In this document: piece after piece, positions 1-58,275 of the stretch
Layout of the letters: each line of letters opens with the position of its first letter
Numbering within the stretch: position 1 is the stretch's first letter
DNA from: Bacteroidales bacterium
Lineage (GTDB): Bacteria; Bacteroidota; Bacteroidia; Bacteroidales; UBA932
Direction of reading: 5' to 3'
DNA: 58,275 nucleotides
NCBI GenBank assembly: GCA_024401745.1
Contig: JAKSKK010000011.1
Location: 1-58,275 of the forward strand
Notes under the pieces: model-generated
Database searches by the model: none
The model's input: the letters and a program-made list of their open reading frames with translations, nothing else
What the model was told of the DNA's origin: nothing
Made by a program: the position numbers and the translations under genes

Positions 1-431
1 GTGATGAGCTTGCCGATGTCGCGGGTGAAGTTGATGAAGGTGTAGTCCTTCATCCAGTCATAGTTGTTCACAAGCTCTGCCTTGTTGGGTGCGTCTGACT
101 CGAAGTCGAGGAACCTGCCGAGCTGTGCCTTGATGCAGGACACGTTGTGGGCGAGGGTGGCCTCGTCGAGAAGGTTGCGCTCCTGGCTCTTCATGGAAGG
201 GTCACCGATCATTCCGGTGGCACCGCCAACGAGGGCGAAAGGCTTGTTGCCGCAGGCCTGGAAGTGCTTGAGGATCATTATGCTGACAAGGTGACCGATG
301 TGCAGGGAGTCGCCTGTGGGGTCGATTCCTACGTATGCTGCCATGGGGCCTTTCTTAAGTTCTTCTTCGGTTCCAGGCATGATGTCGTGTATCATGCCTC
401 TCCATTTGAGTTCCTCTACGAAATTCTTCAT
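1..431 (-). CDS. tyrS: Tyrosyl-tRNA synthetase, N-terminal part (cut by window edge)
   Basis: Class I aminoacyl-tRNA synthetase that charges tRNA-Tyr in the cytoplasm. Only the first 143 codons are inside the window; the reading frame is open to base 1. The protein begins [20 protein letters not shown] and carries the class I signature LHIGH inside the run [11 protein letters not shown], followed by the TyrS-typical [11 protein letters not shown], which builds the Tyr-AMP pocket. The ATG at 431 is the start expected for the family. It is transcribed away from tpiA, with a 127-base intergenic region between them. Identity is certain at family level; completeness cannot be judged. Confidence 0.95.
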
Positions 432-491
432 CTTTTCATATTATTTTATCGTGCGAAGTTACGAAATTTAACTCAAACGCAGAATTTTTTG

Positions 492-499
492 TAAATTTG
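492..499 (+). promoter_or_regulatory. Bacteroidota -7 element (TAAATTTG) upstream of tpiA
   Basis: The 8-mer TAAATTTG fits the Bacteroidota sigma-ABfr -7 consensus TAnnTTTG. It lies 59 bases upstream of the tpiA ATG, which would leave a leader of about 50 bases. No clear -33 TTTG is seen at the usual 19-21 base spacing, so the call rests on the -7 box alone. Confidence 0.4.
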
Positions 500-558
500 T
501 GCCGCTTTAATGCAAAGCGCCTGTAATTTGGTTAAAAATCTAATTTTCAATAATACAC

Positions 559-1314
559 ATGAGACAGAAAATCGTAGCCGGTAACTGGAAGATGAACACC
601 ACAGTTCCCGAGGGCATCGAACTCGCAAAGGCAGTCGTTGCAAAGTCAGCAGAGGTTCCTGCAAACGTAAAACTCATCATCGCCACTCCTTTCACTCACC
701 TCTATCCTGTAGCTGAGGTTGTAAAGGGATCAGCAGTAAGCCTTTCAGCTGAGAACTGCGCTGACAAGGAGAAGGGTGCATACACCGGTGAGGTTGCAGC
801 AAACATGCTTTCATCTGTAGGTTGCGAGTACACCATCCTCGGACACTCAGAGCGTCGCCAGTATTACGGCGAGACCGATGCAAAGCTCGTCGAGAAGACA
901 AAGCTCGCTCTTGCAAACGGTCTTAAGGTCATCCTCTGCGTAGGTGAGAACCTCGAGGAGCGTGAGGCTGGCAAGCACTTCGATGTCTGCGAGGCTCAGA
1001 TCAAGAACGTCCTCTACAACTTCACCGAGGAGGACATGAAGAACATCGTCATCGCATACGAGCCTGTATGGGCTATCGGAACTGGCAAGACCGCCACAGC
1101 TGAGCAGGCTGAGGAGATCCACGCATTCATCCGCAAGGTGGTTGCTGACAAGTTCGGTGCACTGGTTGCAGAAGACACCACCATCCTCTACGGTGGCAGC
1201 TGCAAGCCTTCAAACGCAAAGGAACTCTTCGCAATGAAGGACATCGACGGTGGTCTTATCGGTGGCGCTGCCCTCAAGGCAGACGACTTCATCGCAATCG
1301 CACAGTCTTATTAA
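559..1314 (+). CDS. tpiA: Triosephosphate isomerase
   Basis: Glycolytic/gluconeogenic enzyme interconverting dihydroxyacetone phosphate and glyceraldehyde 3-phosphate in the cytoplasm. The 251 residues match the normal length. The N-terminal AGNWKMN places the substrate-binding lysine at residue 11, the electrophilic histidine is H96 in ILGHSERR, and the catalytic base is E168 in [11 protein letters not shown]. The [10 protein letters not shown] end closes the phosphate-binding barrel region. Codon use is strongly biased, as expected for a highly expressed gene. The stop overlaps by 4 bases the stop of the convergent lipoprotein gene at 1311. Confidence 0.98.
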
Positions 1315-1712
1315 TCAAGAATTTGAATGACGAGGGCGATCCGCCCCTGCTCGTTCCATAACCAGAATTTGTCGCCCTCGGCCTTCACGACCTCGAGGGC
1401 GATATTCTTTCTTGTTATCACGTCGCGTGAGGTGGTCCAGGTAAGATCAGCCCTGAGCATGTCTCCCTCGGCGTTTGGGAGCATGTTCATCTGGACTGCG
1501 AAATAGTCCGACATGCTGTCGGTGCACATCCTGAACTGGCAACGTTCCCTGCTGAAACCGAGCTGGCAGTAGGTCTCGTCGTAGCGCAGCTGCTGCACTC
1601 CGTCCACCTCGAGGTGGATGGAGTCATCAGCCACGAACCTGGGGAATATGTCGTCGTGGCAGGAGCAGAGGCACAGAAGCACTGCTGTTGCAAGTATGGC
1701 CAGTCTTTTCAT
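1311..1712 (-). CDS. Small hypothetical lipoprotein, coupled to the M6 protease gene
   Basis: A 133-residue protein of unknown function. The N terminus [18 protein letters not shown] is a lipoprotein signal peptide with its cysteine near residue 18, so the product should be anchored to a membrane facing the periplasm or surface. The rest (residues 20-133) is mixed beta-rich sequence with no motif I recognise. The ATG at 1712 overlaps the stop of the upstream M6 protease gene (ATGA), so the two are translationally coupled. The frame stays open upstream to 2087, but that part is a shadow of the protease gene. It may be a partner or inhibitor of the protease (inference from coupling only). Confidence 0.75.
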
Positions 1713-3427
1713 TCTGTCAGTTCCAGTTTCTTTATCAGTACGTCCCGGCTGCCGTCCTCGTGGAGCACCTCGGCCTTGAGAAGCCCGCTGCGGTTCATGA
1801 CATAGTATCCGTCGCTGCCGGTGCGTATCTCGCGCCCGTCGAGAGTCCATCTCACTTCCGATGCATCCGGGCAGTTGTACACGCGCAGAGGTATCCTGCT
1901 GCCTTTGATGAAGAGGCCGTCGGCGTCGCGTTCCGCCGATCCGAGGAAGATGTAGGGCTGCAGTTCCTTGCGCCAGTTCTTGGTCTTCAGCTGGGTCGTG
2001 AGGCTGAAGGCGTCGCCGTTCGTGCAGCGCACCTGGATGTTCACATTGTAGGTGGTGAAGGGCTTGAGATGCTCGATCGTGCAGCATCTGGCCTTGGAGC
2101 CAAGCCTGAGCGAATCAAGGTCATCCTGCCCGGAGTCCCACTTCACCATGGTTTCGGATATGCCGCCTATTGTCTCCTCGGCCTCCCAGTTCAGGATGGC
2201 GGCGTCCTGGAAGGTCAGCACTTCGCCAAGAATCAGGGGTATGCCGACGTTGAAGCTTACGCTGCCGCCGGGGTTGACGCTTATTCCTGTTATGGCGAGA
2301 GGGGAGGCCTCGCCTTCCCAGGAACGGAATGCCGGCTTTGTGTCGGAACTGAAGCTCTTGTGGAACAGCCCGTGGAAGAACACCTCGCTGACGTCCTGAG
2401 CATCCTCATTGGCCGCGCAGAGCGCAGCGCACTCGTGGTCGGGCCGGCAGTTCACCTGAGCCTTGCGCCATCTTTCGTATGCCGTGAGCGTGACGCGGTA
2501 ATAGTCCGAGTATCCGGCGTTCCTGCCGGACCTGTCTATGTGGTAGATGAGCAAGCCGCTGCCTCCGATGGCGCTGTCCCAGCCTTCGTTGTCGCGGCAT
2601 TCGAACAGAAAATATTCTCCTTCGTTGGGCGTGTCAGACCTCAGGAAGCGCTTCTCACGGCTGAGCGGCTGCAGTTCGTAGTCGCCTATCTGCAGCTCTT
2701 CGCATGTTCCGAGTCCGAGCATCTCCAGCTCTATGGCGGTGAGGTTCGGGGGAGTGTTGCCGCTGTCGTTCAGATTGCCCCTGTCCATCAGTGACAGGCT
2801 CTTCCATAGTCCGGGGGCGAGTCCGCCGCTGCCTTCCCCATCGGTGTCGTAGAAGTCGGGTAGTCCAAGGGAATGAGCATATTCATGGCATATCGTACCC
2901 AGGGAATCGGCCTCGGCGCTCACGCTGAAGCTGTCTATCTTCTTGCCCTGCAGGAATATGCCTGCGTCGAAGCTGCTCAGCCTGTCCTGCTGTGACCAGA
3001 TGAGGTCCGGGTCGTTGGCTCCGGCCTCGCTGAAGCCGGCAAAGACTATGCACACATTGTCGACCGTGTTGTCGGAGTCGCTGTCGTAGAGCTTGAAGTC
3101 CATCGCCTGGTCGCTGGCGAAGCATGCTTCCTGCACGGCCTTGTAGAGCAGGAAGTCCTTTCTGTCGGTGGCATTCCTGCCGTAGTATGATGCCGGTTCG
3201 GGCAGAGTCACTACAGGGCCCAGGTCGAAGATGAACGTGCACTGCCCGCAGAACTGCTCGGTGAAATACTGGCCGGCAAGCTCCGCGATGGCCTGCATGC
3301 GTTCTTCGCTGGTGGTGAATTCGCAGTCAGGGAACTGCGCGCGCAGCACGGGAATCCTCCGCTCCGGCTGTGCCAGGGCGGTGATGCTCATCAACAGAAG
3401 TATTGACAGGTAGATGGCTCTGCGCAT
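1709..3427 (-). CDS. Secreted M6-family (immune inhibitor A-like) metalloprotease
   Basis: A 572-residue secreted zinc endopeptidase. A Sec signal peptide covers about residues 1-19 (ending ALAQ). The zinc motif HEYAH sits at residues 181-185 and is followed by SLGLPDFYD, the M6-typical HExxHxxGLPDxY arrangement. About residues 390-490 resemble a fibronectin type III-like module, and the C-terminal part is an Ig-like region that may act in sorting or binding. The ATG at 3427 gives a clean signal peptide. It heads a two-gene unit with the small lipoprotein at 1311-1712 (4-base overlap). The substrate is unknown; M6 enzymes in gut Bacteroidales are usually taken to be extracellular proteases. 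Confidence 0.88.
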   Translation of the reverse strand: MRRAIYLSILLLMSITALAQPERRIPVLRAQFPDCEFTTSEERMQAIAELAGQYFTEQFCGQCTFIFDLGPVVTLPEPASYYGRNATDRKDFLLYKAVQEACFASDQAMDFKLYDSDSDNTVDNVCIVFAGFSEAGANDPDLIWSQQDRLSSFDAGIFLQGKKIDSFSVSAEADSLGTICHEYAHSLGLPDFYDTDGEGSGGLAPGLWKSLSLMDRGNLNDSGNTPPNLTAIELEMLGLGTCEELQIGDYELQPLSREKRFLRSDTPNEGEYFLFECRDNEGWDSAIGGSGLLIYHIDRSGRNAGYSDYYRVTLTAYERWRKAQVNCRPDHECAALCAANEDAQDVSEVFFHGLFHKSFSSDTKPAFRSWEGEASPLAITGISVNPGGSVSFNVGIPLILGEVLTFQDAAILNWEAEETIGGISETMVKWDSGQDDLDSLRLGSKARCCTIEHLKPFTTYNVNIQVRCTNGDAFSLTTQLKTKNWRKELQPYIFLGSAERDADGLFIKGSRIPLRVYNCPDASEVRWTLDGREIRTGSDGYYVMNRSGLLKAEVLHEDGSRDVLIKKLELTE

Positions 3428-3435
3428 AATTAATG

Positions 3436-3466
3436 CAGAGATAGTGAAAATTTGCGTAAAAACAAA
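3436..3466 (-). promoter_or_regulatory. Candidate promoter for the M6 protease gene
   Basis: On the minus strand TTTG (3466-3463) is followed after 19 bases by TATCTCTG (3443-3436), one mismatch from TAnnTTTG. The spacing fits the Bacteroidota -33/-7 pattern. The start codon is only 8 bases downstream of the box, so the transcript would be almost leaderless. The -33 part overlaps the hairpin at 3465-3498. Confidence 0.35.
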
Positions 3467-3498
3467 GAGCCGGCTAACCTCACGGCCCGCCGACTCTT
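3465..3498 (-). terminator. Hairpin followed by a T-rich tract (minus strand)
   Basis: AAGAGCCGGC (3465-3474) pairs with GCCGACTCTT (3489-3498) with one mismatch and a 14-base loop. On the minus strand the stem is followed by TTTGTTTTT, as in an intrinsic terminator. It lies beyond the stronger terminator at 3567-3596, so it could be a second terminator for hc1 or part of a structured RNA. Confidence 0.4.
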
Positions 3499-3566
3499 AA
3501 ACGTGTACTAAAACCTAAACCTGAAACATAGATGCAGCTATTTCAGGAAACGTTGCAGGAAAAAAC

Positions 3567-3596
3567 AAAAAAAGTTGGCATTTGGCCAACTTTTTT
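3567..3596 (-). terminator. Bidirectional intrinsic terminator downstream of hc1
   Basis: GTTGGC (3574-3579), a 5-base loop and GCCAAC (3585-3590) form a perfect stem flanked by A7 on one side and T6 on the other. It therefore works as an intrinsic terminator on either strand. It lies 20 bases past the hc1 stop on the minus strand. Confidence 0.8.
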
Positions 3597-3615
3597 ATTT
3601 CAACTTCAAGAAATA

Positions 3616-3792
3616 TTATTTCTTTGACTCTGCAACTGAAACCTTGCGGAACTCCTTAAGGTCGTTGATGAGTTCAAGAGCTGCCTTGCGTGCGCGTGCA
3701 CCAGCTGCCTTGTTGCCCTTTACTACCTGAGCGTCAGCGTTAACCTGGAATGCTGCGATCTCAGCGTTGATCTTTTCTACAAGTTCTTTCAT
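3616..3792 (-). CDS. Histone H1-like DNA-binding protein (Hc1 family)
   Basis: A 58-residue basic protein, MKELVEKINAEIAAFQ at the start and FRKVSVAESKK at the end. The lysine/alanine-rich centre GNKAAGARARKAALE is typical of the small Hc1-like proteins of Bacteroidota, named for similarity to the chlamydial histone H1 homologue. They are assumed to bind the nucleoid; direct evidence in Bacteroidales is sparse. The gene stands alone, with AT-rich DNA upstream (3793-3909) and a strong terminator at 3567-3596. Its codon use resembles that of the highly expressed tpiA and ribosomal genes. Confidence 0.85.
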   Translation of the reverse strand: MKELVEKINAEIAAFQVNADAQVVKGNKAAGARARKAALELINDLKEFRKVSVAESKK

Positions 3793-3909
3793 TGTAATTA
3801 AATATTAAGTGTTAAAAAATTTAGTGTTGTCAAATAGAGGTTTGCAAGTTAGGAAAAGGAAAACAAATTTGCAATATTTTTTGCGAAAAAAATATGTAAA
3901 TATGTGATT

Positions 3910-4494
3910 TTAGGCGTTTTGGGCCTTCGTGTTTAGGGCGGTCATCGCTTTCCCTATTCCGAGAAATGCCCAGTCCTTTATGCCTGATATGCATTTCTTG
4001 CAGATGTTTTCCAACTCCGTTTTCTGCTCGTCCGAAAAGTTCCCGAGAACGAAGTCAATCTGCCCTCCCTGATTGAAGTCATGCCCCACGCCGATGCGTA
4101 TCCTGGCATACTCCTGGGTCTCCATAAGCTCGTTTATGTTCTTCAGGCCGTTGTGCCCTCCGTCAGAGCCTTTAGCCCTCATCCTCACTGTGCCGAACGG
4201 CAGATTGAGGTCGTCGCATATCACCACGAGATTCTCAAGAGGAATCTCGAGCTTGTTCATCCAGTACCTGACGGCATTCCCGCTCAGGTTCATGTAGGTG
4301 GATGGCTTGAGGAGATGGAACGTGCGTCCCTTTATGCTCAGGGAAAGCAGGTCGCCGTATCTCCCTGTTGAAAAAAGAGCATTGGATGCCTGAGCCCAGG
4401 CATCCAATACCATAAATCCTACGTTGTGCCTGGTCTGAGCGTATTCAGGGCCGATGTTGCCCAATCCTACTACAAGAAATTCTTTCTCAGACAC
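3910..4494 (-). CDS. pth: Peptidyl-tRNA hydrolase
   Basis: Recycles peptidyl-tRNA released from stalled ribosomes by cleaving the ester bond to the peptide. The 194 residues are normal length. The N terminus reads FLVVGLGNIGPEYAQTRHNVGF, with catalytic histidine H23. N69 in STYMNLSG and D94 in VICDDLNLPFG supply the rest of the active site, and GGHNGL carries the conserved tRNA-contact asparagine. It lies 15 bases after rplY on the same strand. The rplY-pth pair is a common bacterial arrangement, and both probably use the promoter at 5167-5198. Confidence 0.97.
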   Translation of the reverse strand: MSEKEFLVVGLGNIGPEYAQTRHNVGFMVLDAWAQASNALFSTGRYGDLLSLSIKGRTFHLLKPSTYMNLSGNAVRYWMNKLEIPLENLVVICDDLNLPFGTVRMRAKGSDGGHNGLKNINELMETQEYARIRIGVGHDFNQGGQIDFVLGNFSDEQKTELENICKKCISGIKDWAFLGIGKAMTALNTKAQNA

Positions 4495-4509
4495 GGCTGC
4501 TGAGTTTTA

Positions 4510-5079
4510 TTATTCCTCAGTTGCTGCTGCAACGTTGCGGGTTGTCTTGACACCGCAGATGATCATGTCCTTGTCGCTGATGACATTGACATTCTCAACC
4601 TTTACGTCGCCTGCCTTGATCTTCTTGTCGAGACCGAGGTCGGTGATGTCGATGGTGACGTTGTCAGGAAGGTTCTCCATGAGAGCGCTGATGCGGATAG
4701 CACGTGCGTTCTGAACGAACTTACCACCCTGCTGAACACCCTTTGAGTGTCCTGTGATCACGAGGGGAACGCTGATAGCGATGGGCTTCTTGTCGTCAAC
4801 TGCGAGGAAGTCTACATGGAGACACTCGTCAGTGATGGGATGCCACTGAAGCTCGTGGAACACTGCCTGATATTTCTGCTCACCGAGGTTGAGGTCGATG
4901 ATGAATGCCTTGGGAGTGTCTGTTGCGGCCTTAAGTTCCTTTGCGTTTACTGTGAAGAGAACGTTCTGGATGCCATTGCCATAAAGATTGCAGGGAACGA
5001 GGCCCTGACGGCGGAAAGCCTTGAGAACGGCTTTGTTACCCACCTCACGGATCTGACCGTTAAGTTCAAAATGCTGCAT
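4510..5079 (-). CDS. rplY: 50S ribosomal protein L25 (general stress protein Ctc type)
   Basis: Binds 5S rRNA in the large subunit. The 189 residues make this the long, two-domain Ctc/TL5 form: an N-terminal 5S-binding domain (about residues 1-90, containing FRRQGLVPCNLYG) and a C-terminal beta domain (about 95-180). I chose the ATG at 5079 (MQHFELNGQ), which matches the family start and has an A-rich upstream context. A longer start at 5109 would add ten residues unlike the family and sits just after a leader hairpin. It is the first gene of an operon with pth. Confidence 0.95.
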   Translation of the reverse strand: MQHFELNGQIREVGNKAVLKAFRRQGLVPCNLYGNGIQNVLFTVNAKELKAATDTPKAFIIDLNLGEQKYQAVFHELQWHPITDECLHVDFLAVDDKKPIAISVPLVITGHSKGVQQGGKFVQNARAIRISALMENLPDNVTIDITDLGLDKKIKAGDVKVENVNVISDKDMIICGVKTTRNVAAATEE

Positions 5080-5109
5080 TTTGCTTTTGTTTAAAAATGT
5101 GTTACTCAT

Positions 5110-5126
5110 CCTGAGTCGGGCTCAGG
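5110..5126 (-). promoter_or_regulatory. Hairpin in the rplY leader
   Basis: CCTGAG/CTCAGG, a perfect 6-bp stem with a 5-base loop, lies about 30 bases upstream of the chosen rplY start and within the predicted leader. There is no T tract, so it is not an intrinsic terminator. It could take part in autogenous control by L25, but that is only an inference. Confidence 0.35.
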
Positions 5127-5166
5127 ACCCATTGCACCAAAACCATACAGTTTTAAAATGCGGGCG

Positions 5167-5198
5167 CAAATATAGAAATAATATTTTATTCCACCAAA
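5167..5198 (-). promoter_or_regulatory. Promoter of the rplY-pth operon
   Basis: TTTG (5198-5195) and TATATTTG (5174-5167) are separated by 20 bases, an excellent fit to the Bacteroidota TTTG-N19-21-TAnnTTTG promoter. The -33 part lies within the 3' end of the clostripain-like gene. The predicted leader to the ATG at 5079 is about 80 bases. Confidence 0.75.
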
Positions 5199-6469
5199 CC
5201 GGTGGCCTTATTCCATTCAAGACCAGTGTAATAGCTGTCGAGATATGAATTGCCGGCCACAGGAAGATACATGCTGAGGCCGCAGTTCTTCTTTATTTCG
5301 AAATCCTCCATGAATGAAGGGGTGTGCGCCTTGTAGATCACGCACTCCTTCAGGGCTGTCGAGAGTGCCTTCTGGTCTGCAACCGACATTCCAGCATTCG
5401 TGAGTATGTCCTCAAGGTCATAGAACCAGTGCTTGTCGAAGCGGAAGAATCCCTGGACGTTCTTGCGGTCGATGACGTTCATTGCATCCCTGTACCGGGA
5501 GAAGAGGTCCTTGCAGCACTCTGCGAGAAGGTCGAGCTTGGTGCAGTCTATCATCGATATGGTGGCGGACTGATATGTGCCGGTCTTCTCGGCATACATG
5601 TCGTAGTATTCCTCGCACACGTTCTGGATGTTAGCGGGGGTCTCCTTGAAGAGAGGCCCGAGCAAGGTCTTGTAGGGCAGGCCATCAGCAAGGATTTCCG
5701 TCTGGGAGAAGCAGAGGTAGCGGGTCGCGTTGCGGAGCTCGTATGCGGTCTCGATTCCTCCCATCAGGCAGGCATCCATGATCATGTAGTCGAACTTGAA
5801 GGGGAATGCCGCTGCAAGGGTCGGCAGGCTCATCTCGTATGACCAGAGCTGACCGTTCACGTTGACGATCTCCTGCCCGAAGGTCTTCACGTCGATTCCG
5901 TCAGGCGAAGGACGCTCGACGTAGGGCACGGCTCCTTCCGGCCTGCGGGCACGTGCGGCCAATGACGATCCGCCATTCTCGCTGTCGTAATAGCCTGCGG
6001 GCAGCCATCCTGTGCCATGTGAGCTCAATATCAGGCCGTAGCTGTCGGAAGGGAACTCGCTGTGCACGAATTCGAGTGCGCTGCTCATGTTCTCTGCCTT
6101 GGTGAGTATGGTGCCGGCGGGCATGCGCATGAGTGTGTCGCGGATGGGACGGCCAAGGTAGTCGCGGCTCACTCTGGTTATGGTGGTTGCCGTTGCCGTG
6201 GCGTAGTCGCCCCTGGCGCGGGGCAGATGGCTGATGACAATGAAGGCCCTGTTGCAGCCCTCGGCGGGCAGAAGCGGGTTGCTGGAATCTCCGATCATGT
6301 CATTTATGTCGTCGATGATGTAGTTGCTGAGGCTGTTGTTGCCCTCGCCGACGTATATCAGTACGCGCGAGAATTTCTGCTGCGACTCTTCCTGCATGGG
6401 GAGCGGGTCGCTGCATGCGACGGCCATTGCCGCTGCCAGCAGAACTATTGCTAAGCCTCTTGTTTTCAT
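5186..6469 (-). CDS. Clostripain-related cysteine peptidase lipoprotein (family C11)
   Basis: A 427-residue lipoprotein. The signal peptide MKTRGLAIVLLAAAMAVAC has its lipobox cysteine at residue 19. The C11 catalytic pair is visible as H151 in LILSSHGTGWLP and C234 in YMIMDACLMGG, each after a hydrophobic beta strand as in clostripain and gingipain-like folds. These enzymes usually cleave after Arg or Lys. The ATG at 6469 is preferred over 6487, because the upstream start would run through the promoter box at 6475-6482 and add six residues before the signal peptide. It is divergent from xerD, and its 3' end contains the rplY -33 element. Confidence 0.88.
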   Translation of the reverse strand: MKTRGLAIVLLAAAMAVACSDPLPMQEESQQKFSRVLIYVGEGNNSLSNYIIDDINDMIGDSSNPLLPAEGCNRAFIVISHLPRARGDYATATATTITRVSRDYLGRPIRDTLMRMPAGTILTKAENMSSALEFVHSEFPSDSYGLILSSHGTGWLPAGYYDSENGGSSLAARARRPEGAVPYVERPSPDGIDVKTFGQEIVNVNGQLWSYEMSLPTLAAAFPFKFDYMIMDACLMGGIETAYELRNATRYLCFSQTEILADGLPYKTLLGPLFKETPANIQNVCEEYYDMYAEKTGTYQSATISMIDCTKLDLLAECCKDLFSRYRDAMNVIDRKNVQGFFRFDKHWFYDLEDILTNAGMSVADQKALSTALKECVIYKAHTPSFMEDFEIKKNCGLSMYLPVAGNSYLDSYYTGLEWNKATGLVE

Positions 6470-6474
6470 CAGGG

Positions 6475-6482
6475 CAAAGATA
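6475..6482 (-). promoter_or_regulatory. -7 element TATCTTTG, 5 bases before the clostripain-like gene
   Basis: TATCTTTG on the minus strand matches TAnnTTTG exactly and ends 5 bases before the ATG at 6469. The implied transcript has no or almost no leader. No obvious -33 box was found. Confidence 0.5.
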
Positions 6483-6495
6483 CACATCTTTTTTC

Positions 6496-6503
6496 TATAT
6501 TTG
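6496..6503 (+). promoter_or_regulatory. -7 element TATATTTG, 7 bases before xerD
   Basis: An exact TAnnTTTG match ending 7 bases before the ATG at 6511, back to back with the divergent element at 6475-6482. It suggests a nearly leaderless xerD mRNA. Confidence 0.55.
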
Positions 6504-6510
6504 CACAGTT

Positions 6511-7401
6511 ATGGAAAGTCAATCGTCCAGACTCATCGCTGACTACAACTATTATCTGAAGATAGAGAGGCAGATGTCACCGAACACGGTGTCATCCTAT
6601 TCCAGCGATGTCGTGGCTTTCTTCGAATCCTGCGGCCTCAAGCCTTCCGAAGTCACCCAGGATGATATCGAGAAGTATGTCTCCGAACGTTCCGACGACC
6701 TTTCCAAGCGTTCCCAGGCCCGCCTGTTGAGTGCCCTGCGCTCCTTCTTCGACTATCTGCAGATCGAGAAGGAGAGGGATGACAATCCCTGCGAGAACGT
6801 GAGCGCTCCCAAGCTGGGCCGTTACCTGCCCCAGGTCCTTTCCGTCGACGAGGTGAGCAGCATTATCGATTCCGTTCAGGGCAGCGGCATGTCCGCCGTG
6901 AGGGACAGGGCCATACTCGAGATGCTCTACGGCTGCGGACTGCGCGTGAGCGAGCTGTGCGGCCTGCTCATATCGCACGTGTATCTTGAAGAAGGGTTCG
7001 TGCGCGTCGTGGGCAAGGGCGACAAGGAACGTCTGGTCCCGCTCGGAGAGATTGCCGCCGATGCCTTCGCGCAGTGGCTCGAGGTTCGGCCGGACAGCCC
7101 ACAATATGCCGATGTCGCGTTCCTGAACCGTTTCGGGGCCCCTCTGAGCAGGGTCTCGGTGTTCAACATGGTAAAGAAGCAGGCTCTTCTTGCGGGCATC
7201 ACCAAGGAAATCTCTCCCCACACATTCAGGCACTCCTTCGCCACTCACATGATAGAGAACGGCGCCGACCTGAGGATAGTGCAGGAGATGCTCGGGCACG
7301 AGAACATCCTGACCACTGAGATATACACCCATGTGGACCAGGCTACCTGGCAGGAGGCTGTGCTTGACCATCATCCGAGGCGCCGCAAGGAGATGCAATG
7401 A
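6511..7401 (+). CDS. xerD: Tyrosine recombinase XerD
   Basis: Site-specific recombinase that resolves chromosome dimers at dif. The 296 residues match XerD. The N-terminal SAM-like core-binding domain covers about residues 5-90 and the catalytic domain about 110-290. Active-site residues are R145 (GCGLRVSELCG), K169 or K172, H237 and R240 (SPHTFRHSFATH), H263 (LGHENILTT) and nucleophile Y272 (IYTHV). The start at 6511 follows the -7 box; the frame is open to 6415, but that part overlaps the clostripain gene's signal region. Its 3' end overlaps the convergent helix-hairpin-helix gene by 59 bases. Confidence 0.95.
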   Translation: MESQSSRLIADYNYYLKIERQMSPNTVSSYSSDVVAFFESCGLKPSEVTQDDIEKYVSERSDDLSKRSQARLLSALRSFFDYLQIEKERDDNPCENVSAPKLGRYLPQVLSVDEVSSIIDSVQGSGMSAVRDRAILEMLYGCGLRVSELCGLLISHVYLEEGFVRVVGKGDKERLVPLGEIAADAFAQWLEVRPDSPQYADVAFLNRFGAPLSRVSVFNMVKKQALLAGITKEISPHTFRHSFATHMIENGADLRIVQEMLGHENILTTEIYTHVDQATWQEAVLDHHPRRRKEMQ

Positions 7402-8266
7402 CGCATCTGGAGAGTTTCGCTCCAGTGTCGGCGGGGATTATCCCAGCCTCGACAAGCCCCTGTACCGTAAGCTTTTCCCTGCTGTTGTGCTCTCTGTATA
7501 GCACTATTGCCCTTGCAACCTGCCAGTCGTGGATGTAGGGATGTTCCCTGAGCTTCTCGGCTGGCAGCGTCCACAGAGCGAACGAATCCCTTGGCGGGCT
7601 GCATGAGATCAGGTCGGCCAGGCCGTCAAACTTCTCCTGGTCGAAATGGTATATGTCCATCAGCTGCTCAGGATAGGAGTAGCCTCCCAGGCTGCCGCGG
7701 TATTCGACCATCCTTGAGGCGAACCAGCCTCCGATGCCGGGAAGCGTGTCGAATTCGGCGGAGTCCGCCTTGTTGATGTCCACCTTCGGGATGACTATGT
7801 ACTTCTCGAGCCGCCTGTATACCGAGTCGGACACCACGTAGGACTTGGCGAAGTCGGACCTGCGCCTGAACCTGCCTCCCTTTGTGCGGTAAGCGTCGAT
7901 CGACAGGGCCTGCTTCTCGCTGAATCCCAGTCTCTGCAAGTCGCTGACGCTCACCGTGTTCGGGTTGAAGTTGAAGTTTTCGGGCTCTCGCCTCTGCGCC
8001 AGCACGCGTTCCAGCTCCGGCTTCTTTGGCGTGCTCTTCCTCACTACTTCCGCACTGTCGGCTTCTGCTGCCGCATCAGCCCTGGGGGCGTTCCTGTAGA
8101 CTATCACGGTGTCAGGCCGTGCCGCTACCGACTCGGCATGCAGGACTCCGGCCCTGTGCATGAACAGGGCTGCCTGATAACCTATGATGAGGAATGCGAG
8201 CGAGACCGCTCCGACTTTGAAGCTTGCGGCTGAAGCTCCTCTATTCTTCTGCTCCTTCTCCTTCAT
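7343..8266 (-). CDS. Membrane-anchored helix-hairpin-helix protein (ComEA-like)
   Basis: A 307-residue protein with a short basic N terminus ([10 protein letters not shown]), one membrane segment around residues 17-36 and a low-complexity A/E-rich linker. Helix-hairpin-helix units follow, for example PNTVSVSDLQRLGFS, NKADSAEFDTLPGIGGWFA and a third near the C terminus. Such repeats bind DNA non-specifically, as in ComEA. It may handle DNA at the inner membrane (inference). The start at 8266 was chosen because it leads into the membrane segment and overlaps rsmI by only 26 bases; 8311 is the alternative. The C terminus overlaps convergent xerD by 59 bases, and its last 20 residues are unlikely to be conserved. 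Confidence 0.8.
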   Translation of the reverse strand: MKEKEQKNRGASAASFKVGAVSLAFLIIGYQAALFMHRAGVLHAESVAARPDTVIVYRNAPRADAAAEADSAEVVRKSTPKKPELERVLAQRREPENFNFNPNTVSVSDLQRLGFSEKQALSIDAYRTKGGRFRRRSDFAKSYVVSDSVYRRLEKYIVIPKVDINKADSAEFDTLPGIGGWFASRMVEYRGSLGGYSYPEQLMDIYHFDQEKFDGLADLISCSPPRDSFALWTLPAEKLREHPYIHDWQVARAIVLYREHNSREKLTVQGLVEAGIIPADTGAKLSRCVIASPCGASDDGQAQPPAR

Positions 8267-8996
8267 CGCCTTCTCCCTCCTCGATCCTGTACTTGTTGCG
8301 ATGTTCTCCACGTTCCGGCGCAGGCGCTCCCGCCACTACCAGCACGATCTCTCCTTTGGGTTCAGTCTGCTGGAAATGCTCCAGCACTTCGGCCAGCGTG
8401 CCGCGGCGGTGCTCTTCGTGCACCTTCGAAATCTCACGCGCCACGGAGCATTCCCTGTCGGGCCCGAATGCGGCGCTCATCTGCTCCAGCGTCTTTACAA
8501 GACGCCTCGGTGATTCATAGAAGATCATAGTTCTAGTTTCATTAGATAGGTTCTCGAGTATGGTCTGGCGGCCTTTCTTCTGCGGCAGGAATCCTTCGAA
8601 GCAGAAATGGTCGCAGGGGAGGCCGGAAGATACTATTGCAGGTATGCATGCTGTGGCGCCGGGCAGGGTCTGCACCGTGATTCCTTCCTTAGCGCACTCG
8701 CGTGCGAGGAAGAATCCGGGGTCGGAAATGCCTGGGGTCCCGGCATCCGAGATCAGCGCGACGTTCAGGCCGGCAAGTATGCGCTCCTTGATCATCGAGG
8801 CGGTCTGGTGCTCGTTGAACTTGTGATGTGCCTGCAACTTGCCGTGAATGTCGAAATGCTGGAGAAGGACGGAGGATGTGCGGGTGTCCTCGGCGAGGAT
8901 GAGGTCGGCCTCCTTGAGGACCTTTATGGCCCTGAACGTCATGTCGTCGAGATTTCCCACGGGAGTGGGGACTATGTAAAGCACACCTTGCGTCAT
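8241..8996 (-). CDS. rsmI: 16S rRNA (cytidine-1402 2'-O) methyltransferase
   Basis: Methylates the ribose of C1402 in the decoding centre using S-adenosylmethionine. The N terminus [19 protein letters not shown] is the RsmI signature. [12 protein letters not shown] and [16 protein letters not shown] form the cofactor and substrate pocket of the tetrapyrrole-methylase fold. The 251 residues are near the normal Bacteroidota length. The C-terminal tail is very acidic (glutamate and glycine rich), and its coding DNA overlaps the start of the helix-hairpin-helix gene. It is divergent from the thymidine kinase gene. Confidence 0.95.
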
Positions 8997-9018
8997 ACTC
9001 TATTAATTGCTATCTTTG
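8987..9018 (+). promoter_or_regulatory. Promoter of the thymidine kinase operon
   Basis: CTTG (8987-8990) and TATCTTTG (9011-9018) are 20 bases apart, matching the Bacteroidota pattern. The -33 part overlaps the first codons of rsmI. It leaves about 20 bases of leader before the ATG at 9045 and probably also serves the two downstream genes. Confidence 0.65.
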
Positions 9019-9044
9019 CATACTACTACGCAAATCTACAACAA

Positions 9045-9614
9045 ATGTTTTCAGAAAACAATAGAAGGTCAGGCTGCATAGAAGTCGTATGCGGCTCGAT
9101 GTTTTCCGGCAAGACCGAGGAACTTATCCGCCGTCTGCGCCGTGCCCAGTTCGCCAACCAGAAGATAGAGATATTCAAGCCCGCTGTCGACAACCGCTAT
9201 TCTGACGTCGAAGTGGTGTCTCACGACTTCCATAAGATCACTTCCAAGCCCATCTCAGACGCTGCGATGATGCTTGACGTGCCTGCCGACGTCGAGGTGG
9301 TGGGCATCGACGAGGCCCAGTTCTTCGGCGACAACCTGGTGGAGGTCTGCCAGGCCCTCGCAAACCGTGGTGTGCGCGTGATCGCCGCAGGTCTTGACAC
9401 CGACTATCTCGGCAAGCCTTTCGGCCCCATGCCCCGCCTGCTTGCAGTCGCAGAGGATGTGCAGAAGGTGCACGCCATCTGCGTGAAGTGCGGCAACCTT
9501 GCAAATCACTCTCACCGACTGAGCAAGAGCAAGGACCTCGTGGTGCTTGGTGAGAAGGACATATACGAGCCACTCTGCCGCGAGTGCTACAACAAGGCAG
9601 TTGCCGCAGAATAG
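9045..9614 (+). CDS. tdk: Thymidine kinase (type II, zinc-binding)
   Basis: Phosphorylates thymidine to dTMP in the salvage pathway. The 189 residues contain the P-loop [11 protein letters not shown] near the N terminus, the DEAQFF Walker B/active-site motif, and a C-terminal zinc-ribbon with two CxxC pairs (CVKCG and CREC), all typical of the TK1-like family. The ATG at 9045 follows the -7 box; the open frame reaching back to 8607 is the antisense of rsmI. It is the first gene of a unit with the GNAT-like protein (2-base gap) and the NlpC/P60 lipoprotein. Confidence 0.97.
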
Positions 9615-9616
9615 CA

Positions 9617-10090
9617 GTGGACGGGCTCTCGGACATCTTTGCTCGGAATTGCGAGGTGCGCAGGATCGACAAGCCTGCGGCCTCGGCTTTTTTTGACCTC
9701 TACCACAGGCTTGGCAGCACCACATGCCGGTACAGGTACGGGCTGTTCGTCAGGAGGCGTACCGGCGCCGGCGAGCTGTCTCTCCCTGAAGGTACCATGG
9801 TGGCTGCGGCAGGCTTTTCCAACGCGCGCCGATGGCTCAAGGAGGGCACTGTCGTGAGCTCGTATGAATGGATCCGGTACGCATCCCTGCGCGGAGTGCG
9901 TGTGGTAGGTGGAATGGGCAAGCTGCTCGAAGCCTTCGTGGAGGAGGTGAAGCCCTCGGATGTGATGACATATGCCGACCTCAGCTGGCCTGACGGCGGC
10001 GAGAGCTACAGGAAACTGGGCTTTGTGCAGGAAGGCACGGTCGAACGTGGGGGAGCATTGAACATGAAATACAGGAAGAAGTTTCAGTGA
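9617..10090 (+). CDS. GNAT-like protein of unknown function
   Basis: About 157 residues from a GTG start 2 bases after tdk; an ATG at 9584 inside tdk is the alternative, but its first residues translate conserved tdk sequence. The segment [12 protein letters not shown], then [12 protein letters not shown] and the end of [10 protein letters not shown] have the order of an acetyltransferase-like (GNAT) fold: central beta strands, a glycine-rich pyrophosphate loop and a terminal xKLGF. I cannot name a substrate. The GTGA overlap with the next gene and the short gap to tdk indicate co-translation. Confidence 0.65.
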
Positions 10091-10980
10091 AAAGTATTAT
10101 CAGGATATCCGTTGCTGCGGCGCTGACCATTCTCCTCTGCGGAGGATGCGCCACATTGTCGCGCCTCATACCGGCGCTCGGCAACAGCGTCACCAGCGAT
10201 GTGGCTGCCATTGAAAGGCAGGCTCCTGCTGCAGCCAGGCCGGTGGTCATCACGGAGCCGGAGGCTCAGCCCGTCGAGGTCAGGACCGAGACTGCAGTGA
10301 CTGCGCCGGAGGAGCTGGAGCCGGAGGAGGAGCATGCTGCCCTCACTCCGCTGCAGAGGCGCCTCATCAAGACCGCCAAGGGCAAGCTGGGCAGCCGTTA
10401 TCAGTATGCTGCCAAGGGGCCGAACAGCTTCGACTGCTCGGGATTCACCATGTATGTGTTCGGGAAGGAAGGCATACGCCTCGTACCCGGCTCGATTTCT
10501 CAGTACAGCCTTGGCCGTGCCGTCAAGAAGCATGAGGCTCTGCATCCCTGCGACCTTGTGTTCTTCTCCGGAAGGAAGGTATCAGGTACCGTGGGCCATG
10601 TGGGAATGGTTATCGACTATGACCCCGAGACCGGCGAATTCACCTTCATCCATGCTTCCTGCAGCAATGGCGTGGAGATTCAGAAGTCATCGGCTGAATA
10701 CTATGCGAAGCGCTACATCGGGGCCCGGCGGATTCTTGATGATGGCGGCGACGGACTGGGAGAGACTGTTCCTGATGAGGACGTGATAGCGCAGAACACT
10801 GAAGTGGTCATCCCCGAGGCACCTCCTGAGCCTGAAAATCAGTGGCACACCGTCAAGTCGGGCGACACTCTATCCGGGATTGCGAAGAAATATCATACAA
10901 GCGTGGGCTCGCTGTGCAGCCTGAACGGCATCAAGGAGACCACTATTCTTCAGATAGGCCGGAAGCTGCGTGTAAAATAG
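10087..10980 (+). CDS. NlpC/P60 peptidoglycan endopeptidase lipoprotein with LysM domain
   Basis: A 297-residue cell-wall hydrolase. The N terminus is hydrophobic and ends in LLCGGC, so C21 is a probable lipidation site, although the cysteine at -3 is not a classical lipobox residue. A proline/glutamate-rich linker (about 45-85) leads to the NlpC/P60 domain (about 90-215), with catalytic C117 (FDCSGF), H171 (GHVGMV) and H189. A LysM module occupies about 250-296 ([18 protein letters not shown]), giving peptidoglycan binding. The GTG at 10087 overlaps the previous stop (GTGA). It probably cleaves D-Glu-diaminopimelate stem peptides in the periplasm. Confidence 0.9.
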
Positions 10981-10988
10981 GAAGGATG

Positions 10989-11444
10989 CTAGCAGATCTC
11001 GTCTGCAATGTCCTTGACTTCATCGTAGCCGTATCCACGGCCAAGTGCGAATTTCAGAAGCTTGAGCTTTCCCTGCGGGTCATCCTGCAGGGATTTCCAT
11101 TTCTGCTCCATCAGGCGGCGGAGCTTGTCGTTTGCCTTCTCGGGCTCGATCTCCTCGAGTGCGGCGTCGATGGTCGCCCTGTCTATCTTCTTGGCTCCCA
11201 GGGCGAAACGTATCTTTATCGGACCCCAGCCAGTGAGTGAGGCCTTCTCCCTTGCGAAGGCTGACGCGTAGCGCAGGTCGGATACGAAGGAGTTCTTTAC
11301 CAGCGAATCGACTATTTCACGGACGGCCTCAGTGTCGCCCTCCATTGCCTTGGCTGCCTTTACTGTGATATCTGAAACGCAGTACTCCCTCTTTGCGCAC
11401 TGCGCTTCGAGGCGGGAGAGAACTTTCTTTGCCTTTTCGTCCAT
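10989..11444 (-). CDS. recX: RecX-family regulatory protein
   Basis: RecX proteins bind RecA filaments and modulate their activity. The 151 residues consist of three-helix repeats typical of the family: LSRLEAQCAKREYC at the start, then LVKNSFVSDLRYASAFAR and GPIKIRFALGAKKI. The start MDEKAKKVLSRLE fits the family. recA itself is 2 kb away on the other strand. Its 5' end overlaps by 85 bases the 3' end of the upstream C26 hydrolase gene, which is unusually long for a same-strand overlap. Confidence 0.9.
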   Translation of the reverse strand: MDEKAKKVLSRLEAQCAKREYCVSDITVKAAKAMEGDTEAVREIVDSLVKNSFVSDLRYASAFAREKASLTGWGPIKIRFALGAKKIDRATIDAALEEIEPEKANDKLRRLMEQKWKSLQDDPQGKLKLLKFALGRGYGYDEVKDIADEIC

Positions 11445-12223
11445 GATGATGTTCTGTTATTTCCTTTATGCATCCTGCTCCGGGACTCGCTGACGAATTC
11501 CTCGAATATGGGCAGGAACCTTGAGTCTCCTTTGCTGACGAAGCCCTCGGGGTGGAACTGTACGCAGAGTATTCCATCGCCTTCATAGCCCTCGACCACT
11601 CCGTCTGCGGCACGGGCGCTTACCGTCAGTCCGTCGGCAATCTGCTTCACCGCCTGATGGTGGAAGCTGTTGACCTTGATGGAGTCAGCCTTCAGCAGTG
11701 AATGGAGCTGCGTGCCTTTTTCTATGTACACCCAGTGCGTACCTGTGCTGGCAGGCTCTTCCTGCCTGTGGGACACCGCTGTGCCGACCTGCGAGGGCAG
11801 GTCCTGCCATAGCGATCCGCCGTAGGATACGTTCACGGCCTGCTCGCCGCGGCAGATTCCGAGGACGGGAAGCCCGCGTTTCCTGGCAGCGGCAATCAGC
11901 AGCATGTCGGTCGTGTCGCGGGGCGCATTGATGCTTACCGTCGAGTTGAATATCTCCTCACCGTAGTAGGCCGGTGCGACGTCTTCTCCGCCTGTCATGA
12001 GCAGACCATCGACCCTTGCGATGACTGCGTCAGCCATTTCCTCGTCGGCTACCATGGGGAGGACCAGCGGAATCCCTCCGGCCCGCTCGATGGAGATGAG
12101 ATAGCTGCTGTTGACGGATATCTTTCCATTTGAGAAGGAAGGGGAGACGCCTATGACGGGCTTCCCGGCTCTTGCGCTGAGCGTCAGGAGGACGAGCAGC
12201 ATCAGTGTGACGATTCTTTTCAT
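11360..12223 (-). CDS. Peptidase C26 / gamma-glutamyl-GABA hydrolase-like protein, exported
   Basis: A 287-residue class I glutamine amidotransferase-like hydrolase with a signal peptide (about residues 1-19, ending LSARA). The catalytic triad is visible: C124 in LGICRGEQ, and H224 with E226 in QFHPEG. Relatives hydrolyse gamma-glutamyl amides such as gamma-glutamyl-GABA or folate polyglutamates; the export signal suggests a periplasmic role. The normal domain ends near EEFVSESR. The last roughly 28 residues are basic and translate the first codons of recX out of frame, which suggests a lost stop codon or a small frameshift. Confidence 0.85.
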   Translation of the reverse strand: MKRIVTLMLLVLLTLSARAGKPVIGVSPSFSNGKISVNSSYLISIERAGGIPLVLPMVADEEMADAVIARVDGLLMTGGEDVAPAYYGEEIFNSTVSINAPRDTTDMLLIAAARKRGLPVLGICRGEQAVNVSYGGSLWQDLPSQVGTAVSHRQEEPASTGTHWVYIEKGTQLHSLLKADSIKVNSFHHQAVKQIADGLTVSARAADGVVEGYEGDGILCVQFHPEGFVSKGDSRFLPIFEEFVSESRSRMHKGNNRTSSWTKRQRKFSPASKRSAQRGSTAFQISQ

Positions 12224-12244
12224 AGCCTGGGCAGATATGGACGT

Positions 12245-13267
12245 TTACTGTTTCTCAGCGTGCTTTCCGGCAAGCATGCCGCATGCGGCGAGGATGTCCT
12301 CTCCGCGTGAGGCCCTGATGGTGCAGGTGACTCCGTGGGCGTTCAGCCTGTCGCGGAAGGCCTGCATCGCAAAGTCGGAGGCGCATTCGTAGGGGAAGTC
12401 GGGGATGCGGTGGAACCTGATGAGGTTGACGCGGCACTCCAGGCCAGAGAGCATCCTGATGAGGGCGTCGGCGTGGCGCTTGTCGTCGTTGAAGCCGGCG
12501 AACATGGTGTATTCGAAGCTGACGCGGCGCTGGGCCGTCCAGTCGTACTGCTTGATTAGGGCGAGGACCTCCTTGATGGGGTAGCCTTTCTGGACGGGCA
12601 TCATCTGCAGGCGCTCGTCGGGGAAGGGGTTGTGGAGGCTGACGGCAAGGTGGCAGCGCTGCTCGTCGAGGAAGCGCTGCAAAGTAGGGATGATTCCTAT
12701 GGTGCTGACTGTGATGCGTTTGGGACTCCAGCCGAATCCCCAGTCGGCGGTCAGGACCTCGATTGCCTTGCTGACTGCGTCGTAGTTGTCGAGAGGCTCA
12801 CCCATGCCCATGAACACGGTGTTGGTGAGCTCGGAGGCTTCGTCGATGCTGAGGAACTGGTTGAGTATGTCGGCGGCATCGAGGTTGCCGTGCCAGCCCT
12901 GGCGGCCGGTCATGCAGAACTTGCAGCCCATCTTGCAGCCGGCTTGCGAACTGACGCAGAGTGTTTTCCTGTCCAAATCAGGAATCATAACGGCCTCTAC
13001 GGCGTTGCCGCCGGCAACGCCGTAGAGGTATTTCTTTGTACCATCGCTCGAACTTGCCAGTCCGATATAGGGTGACGTGCCCAGGTCGTACTTTTCCTGC
13101 AGGCGAGCCTTCGCTTCCTTGCCGATGTTGACCATCTGATCCCAGCTTGAGGCACGCTTGGAATAGAGCCATCCGGCGAGCTGATTGCCCACGAAAGGCT
13201 TGAGCCCGCAGCTCGCTGCAGCCTGCCTTAGCTGCTCAGGATTCATTCCCAATAACTTTTCTTTCAT
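12245..13267 (-). CDS. rlmN: Dual-specificity 23S rRNA A2503 / tRNA A37 C2-methyltransferase
   Basis: Radical SAM enzyme that installs 2-methyladenosine at A2503 of 23S rRNA and A37 of some tRNAs. The 340 residues include the cluster motif CKMGCKFC (CxxxCxxC), the family stretch CVSSQAGC before it, GMGEPLDN, and near the C terminus CTIRASRGEDILAACG with the conserved catalytic cysteine. The ATG at 13267 lies 5 bases after a TAAATTTG box. A perfect 16-bp inverted repeat (12994-13028) lies inside the gene without altering the family alignment length. It is divergent from recA. Confidence 0.97.
   Translation of the reverse strand: MKEKLLGMNPEQLRQAAASCGLKPFVGNQLAGWLYSKRASSWDQMVNIGKEAKARLQEKYDLGTSPYIGLASSSDGTKKYLYGVAGGNAVEAVMIPDLDRKTLCVSSQAGCKMGCKFCMTGRQGWHGNLDAADILNQFLSIDEASELTNTVFMGMGEPLDNYDAVSKAIEVLTADWGFGWSPKRITVSTIGIIPTLQRFLDEQRCHLAVSLHNPFPDERLQMMPVQKGYPIKEVLALIKQYDWTAQRRVSFEYTMFAGFNDDKRHADALIRMLSGLECRVNLIRFHRIPDFPYECASDFAMQAFRDRLNAHGVTCTIRASRGEDILAACGMLAGKHAEKQ
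12994..13028. repeat. Perfect 16-bp inverted repeat with a 3-base loop inside rlmN
   Basis: The arm CCTCTACGGCGTTGCC (12994-13009) is followed by GCC and its exact reverse complement (13013-13028). The next bases out (12993 and 13029) do not pair. It encodes the segment around LYGVAGGNAVE in frame. There is no T tract and it is deep inside the gene, so it is not a terminator for rlmN. Confidence 0.95.
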
Positions 13268-13272
13268 CGGTA

Positions 13273-13280
13273 CAAATTTA
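13273..13280 (-). promoter_or_regulatory. -7 element TAAATTTG, 5 bases before rlmN
   Basis: An exact TAnnTTTG match on the minus strand, ending 5 bases before the rlmN ATG at 13267. It predicts a near-leaderless rlmN transcript. Confidence 0.55.
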
Positions 13281-13293
13281 AGGATTTTTATCG

Positions 13294-13301
13294 TATATTT
13301 G
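13294..13301 (+). promoter_or_regulatory. -7 element TATATTTG upstream of recA
   Basis: An exact TAnnTTTG match 57 bases upstream of the recA ATG. No good -33 box at 19-21 bases; no SOS-box-like palindrome was recognised nearby. Confidence 0.55.
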
Positions 13302-13358
13302 TATTCATCCCTAACTGGGTAAGACTATAAAAACTAACAACTAATCCATCAATTCATT

Positions 13359-14384
13359 ATGGCTAAGGAAGCTGAAGTAAAGCTTGATGTCAATGCCGCA
13401 AAACTCAAGGCATTGCAGGCTACGATCGACAAGATTGAGAAAGATTATGGGAAAGGCACGATCATGAAGTTGGGAGATCAGCCACAATGGGACGTTCAGG
13501 TGATTCCTAGCGGCTCGGTTGCGCTTGACCACGCACTCGGTATCGGCGGATATCCGAGGGGCCGTATCATCGAGATATATGGTCCGGAGTCCAGCGGTAA
13601 GACCACGCTTGCCATCCATGCCATCGCAGAAGCCCAGAAGCAGGGCGGAATAGCTGCGATGATCGACGCAGAGCACGCATTTGACCGCACATACGCGCAG
13701 GCTCTCGGCGTGAACCTCGACACACTGCTCATCTCACAGCCCGACAACGGCGAGCAGGCACTCGAGATTGCTGACAATCTCATCCGCAGCGGCGCCATCG
13801 ACATAGTCGTCATCGACTCCGTTGCAGCACTTACCCCCAAGGCAGAGATCGAGGGCGAGATGGGCGACAACAAAGTCGGCCTTCAGGCCCGCCTCATGAG
13901 CCAGGCGCTCCGCAAGCTCACTGCCAACATCTCCAAGACCAACACCTGCTGCATCTTCATCAACCAGCTTCGTGAGAAGATAGGCATCATGTTCGGCAAC
14001 CCCGAGACCACAACAGGCGGCAACGCCCTCAAGTTCTATGCTTCAGTGCGCATCGACGTGCGCCGCACCACCCAGCTCAAGGACGGTGACGAGGCAACGG
14101 GCAACCGCGTCCGCGTGAAGGTCGTGAAGAACAAGATGGCACCTCCTTTCAAGAAGGCCGAGTTTGACATCGTCTATGGCGAGGGTATCTCTCACGTGGG
14201 CGAGATCATCGACCTTGCAGTGGAGATGGACATCATCCACAAGAGCGGCAGCTGGTTCAGCTACAACGGTGAAAAATTAGCTCAGGGCCGTGACGCAGCT
14301 AAGCAAGTGCTGGCCGACAACCCTGAGTTCTGTGCTGAGGTCGAGTCAAAGATCCGTGAGGCCCTCAAGGCCGTCAAGGACTAG
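13359..14384 (+). CDS. recA: Recombinase RecA
   Basis: ATP-dependent strand-exchange protein of homologous recombination and SOS induction. The 341 residues contain the P-loop GPESSGKTT, the Walker B run VVIDSVAAL, loop L1/L2 sequence [19 protein letters not shown] and the basic C-terminal region. The start [15 protein letters not shown] is usual for Bacteroidota. It has its own promoter region divergent from rlmN, and ends 3 bases from the convergent pdxA gene. Confidence 0.99.
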
Positions 14385-14387
14385 GCT

Positions 14388-15473
14388 CTACGCTATCTGA
14401 GGCTTTCCAGAGCGCTCGCGGTGATCTTCCCGCGGGCGTTCTTCCATTTTACCGTCCTGGAGTTCCTGCCACTTGATGCGGTTGTAGAAGATGTCGATGG
14501 CTGCGAAGATGGCAGCGCGCATCGAGCGGGGATCGGCCTCGTCGCGGCCGGCCATCTCGAATGCGGTTCCGTGGTCGGGAGAGGTCCTGACTATGGGAAG
14601 GCCGGCGGTGTAGTTCACACCGTCCTCGAACGACAGGGCCTTGAAGGGTGCGAGTCCCTGGTCATGGTACATGGCGAGCGTCGCGTCGAATGCCTCATAG
14701 TGCCCGAGCCCGAAGTATCCGTCGGGAGAGAAGGGACCGAATGCGAGTATGCCTTCCTCCGATGCCTTCTTGATGGCGGGGATGATGATGTCCTGCTCCT
14801 CAGAGCCCAGCAGACCGCCGTCGCCGCTGTGGGGGTTGAGGCTCAGTACGCCTATGCGGGGGTGAGCTATGCAGAAGTCCTTCTGGAGAGATTCGTTCAT
14901 CAGGCGGAGCTTGCTGAGGATCTTCTCCTCGGTGATCTGGCCGGGAACTTCCTTGAGGGGAATGTGTCCGGTGACCACGCCCAGCTTGAGGCGGGAGCTG
15001 ATCATGAACATGGTGACGTCCTTGGCGCCGAAGGCGTGCTGGATGTACTCGGTGTGTCCGGGGAATCCGAAGCCCTCTCCGCTCATGGCCTTCTTGTTGA
15101 TGGGGCCCGTGACAAGCACGTCGATGTCTCCGTTCTTGAGGTCGCGCACTGCGGTGTCGAGCGAAGTGATGGCGGCCTTGGCCGAATCGGGAGTGGCCTT
15201 GCCGGGCTCGGCATACGCGTTGTCGGGCAGCACGTTCACTATGTTGATGCGCTTTGCATGCGCGTCCCTGGCACTGGCTATGGCGTTCGTGTCCATCTGC
15301 TCTATTTCGGGGATGGACTTGCGGTAGAAGCTGAATATCTTCGACGATCCGTACACTACGGGGGTGAACATATCGAGTATGCGGGGGTCGCTCAAAGCCT
15401 TGATTATGACTTCATAGCCGATTCCGTTGGAGTCGCCCTGGGTGATTCCCACTATTAACTTGTCTTTCTGCAT
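14388..15473 (-). CDS. pdxA: 4-hydroxythreonine-4-phosphate dehydrogenase
   Basis: Oxidises 4-phosphohydroxy-L-threonine in DXP-dependent pyridoxal phosphate synthesis. The 361 residues begin VGITQGDSNGIGYEV, the family N terminus. Metal and substrate ligands are visible in FPGHTEYIQH, LSLNPHSGDGGLLG, MYHDQGLAPFKAL and the RTSPDHGTAFE run. The last 20 residues (charged, after KWQELQDG) extend beyond the family core. It follows rnhA with a 2-base gap on the same strand, so both probably share the promoter at 15975. Confidence 0.96.
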   Translation of the reverse strand: MQKDKLIVGITQGDSNGIGYEVIIKALSDPRILDMFTPVVYGSSKIFSFYRKSIPEIEQMDTNAIASARDAHAKRINIVNVLPDNAYAEPGKATPDSAKAAITSLDTAVRDLKNGDIDVLVTGPINKKAMSGEGFGFPGHTEYIQHAFGAKDVTMFMISSRLKLGVVTGHIPLKEVPGQITEEKILSKLRLMNESLQKDFCIAHPRIGVLSLNPHSGDGGLLGSEEQDIIIPAIKKASEEGILAFGPFSPDGYFGLGHYEAFDATLAMYHDQGLAPFKALSFEDGVNYTAGLPIVRTSPDHGTAFEMAGRDEADPRSMRAAIFAAIDIFYNRIKWQELQDGKMEERPREDHRERSGKPQIA

Positions 15474-15475
15474 AT

Positions 15476-15967
15476 CTAGAATAAATTGTTTTCTGTTGTC
15501 GTGTTCTCGTCAATGTAACCGCTGTCCTGGGGGAGGCCAGGCTGCGAATATGCGGCCACTGCCAGGGCGTCGCATCTCTCGTTCTCAGGATGGCCAGCGT
15601 GCCCCTTGAGCCAGTGGAAGGTCACATTGTGGGCCTTGTAAAGCGGCAGGAACTCCTGCCAGAGGTCGGGGTTCTTGACCTTCTTCCAGTTCTTCAGCAC
15701 CCATCTGTCAAGCCAGCCTTCGGTTATGGCCTTCACCACATACTGGGAGTCGCTCCAGACCTCCACGTCGGCACGCTCCCATCTGATGGCCTGCAGACCC
15801 TTGATGACGGCCAGCAGCTCCATCCGGTTGTTGGTGGTATGCGCGAATCCGCCTGACATCTCCTTGCTGAGGCCGGCGCATTTCAATATGGCCGCCCAGC
15901 CTCCGGGACCAGGGTTGCCGCTGGCTGCTCCGTCGGTGTATAGGTATATTTTCGGGCGTGTGTCCAT
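15476..15967 (-). CDS. rnhA: Ribonuclease HI
   Basis: Degrades the RNA strand of RNA-DNA hybrids. The 163 residues carry the acidic active site: the first aspartate in YLYTDGAASGNPGPGG, the glutamate in NNRMELLAVIKGL, the aspartate in VEVWSDSQYVV, and the late HAGHPENERCDALA with the final aspartate. The ATG at 15967 is 7 bases after TAAATTTG. It is divergent from the DAHP synthase gene and leads pdxA. Confidence 0.96.
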   Translation of the reverse strand: MDTRPKIYLYTDGAASGNPGPGGWAAILKCAGLSKEMSGGFAHTTNNRMELLAVIKGLQAIRWERADVEVWSDSQYVVKAITEGWLDRWVLKNWKKVKNPDLWQEFLPLYKAHNVTFHWLKGHAGHPENERCDALAVAAYSQPGLPQDSGYIDENTTTENNLF

Positions 15968-15974
15968 ATCAACG

Positions 15975-15982
15975 CAAATTTA
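15975..15982 (-). promoter_or_regulatory. -7 element TAAATTTG, 7 bases before rnhA
   Basis: An exact TAnnTTTG match on the minus strand ending 7 bases before the ATG at 15967. It is only 12 bases from the divergent element of the next gene. Confidence 0.55.
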
Positions 15983-15994
15983 GCGATTTTTTGG

Positions 15995-16002
15995 TATATT
16001 TG
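15995..16002 (+). promoter_or_regulatory. -7 element TATATTTG, 7 bases before the DAHP synthase gene
   Basis: An exact TAnnTTTG match ending 7 bases before the ATG at 16010. It likely drives the three-gene unit DAHP synthase/chorismate mutase, glutamine synthetase, UpxY-like. Confidence 0.55.
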
Positions 16003-16009
16003 CATTTGA

Positions 16010-17071
16010 ATGGACAGCAAAAAAATACCGTACGTCATATCTGGCCCGTGCAGCGCGGAGACCGAGTCTCAGGTGCTTGAAACTGCGCGTGGGCTCAGCG
16101 CCATCGGCGTGAAGCTGTTCCGTGCCGGACTGTGGAAGCCTCGCACCCGCCCCGGGAACTTCGAGGGTGTGGGCGAGTGCGGCCTTGCCTGGCTGCAGCG
16201 CGTCCGCGACGAACTTGGCATGCGCGTGTGCACCGAGGTTGCAAGCGCCTCGCACGTCGAGGCCTGCCTGAAGGCCGGGCTTGACATGGTCTGGATAGGC
16301 GCCCGCACAAGCACCAATCCCTTTCTTGTCCAGGAACTTGCCGATGCTCTTTCGGGAACCGGTGTCTTTGTCCTGGTCAAGAATCCCATCAATGCCGACA
16401 TGGGCCTGTGGATAGGAGCGATAGAGAGGCTGCAGCGCAGGGGCCTGGATGACTTCGGCCTGATTCACAGGGGATTCTCGTCGTTCGAGAGCATGCGCTA
16501 CCGCAATTCTCCGCAGTGGCAGATGGCCGCCGAGATGCGCCGCCTGTACCCTGGCGTGCCTTTCCTGTGCGATCCCAGCCACATGGGTGGCAGCGTGGAA
16601 TACATCCCGGAACTCTCGCAGCGCGCGCTTGACCTTGGCCTTGACGGCCTGATGATAGAGTCGCACTGCTGCCCTTCATGCGCCCTGAGCGACGCTAAGC
16701 AGCAGGTGACCCCCGAGGAACTCGGCCGTATGCTTGCGCAGATGTGCACGCGCGAGTCTTCGTCTACCAACCCCGCTTTCGAGCGTGCGGTCGCAGAGCA
16801 GCGTGCAAGGATAGACACCATCGACGAGAACCTGGTCCGCCTGCTGGCTTCCAGAATGGAGGTGAGCCGCGAGATCGGCCGTCTCAAGAAGGAGAACAAC
16901 GTGGCCGTGCTCCAGCTCAGCCGCTGGGACGGCGTGCTCGATGCCGCCATACGAGAAGGTCAGACGCTGGGCATGGACCCCGCCTTCGTCCGCGACGTCT
17001 TCAATGCCATACACGCAGCATCGATAGCTGAACAGAATTCAATTCTTCAAAACAATGATAGCAAAAACTAA
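16010..17071 (+). CDS. Bifunctional DAHP synthase / chorismate mutase
   Basis: Catalyses the first step of the shikimate pathway (phosphoenolpyruvate plus erythrose 4-phosphate) and, through the fused domain, conversion of chorismate to prephenate. Residues 1-255 form the DAHP synthase barrel: YVISGPCSAETESQ, RAGLWKPRTRPGNFEGVG, WIGARTSTNP, PFLCDPSHMGG and LMIESHCCP. Residues about 262-345 are an AroQ-type chorismate mutase (RARIDTIDENLVRLLASRME). The 353-residue fusion is characteristic of Bacteroidota. The chorismate mutase may also mediate feedback control. Its 3' end overlaps the glutamine synthetase start by 17 bases. Confidence 0.95.
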   Translation: MDSKKIPYVISGPCSAETESQVLETARGLSAIGVKLFRAGLWKPRTRPGNFEGVGECGLAWLQRVRDELGMRVCTEVASASHVEACLKAGLDMVWIGARTSTNPFLVQELADALSGTGVFVLVKNPINADMGLWIGAIERLQRRGLDDFGLIHRGFSSFESMRYRNSPQWQMAAEMRRLYPGVPFLCDPSHMGGSVEYIPELSQRALDLGLDGLMIESHCCPSCALSDAKQQVTPEELGRMLAQMCTRESSSTNPAFERAVAEQRARIDTIDENLVRLLASRMEVSREIGRLKKENNVAVLQLSRWDGVLDAAIREGQTLGMDPAFVRDVFNAIHAASIAEQNSILQNNDSKN

Positions 17072-18422
17072 ATCCGAGCTTGTTCAGTACTGCCTGGACA
17101 ATGCAATAGAAGTCCTGAATTTCCACTACTGTGGTTGGGACGGCAATCTCAAGACCCTCAATTTCGTCATCCGCGACCGCGAGCATCTCGATGAGCTCCT
17201 CACGGCAGGAGAGCGTGTTGACGGCAGCAGCCTCTTCCCCTTCATCGAGGCCGGAAAGAGCGACCTCTATGTGATCCCTCGCATCAGGACTGCCTTCCGC
17301 AACCCTCTGGAGGAAGTCCCTACAGTCGATGTTCTCTGCATGTTCTTCGACCGTGACGGCAAACCTTTCGAAAGCGCACCTCAGTACATTCTCCACAAGG
17401 CTGCAGTCGCATTCGAGCAGGTCACCGGCATGAAGATGCAGACCATGGGCGAGCTCGAGTACTACATCGTGTACGATGCTGATCCTCTCTTCGTCACTCC
17501 CGACCAGAAGGGCTATCACGAGAGCGCTCCTTTCTGCAAGGGTGGCGACCTCCGTACCGAGGCCATGCGCATGATCACAGCATGCGGCTGCAAGGTCAAG
17601 TACGGCCACTCCGAGGTGGGCAACTTCACTCTTGACGGAAAGTGCTACGAGCAGAACGAGATAGAGTTCACTCCTACTGACATCGAGGACGCTGCCGACC
17701 AGCTCGTGATTGCCAAGTGGATCATGTATCAGCTTGCATATCAGTACGGTGTGGATCTTACCTTCGCTCCGAAGATCGCTGATGGCAAGGCCGGCAGCGG
17801 CCTGCACGTCCACTGCAAGTTCACCAAGGACGGCCAGCCTGTGGTCACCAAGGACGGCGAGCTCACCGACATCGCAAAGAAGGCCATTGCAGGCCTAATG
17901 GACGTGGGTACATCCCTTCCCGCATTCGGAAATCCTTCTCCCGTATCGTTCAGGCGACTGGTTCCCAACCAGGAGGCTCCCACCTCTCTCTGCTGGTCAT
18001 TCTCGAACCGTTCAGCACTCGTGCGCGTGCCTCTCGGATGGACGAAGAAGGTGGATATGAGTGCCATCGCGAATCCCGGCGAGGAACCTTCAGACAAGGA
18101 CTTCTCATACAAGCAGACCTTCGAGTGGAGGGCTTCCGACGCCATGGCAGACATCTATCTCCTCATGGCAGCCCTCTGTGTCGCAGAGCGCCATGGCTTG
18201 GAGATGCCTGATGCTCTCGAGGTTGCAGAACGCACATACGTCGGTCTTGGCGTTAACATCCATGCCGCAGCCAATGCTGCCATCAAGTCTTCCCTCGAGC
18301 AGCTTCCTCCTTCATGTGCTGCCGCCGCTGACGAGCTGCAGAAGGACCGTGAGATATACACCGCCTACGGTGTGTTCTCCGATGCAGTCATCGACTGGCA
18401 GATATCCTATCTCAAGAAATAA
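17055..18422 (+). CDS. glnA: Glutamine synthetase (GSI-type)
   Basis: Joins ammonia to glutamate with ATP. The 455 residues are GSI-sized, unlike the about 730-residue GSIII also common in this phylum. Visible family motifs are GELEYYIV (metal ligands), a KAGSGLHVHCKF variant of the NGSGMHxH glutamate site, and NRSALVRVPLGW for ATP binding. The lysine/alanine replacing the usual asparagine before GSGLH is unusual, so a role as a gamma-glutamyl-amine ligase cannot be excluded. It overlaps the upstream aromatic gene by 17 bases and the next gene by one base (TAATG), so all three are coupled. Confidence 0.85.
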   Translation: MIAKTKSELVQYCLDNAIEVLNFHYCGWDGNLKTLNFVIRDREHLDELLTAGERVDGSSLFPFIEAGKSDLYVIPRIRTAFRNPLEEVPTVDVLCMFFDRDGKPFESAPQYILHKAAVAFEQVTGMKMQTMGELEYYIVYDADPLFVTPDQKGYHESAPFCKGGDLRTEAMRMITACGCKVKYGHSEVGNFTLDGKCYEQNEIEFTPTDIEDAADQLVIAKWIMYQLAYQYGVDLTFAPKIADGKAGSGLHVHCKFTKDGQPVVTKDGELTDIAKKAIAGLMDVGTSLPAFGNPSPVSFRRLVPNQEAPTSLCWSFSNRSALVRVPLGWTKKVDMSAIANPGEEPSDKDFSYKQTFEWRASDAMADIYLLMAALCVAERHGLEMPDALEVAERTYVGLGVNIHAAANAAIKSSLEQLPPSCAAAADELQKDREIYTAYGVFSDAVIDWQISYLKK

Positions 18423-18961
18423 TGGTGAAGAAAGCGGATCCCAACAAGCTCAACTGGTATATAGCCTTTGTGAAGAGCAATCAGGAGCGCAAGGCTGCCG
18501 AGGTTCTCTCCCACATGGGCCAGGAGTACTACCTGCCCATACAGCGAGAGATACACAGATGGTCTGACCGCAACAAGATTGTGGAGCGTCTGGTGATTCC
18601 GCGCCTCATCTTCATACGCTGCCGTGAATGTGACCGGATTCCCCTGAAGGAGAAGGTCTGGCAGATTTACGGCTTCATGTCCAATGGCGGGCCGTACAAT
18701 CCATCCATAGTCAGGGACGTCGAGATGGAGACGTTCAGGGCTATGGTGGAGCACAGCGGCCGCAATGTCTCGATGTCAAGCAAGCCGCTGGCCGTCGGAG
18801 ACCATGTCAGGATCACCTCAGGCCCGCTTGAGGGTTATGAGTGCGAACTTGTGTCGATAGACGGGACGCGCTGCCTCGCAGTGCGCCTGGGAGTCCTGGG
18901 CACGGCCACGATGGACCTTGCCCTCGACACGGTGGAGAAGGTCGAGCCCAAGGCTCTATAG
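18422..18961 (+). CDS. UpxY/NusG-family transcription antiterminator, orphan copy
   Basis: A 179-residue NusG paralogue. The N-terminal NGN domain (about 10-110) has WYIAFVKSNQERKAAEVL and YLPIQREIHRW. The C-terminal KOW domain (about 125-175) starts AVGDHVRITSGPLEGYE. In Bacteroides, UpxY proteins stop premature termination in the capsule operon they head. Here no polysaccharide gene follows; the gene is last in an operon and its start overlaps the glutamine synthetase stop (TAATG). Its target is therefore unknown. The stop lies 3 bases into the convergent aldo/keto reductase gene. Confidence 0.88.
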   Translation: MVKKADPNKLNWYIAFVKSNQERKAAEVLSHMGQEYYLPIQREIHRWSDRNKIVERLVIPRLIFIRCRECDRIPLKEKVWQIYGFMSNGGPYNPSIVRDVEMETFRAMVEHSGRNVSMSSKPLAVGDHVRITSGPLEGYECELVSIDGTRCLAVRLGVLGTATMDLALDTVEKVEPKAL

Positions 18962-19888
18962 TCCCAGATTGGTCTTCAGCTGTCCGACGCTGCTGGCTCC
19001 CACGATCACAGACGTGACTTCCGGTCTTCTCAGTATCCACTTCAGTGCATACTGGGCCAGGGTCATTCCGCAGTCTGCGGCTTCCTGGTTCCACTGCCTT
19101 AGCTGAGAGAGCAGTTCAGGAGTGAGGATCTCAGGCCTCAGGAACTGGCTGTGCGTCATGCGTGAGCCGTCCGGAATGCCATTCAGATACCTGTCTGTCA
19201 GCAGACCCTGGGCAAGAGGGGAGAAGGCCACGAATCCTGCGCCCTGTGCCGCCGCCTGCCCGAGTATATCCTGCTCCGGCTCGCGGTTCAGCATATTGTA
19301 TCTGCCCTGATATACCAGACAGGGAACGTGCTGTTCCCTGAGGTATCTGTATGCCTCGGCAGCCATGTCGGCGGGGTATTTCGAGATGCCCACATAAAGG
19401 GCCTTGCCCTGCCTTACTATGTCTACGAGAGCCTGCATTGTCTCTTCCAGAGGAGTCTCCGGGTCGGGCCGGTGCGAGTAGAAGATATCCACATAATCCA
19501 GCTGCATCCTCTTGAGGCTCTGGTCGATCGAGGCCATGAGGCTCTTGCGTGAGCCCCACTCTCCGTAGGGGCCCGCCCACATGTCGTGGCCTGCCTTGGT
19601 GGCGATTATGACCTCGTCTCTGTGGCTTGCAAGCGATGACTTGAATATCTCGCCGAACCTTGTCTCGGCGGAGCCGTAAGGCGGCCCGTAGTTGTTGGCG
19701 AGGTCGAAGTAGGTCACGCCGTGCTCGAAGGCGTATTCGACTATCTTCCTGCATTTCTCGGCATCTGCGTCGCCGCCGAAGTTGTGCCAGAATCCGAGCG
19801 CCACCTCAGGCAGCAGCAGGCCGCTTCTGCCGCAGCGGCGGTATTTCATCTCCTCGTAGCCGGGAGTCGTGATCGAGAACTTTCCCAT
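18956..19888 (-). CDS. Aldo/keto reductase (YghZ-like), C-terminally short
   Basis: NADPH-dependent reductase of small aldehydes, close to L-glyceraldehyde 3-phosphate reductases. The 310 residues contain the catalytic aspartate-tyrosine region TYFDLANNYGPPYGSAE, the lysine in ATKAGHDMWAGPYGEWGS, the histidine in IFYSHRPD, and the cofactor stretch VIVGASSVGQL. The protein stops at TNLGL, roughly 20-30 residues earlier than relatives, which continue with one more helix. The stop overlaps the convergent UpxY-like gene. It is the last gene of the long minus-strand mannan run, 3 bases after the S1/P1 nuclease gene. Confidence 0.88.
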   Translation of the reverse strand: MGKFSITTPGYEEMKYRRCGRSGLLLPEVALGFWHNFGGDADAEKCRKIVEYAFEHGVTYFDLANNYGPPYGSAETRFGEIFKSSLASHRDEVIIATKAGHDMWAGPYGEWGSRKSLMASIDQSLKRMQLDYVDIFYSHRPDPETPLEETMQALVDIVRQGKALYVGISKYPADMAAEAYRYLREQHVPCLVYQGRYNMLNREPEQDILGQAAAQGAGFVAFSPLAQGLLTDRYLNGIPDGSRMTHSQFLRPEILTPELLSQLRQWNQEAADCGMTLAQYALKWILRRPEVTSVIVGASSVGQLKTNLGL

Positions 19889-19891
19889 AGT

Positions 19892-20758
19892 CTATCTGAA
19901 TATTTCGTTGAGTACTGCTGCGAGCCTGTAACCTGCGTTACGGAGCTGGCCGTATGCCAGAGGACGTATGTCCCATGAGAAGTTGCCGGGAATGACGTCG
20001 CCGGGCTTTATGAGCTCGTATGCCTCCAGGCTCCTGGTAGCGCTGTCCTTGCCCCAATCATACACGTCGCCGGCCGTGATGGCCTTGATCTCCTTCCTGC
20101 TCTTTGTGTCTACCAGATAGGCGAGTTCCTGGAATCCGCCCTGGAAGCTGTCGAGCACCGGGCCGTCCCAGTAACTGTGGTAGTTGGTCTTCCTGCCGCG
20201 GTATGTCACGTCGAAATGTCCTTTGTCTGTGTTGTCCGGGAGGTAGACGATATGGACAGGGCAGTGCATGTCGCCTATGAAGTGGGTGATGAGCGCAATG
20301 TCCCTTCTTACCTCTGCGGGGTCCATCGTTTCCGCCTCCCTGCGCAGCTTCTCGGCAAGGATCTTCACATAGTAGCAGTCGTTGTTGATGTACGCACCGT
20401 CAAGATTGTCGGTAGGGTACGGGTTCATGTTCTCGTCGACTGTTATGGAGTGGCTCCAGGGTGAGATGTTGAGGGGTGTGCTCCTGTCGAAGTCGGTGAG
20501 GAACGCGACGCGTGCATCATCAGGATTCGTGGGGATGAAGCCGAGGTCCATCACCCAATATGCCCTGTATTTGTCGGCCTCGGATGCGACCGATGCCAGC
20601 TTCATGCCGTCAAGATACTTTGCAACGGCCTTGGCGGCCTTGGGTGTGAGATGGTTCTGTGCCACCTCGGCTATTGCCTGATGCCCGAGGTCGCCCCATG
20701 CGAATGCGCTCTGGCACACGAGTGCCAGTGCAGCGCATACGGTAAGTATTCTTTTCAT
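19892..20758 (-). CDS. Secreted S1/P1-type nuclease
   Basis: A 288-residue zinc-dependent nuclease acting on single-stranded nucleic acid or 3'-nucleotides. A signal peptide (about 1-20) is cleaved just before W21, which in this family is the mature N-terminal tryptophan that ligates zinc (WGDLGHQAIAEVA). Other ligands are visible in WSHSI, HFIGDMHCPVH and YHSYWDGPVLD. It lies one base after the phosphodiesterase-like gene and 3 bases before the reductase. Together with the neighbour it could scavenge phosphate or nucleosides in the periplasm; its place in a mannan operon is unexplained. Confidence 0.92.
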   Translation of the reverse strand: MKRILTVCAALALVCQSAFAWGDLGHQAIAEVAQNHLTPKAAKAVAKYLDGMKLASVASEADKYRAYWVMDLGFIPTNPDDARVAFLTDFDRSTPLNISPWSHSITVDENMNPYPTDNLDGAYINNDCYYVKILAEKLRREAETMDPAEVRRDIALITHFIGDMHCPVHIVYLPDNTDKGHFDVTYRGRKTNYHSYWDGPVLDSFQGGFQELAYLVDTKSRKEIKAITAGDVYDWGKDSATRSLEAYELIKPGDVIPGNFSWDIRPLAYGQLRNAGYRLAAVLNEIFR

Positions 20759-20759
20759 G

Positions 20760-22367
20760 TTATTTTACAAGCTCGTCAGGGAAGAAGGGGCGGAGCGGGC
20801 CTCCGTCAAGACCATAGTTGAGGTAGAGGTACTGGCCTTCGCAGTCCTCGAAGTACTCGACCTTGATGTCGTGAAGGCCGGGCTCAAGCTGGGCAAATCC
20901 ATACTTTGTCTGGAGAGTGTGTGAGCCGTCGTTGTCGGCCACGCACTTGCCGTCTATGTAGAGCTTTGAACCGTCGTCTGAAGAAAGCTCGAACTTGTAC
21001 TTGCCGGCTTCCTTGATGTTCATCTTGGAAGTGAATATGATTGCGAAGTCATCCTCATTAGCCTCGAAGGGCACGTCCTCAAGTGAGAATGCCGAGATGT
21101 ATCCCTGTGCCGCGGGCTTGCCGAGCCTTGAGAAGTCGGGGAGCACGACGTCGTAGACGTTTCTCCAGAGCTTGTACTGTACAGCAGCCTTTCCTTCAGG
21201 AAGAGCGGCATAGAGGAAGTTGCTGGCCGTCATGCCGTAATTGCCGTTCTTGTAGGCGACGGCGCTGACCGTGCAGGGCTGATCGATCGTGAATGGGCCT
21301 TCGTATTTCGTGGATTCGCATGTGGGCTGTGAACCGTCGAGTGTGTAGAATATCTCGGCGCCCTCGGTGTCGACGCTGATGCTGACCTTCCCGCCGTCAG
21401 GCACCGTGCCGCGGAAGGGCTGCACGAGGGGAACGGGAACGTAGCATACGTCAGTCTTTGGCTCGAAGGCCTCGGTTATGAACTTGCCATGGCATTCCCA
21501 GGGGAGTTCCACGCCGAGAAGGCCTGCAACGGTGGCGGGGGTGTCGTAGTTCATGTTGATGCGCTCCATAACCTTGCCCTTTGTCACGGGACCGCCGTAC
21601 ATGATGATGGGAACCTCAAGCTCTGCCATAGTAGGACCGCCGTGGCCATAGTTGATTCCGCCGTGGTCAGCGGTGATTACTATGACGGTATTCTTGATGA
21701 GGCCATTCTCCTCGAGTTTTTTTACGAAGTCGCCAACGAGCGCGTCCATGTGGTGGAGGCAGTCGAAGTAACCCTGGCTCTCGTGTCCCCAGGTATGACC
21801 CTCATGGTCGGGGGCGTCGATGGCCACGAACATAAGGTCGGGCTGGTCGGCTACGAATGCGTCGGCGGCCTGGTGAATTGCCTCGTCAGGTGTCAGATGC
21901 GTCCTCGTGCCACGTTCCGGCACCACGACGTCGAACGGATCCATGTCGTACATTCCCGTGGCCCAGGAACTCTCACCGAAGAAATAGATCTTTGCGTCGG
22001 GCTTCTGTTCCCTTACGGATTCAAAGATGGTGGGGAAGAAACCTATCGCATTCTTCAGTGCGGGTACCACTGTGCCGTTGCGTGGCGACACTCCATTGTC
22101 GAGCACGCCCGTCATCTCGAAAGGTGCTGCGCTGGCAATGGTCATCCAGTTGGGGCTGCTGTTCGACGGCAGGCCGCACCTTGTGTGGAGCGATACCGCA
22201 CCGTTCTCTATCATGTAGTTGAAATTCGGGGTGTCGGCCCTCTGGATGCCTATGGCGCTCATGGCATCAAAGCACATGTAGACCACATGGTCGGCGCGGG
22301 GCGCCTGCTCCTTGCAGCTGCACAGCACCGCTGCGGCAAGAATGAGGGGAAGAAATGCTTTTTTCAT
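20760..22367 (-). CDS. Alkaline phosphatase-superfamily lipoprotein with HEX_C-like and PA14-like domains
   Basis: A 535-residue lipoprotein (lipobox LCSC, C18). Residues about 26-310 form an alkaline phosphatase/nucleotide pyrophosphatase-type core: metal ligands in CFDAMS, a probable nucleophile in LPSNSSPNWMTIAS, DAPDHEGHTWGH and TADHGGINYGHGG. Residues about 340-395 resemble a chitobiase/beta-hexosaminidase C-terminal module (YTLDGSQPTCES). Residues about 400-530 resemble a PA14/carbohydrate-binding module (LSSDDGSKLYIDG). The last two suggest it binds glycan. It is 6 bases after GH36 in the mannan run. The substrate may be a phosphodiester on a glycan; uncertain. Confidence 0.82.
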   Translation of the reverse strand: MKKAFLPLILAAAVLCSCKEQAPRADHVVYMCFDAMSAIGIQRADTPNFNYMIENGAVSLHTRCGLPSNSSPNWMTIASAAPFEMTGVLDNGVSPRNGTVVPALKNAIGFFPTIFESVREQKPDAKIYFFGESSWATGMYDMDPFDVVVPERGTRTHLTPDEAIHQAADAFVADQPDLMFVAIDAPDHEGHTWGHESQGYFDCLHHMDALVGDFVKKLEENGLIKNTVIVITADHGGINYGHGGPTMAELEVPIIMYGGPVTKGKVMERINMNYDTPATVAGLLGVELPWECHGKFITEAFEPKTDVCYVPVPLVQPFRGTVPDGGKVSISVDTEGAEIFYTLDGSQPTCESTKYEGPFTIDQPCTVSAVAYKNGNYGMTASNFLYAALPEGKAAVQYKLWRNVYDVVLPDFSRLGKPAAQGYISAFSLEDVPFEANEDDFAIIFTSKMNIKEAGKYKFELSSDDGSKLYIDGKCVADNDGSHTLQTKYGFAQLEPGLHDIKVEYFEDCEGQYLYLNYGLDGGPLRPFFPDELVK

Positions 22368-22373
22368 ATTGTA

Positions 22374-24551
22374 TTATTCTGCTTCAAGATAAAGTACGCG
22401 GCTTGACCAGTCGCCGGTGAGCTCTGCGGGAGCGAAGTTGCTTGAAGGGATCTCCAGGCCGTTCTCCATCAGGAACCTGCCGCTGAAGCTCATTCCTTCG
22501 TAGCGGAGCGGGAACCCGTCTATCCTGTTGAGTTCGTGCACCTTGTACATGCGTTCGGGGTCAAGGCCCTTCATCTGCACGCGTGCGAAGTGCTCGTCGT
22601 AGAAGTTCGCTATCCTCCACCAGTAGAACACTGCGGCGCTCTTGTCCTCAGCTATGTGCATCATGGAGGCGAAGCCCTTGCCGTCGTAAGGCGATACGAG
22701 GCGGTAGATGTCGCCGAACTGCACGATGGGGCGGATCTGCTTGTACTCGGCTATGGCCTTGCGGCAGATGTCCTTCTCCTGCTCGGTCATGTTCTTGGGC
22801 TGGATCTCCATGCCGAGGCGGCCGCTCATGGCTACGTCGATGCGGTACTTGATTGACGTGGTGCGGTGCACGGTATGGTTGGGAGTGGCGCTGATATGGC
22901 TGGCCATGGCGATTGCGGGGAAGAAGTATGACGTGCCCCACTGCATGTAGACGCGCTGGAGGGCATCGGTGTTGTCAGATACCCAGAACTCGTCGAACCA
23001 GGGGAGTACACCCCAGTTGGCGCGGCCGCCGCCTGATGCGCAGGCCTGGATGGTCAGGTCGGGATATGCGGCGCGGATGCGGTTGCAGACGGCCTCGAAG
23101 CCTCTCCAGTACTCGATGTCGAGGTGGCTCTGGTGCTTGATGTACTGTGAGCCGCGGGAGCGCATGTCCATGTTGGAGTCCCACTTGATGTAGTCGATGT
23201 CAGGGTTCTCCTTCATCAGGTTGTCTACTATGCTGAAGATGTAGTCCTGCACTGCGGGGTTGCAGAGGTCGAGAACCAGCTGGGTGTCGCCTCGGCCATA
23301 GACGTTGTCACGTTTGTCTGCCTTGAGCACCCAGTCGGGATGAGCCTCGTAGAGCTCTGAGGGGTTGTTTGTCATCTCGGGCTCTATCCAGATGCCGAAG
23401 CTGATTCCGTGCGCGTCGGCCTGCTTTACCAGCCAGCCGATGCCGTTGGGGAGCTTGTTCTTGTCGACTACCCAGTCGCCGAGCGATGAGTGGTCGTTGA
23501 GGCGGGGATACTTGTCGCCGAACCAGCCGTCGTCCATCACGAAGAGCTCACCGCCCATTGAGGCGATGTCGCCCATCATCTGGTCCATGCCGGGCTCGTT
23601 GATGTCGAAGTAGACGCCCTCCCAGCTGTTGAGGAGCACCTTGCGCTCGACGTCACCGTGTGCCATGCGCCATCTGCGTCCCCAGTGGTGGAAGTTGCGT
23701 GACACGCCGCTGAGGCCTTCGTCAGAGAAGGTGTAGGCAAGTGCGGGAGTCTTGAAGGTCTCTCCGGCCTCAAGGTTGTATTCGTTGTTCTCGGGGAGGA
23801 TTCCCGCGAAGAAGTGATGGTAGTCGCTGTCGTTGGTCTGGAAGCGGAGCTCATAGTCGCCGCCCCATTCGAGAGCCGCACCTATCACGCGGCCGCTGTT
23901 CTCCTCGGGCTTGCCGTCGAGCGAGATCATCACCTCGGAGTGGGATGTGTGCGAGTTGCGCACGCCGTCGATGTTCTTGATGACCTTGTAGCCGCGCTCG
24001 AGCTTCTCGGTCGCAACGCGGCCCTCGTTGGCCCAGGTGCCGTAAATGCTGCTGATCCAGACGTCACCTACCCTTATGGGGAGGCATCCTGAATCGAAGC
24101 GGTTCAGCACCACTGTGCCGGGAGCTTTCTTCGTGGCCTTGGCTTCGTTTGTGACCTCGGCCCATGTCTCTATCATGTCCTGCTCCTCAAAGCTCCTGAA
24201 GACGTTCCTGACCGTGATGGGGTAGGCGGGATCCTTTGAAATTACTGTCAGGGTCCTGCCGCCTTCCCAGCTGCCTTCCTCCACTGAGCAGACGTCGAGC
24301 TTCAGGGTCTTGTTGCCGTCGGCCTGAGTGACTGCAATGGCGGTCTCGGTCGTGCCCTTGAGCCCGTATGCGGGGTAGAGCCCCTGTGCGTGGTATCCTG
24401 CTGCTGCGAGCTTTTCCATGTCGGCCTTGCCGATCTTCGGGCCATAGTAGACTATTCCGGCCTCTCCGTTCTCAGGTGCGTCTATGACCAGAGTGGTGTT
24501 CGCCGTGTTCAGGGCAAAAATGCCGAGGATGGTGAAAAGTACTTTTATCAT
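22374..24551 (-). CDS. GH36 alpha-galactosidase
   Basis: Removes alpha-1,6-galactose side groups from galactomannan oligomers. The 725 residues have the GH36 layout: an N-terminal beta-sandwich (about 20-290), a catalytic barrel (about 300-630) and a C-terminal sandwich. The nucleophile is D458 in YIKWDSNMD and the acid/base D526 in [20 protein letters not shown] lies between them. The N terminus [18 protein letters not shown] is a weak signal peptide, so it probably acts in the periplasm. Its ATG overlaps the GH94 stop (ATGA). Confidence 0.94.
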
Positions 24552-27007
24552 AAGGTGATTTCGATGTTGTGCTCTCCGTCAGAGTAGGGGATGAATTCGC
24601 TCTTCCTGCCGGAGCCGGTCAGTTTTATGTGAATGTTGTAGGTTGCGTTGCGGAATACCCTGCGTACTGTGTATTCCTTGATTTCTGCAGGCATGCAGGG
24701 CTCTATGAGAAGACCGTCGTACTGAGGCTTGATGCCGAGTATCCATTCTGTGATGGTGTACCAGTTCCAGGCTGCGGTGCCGGTGAGCCAGCTGTTCTTG
24801 CCTTCACCGGGGCGTGCCGAATCCTTGCCTGCCACCATCTGGCAATATACGTAAGGCTCCACCTTGTGCAGGTTCTGGTCCTTGATGTACGAAGGTGCTA
24901 TCTTGCACCAGTGCTCCCATGCGTCCTCGGCGCGGCCAGCTACGACCTCGCCGATGATTATCCAGGGATTGTTGTGGCAGAAGATGCCGGCGTTCTCCTT
25001 GTACCCCTGTGGGTATGAGGATATTTCGCCGTACTGGATATAGTACTTTGTGAATGCGGGATTGTTGAGCACGACGCCGTGCTCGCAGTCCATCATGCTC
25101 TTGACGCTGTCGAGGGCCTTGGCGCACATGCCTTCCTCTGCACCTATTCCGGCCATGGTGCACCAGCCCTGGCTCTCGATGAATATCTTGCCTTCCTCGT
25201 TGGTGTGTGATCCGATGGGGTTCCCGAAGTAATCGTATGCTCTTAGGAACCACTCTCCGTCCCAGCCGTAAGCCTTTACGGCTTTTACCATTTCGTCCAC
25301 TTTCTCGCGAATTTCTGCTGCGTAGCAGCTTGCCTCCGGGCAGGTTCGCGCTTCGCGCTCATCCCACCGCTTCGCCGCTGCGGTAATCAGTTCACAGAAC
25401 TGATTACCGCAGAAGACGAACTGGCCGGCAATCATGAGGGACTCGGCCTTGCTGCCCTCGCTCTTGTTCTCGGTGGTCTGGAAAGACTCGTTGGGGTCGT
25501 TCGAGAAGCAGTTTAGGTTGAGGCAGTCGTTCCAGTCGGCGCGGCCGATGAGCGGCAGCCCGTGGGGGCCGAGGTTGTCGGTGACGTGCCTGAAGCTGAT
25601 GCGCAGGTGCTCCAGCAGGCTGACTTCAGTGCCGGGGACGTTGTCGAAAGGCACGGGCTCGTCAAGGATGCTGAAGTCGCCCGTTTCCTTTATATATGCC
25701 ACCGTGCCGAATATGAGCCAGAGGGGGTCGTCGTTGAAACCGCCGCCGATGCCATTGTTTCCACGCTTCGTAAGTGGCTGATACTGATGGTAGCAGCCTC
25801 CGTCGGGGAACTGGGTGGACGCTATGTCGATGATCCTTTCGCGGGCACGCTCGGGAATCTGGTGCACGAAGCCCACGAGGTCCTGGTTGGAGTCGCGGAA
25901 GCCCATTCCACGGCCGATGCCGCTCTCGAAGAAGCTGGCGCTGCGGCTCATGTTGAAGGTGACCATGCACTGGTACTGGTTCCAGATGTTCACCATGCGG
26001 TCGAGCTTGTCGTTGCCTGATTCCACATGGAAGCGGCCCAGCAGGTCATCCCATGTGCGGCATACCTCGGCGAATGCGGCATCCACCTTTTCAGTGGTGT
26101 CGAACGCGTCTATGATCTCGTATGCCCTGGTCTTGTTTATGAGCGCAGAGCAGGTGTTGAGCACGGGGAAGCGGCTCTCGTCTGAGAACTTCTCGTCCTG
26201 AGGATTCTCGACGTAGCCGAGCACGAATACCAGGTCCCTGCTCTCGCCGGGTGCCAGCGTTATGTTTATGAAATGCGATGCCACAGGGCTCCAGCCGTGA
26301 GCGACTGTGTTGCCCGGCTTGCCCTCCAGCACACGCTGAGGAGCCTCGAATCCGTTGTAGAGGCCGAAGAAGCTTTCCCTGTCGGTGTCGAAGCCGTCGA
26401 TGGGCGCGTTCACGCTGTAGAATGCATAGTGGTCGCGGCGCTCGCGGTATTCGGTCTTGTGGTAGATGGTGCTGCCTTCTATCTCGACCTCGCCGGTGGA
26501 GAAGTTGCGCTGGAAGTTCTCCATGTCGGTCTCTGCGTTCCAGAGGCACCATTCCACGAACGAGAAGAACTTGAATGCCTTGGGTTCATTGCCCGTGTTG
26601 TGCAGGGTCACTTTCTGCACCTCGCACCTGCGGCCCTTGGGTACGAAGAAGAGTTCGCTGACCTCCAGGCCGTCCTTGGTGCCGGTGATGCGGGTGTAGC
26701 CCATGCCGTGACGGCATTCCCAGCTGTCGAGGGGAGTCTTGCAGGGCTTCCAGCCCGGGCTCCAGACAGTGCCGCCGTCGTTCACGTAGAAGTACCGTCC
26801 GCCGTTGTCCATCGGGACTCCGTTGTAACGGTAGCGTGTGATCCGGCGGAACTTGGCGTCCTTGCAGAAGCAGTAGCCGCCTGCGGTGTTGGATATCAGA
26901 GAGAAGAAATCTTCGGTTCCTAGGTAGTTGATCCATGGCCACGGGGTGGCCGGGTCAGTTATGACGAATTCCCTGCGGGCATCGTCAAAGTGTCCGTATT
27001 CTTTCAT
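24548..27007 (-). CDS. GH94 cellobiose phosphorylase
   Basis: Cytoplasmic enzyme splitting cellobiose with phosphate into glucose 1-phosphate and glucose, without a signal peptide. The 819 residues match cellobiose phosphorylases. The start [19 protein letters not shown] is typical, [18 protein letters not shown] is a family run, and the general acid lies in [12 protein letters not shown]. In this locus it would use Glc-Glc units from glucomannan. The stretch between CELITA and YGWDG seems longer than in relatives and is coded by hairpin-rich DNA (25264-25412). The start shares one base with the GH5 stop (TAATG). Confidence 0.93.
25264..25412. repeat. Cluster of five perfect hairpins inside the GH94 gene, ending in a 16-3-16 palindrome
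   Basis: In order along the plus strand: an 8-bp stem with 4-base loop (25264-25283), 5-bp with 4 (25315-25328), 4-bp with 4 (25331-25342), 4-bp with 3 (25348-25358), and a perfect 16-bp stem with an ACA loop (25378-25412, arm CTGCGGTAATCAGTTC). All lie in an uninterrupted reading frame. The flanking bases of the last one do not pair. The last has the same 16-3-16 geometry as the one in rlmN but unrelated sequence. Confidence 0.9.
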
Positions 27008-28032
27008 TATTCAGCTATTAGCCAGTCCTTTACGATCTTGCCCCATTCCTTGATGACCTCGTCGGCCCAGGGGCCTTCGCTGCCTGCTTCGGGAGTGAAC
27101 ATCGAGCAGGTCTCCTTCTTGTCTGAGATGCTCCATGTCATCATCGAGACTCCGTTCTCCTTTGCCCAGCTGCTCCATGCCTGCCATTCCTCCATGTCGA
27201 GAGGGCCGTCGCCGGACGCTTCGCAGCCTGCGCATTCAGAGATGAATACAGGCGTGCCTGCTGCAATTGCGGCGGCGCTTGCGTCACGCAGGTACTGCTT
27301 GTGGGTGGCGGCATAGAAGTGCACAGTGTACATCAGGTTGCTGTATTCCACAGGGTTTGTTGCGGGAAGGTCTATCCTCTGGTCCCAGCTGGGGCACCCC
27401 ATGAGGATGAGGGGCTCGCTGTCGTCGATCGATGTTATCACCGAGATCACATCTTCAGCGTAGGCCTTCAGCTTAGCCCAGTAGGCGGCCATTGCTTCGG
27501 GATTGCCGAGGTCGTCATAGCTGCGGCTGTCCTCGAACGACTGGCATACGGGTTCGTTGAAGAGCTCGTATATCACGTTAGGCACGCCCTTGTACTTTGT
27601 GGCCACCTGGCTGAAGAATGCCTTGGCCTCTTCCTGATGCAGTACGTGGGAATGCCAGTCCACGATCACGTAGCAGCCGTTCTCTATGGCGCCGTCGATC
27701 ACGGCATAGAGATGCTCCATGGCGAAATCGGTCTCGCCCATGTATCCGTCGTGGCAGCCGGGGTTGTCGGCATTTGCGTGCGAATCAGCACCGATGGCTG
27801 CGCGGAGGATAGGCGCATGCCAGTCTTCCTTGAGAGTCTTGACCGCGCCTGCATTGTAGAAGCGGGGCCATAGGTTATGCCAGCCGAAGCTCACTCCGCG
27901 GAACACTGCGGGAGTGCCGTCGGCATAGCAGAGCTGGGTGCCGTTCACCTTCAGGGGCTGTACGGTGGTTTCCTCCTGTGCACAGCTGCAGAGTGCCAGC
28001 GCTGTGGCGATAGCAAGTGCGTGTATCTTCAT
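27007..28032 (-). CDS. GH5 (subfamily 2-like) endo-beta-1,4-glucanase/glucomannanase lipoprotein
   Basis: A 341-residue lipoprotein (lipobox LCSC, C17) with one GH5 barrel. The acid/base is E160 in [11 protein letters not shown] and the nucleophile E266 in [15 protein letters not shown] and [11 protein letters not shown] are the substrate-cleft motifs. The opening [17 protein letters not shown] and overall spacing resemble subfamily GH5_2 cellulases rather than GH5_7 mannanases. It probably cuts Glc-Glc or Glc-Man bonds in glucomannan. It sits 4 bases after the transporter gene and overlaps GH94. Confidence 0.88.
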
Positions 28033-28036
28033 GGCT

Positions 28037-29392
28037 TTATTTCTTGATGGGGAACTTGTATGCCAGCCAGCCCATTATGAGGGCGATGGCTGCGGGAATG
28101 AGTGAGAACAGGGCCCATACCATGGTCTTGACTGACTCGGTGACTGAGGCGGGGTCGATGATGTTGTTGCCGAATTCGTCAGGGATGATCCTTGCGCCTG
28201 CAAGGCCGAGAATCAGGGCGATGAGAGAGCCGGAAACGGCGCTGCCGAGCTTCTGAGCCATGGTGCCTGAAGAGAAGATGAGACCGGTTGAGGATGTGCC
28301 GAACTTCTCGGTGGCGTAGTCTGCCACGTCAGCGTACATCGACCACAGGAGGGGAGAGTAGATACCGATACCTACTGAAGTGAGGATCACCATCGCAACC
28401 ATCAGCCAGATGAACTTCGGGTCCATGGGGATGAAGAAGAATGCCACTGAGGTCACGAAGCAGATTGCTGATGCAATGATGAATGCCATGCGCTTCGAAC
28501 CTGCCCACTGGGCAACCTTGGGAGCAACGCCTCCGACTATCATGCAGGTCACCTCGCCGAATGCCATGAGCACTGTGAAATTGATGATGAGGGCACCGAC
28601 AGTCACGTCGCCTCCGAGGCAGTACGAAATCATGTAACCTGCTACTGCATAGCGGAATCCGTTGAAGAAGTTGGTTGCGATTCCTATGATTGTGAGCATT
28701 ACCCAGGGCTTATTCCTGAAGAGGTCGGCAAACTGGCGGAATGAGTATTTCTCGGCACGGATGGGCTTGAGACGCTCCTTGGTACAAAGGCCGCATATCA
28801 GTGTGAGCACTGCTGCGAGGATACCGAATCCGGCGCCGAGCACTGCATACTGGTGAGCCTCGGTACCGCCCACGAGCTTCTGAAGGTAGGGGAATGACAG
28901 CAGAGTGATGAATCCCATCGCGTATGCACCTACCATGCGGAATGAGGAGAACTGGTTCTTCTCGTTGTCGTCATCGGTCATCACGCCCAGCAGTGAGCCG
29001 TAAGGCACGTTCACTGCGGTGTACACTGCCATCATGAGCAGGTAGAGGGTATATGCGTAGATGCGCTTCCCAGTAGGACCTAAATCGGGTGTGTAGAGAA
29101 GCAGGGCGAACACGAGGCCAAGGGGAACAGCTCCGAATATGAGCCAGGGACGATAAGTGCCCCAGCGTGACTGGGTCCTGTCGGCAAGGCTGCCCATTAG
29201 AGGGTCTGTGACCACGTCGAAGAGCCTGGCCACAAGCATCAGCAGGGCCGCGTCGGCGAATGTGAGTCCGAATACGTTGGTGAAGTACAGCGGGAATGCT
29301 ATCGACATTATCTTCCAGGTGATTCCGCCTGCAGCGGCGTCACCGAGAGCATACGAGATCTTTTCCCAGAGGGAGCATTTAGTGGATGCCAT
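28037..29392 (-). CDS. GPH-family sugar:cation symporter
   Basis: Inner-membrane transporter, 451 residues with about 12 membrane segments. It belongs to the glycoside-pentoside-hexuronide family, shown by SYALGDAAAGGITWKIMS at the N terminus and the loop motif ARLFDVVTDPLMGSLADRT. In Bacteroidales mannan loci this type brings mannobiose or mannosyl-glucose into the cytoplasm, where the epimerase, GH130 and GH94 (all without signal peptides here) act. Substrate is inferred from neighbours. It lies between GH26 (8-base gap) and GH5 (4-base gap). Confidence 0.93.
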   Translation of the reverse strand: MASTKCSLWEKISYALGDAAAGGITWKIMSIAFPLYFTNVFGLTFADAALLMLVARLFDVVTDPLMGSLADRTQSRWGTYRPWLIFGAVPLGLVFALLLYTPDLGPTGKRIYAYTLYLLMMAVYTAVNVPYGSLLGVMTDDDNEKNQFSSFRMVGAYAMGFITLLSFPYLQKLVGGTEAHQYAVLGAGFGILAAVLTLICGLCTKERLKPIRAEKYSFRQFADLFRNKPWVMLTIIGIATNFFNGFRYAVAGYMISYCLGGDVTVGALIINFTVLMAFGEVTCMIVGGVAPKVAQWAGSKRMAFIIASAICFVTSVAFFFIPMDPKFIWLMVAMVILTSVGIGIYSPLLWSMYADVADYATEKFGTSSTGLIFSSGTMAQKLGSAVSGSLIALILGLAGARIIPDEFGNNIIDPASVTESVKTMVWALFSLIPAAIALIMGWLAYKFPIKK

Positions 29393-29400
29393 AAGTATCT

Positions 29401-30498
29401 TTAATTGAGTTTGTTGCGTGAAAGGAACATGGTCTGCTCTGACTCGGCGAACTTCCTGAAGTCATCGGCAGCGGGGCCGTCAGAGACGGGAACGTAGTAA
29501 TGGTTGGGCTTGTCGGCCTCGTTGGCATTGCGCCAGACAAGCACGTATGCGATGGGGAAGCCGTCGATGGCCGGCTGGAGCACTTCGGTCCACCAGTTGG
29601 GGTAGCCCAGGGTCTCAAGGCCGGTCTCGGTGACGGCAATCATCTTGCCGTGCTCTCTGCCCATCCTTTCAATGGCGCCCAGGCAGTAGTGCATCTCAGT
29701 GATGAACGCCTCGTTTGCCGGAACCCACAGGCTGTCGGCAGGGACATTGGGAGAGTAGCAGTCAAGGCCTATGATGTCGACGTATGAGTCACCGGGATAC
29801 CTGTCCTCCCAAGCTTCGAACTCGCTGAAAGAAGCGCCGGGGGAAATTGCCCATACTATGTCGGTAAGTCCCTTTTCTTCAGTCAGATAGTCGTACGTCA
29901 TTGCCCACAGTTCGTTGTACTGGTCGGGGGTGCAGAGCCCCGTTCCCCACCAGAACCAGCTGCCTGTGTGCTCGTGCCAGGGCCTGAAGATCACGGGGAT
30001 TTCCAGCGATGCGATGTAATTGGCCACAGCGTCGAGCCACTGGGTGAACTTCTCGTTGACCTCTCCTCCGGGGAGTATGGATTCAACGACTTCGTCGGAA
30101 CTTACGTCCCATGCGTCGCCTCCGGTAAGAGGGTTGCGTGCATGCCAGCTGAGGGTCACTATTCCGCCGCGCTTGTAATGCTTCTGGGCTGCCTCGCGCA
30201 TGAGGGCGAAGTCGTTGCCGTCAAGGTTGCAGGGACTGCCCAGCTCTATGCCACCAAGGTCCAGACCAAGGATTGCGGGGTATTCGCCCAAGGTCTCGAA
30301 CACGTCTGATTTCGTGAAATTGTGATCGACTTCGGTGTTGCCGTTCCAGCTATGGCCGTACATCAGGTCATCCTGATGCCCGAACATGTATTTGCCGGAA
30401 GCCACCGCGTCTGCAAGCCTCTGTTCGAGGCTGCCTTGTGCAGTACAGCCTGCAAGGACTGTGCAGAGGACTGTCAATGCGAAAAATAACTTCTTCAT
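29401..30498 (-). CDS. GH26 beta-mannanase lipoprotein
   Basis: A 365-residue lipoprotein (lipobox LAGC, C18) with a single GH26 barrel. The acid/base is E176 in FRPWHEHTGSWFWWG and the nucleophile E291 in AVTETGLE, both diagnostic for GH26. LSWHARNP is the conserved early cleft motif. Relatives include endo-mannanases and mannobiose-releasing mannobiohydrolases; I cannot decide which. The ATG at 30498 was chosen over a TTG two codons upstream. It follows GH130 by 16 bases, the arrangement of mannan-catabolic clusters in Bacteroides. Confidence 0.95.
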   Translation of the reverse strand: MKKLFFALTVLCTVLAGCTAQGSLEQRLADAVASGKYMFGHQDDLMYGHSWNGNTEVDHNFTKSDVFETLGEYPAILGLDLGGIELGSPCNLDGNDFALMREAAQKHYKRGGIVTLSWHARNPLTGGDAWDVSSDEVVESILPGGEVNEKFTQWLDAVANYIASLEIPVIFRPWHEHTGSWFWWGTGLCTPDQYNELWAMTYDYLTEEKGLTDIVWAISPGASFSEFEAWEDRYPGDSYVDIIGLDCYSPNVPADSLWVPANEAFITEMHYCLGAIERMGREHGKMIAVTETGLETLGYPNWWTEVLQPAIDGFPIAYVLVWRNANEADKPNHYYVPVSDGPAADDFRKFAESEQTMFLSRNKLN

Positions 30499-30514
30499 AG
30501 CCAACTTTTTTATG

Positions 30515-31672
30515 TTATTTGTTCATATTCCTGTCTATCAGCCTGTTCAGCCTCTCGACCGTAAGCCCCGTGCGCATCTCGTCGGGCTCGGTGTTCAGGC
30601 AGTAGTCCACAAGCCTTTCCACGCTGCTGGTCGCAACGTGCATGCGCGTGTCGGAGGATGCGTAGTAGATGAAGACCTTGCCATCCTCGTCGGCTATCCA
30701 GCCGTTAGAGAAGAGCACGTTCATCACGTCGCCTATGTACTCGCCGTCCTCGGGCGCCATGAAGAACCCTGCAGGCTCGGCAATAACCTTTGTGGGGTCA
30801 TCCAGGGCCGTCATGTACATGTACAGCACATATCGGAGGCCGCTGGCGCAGCCGCGCACGCCGTGGGCCAGATGGAGCCAGCCCTGAGGGGTCCTGATAG
30901 GGTGCGGGCCTTCTCCGTTCTTGGTTTCCTTGATGGTATGGTAGTGGCGCAGATTGATGATCTTCTCTTCCTTGACCTCGGCATTCGTGATGTCATCTAT
31001 CAGTGCCCAGCCTATTCCTCCGCCGCTTCCGGCGTCGATGAATCCGTCCTGCGGGCGGGTGTAGAGGGCATATCTGCCATCCACGAACTCGGGGTGCAGG
31101 CAGACGTTGCGCTGCTGTGAGGCCGACTTCAGGTCGGGGAGTCTTTCCCAGTTCACGAGGTCCTTCGTCCTGGCGATACCGCAAGCGGCGGTGGCGGCGG
31201 AGAGGTCAGCCTCGTTGTCATGGTCCTTGCGCTCCACGCAGAACAGGCCGTAGATCCAGCCGTCCTCATGGCGGGTAAGGCGCATGTCATAAATGTTGGT
31301 AGCGGGCTCTCCCCATTCCGGCATGGTCACCGGCCTTGGCCAGAAACGGAAGTTGTCGATGCCGTTGGGGCTCTCGGCAACTGCGAAGAAGGACTTGCGG
31401 TCGGCTCCTTCCACCCTGACTACCAGGACGTATCTGCCGTTCCATTTGATGGCTCCGCTGTTGAATGCGGCATGGACTCCGAAGCGTTCCATAAGGAACG
31501 GGTTCCTTGCGGGGTCGAGATCATAGCGCCATTCCAGCGGTGCGTGTGCTCCAGTGAGCACAGGGTTTGTGTATCTCTCGAAGATTCCGTTGCCTTCGAT
31601 TGCGGAGTTGGGCCTTGTAATCAGGTCCTTGAACTGACTTTTCAGCCATGAAAGTCGTTGCTCGTAAGTCAT
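30515..31672 (-). CDS. GH130 4-O-beta-D-mannosyl-D-glucose phosphorylase
   Basis: Cytoplasmic enzyme converting Man-beta-1,4-Glc plus phosphate to mannose 1-phosphate and glucose. The 385 residues lack a signal peptide. The fold is a five-bladed propeller; the general acid is D129 in GEPATNIYDMRL, with RVEGADRKSFFAVAESPNG and RNVCLHPEF as further family runs. The length and motifs place it with GH130 subfamily 1. It acts after the 2-epimerase encoded at 52282-53436. It starts 16 bases after the CxxCH-propeller lipoprotein gene, with no terminator visible between. Confidence 0.95.
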   Translation of the reverse strand: MTYEQRLSWLKSQFKDLITRPNSAIEGNGIFERYTNPVLTGAHAPLEWRYDLDPARNPFLMERFGVHAAFNSGAIKWNGRYVLVVRVEGADRKSFFAVAESPNGIDNFRFWPRPVTMPEWGEPATNIYDMRLTRHEDGWIYGLFCVERKDHDNEADLSAATAACGIARTKDLVNWERLPDLKSASQQRNVCLHPEFVDGRYALYTRPQDGFIDAGSGGGIGWALIDDITNAEVKEEKIINLRHYHTIKETKNGEGPHPIRTPQGWLHLAHGVRGCASGLRYVLYMYMTALDDPTKVIAEPAGFFMAPEDGEYIGDVMNVLFSNGWIADEDGKVFIYYASSDTRMHVATSSVERLVDYCLNTEPDEMRTGLTVERLNRLIDRNMNK

Positions 31673-31688
31673 AGGAATATGTTTTAGT

Positions 31689-33068
31689 CTAATTGAATTG
31701 TTCAGTTTCAGTGTTCTGCCAGATCTGTCCTGTCTTCTCCCAGTCGTACGGGGCAGGTTCCGTTCCGAGGTCGGGGATGTTGTATGACCTGAAATACTCC
31801 AGGTAGTGATGCGGGTCCTTCTGCGGGAGCACGAAGGCCTTGGAGGCCGTTCCGTCCTCGCCTATGTGGGTTATGTACGGCCTGCCGTACTGGCCGTCGC
31901 CACGCTTGCTGGCGAAGACTATCCATCTGGAGTTTGACGACCAGCTGTGATAGCTGTCGGACCTGTCGGAACTTGCGGCGGAAAGGTCCGCCTTCTCTCC
32001 AGTGACGAGGTCCATCATCTCCAGCGAGCACTCTCTGTGCCAGAGGGGGAAGGTGCCATAGTCGGCCACCGTGTAGAGTACCCACCTGCCGTCGGGCGAG
32101 CATTTCGGGTGGCATACCGACCCGGTGGGACCGTCGACTTTCACGGCCTCTCCGAGCGTGCCGGACTCGGCATCGAACGGCGCCCGCCACAGCGAGTAGT
32201 GCAGCTCGTGTATCTTTTCAGGCAGGCTTACGGTGTCAGCGCAGCAGTAATAGACCTCCGTTCCGTCTGCATTGAAGCAGGGGAAGGTTTCGAACTTGCC
32301 GGCCTTTGCGAACTCCGGCTGGGTGAGCATCTCGTTGGAGTCGAAATCGGCCACGCACAGGTCGGAGCACTTGTCATATACCTCGAACCTGAGGCTCCCC
32401 AGGGTATGGAACGACGGCATTATGACGTTGGTCGAGAACACGCCCCAGCGGCCTGAAGGGTGAAGGTCTCCGTATACTGTGGACGATACCATTGTGCTGT
32501 CCTTGAGCGCCAGCTTGCGTATCTCACCGTCTCTGTTCAGGATTGCGCCGCCCTTGGGCCCGCGGATGTAGAACATGCTGCTGTTTCCCTTGTGGATGTG
32601 GCAGTTCATGCAGCTGTTGCCGGTGTTCTTCCAGCTTGCCAGGGTCGTGGTGCTGAAGTCGCTCATGCGGCGCTGCTCGATCTCCACCTTGTCCCAGACC
32701 TCGTATCCGGGCTCGATCAGGCGGTAGGTCAGATATTCGTCTATGGGGTCGGGGCTGACTTGGATTTCCCAGCTGCCGAGCACGCTGCTGCTGACCTCGA
32801 TTGAGGATCCGGCTGCGGCCTCGAGCAGCTGCGCCCACCTGCGCTCAGGGATGCATACGTTGCGCCCGCGCGTACGGAAAGAGATTCCGGGTGCCTTGAA
32901 GACAGTGGTAGGAATGCCGCAGCTCCCGCTGTAGAAGAAGTTCAGCGGTGCGATGTTGCAGGGCACGGTAACGTCCTTGTAATCAGGATATATGCCGACC
33001 TGGCCACCCTTGGGGGAGCAGCCTGTGGCAAGTGCCAGCAGCAGTATGAGCAGCTTCAGCCTATCCAT
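31689..33068 (-). CDS. CxxCH-motif PD40-propeller lipoprotein, copy 1
   Basis: A 459-residue lipoprotein (lipobox ATGC, C17). A shared N-terminal domain starts with IYPDYKDVTVPCNIAPLNF and is followed by LTYRLIEPGYEVWDK. A cytochrome c-type CMNCH motif occupies residues 153-157, followed by YIRGPKGG. The C-terminal two thirds is a TolB/PD40-like propeller (CSPDGRWVLYT, WSSNSRWIVFASKRGDG). The same architecture appears in copies at 35841 and 37750. Function unknown; the haem motif suggests redox or haem binding. The start at 33068 overlaps the upstream helical-repeat gene by 8 bases, and GH130 follows after 16 bases. Confidence 0.82.
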   Translation of the reverse strand: MDRLKLLILLLALATGCSPKGGQVGIYPDYKDVTVPCNIAPLNFFYSGSCGIPTTVFKAPGISFRTRGRNVCIPERRWAQLLEAAAGSSIEVSSSVLGSWEIQVSPDPIDEYLTYRLIEPGYEVWDKVEIEQRRMSDFSTTTLASWKNTGNSCMNCHIHKGNSSMFYIRGPKGGAILNRDGEIRKLALKDSTMVSSTVYGDLHPSGRWGVFSTNVIMPSFHTLGSLRFEVYDKCSDLCVADFDSNEMLTQPEFAKAGKFETFPCFNADGTEVYYCCADTVSLPEKIHELHYSLWRAPFDAESGTLGEAVKVDGPTGSVCHPKCSPDGRWVLYTVADYGTFPLWHRECSLEMMDLVTGEKADLSAASSDRSDSYHSWSSNSRWIVFASKRGDGQYGRPYITHIGEDGTASKAFVLPQKDPHHYLEYFRSYNIPDLGTEPAPYDWEKTGQIWQNTETEQFN

Positions 33069-34065
33069 TCCTCTTGGCAAAATGATAGAAGAACCAGTAT
33101 GTCTTTCCGAACCTGTCCTGCAGCGGGGCCATCTGGCCGCCGCCACGCTGGTAAAGGTCGGTGTATTCGAAGAATTCCTGAGCCATGTCCGAGCTTATCC
33201 CGTACTGGTCCGCAGTCTCATCTGAAAGGCGCCCCTGCATGGCGAGCCCCACCAGAGCCACCTCGTCATAGACTTTGGACCGTATGCCTTCGGGGTCGTA
33301 GTCTTCCATGAAATGGACGATGTCCTTGGTCAGCAGGTCCAGACAGAGCAGATACTCGTAGGCCATGGTGTTGGAGGGATTGCCCTCGAGAAGGTTCAGG
33401 AGCACGCCTCGGTAGTCGCTTGCGAGCACCAGGGTGTCGCAGGCCGGCTTGAGGGGGATCTTCTCCTTCCATCCGTCATCCAGCGGCCTGCGCATCGCGG
33501 CCAGATATTTTGCGGCAGCGGCTTCGTCGCCGTTGACGAGGTTGATCTCGGCAAGCCTGCGCATGTATCTCTCGCCCTTATGGTTGGGTGAGAATGTCAT
33601 GCCGAGTATTGCCGCATGCTCAGCCTGAGTCATGGCTCCAAGCTGCCACCAGACCTCTGAAGCGCAGCCTATCACGAACGGAGTCTGGTCATCCTGGACT
33701 GGAAGGAAGAGACCACGCTCGAAAGGCTGATAATAACCGAGCAGTCCGTCACTGAGCGAACCGAGCTTCGCGTTTGCGAGGTTGTGGTAGTATGAGCAGA
33801 AGGTGCTGTGCCTGTCATCTGCAGTCAGCTCCTTGACTTTCAGCCAGTTGCCCTTGTCGGCGGCAAGGACGGTGGCCATGGCCCATTCGTTGTCGGAATT
33901 GGGCTTTCCGAAGGATTCCGCGGCCTGGGAGAGGGGAACATCCACGCTTCTGCAGTAGGAGATGTAGTGCCTGAAACGTATGCCGAAGCACGCACAGCCG
34001 GCGGCACACAGCAATGCCGCTGCGGCCAGAACGGTGAGTATGATCCTGTGCGTTCTACGTCCCAT
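33061..34065 (-). CDS. Short DUF6057-like protein, single membrane anchor, copy 1
   Basis: A 334-residue protein with one membrane segment (about residues 7-27) and a helical-repeat body. The body resembles the C-terminal half of the two longer paralogues: AEINLVNGDEAAAAKYLAAM parallels NIINGDLDVARKYLDAL at 34129, and both end FGxTYWFxY. It lacks the multi-membrane-segment N-terminal half of those paralogues. The ATG at 34065 (MGRRTHRIIL) gives the membrane segment; the frame open to 34221 is not supported. It overlaps the propeller gene by 8 bases and may be the first gene of the long mannan operon. Function unknown. Confidence 0.75.
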   Translation of the reverse strand: MGRRTHRIILTVLAAAALLCAAGCACFGIRFRHYISYCRSVDVPLSQAAESFGKPNSDNEWAMATVLAADKGNWLKVKELTADDRHSTFCSYYHNLANAKLGSLSDGLLGYYQPFERGLFLPVQDDQTPFVIGCASEVWWQLGAMTQAEHAAILGMTFSPNHKGERYMRRLAEINLVNGDEAAAAKYLAAMRRPLDDGWKEKIPLKPACDTLVLASDYRGVLLNLLEGNPSNTMAYEYLLCLDLLTKDIVHFMEDYDPEGIRSKVYDEVALVGLAMQGRLSDETADQYGISSDMAQEFFEYTDLYQRGGGQMAPLQDRFGKTYWFFYHFAKRNG

Positions 34066-34128
34066 TTTACATATTCTATGTAAATATACCGATTTTTTTG
34101 ATAACTTTACGCAGTCAATCAATAATAG

Positions 34129-35841
34129 ATGAACAAATTTCAGCGATATTCCTGTATGGCGTTTTCGGCACTGTTCGCGGTGGCCGTATTCTGCTTCTAT
34201 TGCTTCCAGTACAGGTATCATGTTGCATATCAGGAACAGTACCAGCTTTTCGAATGGACTGCAGGGTATTTCGCTTCCGTATGTTCCGTTCCCGGCGGCT
34301 TTGCCGATTGGTGCGGTCGCTTCCTCGTGCAGTTCTTCATCCAGGCCCCGGCCGGCGCTCTCATATACGCCTTGCTCCTTGCAGGGGTGCAGGTCCTGTG
34401 CTTCCTGACATTCAGGGCCAGGAATCTTCTGCTCTATGCTCTATCGTTCATTCCGGCCATCCTTCTGTGGATATTCTGCTGCAACGAGAGCTCGCTGATC
34501 GGTGCTGTTGTGGCTGTAATTCTTTCACTTTCAGCACTTCATGCATCGTTCTCCTTCAAGCTGAACCCTGTGCTGCGGCTTCTGGCCGTCCCCGTGCTCT
34601 ACATGCTGTGCGGCCCGGCAGCGCTCGTGTATGCTCTCGCGATATGTGCCGACGGGTTCCGCCCCGGCGTCCTGGCCTGCTCGATTCTGCTGATTGCTGC
34701 ATGCCCATTTGCCGGACAGTTCATATTCCATAGGACCCTTCTGCAGCTCAGTACGGGCGTGCACTATTTCAGATTTCCCTTCGTGGTGGCGTGGATGCCT
34801 CTCATCGCATCCGCCGTTGCCGCTGTGCTCTGCTGGCTTTCCTCCCTTGACTGGAGCGGCGTCCGCACTTCGACTTCCAACTGGCTGGGCTGGGGCGTTG
34901 CAATGGTCTTTGCCGCCGCCATTCCGTCAGTGGTGAAGGCCGGCTGCGATTTCCGCAAGGAGGAGAGCATGAAATACGACTTCCTGGTGCGCTACCATCT
35001 GTGGAACAGGACCATCGATGCCGCTGCCCACAGGCAGCCTGGCAGCCCCATGACAGTGAGCAGTCTGAATCTGGCGCTCGCCATGAACTCGCAGCTGGGC
35101 GAACACCAGTTCGAGTTCTTCCAGAACGGACCGGACGGGCTCCTACCCGGGTTCGTGCGCGATTTCACCTCCCCTCTGCCGACGGCTGAGGCATATTGGA
35201 ACCTCGGAATGGTCAACACCGCCCAGCGCTACACCTTCGAGGCCCAGGAGGCCATACCTGACCAGCAGAAGAGCGCCCGCTGCTACAGAAGGCTCGCCCA
35301 GACTAACATCATCAACGGCGACCTCGACGTTGCCCGAAAGTACCTCGATGCCTTGGACAACACGCTGTTCTACCGCCGCTGGGCGCAGGACATGCGTCAG
35401 GCCATCGAGTCAGGCAAGGCTCTTGACAATCCTGAACTGAAGCACATCTCCGAGCTCCGTCTCAGGGATCATGACTTCCTTTTCAGCGAGACAGAGATGG
35501 ACTCCATGATAGGCCTGCTGATGCTGGAGAATCACTCCAACTCAGTTGCCGTGCAGTATCTCATGTCCTGGTGCCTGCTCAAGAAGGACCTGGACCGCTT
35601 CGAACAGTGCTTCTCCCTTGTCAGGGGTACGATGATGAACAAGAGCTATCAGGAGGCTCTGCTTCTGCTCTGGGCATCGACCCACGACGGCGTCGATGGC
35701 ATGCCCCTTGACCTTCAGGGCCCGAATGTCAGCAGGCTCGGCAGTTTCATCGAAGCATATCAGGCCGGCAGTTCCGAAGAGGAGATGCAGAAGAAATTCG
35801 GCGACACATATTGGTTCTATTATTTCTACAGATACAAGTAA
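34129..35841 (+). CDS. DUF6057-like multi-pass membrane protein with helical repeats, copy 2
   Basis: A 570-residue protein. Residues about 1-270 hold about eight to ten membrane segments with the shared N-terminal signature YQEQYQLFEWTAGYF...GGFADW. Residues about 280-570 form a soluble TPR-like helical region (RLAQTNIINGDLDVARKYL, FGDTYWFYYFYRYK at the end). It matches the 39267-40742 gene over the whole length. It is divergent from copy 1, with 63 bases between starts, and its TAA overlaps the ATG of the next propeller gene by one base (TAATG). Function unknown; the pairing implies a complex with that lipoprotein. Confidence 0.78.
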   Translation: MNKFQRYSCMAFSALFAVAVFCFYCFQYRYHVAYQEQYQLFEWTAGYFASVCSVPGGFADWCGRFLVQFFIQAPAGALIYALLLAGVQVLCFLTFRARNLLLYALSFIPAILLWIFCCNESSLIGAVVAVILSLSALHASFSFKLNPVLRLLAVPVLYMLCGPAALVYALAICADGFRPGVLACSILLIAACPFAGQFIFHRTLLQLSTGVHYFRFPFVVAWMPLIASAVAAVLCWLSSLDWSGVRTSTSNWLGWGVAMVFAAAIPSVVKAGCDFRKEESMKYDFLVRYHLWNRTIDAAAHRQPGSPMTVSSLNLALAMNSQLGEHQFEFFQNGPDGLLPGFVRDFTSPLPTAEAYWNLGMVNTAQRYTFEAQEAIPDQQKSARCYRRLAQTNIINGDLDVARKYLDALDNTLFYRRWAQDMRQAIESGKALDNPELKHISELRLRDHDFLFSETEMDSMIGLLMLENHSNSVAVQYLMSWCLLKKDLDRFEQCFSLVRGTMMNKSYQEALLLLWASTHDGVDGMPLDLQGPNVSRLGSFIEAYQAGSSEEEMQKKFGDTYWFYYFYRYK

Positions 35842-37298
35842 TGTCAAGATTATCAAACATATCCGGCATCATCGCGATTGCCGTCCTCGCAGTCTCATGC
35901 TCTCAGAAGGCGATTGTGGCAGGGGAGTTCCCCGCAAATGCCGGCCCCATCTACCCCGACTACATGGGCGTGACGGTTCCTGCAGGCATTGCGCCGCTCA
36001 ATTTCTGCTATACCGCCCCCGGCACGTCAAAGGCAGTCACCACTTTCAGCTTTGGCTATCAGAGCTTTACCGTCAAGGGCGTCGAAGTCCGCATTCCCGA
36101 GAAGAAGTGGAAGAGCATGCTCCAGGCCGCGCGCGGCTCTCAGATAACAGTCAGCAGCACAGTCCTTGATGAACCCTGGACCATCTCCGTAAGCGAGGAC
36201 GACATCGACTACGGCCTGACCTACAGGCTCCTCGAGCCCGGATACGAAGTGTACAGCAAGATGGGCATCTACGAGCGTGAACTTGGATCCTTCAAGGAGA
36301 AGGCTCTCATCGAGAACACCGAGTTTTCCGGCTGCGTGAACTGCCATGCCACGAACAGGGGCGAACCCTCGCAGTACAGCCTGCATATCCGTGGAGACCA
36401 CGGCGCCACGCTGCTCCAGCTGCAGGGGAAGCTTGACGCATACAACACAAAGACCGACAGCACCTTGGGATTCTGCGTCTATCCTTACTGGCACCCCGAG
36501 GGCGAGTACATCGCATACTCGACTAACAACACCCGCCAGGGCTTCCATGTTCAGCAGGACAAGCTCATCGAGGTTTTCGACCTCGACTCTGACCTGCAGG
36601 TATACGACATAAGGAACAATACCCTCATCACCGCACCCCAGATCAAGGAAAAGGACTATTGGGAGACCTTCCCCAGCTTCTCTCCTGACGGCAGGACCCT
36701 GTATTTCTGCAGGGCCGTTCCCAAGAGCATTCCCGAGAACATCACCGACATACGTTACAGCTTCTGCAAGGTCGGCTTCGATCCTGCCACAGGCACCATC
36801 GGTCAGGATGTGGAGGTGCTCATCGATGCCGAGAACGACAGCCTGAGCGTATGCTTCCCCAAGCCTTCATACGACGGGAAGTATGTCGTGTACACCCAGT
36901 CGGCCTACGGCAACTTCAGCATCTGGCACCACGAGGCCGACCTTTGGATGCTCGACCTTCAGACAGGCGAGCGCCGTCCTCTTGACGTGCTGAACAGCCC
37001 CGATACCGAGAGCTATCACAACTTCAGTTCGAACGGAAAATGGTTCCAGCTTGCTTCGCGCAGGGACGACGGCCTCTTCACCCGAATCTACATCAGCCAC
37101 TTCGATTCCGAGACCGGCGAGTTCACGAAGCCCTTCATGCTTCCTCAGAAGAACCCTCGCACCTTCTACCGCGACAGGTTCCTTTCATACAACGTGACGG
37201 AGTTCACTACGGGCCCTGTGCAGCTCGACAAAGTACGCGCCCGGAAGATAATCGCATCCCCCGAGCGCGTTCCATTCGGTTTCCGTTGGAGCAGGTAG
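35841..37298 (+). CDS. CxxCH-motif PD40-propeller lipoprotein, copy 2
   Basis: A 485-residue lipoprotein (lipobox AVSC, C20). The shared domain begins IYPDYMGVTVPAGIAPLNF, then LTYRLLEPGYEVYSKMG. The haem-type motif CVNCH is at residues 165-169 and is followed by LHIRGDHGATLLQLQG. Propeller repeats include FSPDGRTLYFCRA and PSYDGKYVVYTQSAYG, ending in LPQKNPRTFY. The start at 35841 overlaps the upstream stop (TAATG); the frame is open to 35811, but that part overlaps the membrane protein's end. It ends 3 bases from the convergent DUF4369 gene. Confidence 0.82.
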   Translation: MSRLSNISGIIAIAVLAVSCSQKAIVAGEFPANAGPIYPDYMGVTVPAGIAPLNFCYTAPGTSKAVTTFSFGYQSFTVKGVEVRIPEKKWKSMLQAARGSQITVSSTVLDEPWTISVSEDDIDYGLTYRLLEPGYEVYSKMGIYERELGSFKEKALIENTEFSGCVNCHATNRGEPSQYSLHIRGDHGATLLQLQGKLDAYNTKTDSTLGFCVYPYWHPEGEYIAYSTNNTRQGFHVQQDKLIEVFDLDSDLQVYDIRNNTLITAPQIKEKDYWETFPSFSPDGRTLYFCRAVPKSIPENITDIRYSFCKVGFDPATGTIGQDVEVLIDAENDSLSVCFPKPSYDGKYVVYTQSAYGNFSIWHHEADLWMLDLQTGERRPLDVLNSPDTESYHNFSSNGKWFQLASRRDDGLFTRIYISHFDSETGEFTKPFMLPQKNPRTFYRDRFLSYNVTEFTTGPVQLDKVRARKIIASPERVPFGFRWSR

Positions 37299-37301
37299 CT
37301 C

Positions 37302-37811
37302 CTATTTCTTCTCAGGATAAAGTCCCAGCAGGAAAGACCCCAGCGTGGATTCCTCGCCTAAGGCGTGTGCCATGCTGCGGGTGCGGTCCATATAGGTCTG
37401 GAGCGTCAGGTCGAGCGTGAATCTGTTCTCTGTAAGGTCCTTCCATACCTGCAGGGAATCGTTCTGCGGCGTGCCCGCACTGTAGCTGCGCGGCCCCAGG
37501 ACCACGCTGATCTCTCCCGGTTCTGTGACCAAGAGCAGATTCTGCACGTTCATGCGCTTGAACTTCTCGATGCGTACGGCCACCAGACGTTCCTTGGTTC
37601 CCTTGAATTCGAAACGACCGTTCTTTATGAATGTCGAATCCAGATTGTCCTTCTCGGGCAGATGGACCAGTTCGGTCACTGGCACGAGGAATACTATCGC
37701 CCCTTCAAGTGATGGGTCGGTCACGGTCCCCATGATATGGTATCCGCTTTTATTGCATGAACATAGGAGCGCTGCTGTCAGCAGGCTCAGGATCAGAAAT
37801 GATTTCTTCAT
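37302..37811 (-). CDS. DUF4369-like lipoprotein
   Basis: A 169-residue lipoprotein (MKKSFLILSLLTAALLCSC, C19). The body resembles the DUF4369 domain that normally precedes a thioredoxin domain in Bacteroidota TlpA-like proteins: GTVTDPSLEGAIVFLVP, then STFIKNGRFEFKG and LLVTEPGEISVVLG. No thioredoxin domain follows; the remainder is a short helical tail. The first 62 bases overlap the 3' end of the upstream CxxCH-propeller gene in another frame. It is probably part of the same functional unit as copy 3 of the module. Confidence 0.75.
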   Translation of the reverse strand: MKKSFLILSLLTAALLCSCNKSGYHIMGTVTDPSLEGAIVFLVPVTELVHLPEKDNLDSTFIKNGRFEFKGTKERLVAVRIEKFKRMNVQNLLLVTEPGEISVVLGPRSYSAGTPQNDSLQVWKDLTENRFTLDLTLQTYMDRTRSMAHALGEESTLGSFLLGLYPEKK

Positions 37812-39270
37812 CGTCAGTTGTTATTCTGTCTTTTGCTGTAAGTCTGTCCGGATCGGTCACCTGCTTCCAGGTGCTGCCCTTCCTGAACTTCACCTTGCTG
37901 CTGGTGAAGTCGGGGCAGTTGAATGAATACAGTGAATTCACGTAGTATCTTCCAGGATTCTTCTGAGGAAGCAGGAACGGCTTGGATGCGTTCCCGTCTT
38001 CATCTATGTGGCAGATATAGAGCAGGCTGTACAGCCCGTCAGCCCTGCGGGAGCTGAACAGTATCCAGTGTGAATCGGCGCTCCAGTTATGGAAGCTTTC
38101 GGCATATTCCGAGTTGGCCCCGGCCAGCGCGTGCCGTTTCCCGCTGCTCAGGTCAAGCAGGTACAGGTCGGCCTCCTTGTGGTTGATGGGGAAGCAGCCG
38201 AAGTCGGCCTCGCTGTACAGGATGAACCTGCCGTCGTACGACGGGCGTGGGAAGGTGATGCTGCGGCCCTTCCTTGCGCAGTTTATCAGGGTGTCCACCT
38301 TGCTTCCGAAGCTGCCGGTCTCGGGGTCGAAGTCTATGCTGCAGAGGCTGTATCGTACTTTCTCAGCATTTGCCGGAACTTCCTCGGGGAATGCTGTACA
38401 ATAGTATAGGGTGCGCCCGTCGGGTGAGAATGCGGGGTAGGTCTCGTACCAGTCGGTGTGCACAAGGGGGGAGGTGATCACTTCGTCGGTGCGTACGTCG
38501 ATGACCGATATGTCGGATGCATCGTCCCACACTTCAATGAGCCGTCCGCTGCCGGTCCAGAAGCTCTGATGTATGAAATTGTTGGAGCAGGCGCAATAGT
38601 CTCCGCCCGGATGCCAGTAAGGATAGACTGCGTTGCTGATGGTGTTGGCCGTCTTGGTGGTGAGCCACTTGCCCTCGCCGTTCACCTGGAAGTATGTGCC
38701 GCCGTGCTTTCCGCGGAGGTGGAAGGTGTACTGGTCGGGGTTCGTGGCATTAGCCGTATGGCAGTTGACGCACTGCCCTGGGGTGAGGGTGCTTTCGATG
38801 ATGGGCGTCTCCTTGAAATTGCGGATGTTCCTCTGATAGTTGCCTATCTTGCTGTAGGTCTCGTATCCAGGTGCAATCTTCCTGTATACCACGCCCCATG
38901 CTTCGAGAGTGTCGGCGCTGACGTAGATGGGAAAGTCCTTCCACTGTGTCCATGCCCCATCCTTCAGACCGAGCACAGTGACGCGGAGTGAATCCCCGGC
39001 ATTCGCCTCTGTAAGTTTGTGCCAGCCGTTAACGCTGAATCTGGCTGTCTTTCCGCGGGCCTTGAGTATGCTGCCGTCGGCGCCCTGGACTCTGACAAAG
39101 ACCTTGCTGTACTGAGTGCCGAGCTCGAAGTTGAGGGGGGCTGTCCCCACCGGAACGGTGACACCTGTATAATCCGGCCAGATCTCGGGGAGGCGCGGGT
39201 CAAGGCTCGTTGTCCTGCTGCAGGATATCAGTCCCAAGACCGAAAGAAGTATCAGTATGCTCTTTTTCAT
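37750..39270 (-). CDS. CxxCH-motif PD40-propeller lipoprotein, copy 3
   Basis: A 506-residue lipoprotein (lipobox LISC, C17). The shared domain begins IWPDYTGVTVPVGTAPLNF and continues through KIAPGYETYSKIGNY. The haem-type motif CVNCH is at residues 167-171, followed by FHLRGKHGGTYFQVNG. Propeller repeats include FSPDGRTLYYCTAFP and PSYDGRFILYSEADFG, ending LPQKNPGRYY. The last about 20 residues are acidic and are coded in the overlap with the DUF4369 gene. Its ATG overlaps the stop of the DUF6057 gene upstream (ATGA). It is the most similar in layout to copy 2. Confidence 0.82.
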   Translation of the reverse strand: MKKSILILLSVLGLISCSRTTSLDPRLPEIWPDYTGVTVPVGTAPLNFELGTQYSKVFVRVQGADGSILKARGKTARFSVNGWHKLTEANAGDSLRVTVLGLKDGAWTQWKDFPIYVSADTLEAWGVVYRKIAPGYETYSKIGNYQRNIRNFKETPIIESTLTPGQCVNCHTANATNPDQYTFHLRGKHGGTYFQVNGEGKWLTTKTANTISNAVYPYWHPGGDYCACSNNFIHQSFWTGSGRLIEVWDDASDISVIDVRTDEVITSPLVHTDWYETYPAFSPDGRTLYYCTAFPEEVPANAEKVRYSLCSIDFDPETGSFGSKVDTLINCARKGRSITFPRPSYDGRFILYSEADFGCFPINHKEADLYLLDLSSGKRHALAGANSEYAESFHNWSADSHWILFSSRRADGLYSLLYICHIDEDGNASKPFLLPQKNPGRYYVNSLYSFNCPDFTSSKVKFRKGSTWKQVTDPDRLTAKDRITTDDEEIISDPEPADSSAPMFMQ

Positions 39271-40742
39271 TTCTGTGCCTCCTTTTCCATGAGCGTCATC
39301 CATGCACTGAAGTACCACGCGGACATTGCGTTCGTGTTGTTCTCCTGATAGAGCTTTGCAAGAGTCCGGCCCATTTCAGGATAATGGAACAGGAAGTCTT
39401 CCTTGAATCTGACGGTCTGCAGATATAGGTAAAGCGGGTCAGGCTCGGCCTTTCCCTCTATCATTGCCTTTCTCTCCAACGCCCATTTCCTGTAGAACAG
39501 GCTGTGACTCAGTATGTCGAGGTATTTCTCGGCGAGTTGCCAGTTACCGTTCACGATATGGCATTCCGCAATGTGGCTTATATGGCGGCCGCTTTTCTGG
39601 TTGTTCATCTCAGATTCCTGGGAGTCGAAGGCGTATCTGAGGCTGGAATTGACCATGCCGAGGCGCCAGAAAACCTCGTAGCTGCCCACGTTTGAGATGA
39701 AGTCCCGCACGCGGGGCATGATCAGGCCCTCGGTTCCGCACTGGCGGAATCCGGTTATGTCATCAACGGAATGACCGCTCATGCAGAGGGCCAGGTTGAG
39801 GTTTACATAACATTCAGGGGACTGCGGCATATATTTCTTTGCGGCAGTTACGGCATCCTCCCACCTTTCCTGACGGACCAGCTGGTCGAGTGCGATGGCC
39901 TGCTGGGTGCCTTCGTCGTATGAGCGTGACAATCCCAGATATGTTGGATATGCCAGCAGCAGGGTGAGGACGATTGCAGGCACCACGGGCTTCCTGAATT
40001 CAGGCAGCGCTTCCAGCAGAAGGGGGATCAGCACCGCGCTGCCCGCTGTGACAAGCTGGATGGCCGGCACCACGAGCGGCATCCTGTAATAGCCTATGCC
40101 GAAAATGGCAGCCTTCATCGGATACTGGTTAAGCAGCGTATAGTGCGCAAGGATGACCAGCAGGGCGGGATATACAAGACCTGCAAGCCCGAAGGCGAAG
40201 CTCCTGCCGTCAAAGCCGTGCTCGGCAATCTTCATGATCACGGAAAGGACTGCGAAGATCCACATCGCAGGCCCCGCGAGCCAGTACAATGCAGGGATGG
40301 CAATCAGCTCGAACAGACCGTAATTCTTTGTCTTGCGGTACAGCCAGAAGCATCCCAGAGCCATGCAGATGGCCACGGCATGCGAGGGCATCACATAGAT
40401 GTCGCCCATGCCGATAAGCATGAGGATGGAGGGGATGAAACTCAGCGGATACCAGCCGTCATTCTGCTTGCCGGCCATCCATACGCGGTATTGAAGAGCC
40501 ACCAGCAGGGCAGCCAGCAGGGCGGCCCCGAGCCAGGGGATGCAGTTGAACTGGGTGATGAACTCCGCGATGTAGTCGGCAAGTCCGCCGGCACGTGAGA
40601 GATGGTCCAGCAGATAGTCCCAGGTGAAAAGGAACAGCTGGTTCTGTTCCTGGAAGCCCAGAGTCAGCGGATGCACGAGGAACCAGAACAGGAAAACGCC
40701 TGTTCCGAACAGCAGAGAGAGCGCTATTTTCGTGAACTTCAT
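39267..40742 (-). CDS. DUF6057-like multi-pass membrane protein, copy 3
   Basis: A 491-residue protein with roughly nine membrane segments in residues 1-270 and a helical-repeat tail. The N-terminal signature QEQNQLFLFTWDYL...GGLADYIAEF parallels copy 2. The tail (AECHIVNGNWQLAEKYLDIL) also matches, but it ends about 60 residues earlier and lacks the FGxTYWFxY end of copies 1 and 2. The ATG at 40742 is 7 bases after TATTTTTG. It is first in a unit with the CxxCH-propeller copy 3 and the DUF4369 lipoprotein, placed just after the SusCDE terminator. Confidence 0.78.
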   Translation of the reverse strand: MKFTKIALSLLFGTGVFLFWFLVHPLTLGFQEQNQLFLFTWDYLLDHLSRAGGLADYIAEFITQFNCIPWLGAALLAALLVALQYRVWMAGKQNDGWYPLSFIPSILMLIGMGDIYVMPSHAVAICMALGCFWLYRKTKNYGLFELIAIPALYWLAGPAMWIFAVLSVIMKIAEHGFDGRSFAFGLAGLVYPALLVILAHYTLLNQYPMKAAIFGIGYYRMPLVVPAIQLVTAGSAVLIPLLLEALPEFRKPVVPAIVLTLLLAYPTYLGLSRSYDEGTQQAIALDQLVRQERWEDAVTAAKKYMPQSPECYVNLNLALCMSGHSVDDITGFRQCGTEGLIMPRVRDFISNVGSYEVFWRLGMVNSSLRYAFDSQESEMNNQKSGRHISHIAECHIVNGNWQLAEKYLDILSHSLFYRKWALERKAMIEGKAEPDPLYLYLQTVRFKEDFLFHYPEMGRTLAKLYQENNTNAMSAWYFSAWMTLMEKEAQK

Positions 40743-40749
40743 ATCATTA

Positions 40750-40757
40750 CAAAAATA
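40750..40757 (-). promoter_or_regulatory. -7 element TATTTTTG, 7 bases before the DUF6057 copy 3 gene
   Basis: An exact TAnnTTTG match on the minus strand ending 7 bases before the ATG at 40742. It lies between the SusE terminator and the gene, so the module has its own transcription start. Confidence 0.5.
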
Positions 40758-40780
40758 GCATTATTTTTGTCAAAATAAAA

Positions 40781-40803
40781 GGCCGCGGAATTGTTCCGCG
40801 GCC
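40781..40803 (-). terminator. Intrinsic terminator of the SusCDE operon
   Basis: GGCCGCGGAA (40781-40790), loop TTG, and TTCCGCGGCC (40794-40803) form a perfect 10-bp GC-rich stem. On the minus strand it is followed by TTTTATTTT. It lies 22 bases past the stop of the surface lipoprotein gene. Confidence 0.88.
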
Positions 40804-40825
40804 TTCGACAGTTTAGGTTTCAGGA

Positions 40826-42298
40826 TTATTTAGCCCTGAATTTCCAGAATGTGATCTCACCCCAGCTTCCGGGAGCATTCTTGTCGTCAACAAGGGTGAG
40901 GTAGTCGGCGTCGGCATACATGATGCTGAACTTCTTGACTGTAGCTCCTTCCATATTGATGCTGTAAGGGAAGAGCACTGCGGGAGCGCTGGTCTCAAGA
41001 TAGCCGAGCTGCCATCCGCTTGCGCGGGTGCCATCCCAATCGGTAACCTCGTAGTTCGCAGTAGCGATCTGTGTCCCGTCTGCACCGTAAGAGGTGATCT
41101 TGCCGTCGGCGGTGAATACCATGTAGGCGTCCTGGTTCATGTCGGGAACGACAGAGCCGCCTGAATGTGCGCTCTGGCCTTCGAATTCCTCGGTGCTGGT
41201 AACGCCCCACCATTTTCCGTCAACATTGGATGCGGTGAAGTTTGCGCCTCCGCCTGTGCTTCCGGCATTGCCCCAGAATGCAATAGGGTTACCGTCTGCG
41301 CCGGTGCCACAATCCCATGTCCATGCACGCTCGCTGCCTCCAGTGAGGATGTCGCTGATGCCATCCTTGTTCTTGAACAGCCAGAAGGTGATCTCTGCCC
41401 AGCTGCCTACTGCATTCTTCTGGTCGACGAGGGTCATGTAGTTCTCGTCGAGATACATGATGTCGAATGTGTTGCAGTTGGCACCGTTCATGTTGATCGA
41501 GTAAGGGAAGAGCACTGCAGGGCCGGAAGTGACGAGCTGGCCAAGTGCCCAACCGTCGTTGCGTGATGCATTGTAATTCTTGACTTCGAAGGTTGCCTTG
41601 TTGATCTTGGTGCCGTCTGCACCGTATGATGTGATGCCACCATCCTCGTCGAGAGTCATGTATGCATTGACGTTCATGTCAAGAACCACGTTGCCTGCTG
41701 AATGTGCGGACTGGCCTTCGAATTCTTCAGTGCTGGTAACACCCCACCACTTTCCGTCAACGATGCCGGGACCTGAGAAGTTTGCGCCTGCGCCTGAGTT
41801 GCCGGCGTTACCCCAGAATGCCTGGGCCTCGCCGACGAGGCCGTTGTCCCATGTCCATGACTTCACGCCGTCGCCAAGGAGAAGCTTAAGCTCGGGATCG
41901 AGCTCGCCGGGAACGAATACGGTTACCATTGCAGTATTCTCAACCAGACTTGCATCCTGGTTGATGGCCTGAAGAATGAGTGTCTGGTTAGGATCGCTGC
42001 CTCGTTTGGGTTTCACGTTGATGACACCGGAAGCACCGGTTCCGAGAAGAGTGCGGCTTCCGTCAGCCTTCACACTGAATACCTGAACTGTAGTGGCAGG
42101 CTCGGTGTGGTACTTGACGAAGTTACCGTCAGTCTGAGCGGTAACGCATCCGGCATCAGCATACTGTCCGTCAACAATGAACGTGAAGTCACTGGCGGCA
42201 ATAGGAGCGGCTGCAGATCCTCCTTCGATGATCTGAGGCTCACAGGAAGCGAGCAGCATTGCTGCGGCTGCCATTGCTATGTATATTAATTTCTTCAT
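40826..42298 (-). CDS. SusE-position surface glycan-binding lipoprotein with duplicated domain
   Basis: A 490-residue lipoprotein (lipobox LASC, C19) in the position of SusE/SGBP, third after SusC and SusD. Residues about 25-135 are Ig-like. The rest is two tandem copies of a domain of about 175 residues, each opening with a WTWD run and ending with SW.EITFW.F. Each copy contains KWWGVTSTEEFEGQSAHS and VLFPYSINM; the aromatic residues in the shared runs are good candidates for sugar stacking. It probably binds mannan chains at the cell surface, with two sites. It has no recognised family name in my reading. Confidence 0.8.
   Translation of the reverse strand: MKKLIYIAMAAAAMLLASCEPQIIEGGSAAAPIAASDFTFIVDGQYADAGCVTAQTDGNFVKYHTEPATTVQVFSVKADGSRTLLGTGASGVINVKPKRGSDPNQTLILQAINQDASLVENTAMVTVFVPGELDPELKLLLGDGVKSWTWDNGLVGEAQAFWGNAGNSGAGANFSGPGIVDGKWWGVTSTEEFEGQSAHSAGNVVLDMNVNAYMTLDEDGGITSYGADGTKINKATFEVKNYNASRNDGWALGQLVTSGPAVLFPYSINMNGANCNTFDIMYLDENYMTLVDQKNAVGSWAEITFWLFKNKDGISDILTGGSERAWTWDCGTGADGNPIAFWGNAGSTGGGANFTASNVDGKWWGVTSTEEFEGQSAHSGGSVVPDMNQDAYMVFTADGKITSYGADGTQIATANYEVTDWDGTRASGWQLGYLETSAPAVLFPYSINMEGATVKKFSIMYADADYLTLVDDKNAPGSWGEITFWKFRAK
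41162..41224. repeat. Direct repeat unit 1 in the surface lipoprotein gene
   Basis: This 63-base stretch matches 41699-41761 with only a handful of differences. It encodes the KWWGVTSTEEFEGQSAHS run of the second domain copy. The two units are 537 bases (179 codons) apart. Confidence 0.9.
41699..41761. repeat. Direct repeat unit 2 in the surface lipoprotein gene
   Basis: Partner of 41162-41224; encodes the same run in the first domain copy. The strong nucleotide identity points to a recent domain duplication or gene conversion. Confidence 0.9.
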
Positions 42299-42328
42299 AA
42301 TACTCTAAGTGTTTATGATGTCCAACTG

Positions 42329-44122
42329 CTACCATCCGGGGAAGTCTGTGTCTGTACCCCAGCCTTCGTTCTGGGTGAACTGGTACTCTGCACCGGCTCC
42401 GGCAGACAGGGCGATCTGGGCCTCAGGAATCTTTACGAATCCCTTGGTTGCCTTGTAACGGTTGCCATAGCCACCATTGTACTTGGCGGCAGTGTTGGTG
42501 CCTTTGACGCCTGAGTTGTAGACTTCGACACCTTCCTGCTTCTCGAGTGCAGCCACTGCATAGTCTTCACCGTAGCGGCGGAGGTCGTTGAAGCGTACGC
42601 CTTCGAAAGCGAACTCCCAACGGCGCTCGTTGCGGATGTTAGCCTCGTTGGCGGTCTTCGAACCGAGGCCTGCGCGTGCGCGGACCTTGTCGAATGAAGC
42701 CTGGTTGCCGTTGATCTCTGCATCCATGAGGAGAACCTCAGCAAAGCGGATGAGAATCATGTCGTTGACGCTGTTGAGCTGGAAGTTGTCCTCGTTGCCT
42801 GAAGACCAGGTGAGGCCGGGGAACATGACGTTCGTGAATGACTTCATGTACTTGCCGTTCTCCTCGCTCCATGCGAGCACGGGCATGATCTTGGTCTGAT
42901 AGTAACCAGACTCCTGGATGTTGGAGTCGCCACCGAACTTGTAAGAAGGCCATTTCTCGACTGAGATGATGGAAGCGTCGAAACGCTTGTCGCCAGGCTC
43001 TGTAGCCTTCCAGTCATCTACGAGAGAAGGATTGACAGGGCACATGCCCCAGCCGGTACCGAAGGGGAAGCACTCGCCGTTGTCGAGGCTCTGGCCACGT
43101 ACGCCCCAGTAGAGGGCTGTCTGGTTTGAGTAACCGATGGTGGTGCTCCATGAAGGCTGGGTGTTGAACTTGATGACGAACATTGCCTCAGGATTGACGG
43201 CGCCGTCGTTCTCTGCCCACTCGTAACCCATGCCCTTCCAGGGAGACTTCTCGTCCTCTACTGAGCACTTGTTCGTATATGCCCAAAGCTCGTGAGGATC
43301 GTCAACGAGGGTATAGCCGGAATTGTTGACGCAGTCGGTGATGTACTTGCCGACCTCTTCCTTGCTGATAGTGGTGCCTTCAGCGATGCTTACGCCGATG
43401 GTCTCGTTCTCGTATGCAGGAAGTGTGATGGCGCTCAGGCCATAGAATCCGCTTGCGAAGAGGAATGCGCGGCCAAGGAGAGCCTCTGCTGCGTACTTGT
43501 CAACGTGACCGTCGCCGGTGCCCTTCTTTGCGGGCATGATGTCGGCAGCGATCTTGCAGTCCTCGACGATCTGTCCCCAGAGGGCTTCACCGCTGATCTG
43601 AGGGAGTGTAGGGTCTGCAGTCGTGGTGACGGGGCAGGGGATGTTGCCGAACATTGAGGCGAGCTCGTAGTAGTACCATGCGCGGAGGAAGAAAGCCTCG
43701 CCCATGTACTGGTTGACCTTCTCGGCGTTCATGGTTGCGCTGAGGTTGGCCAGAGCTTCGATGGCGGCATTTGCACGTGCGATACCTTTGTAGCGGGCTG
43801 TGTAGAAGCCGTCGTACATACTTGAACCGAAGTTCAGCATAAGGTCTTCAGCCTGAGCTGCCTGGTCGTTGGCGCCACCACCGCCGAGGCAGTCGTCGGA
43901 TGCGGCTTCTGACCACATGTGATGTGCGAAGAGAGGGCTGTTGCCGATGACGATATTCATGTTGTTGTAAATACCGGCAATCATCTGGTCAGCGTCTGTC
44001 TCGTTTACGGGGAAGTTGCTGCTGTCTTTTGACCAGTAGTTTGTGGTGTCAAGGAAGGACTCACAAGAGGCGAAAGAGAAAGCGAGAGCCAGAACGGCTG
44101 CGAGTTTGATTATCTTTTTCAT
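42329..44122 (-). CDS. SusD/RagB-family nutrient-binding lipoprotein
   Basis: Outer-membrane surface lipoprotein that acts as a lid on the paired SusC barrel and delivers oligosaccharide. It is 597 residues from the ATG at 44122 (MKKIIKLAAVLALAFSFASC, C20); an ATG five codons upstream at 44137 is possible. The SusD-like N-terminal region has FLDTTNYW and helical TPR-like segments such as YMGEAFFLRAWYYYELA; the C-terminal RagB part contains RFAEVLLMDAEI and NERRWEFAFEGVRFNDLRRY. It lies directly after SusC. Likely ligand is mannan-derived oligosaccharide, by context. Confidence 0.94.
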   Translation of the reverse strand: MKKIIKLAAVLALAFSFASCESFLDTTNYWSKDSSNFPVNETDADQMIAGIYNNMNIVIGNSPLFAHHMWSEAASDDCLGGGGANDQAAQAEDLMLNFGSSMYDGFYTARYKGIARANAAIEALANLSATMNAEKVNQYMGEAFFLRAWYYYELASMFGNIPCPVTTTADPTLPQISGEALWGQIVEDCKIAADIMPAKKGTGDGHVDKYAAEALLGRAFLFASGFYGLSAITLPAYENETIGVSIAEGTTISKEEVGKYITDCVNNSGYTLVDDPHELWAYTNKCSVEDEKSPWKGMGYEWAENDGAVNPEAMFVIKFNTQPSWSTTIGYSNQTALYWGVRGQSLDNGECFPFGTGWGMCPVNPSLVDDWKATEPGDKRFDASIISVEKWPSYKFGGDSNIQESGYYQTKIMPVLAWSEENGKYMKSFTNVMFPGLTWSSGNEDNFQLNSVNDMILIRFAEVLLMDAEINGNQASFDKVRARAGLGSKTANEANIRNERRWEFAFEGVRFNDLRRYGEDYAVAALEKQEGVEVYNSGVKGTNTAAKYNGGYGNRYKATKGFVKIPEAQIALSAGAGAEYQFTQNEGWGTDTDFPGW

Positions 44123-44139
44123 ATTGATATCCTTCATTA

Positions 44140-47100
44140 TTATTTAACGATGCAAACTGCCACGCGGTTGTCCTCGGGATCGAGTGAAGAGTCATACTCT
44201 GCACCGTTGGCGTCGATTGTGATGCGGTCTGCGCTTACGCCTGCTTCCTTAAGCATTTCAGCAACGGCTGCTGCGCGCTTCTTGGTGAGCTCGAGGTTGA
44301 TCTCGGCGTTGCCGGTAGCCTTGTCGGCATAGCCGGTGATGTAGACGGTCTTGCCAGGATTGTCGTTAAGCTCCTTGGCGATCTTCTTGACCTTGAGAGC
44401 CTCGGTAGAGGTGATGTCTGACTCGCCGATGGTGAAGTATACGCACTTGTTCTCGCGAACAGGAGTGTAGACTACCTTCTCGACAACCTTCTCGACGGGA
44501 ACCTCGACGATCTTCTCGACGATCTTCTCGACGGGAACTTCCTTGATTACTTCGACTTCCTTGATGATTTCCTTAGCTTTCCTGTGGATGTCGTTTGCAG
44601 CTGAAACTGCGTATCCGGCTGCTGCGGGAGCGTCGCTCTTGGGGCCGAAGGTCAGGTTGAGACCAGCGAGGATTGTGCGGGCCTGAGGATAGTAACCGAG
44701 GTCAAGACCCTTTGCCCAGCTGTCGAATCCACCGTCTGAACCGACTTCAGGATCGAGGCCCTTGTACTTTGTGAATACGAAGGGATTCTGAGCCTGGACA
44801 TAGATGTGTGCCTTCTCGATCCAGTCAAGCTTCTTGAGAACTCTTGCGAGGTCGTAGCCGAAGGTCACGGTCTGGATTCTGAAGAAGTCTGCATCCTCGA
44901 TGAAGATGTCGGAGTTGTTCATGAAGTTGATGTCGGTACCTGCGGTGAGGCGAGGATACTTGTTTGAGGTGCCCTCACCGTGCCAGTAGTTGTAAACCTC
45001 TGTGGTGTAGTTGTTCCACTGGCTGTCTGAGTAGCGGCGGTATGCCCTGAAGGCCTGCTGGCCGAACTGTCCGTATCCGCTGAATCCGAGGTCGAAGCCC
45101 TTGAAGTAGATGCTGAAGTTGACACCTGCGGTGAAGTCGGGGTTCGGGTCGCCGGTCATGGTCTTGTCGGCGTCGTCAAGCTTTCCGTCTCCGTTGATGT
45201 CGACGAACTTGAGGTCACCGGGAACAGCAGTTCCTCTCATGGTAGGATGACCGGCGGATACCCACTGGTCAATCTCTGTCTGGTTCTGGAATACGCCGTC
45301 AGTCTTGTAGGTCCAGAAGTATCCGATAGGATATCCTACCTGTGCGCGATACATTTCTGCAATACCCTGAACTACGTTGTTCTGGCCGTGGATGATGCCC
45401 TCATCGTTGGCGATGCGGGTAACCTCGTTCCTGTTGTATGCACCGTTCACACCGATGCTGTATGAGAAGTCCTTTCCGATTGCGTCGCTCCAGTTGATTG
45501 CGAGCTCGACACCGGTGTTGCGGACGTCACCACCGTTGATGTAGGGAGCGTTGAGTCCGTAGTGTCCGAGTACGGGGGCGTTGACGAGCCAGTCCTTGGT
45601 GTCCTTCTGGTACCAGTCGAACGCAATGTTCATGCGGTTCTTGAAGAGGCGGGCGTCGAAACCGAGGTCAAGCTGCTGTGAGGTCTCCCAGGTGATGTCG
45701 GGGTTGGCGAGCTTGTCGGCGTATGCACCGGTTCCTGATGTCGTGGAGGTGGGGCCTGTGTAGAATGAGTAGCCACCGTCGGCAGCACCGACTGATACTG
45801 TTGACAGATACTGGAAGTTGCTTACGTTGCAGTTACCGTTCTGTCCCCAGCTTGCGCGGAGCTTGAGGAAGTTCATGAAGTCTGCCTTCCACCAGTCCTC
45901 GTTGGTGATGACCCAACCTGCGGATACTGAAGGGAATGTACCCCAGCGGTGTCCTGTCATGAAGTTGGATGAACCGTCTCGGCGGAGGATGAGTGAGAGC
46001 ATGTACTTCTCAGCGTAGTCGTAGTTGATACGTCCGAAGAATGAAACGAGACCGCTGTCACCCCAGGTCGATCCTGTAGCATCAGCAGTGGCGGGATCTC
46101 CTGACATGTTGCTTACGTAAGCGTGAGTCCAGTCGTTGGGCCAGAGGCCGGTGTTGTTGGCTGAACCTACGCTCTCGCCGAAGCCGCTGTGCTGGAGAGT
46201 GTTACCTACGAGGGCGTCGAAGTTGTGGTCCTTGACGTTGAACTTGTAGTTGATGGTGTTCTCCCATGACCAGTTCCAGCCTGCGCTTGCGCTCTGAGAA
46301 ACGTTGTCGCTGTCAGAGAATGCATAGTTGGTGAGCTTGTAGGCCATCTGGTACTGGCGGTAGGTGTTGGCTGACATGCCGTAGTTGAACTGGCTCTTCC
46401 AGACGAGTCCCTTGATGGGCTGGACGCGCAGGTTGGCAGACATGTTGAGGCCGTATCCGTGATTCTCGTTGTTGCCGCGTGAGCTGTAGTACATGTTGGC
46501 AACGGGGTTGCTGGTATAAGGATCCTTGTCCCAGATGCCGCTGTTGCTCAGCCAGTCATACTCGGTGTAGCCGCTTGCGGTATCAGTGCAGTAAAGCGGT
46601 ACGAGAGGGCTTGCAGAAAGCATGCTGTAGACATCGTTCCAGTAATGGTTGCCGATACCGATACCGCTCTTCTTGTTGGTGTTGAATGTCACGTTCTCGC
46701 CGAAGCTGATGATGTCGAGTCCGTTCTTGCGCCAGATGACGTGGTCGCTGTTGAGGCGGACGGTCACGCGGCTGTAGTTGGAAGCGACGGGCTTGCCGAG
46801 GATACCTTCCTGACCGGTGTAGGATACACCCATAGAGAACTTGCTCATGTCGTTACCGCCGACGATGTTCACAGCATGGTTGGTTGTGGGAGCGTCGATG
46901 TTGCGGATTGCGTCGAGCCAGTTTGTTCCTGTGAAGCTGCCGTCCTTGATGCTGTTGTAGAGGTCGGGGTTAAGCACTGTAGACCAGTCGATCTGATCCC
47001 TTCCCATGTTGAACTCGACCTGGTTCTGGATGTCCATGTACTGCTGAGCGTTCAGGAGTTCGGGCATTCGGGCGAGGTTCTGGATACCGTAGAATCCATC

Positions 47101-47799
47101 ATAGTTCACTTTGATTGTGCCGGCCTTGCCCTGCTTGGTGGTCACGAGTACGACACCGTTGGCACCACGTGCACCGTAGATGGCGCAGGATGCTGCATCC
47201 TTGAGTACGTCGATGCTTTCGATATCGGAGGGGTTGAGGGAGTTGATGTCTCCACCGGCAACACCGTCGATGACATAGAGGGGAGCATAGCTGCCTGTGG
47301 TACCCATACCACGGATGGTGACCTTGTATCCTTCACCGGGCTGACCTGATGAAGAAATGATCTGCATACCGGGGGTCTGGCTCTGCATAGCGCCGAGGGC
47401 ACTTGTGGAGTTCAGCTTTGCGAGTTCGTCACCCTTCACCTGTACGGTTGAACCGGTGACGAGCTTTTTCTTCTGAACACCATAGCCGACAACCACAACT
47501 TCTTCAAGAAGTTCGGTGTCTTCCTCGATCAGGATGTCGAAGTGGGTCTGGTTGCCGACTTCGATAACCTGCTCCTTGAAACCGATTGATGAGATGACAA
47601 GCTTTGCGCCGGGCTGTACGGTCAGCGTAAAGTTACCATCCATGTCGGTAACGGTACCGTTCATGGTACCCTGCTCGATTACACTTACTCCAATGGCGGG
47701 GCCGATGTTGTCATTTATGACACCCGACACCTTGGTCTGCGCGAATGCCGTGAAGCACAGGCAGAGAACCATCAGAGAAGCAAAAATTTTACTTTTCAT
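44140..47799 (-). CDS. SusC/RagA TonB-dependent transporter with C-terminal OmpA-like domain
   Basis: Outer-membrane importer of 1219 residues. A signal peptide (about 1-20) is followed by a carboxypeptidase-regulatory-like domain (about 22-95), the SusC signature LEEVVVVGYGVQKK, a plug (VTIRGMGTTGSYAPLYVIDG) and the barrel, which ends at F1051 in ILAGLNLTF. Unusually, 168 more residues follow: a repetitive lysine/glutamate/valine linker (EVPVEKIVEKIVEVP, about 1075-1115) and an OmpA C-terminal-like domain. In it, ITGYADKATG and LTKKRAAAVAEML hold the aspartate and arginine that bind diaminopimelate in OmpA. It heads the SusCD-SGBP operon under a strong promoter. Confidence 0.95.
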   Translation of the reverse strand: MKSKIFASLMVLCLCFTAFAQTKVSGVINDNIGPAIGVSVIEQGTMNGTVTDMDGNFTLTVQPGAKLVISSIGFKEQVIEVGNQTHFDILIEEDTELLEEVVVVGYGVQKKKLVTGSTVQVKGDELAKLNSTSALGAMQSQTPGMQIISSSGQPGEGYKVTIRGMGTTGSYAPLYVIDGVAGGDINSLNPSDIESIDVLKDAASCAIYGARGANGVVLVTTKQGKAGTIKVNYDGFYGIQNLARMPELLNAQQYMDIQNQVEFNMGRDQIDWSTVLNPDLYNSIKDGSFTGTNWLDAIRNIDAPTTNHAVNIVGGNDMSKFSMGVSYTGQEGILGKPVASNYSRVTVRLNSDHVIWRKNGLDIISFGENVTFNTNKKSGIGIGNHYWNDVYSMLSASPLVPLYCTDTASGYTEYDWLSNSGIWDKDPYTSNPVANMYYSSRGNNENHGYGLNMSANLRVQPIKGLVWKSQFNYGMSANTYRQYQMAYKLTNYAFSDSDNVSQSASAGWNWSWENTINYKFNVKDHNFDALVGNTLQHSGFGESVGSANNTGLWPNDWTHAYVSNMSGDPATADATGSTWGDSGLVSFFGRINYDYAEKYMLSLILRRDGSSNFMTGHRWGTFPSVSAGWVITNEDWWKADFMNFLKLRASWGQNGNCNVSNFQYLSTVSVGAADGGYSFYTGPTSTTSGTGAYADKLANPDITWETSQQLDLGFDARLFKNRMNIAFDWYQKDTKDWLVNAPVLGHYGLNAPYINGGDVRNTGVELAINWSDAIGKDFSYSIGVNGAYNRNEVTRIANDEGIIHGQNNVVQGIAEMYRAQVGYPIGYFWTYKTDGVFQNQTEIDQWVSAGHPTMRGTAVPGDLKFVDINGDGKLDDADKTMTGDPNPDFTAGVNFSIYFKGFDLGFSGYGQFGQQAFRAYRRYSDSQWNNYTTEVYNYWHGEGTSNKYPRLTAGTDINFMNNSDIFIEDADFFRIQTVTFGYDLARVLKKLDWIEKAHIYVQAQNPFVFTKYKGLDPEVGSDGGFDSWAKGLDLGYYPQARTILAGLNLTFGPKSDAPAAAGYAVSAANDIHRKAKEIIKEVEVIKEVPVEKIVEKIVEVPVEKVVEKVVYTPVRENKCVYFTIGESDITSTEALKVKKIAKELNDNPGKTVYITGYADKATGNAEINLELTKKRAAAVAEMLKEAGVSADRITIDANGAEYDSSLDPEDNRVAVCIVK

Positions 47800-47868
47800 G
47801 TAATGATGTTTTAAGGTTGATGTTTTTGGGTTAGTGTATATTTTGTGTTATTGAGTTGTATGCGTATT

Positions 47869-47937
47869 TCACACAAATACAAAGTTAGCCCGTTGCGCGT
47901 GCACGGACAAATACTATCTTTTCAAGTTTTTGTGTGA
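47869..47937. promoter_or_regulatory. Inverted repeat TCACACAAA...TTTGTGTGA flanking the SusC promoter
   Basis: TCACACAAA (47869-47877) and TTTGTGTGA (47929-47937) are exact inverted copies, 51 bases apart. They bracket the -33 and -7 boxes of the SusC promoter, with a further CGTGCACG palindrome (47898-47905) in the spacer. The adjacent AraC-family gene ends at 47938. They are candidate operator half-sites for that regulator (inference). Confidence 0.45.
47880..47911 (-). promoter_or_regulatory. Promoter of the SusCD operon
   Basis: TTTG (47911-47908) and TAACTTTG (47887-47880) with a 20-base spacer, an excellent Bacteroidota promoter match. The leader to the ATG at 47799 is about 75 bases. 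Confidence 0.75.
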
Positions 47938-48813
47938 TTATATTATCGCACTGCTCTTGCTGTAGACCTGCCTGAACTCCTTCGGAGACATGCCGTGACG
48001 GCTCTTGAATATTCGGTTGAAGTTCGAGAGATTGTTGAACCCGCAGGAGAAGCAGATGTCGGCGATGTTCCTGTCGGTGTTGACCAGGTCCCTGACCGCA
48101 TGGCCGAGCCTTGTGTCTATGACGTGGTTGGAGATGGTCTCTCCGGTCTTCTGCCTGTACAGGCGGCTCAGCGAGGTGGGGGTCAGCCCCACATGCTCGG
48201 CGAGGTCCTCGAGCGTGATGTCTTCCGTGTAGTGGTTGGAGATGAAGTCGTTGACCTTCCTGATTCTTCCTGATCCCGATTCATCTTCCTCACACGCCTT
48301 CGGTGATGTCGCAAGAGTGTCTGCATCAAACTTCGACAGCGTATAGAGAATGTCCAGGATTCCCAGGAACTGTATGAACGGGTCTTTCTGTGTCGCAATG
48401 CCGTCCAGCATGGAATAGACCGACATGATGGCCGGCAAAGGAAATGCAATTCCGCGCCGCGACTTCTCAAGCATTGCCTTGATGGAACTGAACTGGTTCT
48501 TTGACAGAAGCTCGTCGCTGAGCAGGTCTGGAGAGAACTGGATGGTTATCTCGCGGATGTCTCGTGACCTGCAGGTCCCCTGTGTCCACACATGCTCCAG
48601 GTCCTCGCCGCCGACGAGGACAAGCTCTGCATCGGAAATCACTGATTTCGAGTTGCCTACAGTCCTTTCGACACCGGCGCCGTTCTGTATGAAGTTGAGC
48701 TCGTATTCGCGATGCCTGTGCAGGGGATAGGTGAACTGTGTCTTGTGTCTCTCAACAATGAGAAAGCAGTCCTTGTCGGACAGCGGGCAGATTTCAGAAA
48801 TTGTCGATGCCAT
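47938..48813 (-). CDS. AraC-family transcriptional regulator
   Basis: A 291-residue regulator. The N-terminal cupin-like sensor (about 20-110) has YPLHRHREYELNFIQNG, where histidines often line the sugar pocket. The C-terminal double helix-turn-helix (about 190-288) has TLEDLAEHVGLTPTSLSRLYRQ and NIADICFSCGFNNLSNFNRIFK, followed by MSPKEFRQ. It lies just upstream of SusC on the same strand, and probably activates the mannan operons in response to an oligosaccharide or disaccharide. It replaces the hybrid two-component sensor seen in many other polysaccharide loci. Confidence 0.94.
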   Translation of the reverse strand: MASTISEICPLSDKDCFLIVERHKTQFTYPLHRHREYELNFIQNGAGVERTVGNSKSVISDAELVLVGGEDLEHVWTQGTCRSRDIREITIQFSPDLLSDELLSKNQFSSIKAMLEKSRRGIAFPLPAIMSVYSMLDGIATQKDPFIQFLGILDILYTLSKFDADTLATSPKACEEDESGSGRIRKVNDFISNHYTEDITLEDLAEHVGLTPTSLSRLYRQKTGETISNHVIDTRLGHAVRDLVNTDRNIADICFSCGFNNLSNFNRIFKSRHGMSPKEFRQVYSKSSAII

Positions 48814-48827
48814 GTTTGTGGTTTTTA

Positions 48828-48835
48828 CAAAAGTA
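48828..48835 (-). promoter_or_regulatory. -7 element TACTTTTG upstream of the AraC-family gene
   Basis: An exact TAnnTTTG match on the minus strand, 14 bases before the ATG at 48813. Confidence 0.45.
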
Positions 48836-48895
48836 CATAATAATATTAAATTATAGTACTATTTTGTCATTTATTATTTTCTCGATTATTTCTCT

Positions 48896-48903
48896 TATCT
48901 TTG
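48896..48903 (+). promoter_or_regulatory. -7 element TATCTTTG, 5 bases before the Rid-like gene
   Basis: An exact TAnnTTTG match ending 5 bases before the GTG chosen as start at 48909. It supports that GTG over the ATG at 48801, which would place the promoter inside the gene. Confidence 0.55.
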
Positions 48904-48908
48904 TTGTC

Positions 48909-49895
48909 GTGAAACAGTTACACCACATAATATCCTCTGATACCGTCGCCTCGCTCATCAAGGAGGAGAACATCTTCCTTGAAGGAATGGATGGGTACGA
49001 ACCAGTTTTCAAACGCTACTTCCTTACTGATTCTGATGATGCCGTATCGCTTCCCCGCGAGGAGGGAGCCGTATGCCACATAGTCCAGCCGCCTCTTGAC
49101 GGCAGCCGCATTGCCGTGTGGCTGTGGCTGGCAAAGGACGTCAAGATTACAAGGAATGGCAATATGACCATCGCTGAGGATGGCGACGTGAAACATCTGT
49201 GGGTATCTGGCATCACATCGCCCGGAGCCGGTTCCGAGGCGCAGACTGCATTGATATTCAATGACTATGAGGATATGCTGTCAGGAATGGGCCTGACGCT
49301 GCAGGACAACTGCATACGCACATGGATCCACGTCTCAGACATCGACGATAACTATTCGGGAGTGGTCAAGGCACGCCGTGAGAACTTCGCCGCCATCGGC
49401 CTTGCTCCCAAGACGCATTATATAGCCAGCACTGGCATACAGGGTGGTCCGTGCGCAGCCGGAGCTCTTGTCCAGATGGACGCTTACGCTGTTTCCGGAC
49501 CCTTCTCCCAGACCTACCTGTACGCACCCACACACCTCAATCCGACATACGAATATGGCGTGACCTTCGAGAGGGGAGTCAGGCTTTCCTGCTCCGGTTC
49601 GTCCTCGACGCTGATTTCCGGCACGGCCAGCATAGATAATAAAGGCGCAGTGCTGCATGTGGGTGATATTCGTAAGCAGACATTGCGTATGTGGGAGAAC
49701 GTTGAGAAACTGCTTGAAGAGGCCGGAAATGTATGGTCTGACGTCAAGCAGATCCTCGTCTATCTGCGTAATGCAGAAGACTACTCTGTGGTAGCCCCCA
49801 TGTTCAGGGCGAAGTTCCCTGACACGCCGTATGTGATCCTGCTGGCACCTGTATGCCGGCCGGACTGGCTGATAGAAATGGAATGCATCGCTTAA
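48909..49895 (+). CDS. Rid-superfamily (chorismatase/FkbO-like) protein
   Basis: A 328-residue protein. The C-terminal half (about 215-328) is a YjgF/Rid-like domain: ISGTASIDNKGAVLHVGDIR, NVEKLLEEAGNVWSDVKQILVYLRN and FPDTPYVILLAPVCRPDWLIEMECIA. The N-terminal half resembles the extra domain of chorismatases (FkbO/Hyg5-type): IRTWIHVSDIDDNYSGVVKARRENF and HYIASTGIQGGP. Known members hydrolyse chorismate or related compounds; the substrate here is unknown. I chose GTG at 48909 because a -7 box sits 5 bases upstream. It is divergent from the AraC gene; its stop overlaps the convergent GH5-CE7 gene by 4 bases. Confidence 0.75.
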   Translation: MKQLHHIISSDTVASLIKEENIFLEGMDGYEPVFKRYFLTDSDDAVSLPREEGAVCHIVQPPLDGSRIAVWLWLAKDVKITRNGNMTIAEDGDVKHLWVSGITSPGAGSEAQTALIFNDYEDMLSGMGLTLQDNCIRTWIHVSDIDDNYSGVVKARRENFAAIGLAPKTHYIASTGIQGGPCAAGALVQMDAYAVSGPFSQTYLYAPTHLNPTYEYGVTFERGVRLSCSGSSSTLISGTASIDNKGAVLHVGDIRKQTLRMWENVEKLLEEAGNVWSDVKQILVYLRNAEDYSVVAPMFRAKFPDTPYVILLAPVCRPDWLIEMECIA

Positions 49896-52285
49896 TATCT
49901 ACCGAAGAATTCGTCCCTCTTCTCGTAGCAGGCTTTCTCCTGCCACATCCCGTGGCCGCAGGTCGGGACGCAGAGGTATTCCTTGGGTGACTTTACCTGG
50001 TTGTAGCCTGCGAAGTTGGTGTGAGGCGGGCAGGTGGGATCCTGCATCCCGAAGGCCATCAGCACGGGGCATTCTATGCGGTCGGTGAAGTTCTTGACAT
50101 CGAAATATCTGAGCATATCGAACATCCTGGACCTATCGATACCTTCGGCGTCCGCGGTGTCGAACATCTCCCACATAGGCCACCAGACTATCTTCGAGTA
50201 GTCCTCGTAATCGGTCAGGAAGGGTACAGACGTCGCGATCGCCTTCACTCTGTGGTCGAGTGCAGCGCTGATCCATGTGAAGGCTCCTCCCTGGCTCTCT
50301 CCGCGTGCAAACAGGTGATCCTGGTCGACGTTCTCCCTTTCGCAGAGGAAATCGATGGCCCTTACCACGTCGCAGTAGGCGCCTCTGTAGTAGAAATCAT
50401 CCTTCGAATCCAGACCTCTGTCAATCCATCTTTCGTTGCCGGGCTTGAATATGCCCTGGTCGCGCACGCTCACGAGGAACTCTATGCAGTCCGGGGCGCT
50501 TGAAGGGTCGTATATGTACGGTTCGGCCCCGTAGCCCATGTAGTCGATGAAAGTGCGGTATCTGCCGGGTTTTACGGGCTCTGCGAGGTATCCTCCCATC
50601 AGTTCTCCGCCGAGCGAACGCATCTCGACGCGGTAGACGTTCCTCTGGGCGTTGGAATGCTCGGGAAGGAGGGTCAGAACCGGTTCTACGGGAACGGTGG
50701 CCAGTTCTGCAAGGGTCTTCTCCCAGAATTCGTCGAAGTCCGCAGGCTTGTCCTGGGGGCTTGAGATCGCCTCAGGCTGCACGCCTACGTTGAATGACTG
50801 CACCGGCAGCTCTCCGCCGCAGCCCTTGCCGCCCTTGGTCTTCTCGACCGTGTAGCGTATCTGGTAGAAGCCGGGTTCAAGACCGCTGATCGTGACGGGA
50901 GACACAGCCTTGCCGGGCTTCTTCATCACGATCCGAGAGCTTGCAGTTGCCATTGTGTCCTGGCTGTACATCAGTGTGGTGTCGGGAACCACGGCCAGCG
51001 AAATGTTCACCTCGCAGGGGCTCTGGCCGCTGACGCTGAAGTTCATTGCAACGTCGCCGTCGTAGATCCAGTCGTGCTCTATGATGGGGAAGACGGTGGT
51101 GCAGGTGGCTATCTTCCTCGTGTACTTGCCGATCACCTCTAAGGTGGAAGTGTCGGAGAGATAGACGCCGTTCAGGCCCTGTGCTTCCTGGGAAGGGTCG
51201 CCGCAGAGGTCGTCGCCTTCCTGCCAGAACTGGTGCCCGGGAGTCTGGCGGGCATATCCGCTCCATGTCCAGAAGTTGCATCCTGCGAGCCTGCCGCCGT
51301 CCTTTGCGCTGCGGAGCACCTCGCCGAAAATGTAGTCATAGTACTTGTCGCGGGCTGTGGTGGGAGTGTCCTTGACGTACTCGAAGCCGTCCCTAGGGTA
51401 GCCGAACTCCTCAATGACCGCCGGCTTGCGGAGGCGGTATGCGACTTCAAGGCTCTGACGCAGGTATTCCTTGGTGCGGTCTATGGCGATGTCGATGCCC
51501 TCGTCGATGTTGTGCTCCCGTACCCAGCTCCAGTTGTAGGGCCAGATGTGTATGGTGCAGTAGTCGATGTCGGGACAGTCATGCACGCGCAGGTAGAGGT
51601 CATTGTCGCCGTCGTTGCAGCCCATGGCGCCCTCGTTGCCGGTAGAGACGAGGTGATTCTGGTCGATGCTCTTGATGAGCGCCGCCGTCTCGTGTATGTA
51701 CTTAACGAAGGCGTTCACGGCCTCGGGCTCGCGGCTGAAGGGCCTTGGTTCGTTGCACAGCTGCCAGCTGAAGATGGCCGGATTGTCCTTGTATCGGCTG
51801 ACGACCCTTTTCACGTGCTCCTGGTACAGTTCCACGGCTTTGGGCGACTGCGCGAAGCCGCTCATGGCGTTCATGAAGGCAGGGTAGCCGTCTACTGAAG
51901 GCACAGGCTGCCTGCCTTCGCCTGCATCCTCGAGATACTTGCTGTAGCAGTTCTCGGTCCATTCCCACGCGTTGTTCAGGTACAGCACGGCGCACATGTC
52001 TCTCTTCTGGAGTTCCTTGAGGGTGAAGTCAAGGCCTTCCCAGTTCTCGTCGGTCGCGAGGATGCGAAGGTTCTTCACACCAAGCGCAGAGAGGGTGTCG
52101 AGTTCCTTCAGCAGTCTTTCCGGCTCTGTGACGGCCAGCTGGGGAGCATACCATACGTTGGTGCCGATGAAGTACTGCGGGACGCCGTCCTTGACTATGC
52201 GTCCGTCTTCTACCTGATAATAGCTGTTCTTTGTGCATCCGAGCGCCAGAAGGCAGAGCAGGATGGCAGTGACCGTTCTTTTCAT
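49892..52285 (-). CDS. GH5_7 beta-mannanase fused to CE7-like acetyl esterase, lipoprotein
   Basis: A 797-residue bimodular lipoprotein (lipobox LALGC, C17). Residues about 20-400 form a GH5 barrel close to subfamily 7 mannanases (FIGTNVWYAPQL, KNLRILATDENW). The acid/base is E179 in WQLCNEPRPF and the nucleophile probably E293 in VIEEFGYP. Residues about 510-797 form a CE7-type alpha/beta-hydrolase with nucleophile S664 (RGESQGGAF), D749 (GMQDPTCPP) and H778 (CGHGMW). It would cut and deacetylate mannan in one molecule at the cell surface. It shares an ATGA overlap with the epimerase gene upstream. Confidence 0.9.
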   Translation of the reverse strand: MKRTVTAILLCLLALGCTKNSYYQVEDGRIVKDGVPQYFIGTNVWYAPQLAVTEPERLLKELDTLSALGVKNLRILATDENWEGLDFTLKELQKRDMCAVLYLNNAWEWTENCYSKYLEDAGEGRQPVPSVDGYPAFMNAMSGFAQSPKAVELYQEHVKRVVSRYKDNPAIFSWQLCNEPRPFSREPEAVNAFVKYIHETAALIKSIDQNHLVSTGNEGAMGCNDGDNDLYLRVHDCPDIDYCTIHIWPYNWSWVREHNIDEGIDIAIDRTKEYLRQSLEVAYRLRKPAVIEEFGYPRDGFEYVKDTPTTARDKYYDYIFGEVLRSAKDGGRLAGCNFWTWSGYARQTPGHQFWQEGDDLCGDPSQEAQGLNGVYLSDTSTLEVIGKYTRKIATCTTVFPIIEHDWIYDGDVAMNFSVSGQSPCEVNISLAVVPDTTLMYSQDTMATASSRIVMKKPGKAVSPVTISGLEPGFYQIRYTVEKTKGGKGCGGELPVQSFNVGVQPEAISSPQDKPADFDEFWEKTLAELATVPVEPVLTLLPEHSNAQRNVYRVEMRSLGGELMGGYLAEPVKPGRYRTFIDYMGYGAEPYIYDPSSAPDCIEFLVSVRDQGIFKPGNERWIDRGLDSKDDFYYRGAYCDVVRAIDFLCERENVDQDHLFARGESQGGAFTWISAALDHRVKAIATSVPFLTDYEDYSKIVWWPMWEMFDTADAEGIDRSRMFDMLRYFDVKNFTDRIECPVLMAFGMQDPTCPPHTNFAGYNQVKSPKEYLCVPTCGHGMWQEKACYEKRDEFFGRY

Positions 52286-53436
52286 ATCCTTTCAATTATT
52301 TCAAGACACATTCTTCCGTTGTGGTAGGGGCATTTCCAGAAACCCGCCCTGTCGTCGGTCACGCTTCCGGCGGCCCAGTACCATTCGCCGTCAGGGGCGA
52401 TGATGTTCTCCTTTATGAACTCCCAGATGGCGCGTGCGGCGCCCAGCCAGCAGGCCTTGCCCGTCATCTGGTACTGGTTCAGGCTGCCTACCACGGTCTC
52501 TGCCTGTACCCACCAGTCGCGGTTCGTGTGCTTCTTGCCGGCTGTCATGTTCCATTCGTATATCATTCCGCCCTTGCGGGTGAATCCTTCCATAGATGCG
52601 CGCGCAATCCTCGGGCAGGCTATGCGGCAGCGCGCGATGATGTCCTCGTCGCCGAGCACGGTCGCAGCCTCCCAGAGCAGCCAGCTGCATTCGATGTCGT
52701 GGCCGTAGCTGCGTATCTGCCCATGCAGGTTCCAGTCTTCGTCGAAGAAGAGCTGCAGATGCCCGTCCGCGCCGGTTATGCGGTCCAGGAAAAGCTCTAT
52801 CAGCTCGCGCAGCCTGCCGTGCAGCTGGATGTCGGGCCAGATGCGGTAGAGATTGGTGTAGCCCTCCAGGATGTGCAGATGGGTGTTCATGGTCTTGGCG
52901 TCGTTCTGGTCCTTGTCGCTGAGGCGCATGTCCTCTATCGGGTTCCAGTCTCTTGTGCAGGCCTCGATGTATCCTCCCTTTTCAGCGTCCCTGCTGTATC
53001 TGTCGATGACCCGGTACAGCTCGATAGCGCAGTCCAGGACCTTGTTGTTGGCTGTTGCCCTGTGATACTCGGCCAGGCCGTAGATGGCGAAGGCAATGGC
53101 GTAGAACTGCTTCTTTGTGTCCAGGGGTCTGCCTTCCGCATCCAGGCTCCAGTATGCGCCTCCGTGTTCGGGGTCGCAGAACCTGTCCATGACCTCTCTG
53201 GCAGCCCTCTGGGCGGTCTTGAGGTACTGCGGCCTGCCAAGCACCCTGTACGCGGCGGAGAACGTCCAGAGTATGCGGGCGTTCAGTATGAGGCCCTTGG
53301 GCGCATCGGCGACAAGCGCACCGCTGCCGTCACGTCTTCCGTAGAATCCGCCGGCCGGGTCGGTCATGTTCTGTATCCAGTAGGGGAGGATGTTGGTGGT
53401 GAGTTCTTCGAGAACCTCCTGCTTGAGATGCTGCAT
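52282..53436 (-). CDS. Cellobiose/mannobiose 2-epimerase (AGE family)
   Basis: Cytoplasmic enzyme converting the reducing-end mannose of mannobiose to glucose, which gives the GH130 substrate. The 384 residues lack a signal peptide and form an (alpha/alpha)6 barrel. Family runs are FYGRRDGSGALV, MNTHLHILEGYTNLYRIWP (with a catalytic histidine), SYGHDIECSWLLWEAA and NRDWWVQAETVVG. The ATG at 53436 (MQHLKQEVLEEL) fits the family; the longer frame to 53568 overlaps GH95. It lies 5 bases after GH95 and overlaps GH5-CE7 by 4 bases. Confidence 0.93.
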   Translation of the reverse strand: MQHLKQEVLEELTTNILPYWIQNMTDPAGGFYGRRDGSGALVADAPKGLILNARILWTFSAAYRVLGRPQYLKTAQRAAREVMDRFCDPEHGGAYWSLDAEGRPLDTKKQFYAIAFAIYGLAEYHRATANNKVLDCAIELYRVIDRYSRDAEKGGYIEACTRDWNPIEDMRLSDKDQNDAKTMNTHLHILEGYTNLYRIWPDIQLHGRLRELIELFLDRITGADGHLQLFFDEDWNLHGQIRSYGHDIECSWLLWEAATVLGDEDIIARCRIACPRIARASMEGFTRKGGMIYEWNMTAGKKHTNRDWWVQAETVVGSLNQYQMTGKACWLGAARAIWEFIKENIIAPDGEWYWAAGSVTDDRAGFWKCPYHNGRMCLEIIERI

Positions 53437-53441
53437 GGCTG

Positions 53442-55715
53442 CTAGAAATAAAGTTTTGTACTCTTGCCTGCGGTCAGGTCGACTTTCTGCTCGAACTCTC
53501 CGCATTTCACGATGACTGTCTGCGCGATGGGGCTCTGCAGGGTGATCTCGCCGTTGCCGTATGACCATGAGCAGCCTACGGTGATGTTGCCACGGGCCTT
53601 CAGACCGCTGAATGATGCCTCAGGCCAGCAGTCAGGGATTGCGGGAAGGACATCCACGATTCTCAGCCCGTCTTCGCTTGTCCTGTGGCTCTGCAGGAGC
53701 ATCTCCATGATGCCTGCGCTGCCGCCGAAGTTGCCGTCGATCTGGAAGGGCGAATGGGCACAGAAGAGGTTGGGATATGAGCCGGCACCCTCGCCGTCAT
53801 AGTGGAATCCACAGTCGCAGACGGGGGCCAGCAGCTGCTTGAACATGAAGTATGCGTGGTTGCCGTCGCCTACGCGTGCCCAGAAGTTGATCTTCCATGC
53901 GCGTGACCAGCCGGTGCCGGAGTCGCCTCGCCTCTCGAGGGTCTTCTTTGCAGCCTCGATGAGCTCCGGGGTGTTGATCGAGGTTCCCGGATGCAGGCCG
54001 AACAGATGGCTCACGTGGCGGTGCTGTATCTCAGCCTCCTCGTAGTCTTCCATCCATTCCTGGAGGTAGCCGCCTTCGGCTATCTTCATCTCGGGCATCC
54101 TGGATGCTGTAAGCATCAGGCTCTCAGCGAATTCGCCATCTTCTCCAAGTATGTCGGAAGCCTGCTTCACGGCGCCGAAGATTTCTTTGCATATCTGTGT
54201 GTCCATGGTGGGGCCGGCGCAGGTCGCGCAGCGCTGACCATCAATGATGAAGCTGTTCTCAGGAGAGTTGCTGGGGCCTGTGACAAGCTTGCCGTCCATC
54301 TCGAAGAGGCTGGCCTGCAGGAACTCGGCCGCGCCGCGAAGGGTGGGGTAGACTCTGCGCAGATAGTCCTTGTCCTGGGTGAACTGGTAGTGCTCCCACA
54401 TCTGCAGCGCAGCCCATGCACCGCCTGTGAGCGATGCTCCCCATGAAGGGTTCTCCGATGGAGCGGTGAAGTTCCAGACGTTGGCGAGTACGTTCGCCGT
54501 CCAGCCCGGGATGCCGTAGAAGTCCCTGGCGGTCCTTTCTCCGGAGGTGACCATGCCCTCGATGTATGAAGTGAACGGCAGGTCGGCGTCGGGCAGGTTG
54601 CCCACCTGTGCGGGCCAGTGGTTCATCTCCACGTTGATGTTGAGGTGGTAGTCGCCGTTCCAGGGGGTCTCGCAGCCGTCGGCCCAGATGCCCTGCAGGT
54701 TAGGGGGCAGTGTAGCCCTCGTCGTGGAACCGATGAGCAGGTAGCGGCCGTACTGAGCGTATAGCGCCGCTGAATCGGGGAGATTTATCTCCACCCTGTC
54801 GAACAGGGCCCTGTGAGCGGACTGGGACCTGCTCTTGATGCTCTCGAATGGTTTCTTGGATGCAAGTGCCAGGGTGCTGTCGACGGCGGCCTCGGGGTCG
54901 CTGTGATTAAAAGATGTTGCGGAAGCAACGAGTATTATGGTCTGGGATGCATCGTCGACGCTGATGCTGTCGGCATCTGCAACTATGTGCCCGTTGCCGT
55001 AGACCAGAGCCTTGCAGACATAATGCATGCCGCTGTTCGGCTGCCCGGGCTCTTCCTTTCCTGACGGAAGCGTGCCTTCCATGATGACGGTGTTGCCCTC
55101 GGCCCTCACGCTCGCGTTCTCCGGCCTTGATAGCTTGACGCTCAAGGCATTGCGTTCGCTGCTGCGGAGCCTTACCGCAATCACGTCGTCAGGGATCGAT
55201 GCCAGATATTCACGTTCGACGGTGCCGTTGCCAAGCTTGAATGTCGTGTTTGCAAGGGCATTGCGCAGGCTGAGCTCGCGGTGGTATCCGGTAACCGGCT
55301 TGTCGATGGGATGATGGCTTATCTCAAGCGCACCGAGGGTCTGATACTTGCCGTACTGTGGGTTTTCACCACCACCGCCGGCGCATACGAAGTGCTCGTA
55401 CATGAGCTTCTGGGCCGTCAGGTTGTCGCCTTCGGCCAGCTTCTCGCGTATGACGGGAAGCCACTGAAGGGCTTCAGGATTGGCGGGATCCCATTCGCTG
55501 CCGCTCCACAGGCTCTCCTCGTTTAGCACGATATGCTCCTTCCATATTCCGCCGTCGGGCATGGCACCGATGCGGCCGTTGCCGAGGGGAAGGGTCTCCT
55601 CCCAGATTCTGGCGGGTTGGTCGAAAGTAAGCTTGAGGGTGTCGTTGAAGCAGGGTCTGCTGCAGGCGGCCGCAACAAGGATGCAGGCCGCAATGGCTAT
55701 CGTTCGTGTTCTCAT
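53442..55715 (-). CDS. GH95 alpha-L-fucosidase/alpha-L-galactosidase lipoprotein
   Basis: A 757-residue lipoprotein (lipobox VAAAC, C19). The full GH95 layout is present: an N-terminal beta domain with KLTFDQPARIWEETLPLGNG, the catalytic (alpha/alpha)6 barrel with LPPNLQGIWADG, WNGDYHLNINVEMNHWPA, and the late HVSHLFGLHPG and FQIDGNFGGSAGIMEMLLQS. Members cleave alpha-1,2-L-fucose or alpha-L-galactose. Its place first in an operon with the epimerase and mannanase-esterase is unexpected for mannan. A near-consensus TATCTTCG lies 4 bases before the ATG at 55715. Confidence 0.92.
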   Translation of the reverse strand: MRTRTIAIAACILVAAACSRPCFNDTLKLTFDQPARIWEETLPLGNGRIGAMPDGGIWKEHIVLNEESLWSGSEWDPANPEALQWLPVIREKLAEGDNLTAQKLMYEHFVCAGGGGENPQYGKYQTLGALEISHHPIDKPVTGYHRELSLRNALANTTFKLGNGTVEREYLASIPDDVIAVRLRSSERNALSVKLSRPENASVRAEGNTVIMEGTLPSGKEEPGQPNSGMHYVCKALVYGNGHIVADADSISVDDASQTIILVASATSFNHSDPEAAVDSTLALASKKPFESIKSRSQSAHRALFDRVEINLPDSAALYAQYGRYLLIGSTTRATLPPNLQGIWADGCETPWNGDYHLNINVEMNHWPAQVGNLPDADLPFTSYIEGMVTSGERTARDFYGIPGWTANVLANVWNFTAPSENPSWGASLTGGAWAALQMWEHYQFTQDKDYLRRVYPTLRGAAEFLQASLFEMDGKLVTGPSNSPENSFIIDGQRCATCAGPTMDTQICKEIFGAVKQASDILGEDGEFAESLMLTASRMPEMKIAEGGYLQEWMEDYEEAEIQHRHVSHLFGLHPGTSINTPELIEAAKKTLERRGDSGTGWSRAWKINFWARVGDGNHAYFMFKQLLAPVCDCGFHYDGEGAGSYPNLFCAHSPFQIDGNFGGSAGIMEMLLQSHRTSEDGLRIVDVLPAIPDCWPEASFSGLKARGNITVGCSWSYGNGEITLQSPIAQTVIVKCGEFEQKVDLTAGKSTKLYF

Positions 55716-55729
55716 GCCACGAAGATAAT

Positions 55730-55759
55730 AAAAAAAAGTCCAACCCGAAGGGCTGGACT
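55730..55759 (-). terminator. Intrinsic terminator of the rpsF-rpsR-rplI operon
   Basis: AGTCCAACCC (55737-55746), loop around GAAG, and GGCTGGACT (55751-55759) form a stem with one G-U-type mismatch. On the minus strand it is followed by T7 (55736-55730). It lies 21 bases past the rplI stop and insulates the GH95 operon. Confidence 0.85.
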
Positions 55760-55779
55760 CATTAATATCTGAGTGTTGA

Positions 55780-56220
55780 TTATTCAGCAACGACCTCTAC
55801 CTTGACGTTTGCGAAAACGCCCTTGTAGCACTTTACCTTTGCCTCGTACTCACCAACTTCCTTGATCTCAGGGATGGTGATGTTCTTCTTGTCAACCTCG
55901 ATGCCTGCCTCAGCGATAGCCTCTGCTACCTGAGCTGCGGTAACTGCACCATAGAGCTTGCCAGTCTCGCCGACCTTTGCAGCGATCTTGACTGCAACAG
56001 CCTCGATCTTTGCTGCGAGTGCCTGTGCGTCTGCAACGAGCTTAGCCTCTTTGTGAGCTCTCTGACGGAGTGTCTCCTCGTGCTGCTTGATGGCTGAAGG
56101 GGTACCTACAGCTGCGAAGCCCTGGGGAACGAGATAATTGAGAGCGTAACCGGTCTTTACTTCAACGATGTCGCCTGCCTCGCCGAGACCTACGACTTCT
56201 TTCTTAAGGATGATCTTCAT
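55780..56220 (-). CDS. rplI: 50S ribosomal protein L9
   Basis: Binds 23S rRNA near the L1 stalk. The 146 residues begin MKIILKKEVVGLGEAGDIVE, followed by GYALNYLVPQGFA, which is the N-terminal rRNA-binding domain. A long helix joins it to the C-terminal domain (about 75-146). It is third in the rpsF-rpsR-rplI operon, 10 bases after rpsR. Confidence 0.98.
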   Translation of the reverse strand: MKIILKKEVVGLGEAGDIVEVKTGYALNYLVPQGFAAVGTPSAIKQHEETLRQRAHKEAKLVADAQALAAKIEAVAVKIAAKVGETGKLYGAVTAAQVAEAIAEAGIEVDKKNITIPEIKEVGEYEAKVKCYKGVFANVKVEVVAE

Positions 56221-56230
56221 ATCGCTTCAA

Positions 56231-56503
56231 TTATTTAAGGAGGTCAGTTACGTAAGGGAGAAGAGCGAGTGAGCGTGCACGCTTCACTGCCTGAGCGACT
56301 TTGCGCTGGAACTTGAGGGAAGTACCGGTGATGCGGCGAGGGAGAATCTTACCCTGCTCGTTGAGGAACTTCTTGAGGAACTCAGGATCCTTATAGTCGA
56401 TGTACTTGATACCTGCCTTCTTGAAACGGCAGTATTTCTTCTTGCGAACCTCTACGGTAGGAGGGTTCAGATAACGGATCTCGTTGTTTTCTACGTTTGC
56501 CAT
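56231..56503 (-). CDS. rpsR: 30S ribosomal protein S18
   Basis: Small-subunit protein that forms a dimer with S6. The 90 residues contain [42 protein letters not shown] and LALLPY. It lies 3 bases after rpsF. Confidence 0.98.
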
Positions 56504-56506
56504 GGT

Positions 56507-56887
56507 TTATTCCTCCTCTGCTTTAGGTGCCTCTGCCTTGGGCTCTTCAGCCTTGGCAGCTCTCTTTGCGCGACGATGCTCTGCGTAAGCGACAGCGTTC
56601 TTGTCAAGAGCTACGGTGATGTAGCGGATGATGCGCTCGTCACGGTGATACTGTGTCTCAAGGGTGGCAATGAACTGGGTGTCAGCCTTGAATTCAATCA
56701 GGTAATAGAATCCTGATGTCTTGTGCTGGATGGGGTATGCAAGTGTCTTGAGACCCCAGTCCTCTTCGTACACGATCTCGCCGCCGTTGGCCTTGATGAG
56801 ATCGACGTACTTTGCAACCGCTTCCTTCATCTGAGAATCAGACAAAACGGGAGTAGCGATGAAAACGGTTTCGTACTGTTTGATCAT
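56507..56887 (-). CDS. rpsF: 30S ribosomal protein S6
   Basis: Small-subunit protein pairing with S18 on 16S rRNA. The 126 residues begin MIKQYETVFIATPVLSDSQM, with the family run KTLAYPIQHKTSGFYYL. The C-terminal 20 residues are an alanine/glutamate/lysine tail. It is the first gene of the operon, with a promoter at 56931. Confidence 0.98.
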   Translation of the reverse strand: MIKQYETVFIATPVLSDSQMKEAVAKYVDLIKANGGEIVYEEDWGLKTLAYPIQHKTSGFYYLIEFKADTQFIATLETQYHRDERIIRYITVALDKNAVAYAEHRRAKRAAKAEEPKAEAPKAEEE

Positions 56888-56930
56888 TTTGTTTTGATAT
56901 TAAAATTTAACTGCCCAAAATTTGGGGCTG

Positions 56931-56938
56931 CAAATATA
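56931..56938 (-). promoter_or_regulatory. -7 element TATATTTG of the rpsF operon
   Basis: An exact TAnnTTTG match on the minus strand, about 43 bases before the rpsF ATG. A CTTG lies 20 bases further upstream as a possible -33. A short CCCAAA/TTTGGG hairpin follows in the leader (56913-56927 region). Confidence 0.65.
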
Positions 56939-56968
56939 GCGATTAATTTTCTAACAAACAAGTTGTGC

Positions 56969-57520
56969 CTAAGCTATATACATATCCTTGTGCAAACCTG
57001 TGAGATTGTAGGACCTGTATATCTCCTGGATCCTGTCGGTATCCTCCCTTGCGGTGCCCGTGAGCTCGTATCTGCGGAAGATGCCCACGCGCTTGCTGGC
57101 GTAGTCGAATCCTGTCAGATAGACGTGGATGTTGCAGTTCGTGGCAATGGTATGGTAGCCTGTCTTCCACTTCGCGACCGGCTTGCGCGTGCCTTCAGGG
57201 CATATCACAAGGTGGAAGGTGCCAGGCTTCTGCATCTCATGCATCACGCTCATGAGCATCTTCTGCGGGTGGGATCGGTCGATGGGGAATGCCCCCATTG
57301 CCCTGAGTATGTATTTCAGGGGGAATACGAAGGCCTCCTTCTTGATCATTGTCGTGAGGTGGCCGCCCATTGCCCTGTAATAGAAATATCCTATCACGAA
57401 GTCCCAGATGCTGGTGTGCGGTGCGGCGAGGAACACGAGCTTGTCCTCAGCCGGCTTTTCTCCTATTATCGTCCATCCCATGAGCTTGCAGAGGATGAAC
57501 CTGCAGAATTTCGGGCTCAT
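56969..57520 (-). CDS. Lysophospholipid-type acyltransferase (PlsC-like)
   Basis: A 183-residue membrane-associated acyltransferase. The HxxxxD motif is in AAPHTSIWDF, the glycine-rich acceptor motif in VICPEGTRK, and AFPIDRSHP lies between. It lacks a long N-terminal membrane anchor, and the first helix FCRFILCKLMGW is amphipathic. It may acylate lysophosphatidic acid or a related lipid. It starts 3 bases after the ABC exporter gene on the same strand, which suggests a joint role in lipid handling. Confidence 0.88.
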   Translation of the reverse strand: MSPKFCRFILCKLMGWTIIGEKPAEDKLVFLAAPHTSIWDFVIGYFYYRAMGGHLTTMIKKEAFVFPLKYILRAMGAFPIDRSHPQKMLMSVMHEMQKPGTFHLVICPEGTRKPVAKWKTGYHTIATNCNIHVYLTGFDYASKRVGIFRRYELTGTAREDTDRIQEIYRSYNLTGLHKDMYIA

Positions 57521-57523
57521 ATA

Positions 57524-58275
57524 CTAAAGGTCTATCTTGCCGTCGCCGTCGGTGTCGAGGGTCTGGGCGAGTTTTCCGATGTTCATCGAACGTGCGCTTG
57601 CGTCCACTATCTCCTTGTAGATTCCGCCCTGGCGGTATACTTCGTCGGGGTCTCCGGCCTGCTCCACGCGGCCGTTCTTGAGGGCGTAGATGACGTCGGA
57701 GTCGATGATCTGCGAGATGTTGTGCGAGATGATGACCACGGTGCGGTTCTTCTTGATGGCGTCGATGCTGGCCTTGATCTGCTCGGTGGCGATTGCGTCG
57801 AGGCTTGCAGTGGGCTCGTCGAGGAAGATGATGGGAGGGTTCTTCAGGAACATGCGGGCGATGGCGATACGCTGCTGCTGGCCGCCTGACATTGCCTGAG
57901 CCTTTGTCTTGAACTGCTCGGGCAGACCCATGATCTGGTCGTAGATGTAGGCGTCCTTGGCTGCCTGCACGACTTCCTCGAACGTTGCGTCGGGACGGCC
58001 GTAGCGTATGTTCTCCTCGATGCTGCCGTCGAAGATGTGATTCTTCTGGAGCACCAGGCCGATGTTCTCGCGGAGGAAGTGGGTGTCGTATTCGCGGAGG
58101 TCGACGCCGTCGAGCTTGATGCTTCCGCAGTCGGGCTCGTAGAATTTGTCGAGCAGGTTCACTATGGTTGACTTGCCCGCGCCGCTGAGGCCCACGAATG
58201 CGGTGATCTTGCCGCTGTCAATCTTCATGTTGATGTCCCAGAGGGCCTTGGTGCCGTTGGGATAGGTGAAGTCGA
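57524..58275 (-). CDS. ABC exporter, ATP-binding end (cut by window edge)
   Basis: C-terminal part of a probable MsbA/LolD-unrelated fused ABC exporter; the frame is open to the window edge, so an internal ATG at 58228 is not the true start. The nucleotide-binding domain is complete: Walker A GLSGAGKST, Q-loop VLQKNH, signature MSGGQQQR, Walker B IIFLDEPTA and switch histidine ISHN. It ends in a short tail, TLDTDGDGKIDL, like a calcium-binding EF-hand loop or dockerin-type DxDxDG. The substrate is unknown; lipid export is plausible given the adjacent acyltransferase. Confidence 0.9.
   Translation of the reverse strand, partial: DFTYPNGTKALWDINMKIDSGKITAFVGLSGAGKSTIVNLLDKFYEPDCGSIKLDGVDLREYDTHFLRENIGLVLQKNHIFDGSIEENIRYGRPDATFEEVVQAAKDAYIYDQIMGLPEQFKTKAQAMSGGQQQRIAIARMFLKNPPIIFLDEPTASLDAIATEQIKASIDAIKKNRTVVIISHNISQIIDSDVIYALKNGRVEQAGDPDEVYRQGGIYKEIVDASARSMNIGKLAQTLDTDGDGKIDL

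Follow-up and report, generated by a model that had tools for sequence, protein, structure and literature searches.

DUF6057 genes paired with CxxCH propeller lipoproteins recur in SusCD import operons of Bacteroidales and may encode a haem-bearing envelope module

In the window, a 58,275-nt stretch of Bacteroidales DNA (contig JAKSKK010000011.1), three neighbouring gene pairs, each consisting of a DUF6057 gene and a gene for a PD40 lipoprotein with a CxxCH motif, were found to be part of a SusCD operon cassette that recurs among Bacteroidales. Judging from the sequence comparisons below, we give about an even chance to the reading that the lipoprotein is a monohaem cytochrome that faces the periplasm, contains a propeller, docks to its membrane partner and serves SusCD import. 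Gut bacteria feeding on plant sugars carry this unnamed two-protein envelope module, often inside nutrient-import operons. Bacteroidales are usually viewed as fermenters that depend on SusCD, TonB and enzymes for taking up sugars; if the reading is confirmed, sugar uptake of fermenting bacteria would have an unsuspected electron-transfer or haem-sensing part.

A preliminary description of this DNA had reported three pairs with overlapping stop and start codons, the last followed by a DUF4369 lipoprotein gene, and this arrangement held at the same coordinates. Pair A lies on the minus strand, where a short DUF6057 gene (33061..34065) overlaps by 8 bases the gene of a CMNCH lipoprotein with the lipobox ATGC (31689..33068). 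Pair B, on the plus strand, consists of a full-length DUF6057 gene (34129..35841) and a CVNCH lipoprotein gene (35841..37298), with one base common to the stop of the former and the start of the latter. In pair C, again on the minus strand, the DUF6057 gene (39267..40742) overlaps by 4 bases a second CVNCH lipoprotein gene (37750..39270), after which comes the DUF4369 lipoprotein gene (37302..37811, minus strand), whose product matched PF14289 (42 bits) as its sole family and showed no thioredoxin domain in Pfam. The DUF6057 genes of pairs A, B and C scored 242, 504 and 369 bits against PF19529, all three above the gathering score of 29.8, and all three lipoproteins passed the gathering score of PD40, in agreement with the propeller repeats described earlier; an alignment likewise retrieved PDYxxVTVPxxxAPLNF, CxxCH and the following RG from each of the three.

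The description of the pairs as triplicated did not survive the phylogeny. Lipoprotein C shares 35% identity with copy A and 41% with copy B. In the tree (a quick search without bootstraps, one 285-aa row being left out) the three fell in three separate supported clades together with positional counterparts from other genomes (L130, L131 and L079 for pair A; L077, L079, L130 and L132 for pair B; L078, L079, L129 and L130 for pair C). This indicates separate lineages inside a recurring SusCD cassette. A recent tandem triplication of no special meaning in a mannan locus, as the adjacency of three copies within a cluster of mannan genes (GH26, GH130, GH5 and epimerase type) might suggest, is hardly credible against these identities and clades and was rejected. 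The genome itself holds seven CxxCH lipoproteins rather than three, in seven pairs at five places, each less than 7 kb from a SusC gene.

Loss of the CxxCH cysteines in most homologues, named in the preliminary description as evidence against its proposal, was looked for in the genus and in the named loci, and the motif was intact in all copies spanning it. In the genus these were 33 of 33, comprising 31 from nine genomes and two more; the genus alignment holds 31 of the 34 matches, and the other three are two with CxxCH and one fragment not spanning the motif. In 77 named loci, found with search patterns of which CxxCH was not part and from which the best 80 of 578 confirmed stretches were kept, with closer relatives over-represented, 142 of 148 lipoprotein ORFs carry the motif at a constant model position; the remaining six are fragments not spanning it, so that 142 of 142 spanning copies are intact. 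All 108 distinct copies in the alignment retain both cysteines and the histidine. Of 283 neighbouring ORFs of at least 300 aa in the named loci, by comparison, a single one has a CxxCH. The wide lipoprotein alignment comprises 77 of 139 eligible copies and the three of the window; since eligibility needed the letters CH besides a length of 440–560 aa, the motif counts rest on the unfiltered genus and named-loci sets.

PD40 repeats were matched at E ≤ 1 in all 80 aligned lipoproteins (best 7.5e-19). No cytochrome c fold family was among the 25 Pfam families listed for these 80, save Paired_CXXCH_1, a weak match in three (best E 0.085). A sequence search for solved relatives gave chance-level matches only, mostly to antibody chains, and a profile search of solved structures gave single-repeat matches to TolB, Atu1656 and lp_2219. 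TolB chains, at E 0.0014–0.0072 over one repeat stretch, share the PD40 repeats; the lipoproteins differ in having a lipid anchor, CxxCH and a DUF6057 partner rather than Pal, the partner of TolB in the Tol-Pal system, and membership in TolB was rejected for the window copies, which scored 18.8–21.6 bits against a TIGR02800 cut-off of 343.15. With System II (ResB-CcsA) monohaem c-type cytochromes they share an export signal, a single CxxCH and a synthase in the genome, but their motif sits in a propeller protein with no significant match to a cytochrome c fold family. In cytochrome cd1 nitrite reductase a c-type haem is likewise joined to a beta-propeller; that protein is a soluble respiratory enzyme, whereas the lipoproteins are linked to SusCD.

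The window holds no cytochrome maturation gene, as noted before: no CcsA match lies within it, and the genome's one match is in a ResB-CcsA gene on another contig. The cytochrome c synthase gene CcsA was found in all 10 lipoprotein-bearing genomes of the genus versus 7 of 15 others (Fisher 0.008), and across the order in 48 of 49 bearing genomes versus 271 of 343 others (Fisher 0.0006, at most seven candidates being scored per genome), both tests ignoring shared ancestry. The exception in the order, G304, is 99% complete, has one pair and gave no CcsA match at E ≤ 1. Nor was CcsA matched in G034, a 61% complete genome with DUF6057 and no lipoprotein, whose contig ends inside the DUF6057 gene. 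In seven of seven CcsA-bearing genus genomes lacking the pair, another CxxCH gene lies within 5 kb of CcsA. Three genomes with pairs (G003, G017 and G020) have no other CxxCH gene at that distance, which argues that their synthase needs unlinked substrates; six further pair-bearing ones (G000, G002, G007, G012, G021 and G024) do have one beside CcsA, and there the synthase may serve that gene. The earlier proposal of a haem-linked role is thus supported indirectly, by the invariance of CxxCH and the enrichment of CcsA in bearing genomes, and the lipoprotein is probably haem-bearing.

A competing reading is that CxxCH carries no haem and forms a conserved disulfide, thiol or metal site in a glycan-binding propeller lipoprotein of the SusCD system. 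The near-complete genome G304 would suit it, as would the sequence and profile searches, which returned no solved structure homologous to the region around the motif, and the lipoprotein alignment, in which no distal His or Met is invariant (the candidate second haem ligands His394, His364 and His220 occur in 105 of 107, 97 of 107 and 94 of 108 aligned copies). A disulfide, however, would not require the histidine that accompanies both cysteines throughout, and together with the CcsA enrichment this makes a haem-free site unlikely. As a separate observation, CcsA of the genome itself has as neighbours a tetrahaem protein and exported proteins of the Gfo/Idh/MocA and TIM-barrel types. This cluster sits away from the pairs, and coupling to periplasmic sugar oxidation of the 3-keto-glycoside type is therefore just a lead, on which the part of the literature open in PubMed Central yielded nothing settling.

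Co-occurrence of the two families, a check proposed with the preliminary description, bore out the pairing. DUF6057 adjoins 139 of the 148 lipoprotein ORFs in the named loci. Of 392 sampled Bacteroidales genomes, 49 bear the lipoprotein, approximately one in eight and often with several copies each, and DUF6057 was found in every one of the 49. Three of 52 matched genomes (G093, G175 and G228) were dropped from this count, since in each a longer ORF matched through its PD40 part alone (E 1e-24 to 1e-26). Weak DUF6057 matches with the lipoprotein absent occurred in G032 and in four genomes of the order sample. A marked co-variation was observed between the partners, as the distances of lipoproteins and of their own DUF6057 proteins correlated at r = 0.80 over 133 pairs, versus at most 0.50 in 1000 trials in which partners were swapped within a locus.

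By hydropathy, the pair B DUF6057 protein has about eight membrane helices followed by a TPR-like C-terminal part; that of pair A has one N-terminal helix and only the TPR-like part of the family (profile position 203 onward), as have resembling short forms of 352–355 aa in L130, L131, L132 and L079, and that of pair C matches profile positions 4–482 of 569. Helix count and charge of the full-length form fit a periplasmic and a cytoplasmic TPR part alike. In the DUF6057 alignment (70 of 101 eligible members and two of the window), TPR matches were weak, such as TPR_12 in 8 of 72 members, and TPR_CcmH_CycH appeared in two (best E 0.12, not significant). A weak match to the solved structure of CbiQ (E 2e-4), covering the membrane part, was set aside as membrane-protein composition. 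Within the open PubMed Central literature we found no paper naming DUF6057 or PF19529 and no account of the pair, consistent with the earlier remark that no role had been described.

This architecture also suits a reading in which DUF6057 is a dedicated assembly factor and the holo-lipoprotein then works alone. CcmI and CcmH are TPR apocytochrome chaperones, CcmI assembling apocytochromes, and DUF6057 resembles them as a membrane protein with a TPR part beside a cytochrome-type substrate. The weak TPR matches and the strict pairing speak for such a role, and so does the DUF4369 protein, which recalls the thiol-redox proteins used for apocytochromes. Yet a general chaperone needs no copy per lipoprotein, DUF6057 occurs at one copy each, and the CcmH match is not significant; we consider this reading improbable and prefer that of a docking partner.

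As to cellular location, the preliminary description had suggested a surface complex, which the lipoprotein N-termini do not support. An acidic surface-export signal after the lipid cysteine of Bacteroidota lipoproteins is described in PMC5080379. The CxxCH lipoproteins average 0.60 acidic residues at +2 to +6 (146 of 171 copies scored), compared with 2.10 for SusD (21 of 29 scored). The signal is thus missing from them, and they probably face the periplasm.

Upstream of pair C on the minus strand, the window operon continues with a lipoprotein of no Pfam family (40826..42298), a SusD-like lipoprotein (42329..44137), whose close homologue L078:7839-9590 is SusD_RagB, and a SusC-like TonB-dependent transporter (44140..47799; TIGR04056 895 bits, above cut-off, at G000:C3:44647-47733). 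The order SusC-SusD-lipoprotein-[DUF6057-CxxCH lipoprotein]-DUF4369-[DUF6057-CxxCH lipoprotein] recurs as a cassette in Bacteroidales, with SusC and SusD in the operon both there and in the window; no SusC match lies in the fetched stretches of L086, L088, L090, L091, L092, L210, L211 and L213. The SusC/SusD link was absent from the preliminary description. The lipoprotein at 40826..42298 belongs to a cluster whose 36 members are spread over 35 of 77 loci, 31 of them matching the window protein directly. Acidic residues follow the lipid cysteine in this cluster, and the window protein is probably surface-exposed; a DUF4369 homologue occurs in 37 of 77 named loci. Compared with SusCD polysaccharide utilization loci, the operon has the same SusC, SusD, probable surface lipoprotein and AraC-type regulator, with mannan enzymes near the window operon, and differs in the DUF4369 protein and the DUF6057-CxxCH lipoprotein pairs, between one and three in number, that are part of it. 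Other cassettes have mixed neighbours, that is, glycoside hydrolases and housekeeping genes with no fixed enzyme set (the neighbour-protein alignment covering 77 of 103 listed, one per cluster, and one more from L169). A mannan-specific role was rejected as not general because of these mixed neighbours, a GH26-like family being found in the window and 3 of 77 loci. No redox enzyme was a fixed cassette member among the recurrent neighbours of the 77 loci.

The adjoining AraC-type regulator (47938..48813, minus strand; HTH_18, HTH_AraC) bears on a further reading, a haem-based or redox sensor in which the propeller binds a ligand, the haem reports redox state or gas, and DUF6057 signals to the inner membrane, tuning SusCD. 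A sensor set would also be in keeping with the presence of several diverged pairs in one operon, every lipoprotein having a partner of its own; nevertheless, kinase and sigma-factor families are absent among recurrent cassette members and DUF6057 has no known sensor domain, and we assign a dedicated sensor a low probability.

Under the cytochrome reading, each pair would form a two-part envelope module that in the window is part of a SusCD import system. After export, the lipoprotein would sit on the periplasmic side of the outer membrane by its lipid anchor, and the ResB-CcsA (System II) synthase would attach one haem c at the CxxCH that separates an N-terminal region from the propeller repeats of PD40 type. 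DUF6057, either a multi-helix membrane protein or a short form with a single anchor or as a lipoprotein, would be its own partner and dock it through the TPR-like part. Several diverged pairs share the operon with SusC, SusD, the probable surface lipoprotein and the DUF4369 protein, and may relay electrons between the inner membrane and SusCD imports, or else carry a redox signal sensed by the haem. A cytochrome encoded within such an operon would bring a redox step into the usual view of sugar uptake and give DUF6057 a role. Only tentatively would we extend this to an undescribed electron-transfer module, in which one-to-one trans-envelope pairs, each made up of an inner-membrane DUF6057 protein and a haem c propeller lipoprotein facing the periplasm, oxidise or reduce SusCD imports or sense their redox state; if true, a cytochrome would be coupled to the uptake of glycans by fermentative Bacteroidales of gut and rumen.

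Beyond the regulator, a Rid-fold, chorismatase-like protein (48801..49895, plus strand; PF01042) scored 51 bits against TIGR04444, far below the cut-off of 325, and relatives of its family lie beside pairs in 19 of 102 lipoprotein loci. Two isolates, Prevotella sp. AGR2160 (L174) and Segatella albensis DSM 11370 (L203), carry one pair each.

The window holds three gene pairs in which a DUF6057 gene stands first and overlaps, by its stop codon, the start codon of a gene for a CxxCH lipoprotein (pair A, 34065-31689, minus strand; pair B, 34129-37298, plus strand; pair C, 40742-37750, minus strand). All three partner proteins passed the Pfam cut-off for DUF6057, that of pair A being devoid of the multi-helix N-terminal part. 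In the lipoproteins, PD40 was the sole Pfam family over cut-off, and an NCBIfam search of them returned none over cut-off. The pairs are surrounded by SusC, SusD, a lipoprotein without known family (the 40826 type, 40826-42298, minus strand) and a DUF4369 lipoprotein (37302-37811, minus strand), with a beta-mannan type gene set around them (20760-31672 and 49892-55790) that comprises genes of GH26, GH130, GH5, GH94, GH36, GH95, transporter and epimerase type. A mannan-type set resembling it, as judged by eye, was also seen 3′ of the pairs on a Bacteroides sp. contig (L169:10567-15845).

The window's genome assembly, which is 72% complete, encodes seven lipoproteins of the family, each adjoined by DUF6057, as well as one 293-aa DUF6057 ORF without an adjoining lipoprotein; 14 of its genes pass the curated SusC cut-off. 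Each of its five pair-bearing places lies <7 kb from a SusC gene; within the window, pair C is closest to SusC and pair A is ~10 kb off. In 77 named-genome loci, taken from the best 80 of 578 confirmed stretches and whose labels are mainly Prevotella, Prevotellaceae, Bacteroides and Bacteroidales, of rumen and gut origin, DUF6057 adjoined 139 of the 148 lipoprotein ORFs on the same strand; together with the genus loci, the order DUF6057 to lipoprotein was kept in 152/163 pairs. Among the same 77 loci from these best 80 stretches, 35 had a cluster with 40826-type homologues, 37 had DUF4369 homologues and 43 had at least one of the two, and two runs recurred, namely 40826-type, DUF6057, lipoprotein (25 loci) and DUF6057, lipoprotein, DUF4369, DUF6057, lipoprotein (26 loci). 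SusC-SusD mostly precede both runs where the stretch is long enough, many stretches ending at contig ends. The 78 non-cassette neighbour proteins include some glycoside hydrolases and many housekeeping proteins. In several DUF6057 short forms, an apparent lipid anchor replaces the multi-helix part, each being followed by a CxxCH lipoprotein (L078:1906-3027, L080:14853-15797, L081:8978-9901 and L137:14347-15327).

A quick-search tree was built from 107 lipoproteins, with SH-aLRT as its sole support measure. Copies A, B and C fell in three different supported clades, and each clustered with its positional counterpart from other genomes; the set predates the divergence of these species. Distances between lipoproteins and between their partners correlated at 0.80 (133 pairs with full-length DUF6057), and swapping partners within the 43 loci with more than one pair gave a mean correlation of 0.29 and a maximum of 0.50 in 1000 trials. 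This shows a stable, one-to-one partnership rather than contact, because duplication of the pair as a unit would give the correlation too.

CxxCH was present in 31/31 aligned lipoproteins from nine genomes of the genus, in both further genus copies spanning the motif site, and, at a constant model position, in 142/148 named-genome ORFs (best 80 of 578 stretches); the other six ORFs are fragments not spanning the site, two of them pieces of one L144 gene. The break in that gene (L144:4782-6236) coincides precisely with the CxxCH site, so the copy is either dead or misassembled. Both cysteines and the histidine were invariant in 108 distinct aligned copies, and the background rate of CxxCH was 1/283 neighbouring ORFs of ≥300 aa. 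As second ligand, His394 is the leading candidate, being kept in 105/107 copies. The pairing, the cassette and this invariance are direct observations; haem c on the lipoprotein is likely on indirect evidence, and CxxCH may alternatively be a non-haem site.

The cytochrome c synthase gene CcsA was scored as PF01578 over cut-off, a sub-threshold trace in genome G004 being taken as absent. In the genus sample of 25 genomes, many incomplete and the window's included, ten carried the lipoprotein, the same ten carried DUF6057, and CcsA was found in 10/10 of these versus 7/15 others (Fisher, 0.008). Over the order, 49 of 392 genomes carried the lipoprotein after three partial matches were dropped, every one of the 49 also had DUF6057, and weak DUF6057 matches turned up in four further genomes; with at most seven candidates scored per genome, CcsA was found in 48/49 bearing genomes versus 271/343 others (Fisher, 0.0006, ignoring shared ancestry). 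On a repeat search with every candidate scored, G304, the one bearing genome lacking CcsA, was still negative, without a match at E ≤ 1, and five CcsA-negative genomes without the pair were likewise negative. G304 is near-complete and has a SusC-DUF6057-CLNCH lipoprotein locus (L212). Another CxxCH gene lay <5 kb from CcsA in 7/7 CcsA-bearing genus genomes without pairs, and at least one did so in six pair-bearing genomes (G000, the window's own, G002, G007, G012, G021 and G024); none was found within 5 kb in G003, G017 and G020, nor near CcsA in G001, whose flank is cut. These counts are consistent with, and not proof of, the lipoproteins being substrates of cytochrome c synthase. Elsewhere, L109:5873-10637 (G000:C4:35873-40637) and L111:4912-10509 encode a tetrahaem NapC/NirT-type protein with a fused FGE-sulfatase (SUMF1) domain. 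Next to it come exported proteins of the Gfo/Idh/MocA and xylose-isomerase-like TIM-barrel kinds and then ResB-CcsA, a set suggestive of sugar oxidation in the periplasm coupled to cytochrome c. In the single-contig genome G401, two ORFs with 20 and 12 CxxCH motifs (L213:14823-17375) lie ~7-9 kb from a pair.

Acidic residues directly after the lipid cysteine mark surface lipoproteins of Bacteroidota (PMC5080379). In the five positions following this cysteine, the mean number of acidic residues was 0.60 for CxxCH lipoproteins (146/171 copies scored), 0.68 for DUF4369 proteins (28/37), 2.10 for SusD (21/29) and 1.71 for the 40826 type (35/36). On these counts, the CxxCH lipoprotein and the DUF4369 protein probably face the periplasm, and SusD and the 40826 type are probably surface-located. 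Full-length DUF6057 has ~8 helices and allows two orientations of its TPR-like part, which in the single-helix or lipid-anchored short forms would be periplasmic. DUF6057 would dock the lipoprotein through this part, or it may be an assembly factor; the module would serve electron transfer for SusCD import, or may be a sensor. The module is real and widespread in Bacteroidales and its mechanism is unproven; no account of it was found in the literature searched. We class it with the SusCD import locus rather than as a proven cytochrome, and these claims are open to direct test.

In a phylum-wide sample of 392 genomes, five carried the family (E ≤ 1e-50), two of which, G458 and G497, fall outside the class. 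Both encode DUF6057 and a CMNCH lipoprotein adjoining a Rid-fold, chorismatase-like protein, and a SusC/SusD search of the 18-19 kb fetched at these loci gave no match. The pair may be older than its SusCD setting. The Rid-fold family was found in 19/102 lipoprotein loci (1.72 Mb searched), within 3 kb in 17 of the 19, and in 0.32 Mb of control sequence, taken from 23 other loci, it had a single, weak match (41 bits). Rid-fold, FkbO/Hyg5-chorismatase-like proteins recur beside pairs, the two most distant loci included (window 48801-49895; L204, L210, L211, L214, L086, L090, L077, L079 and others).
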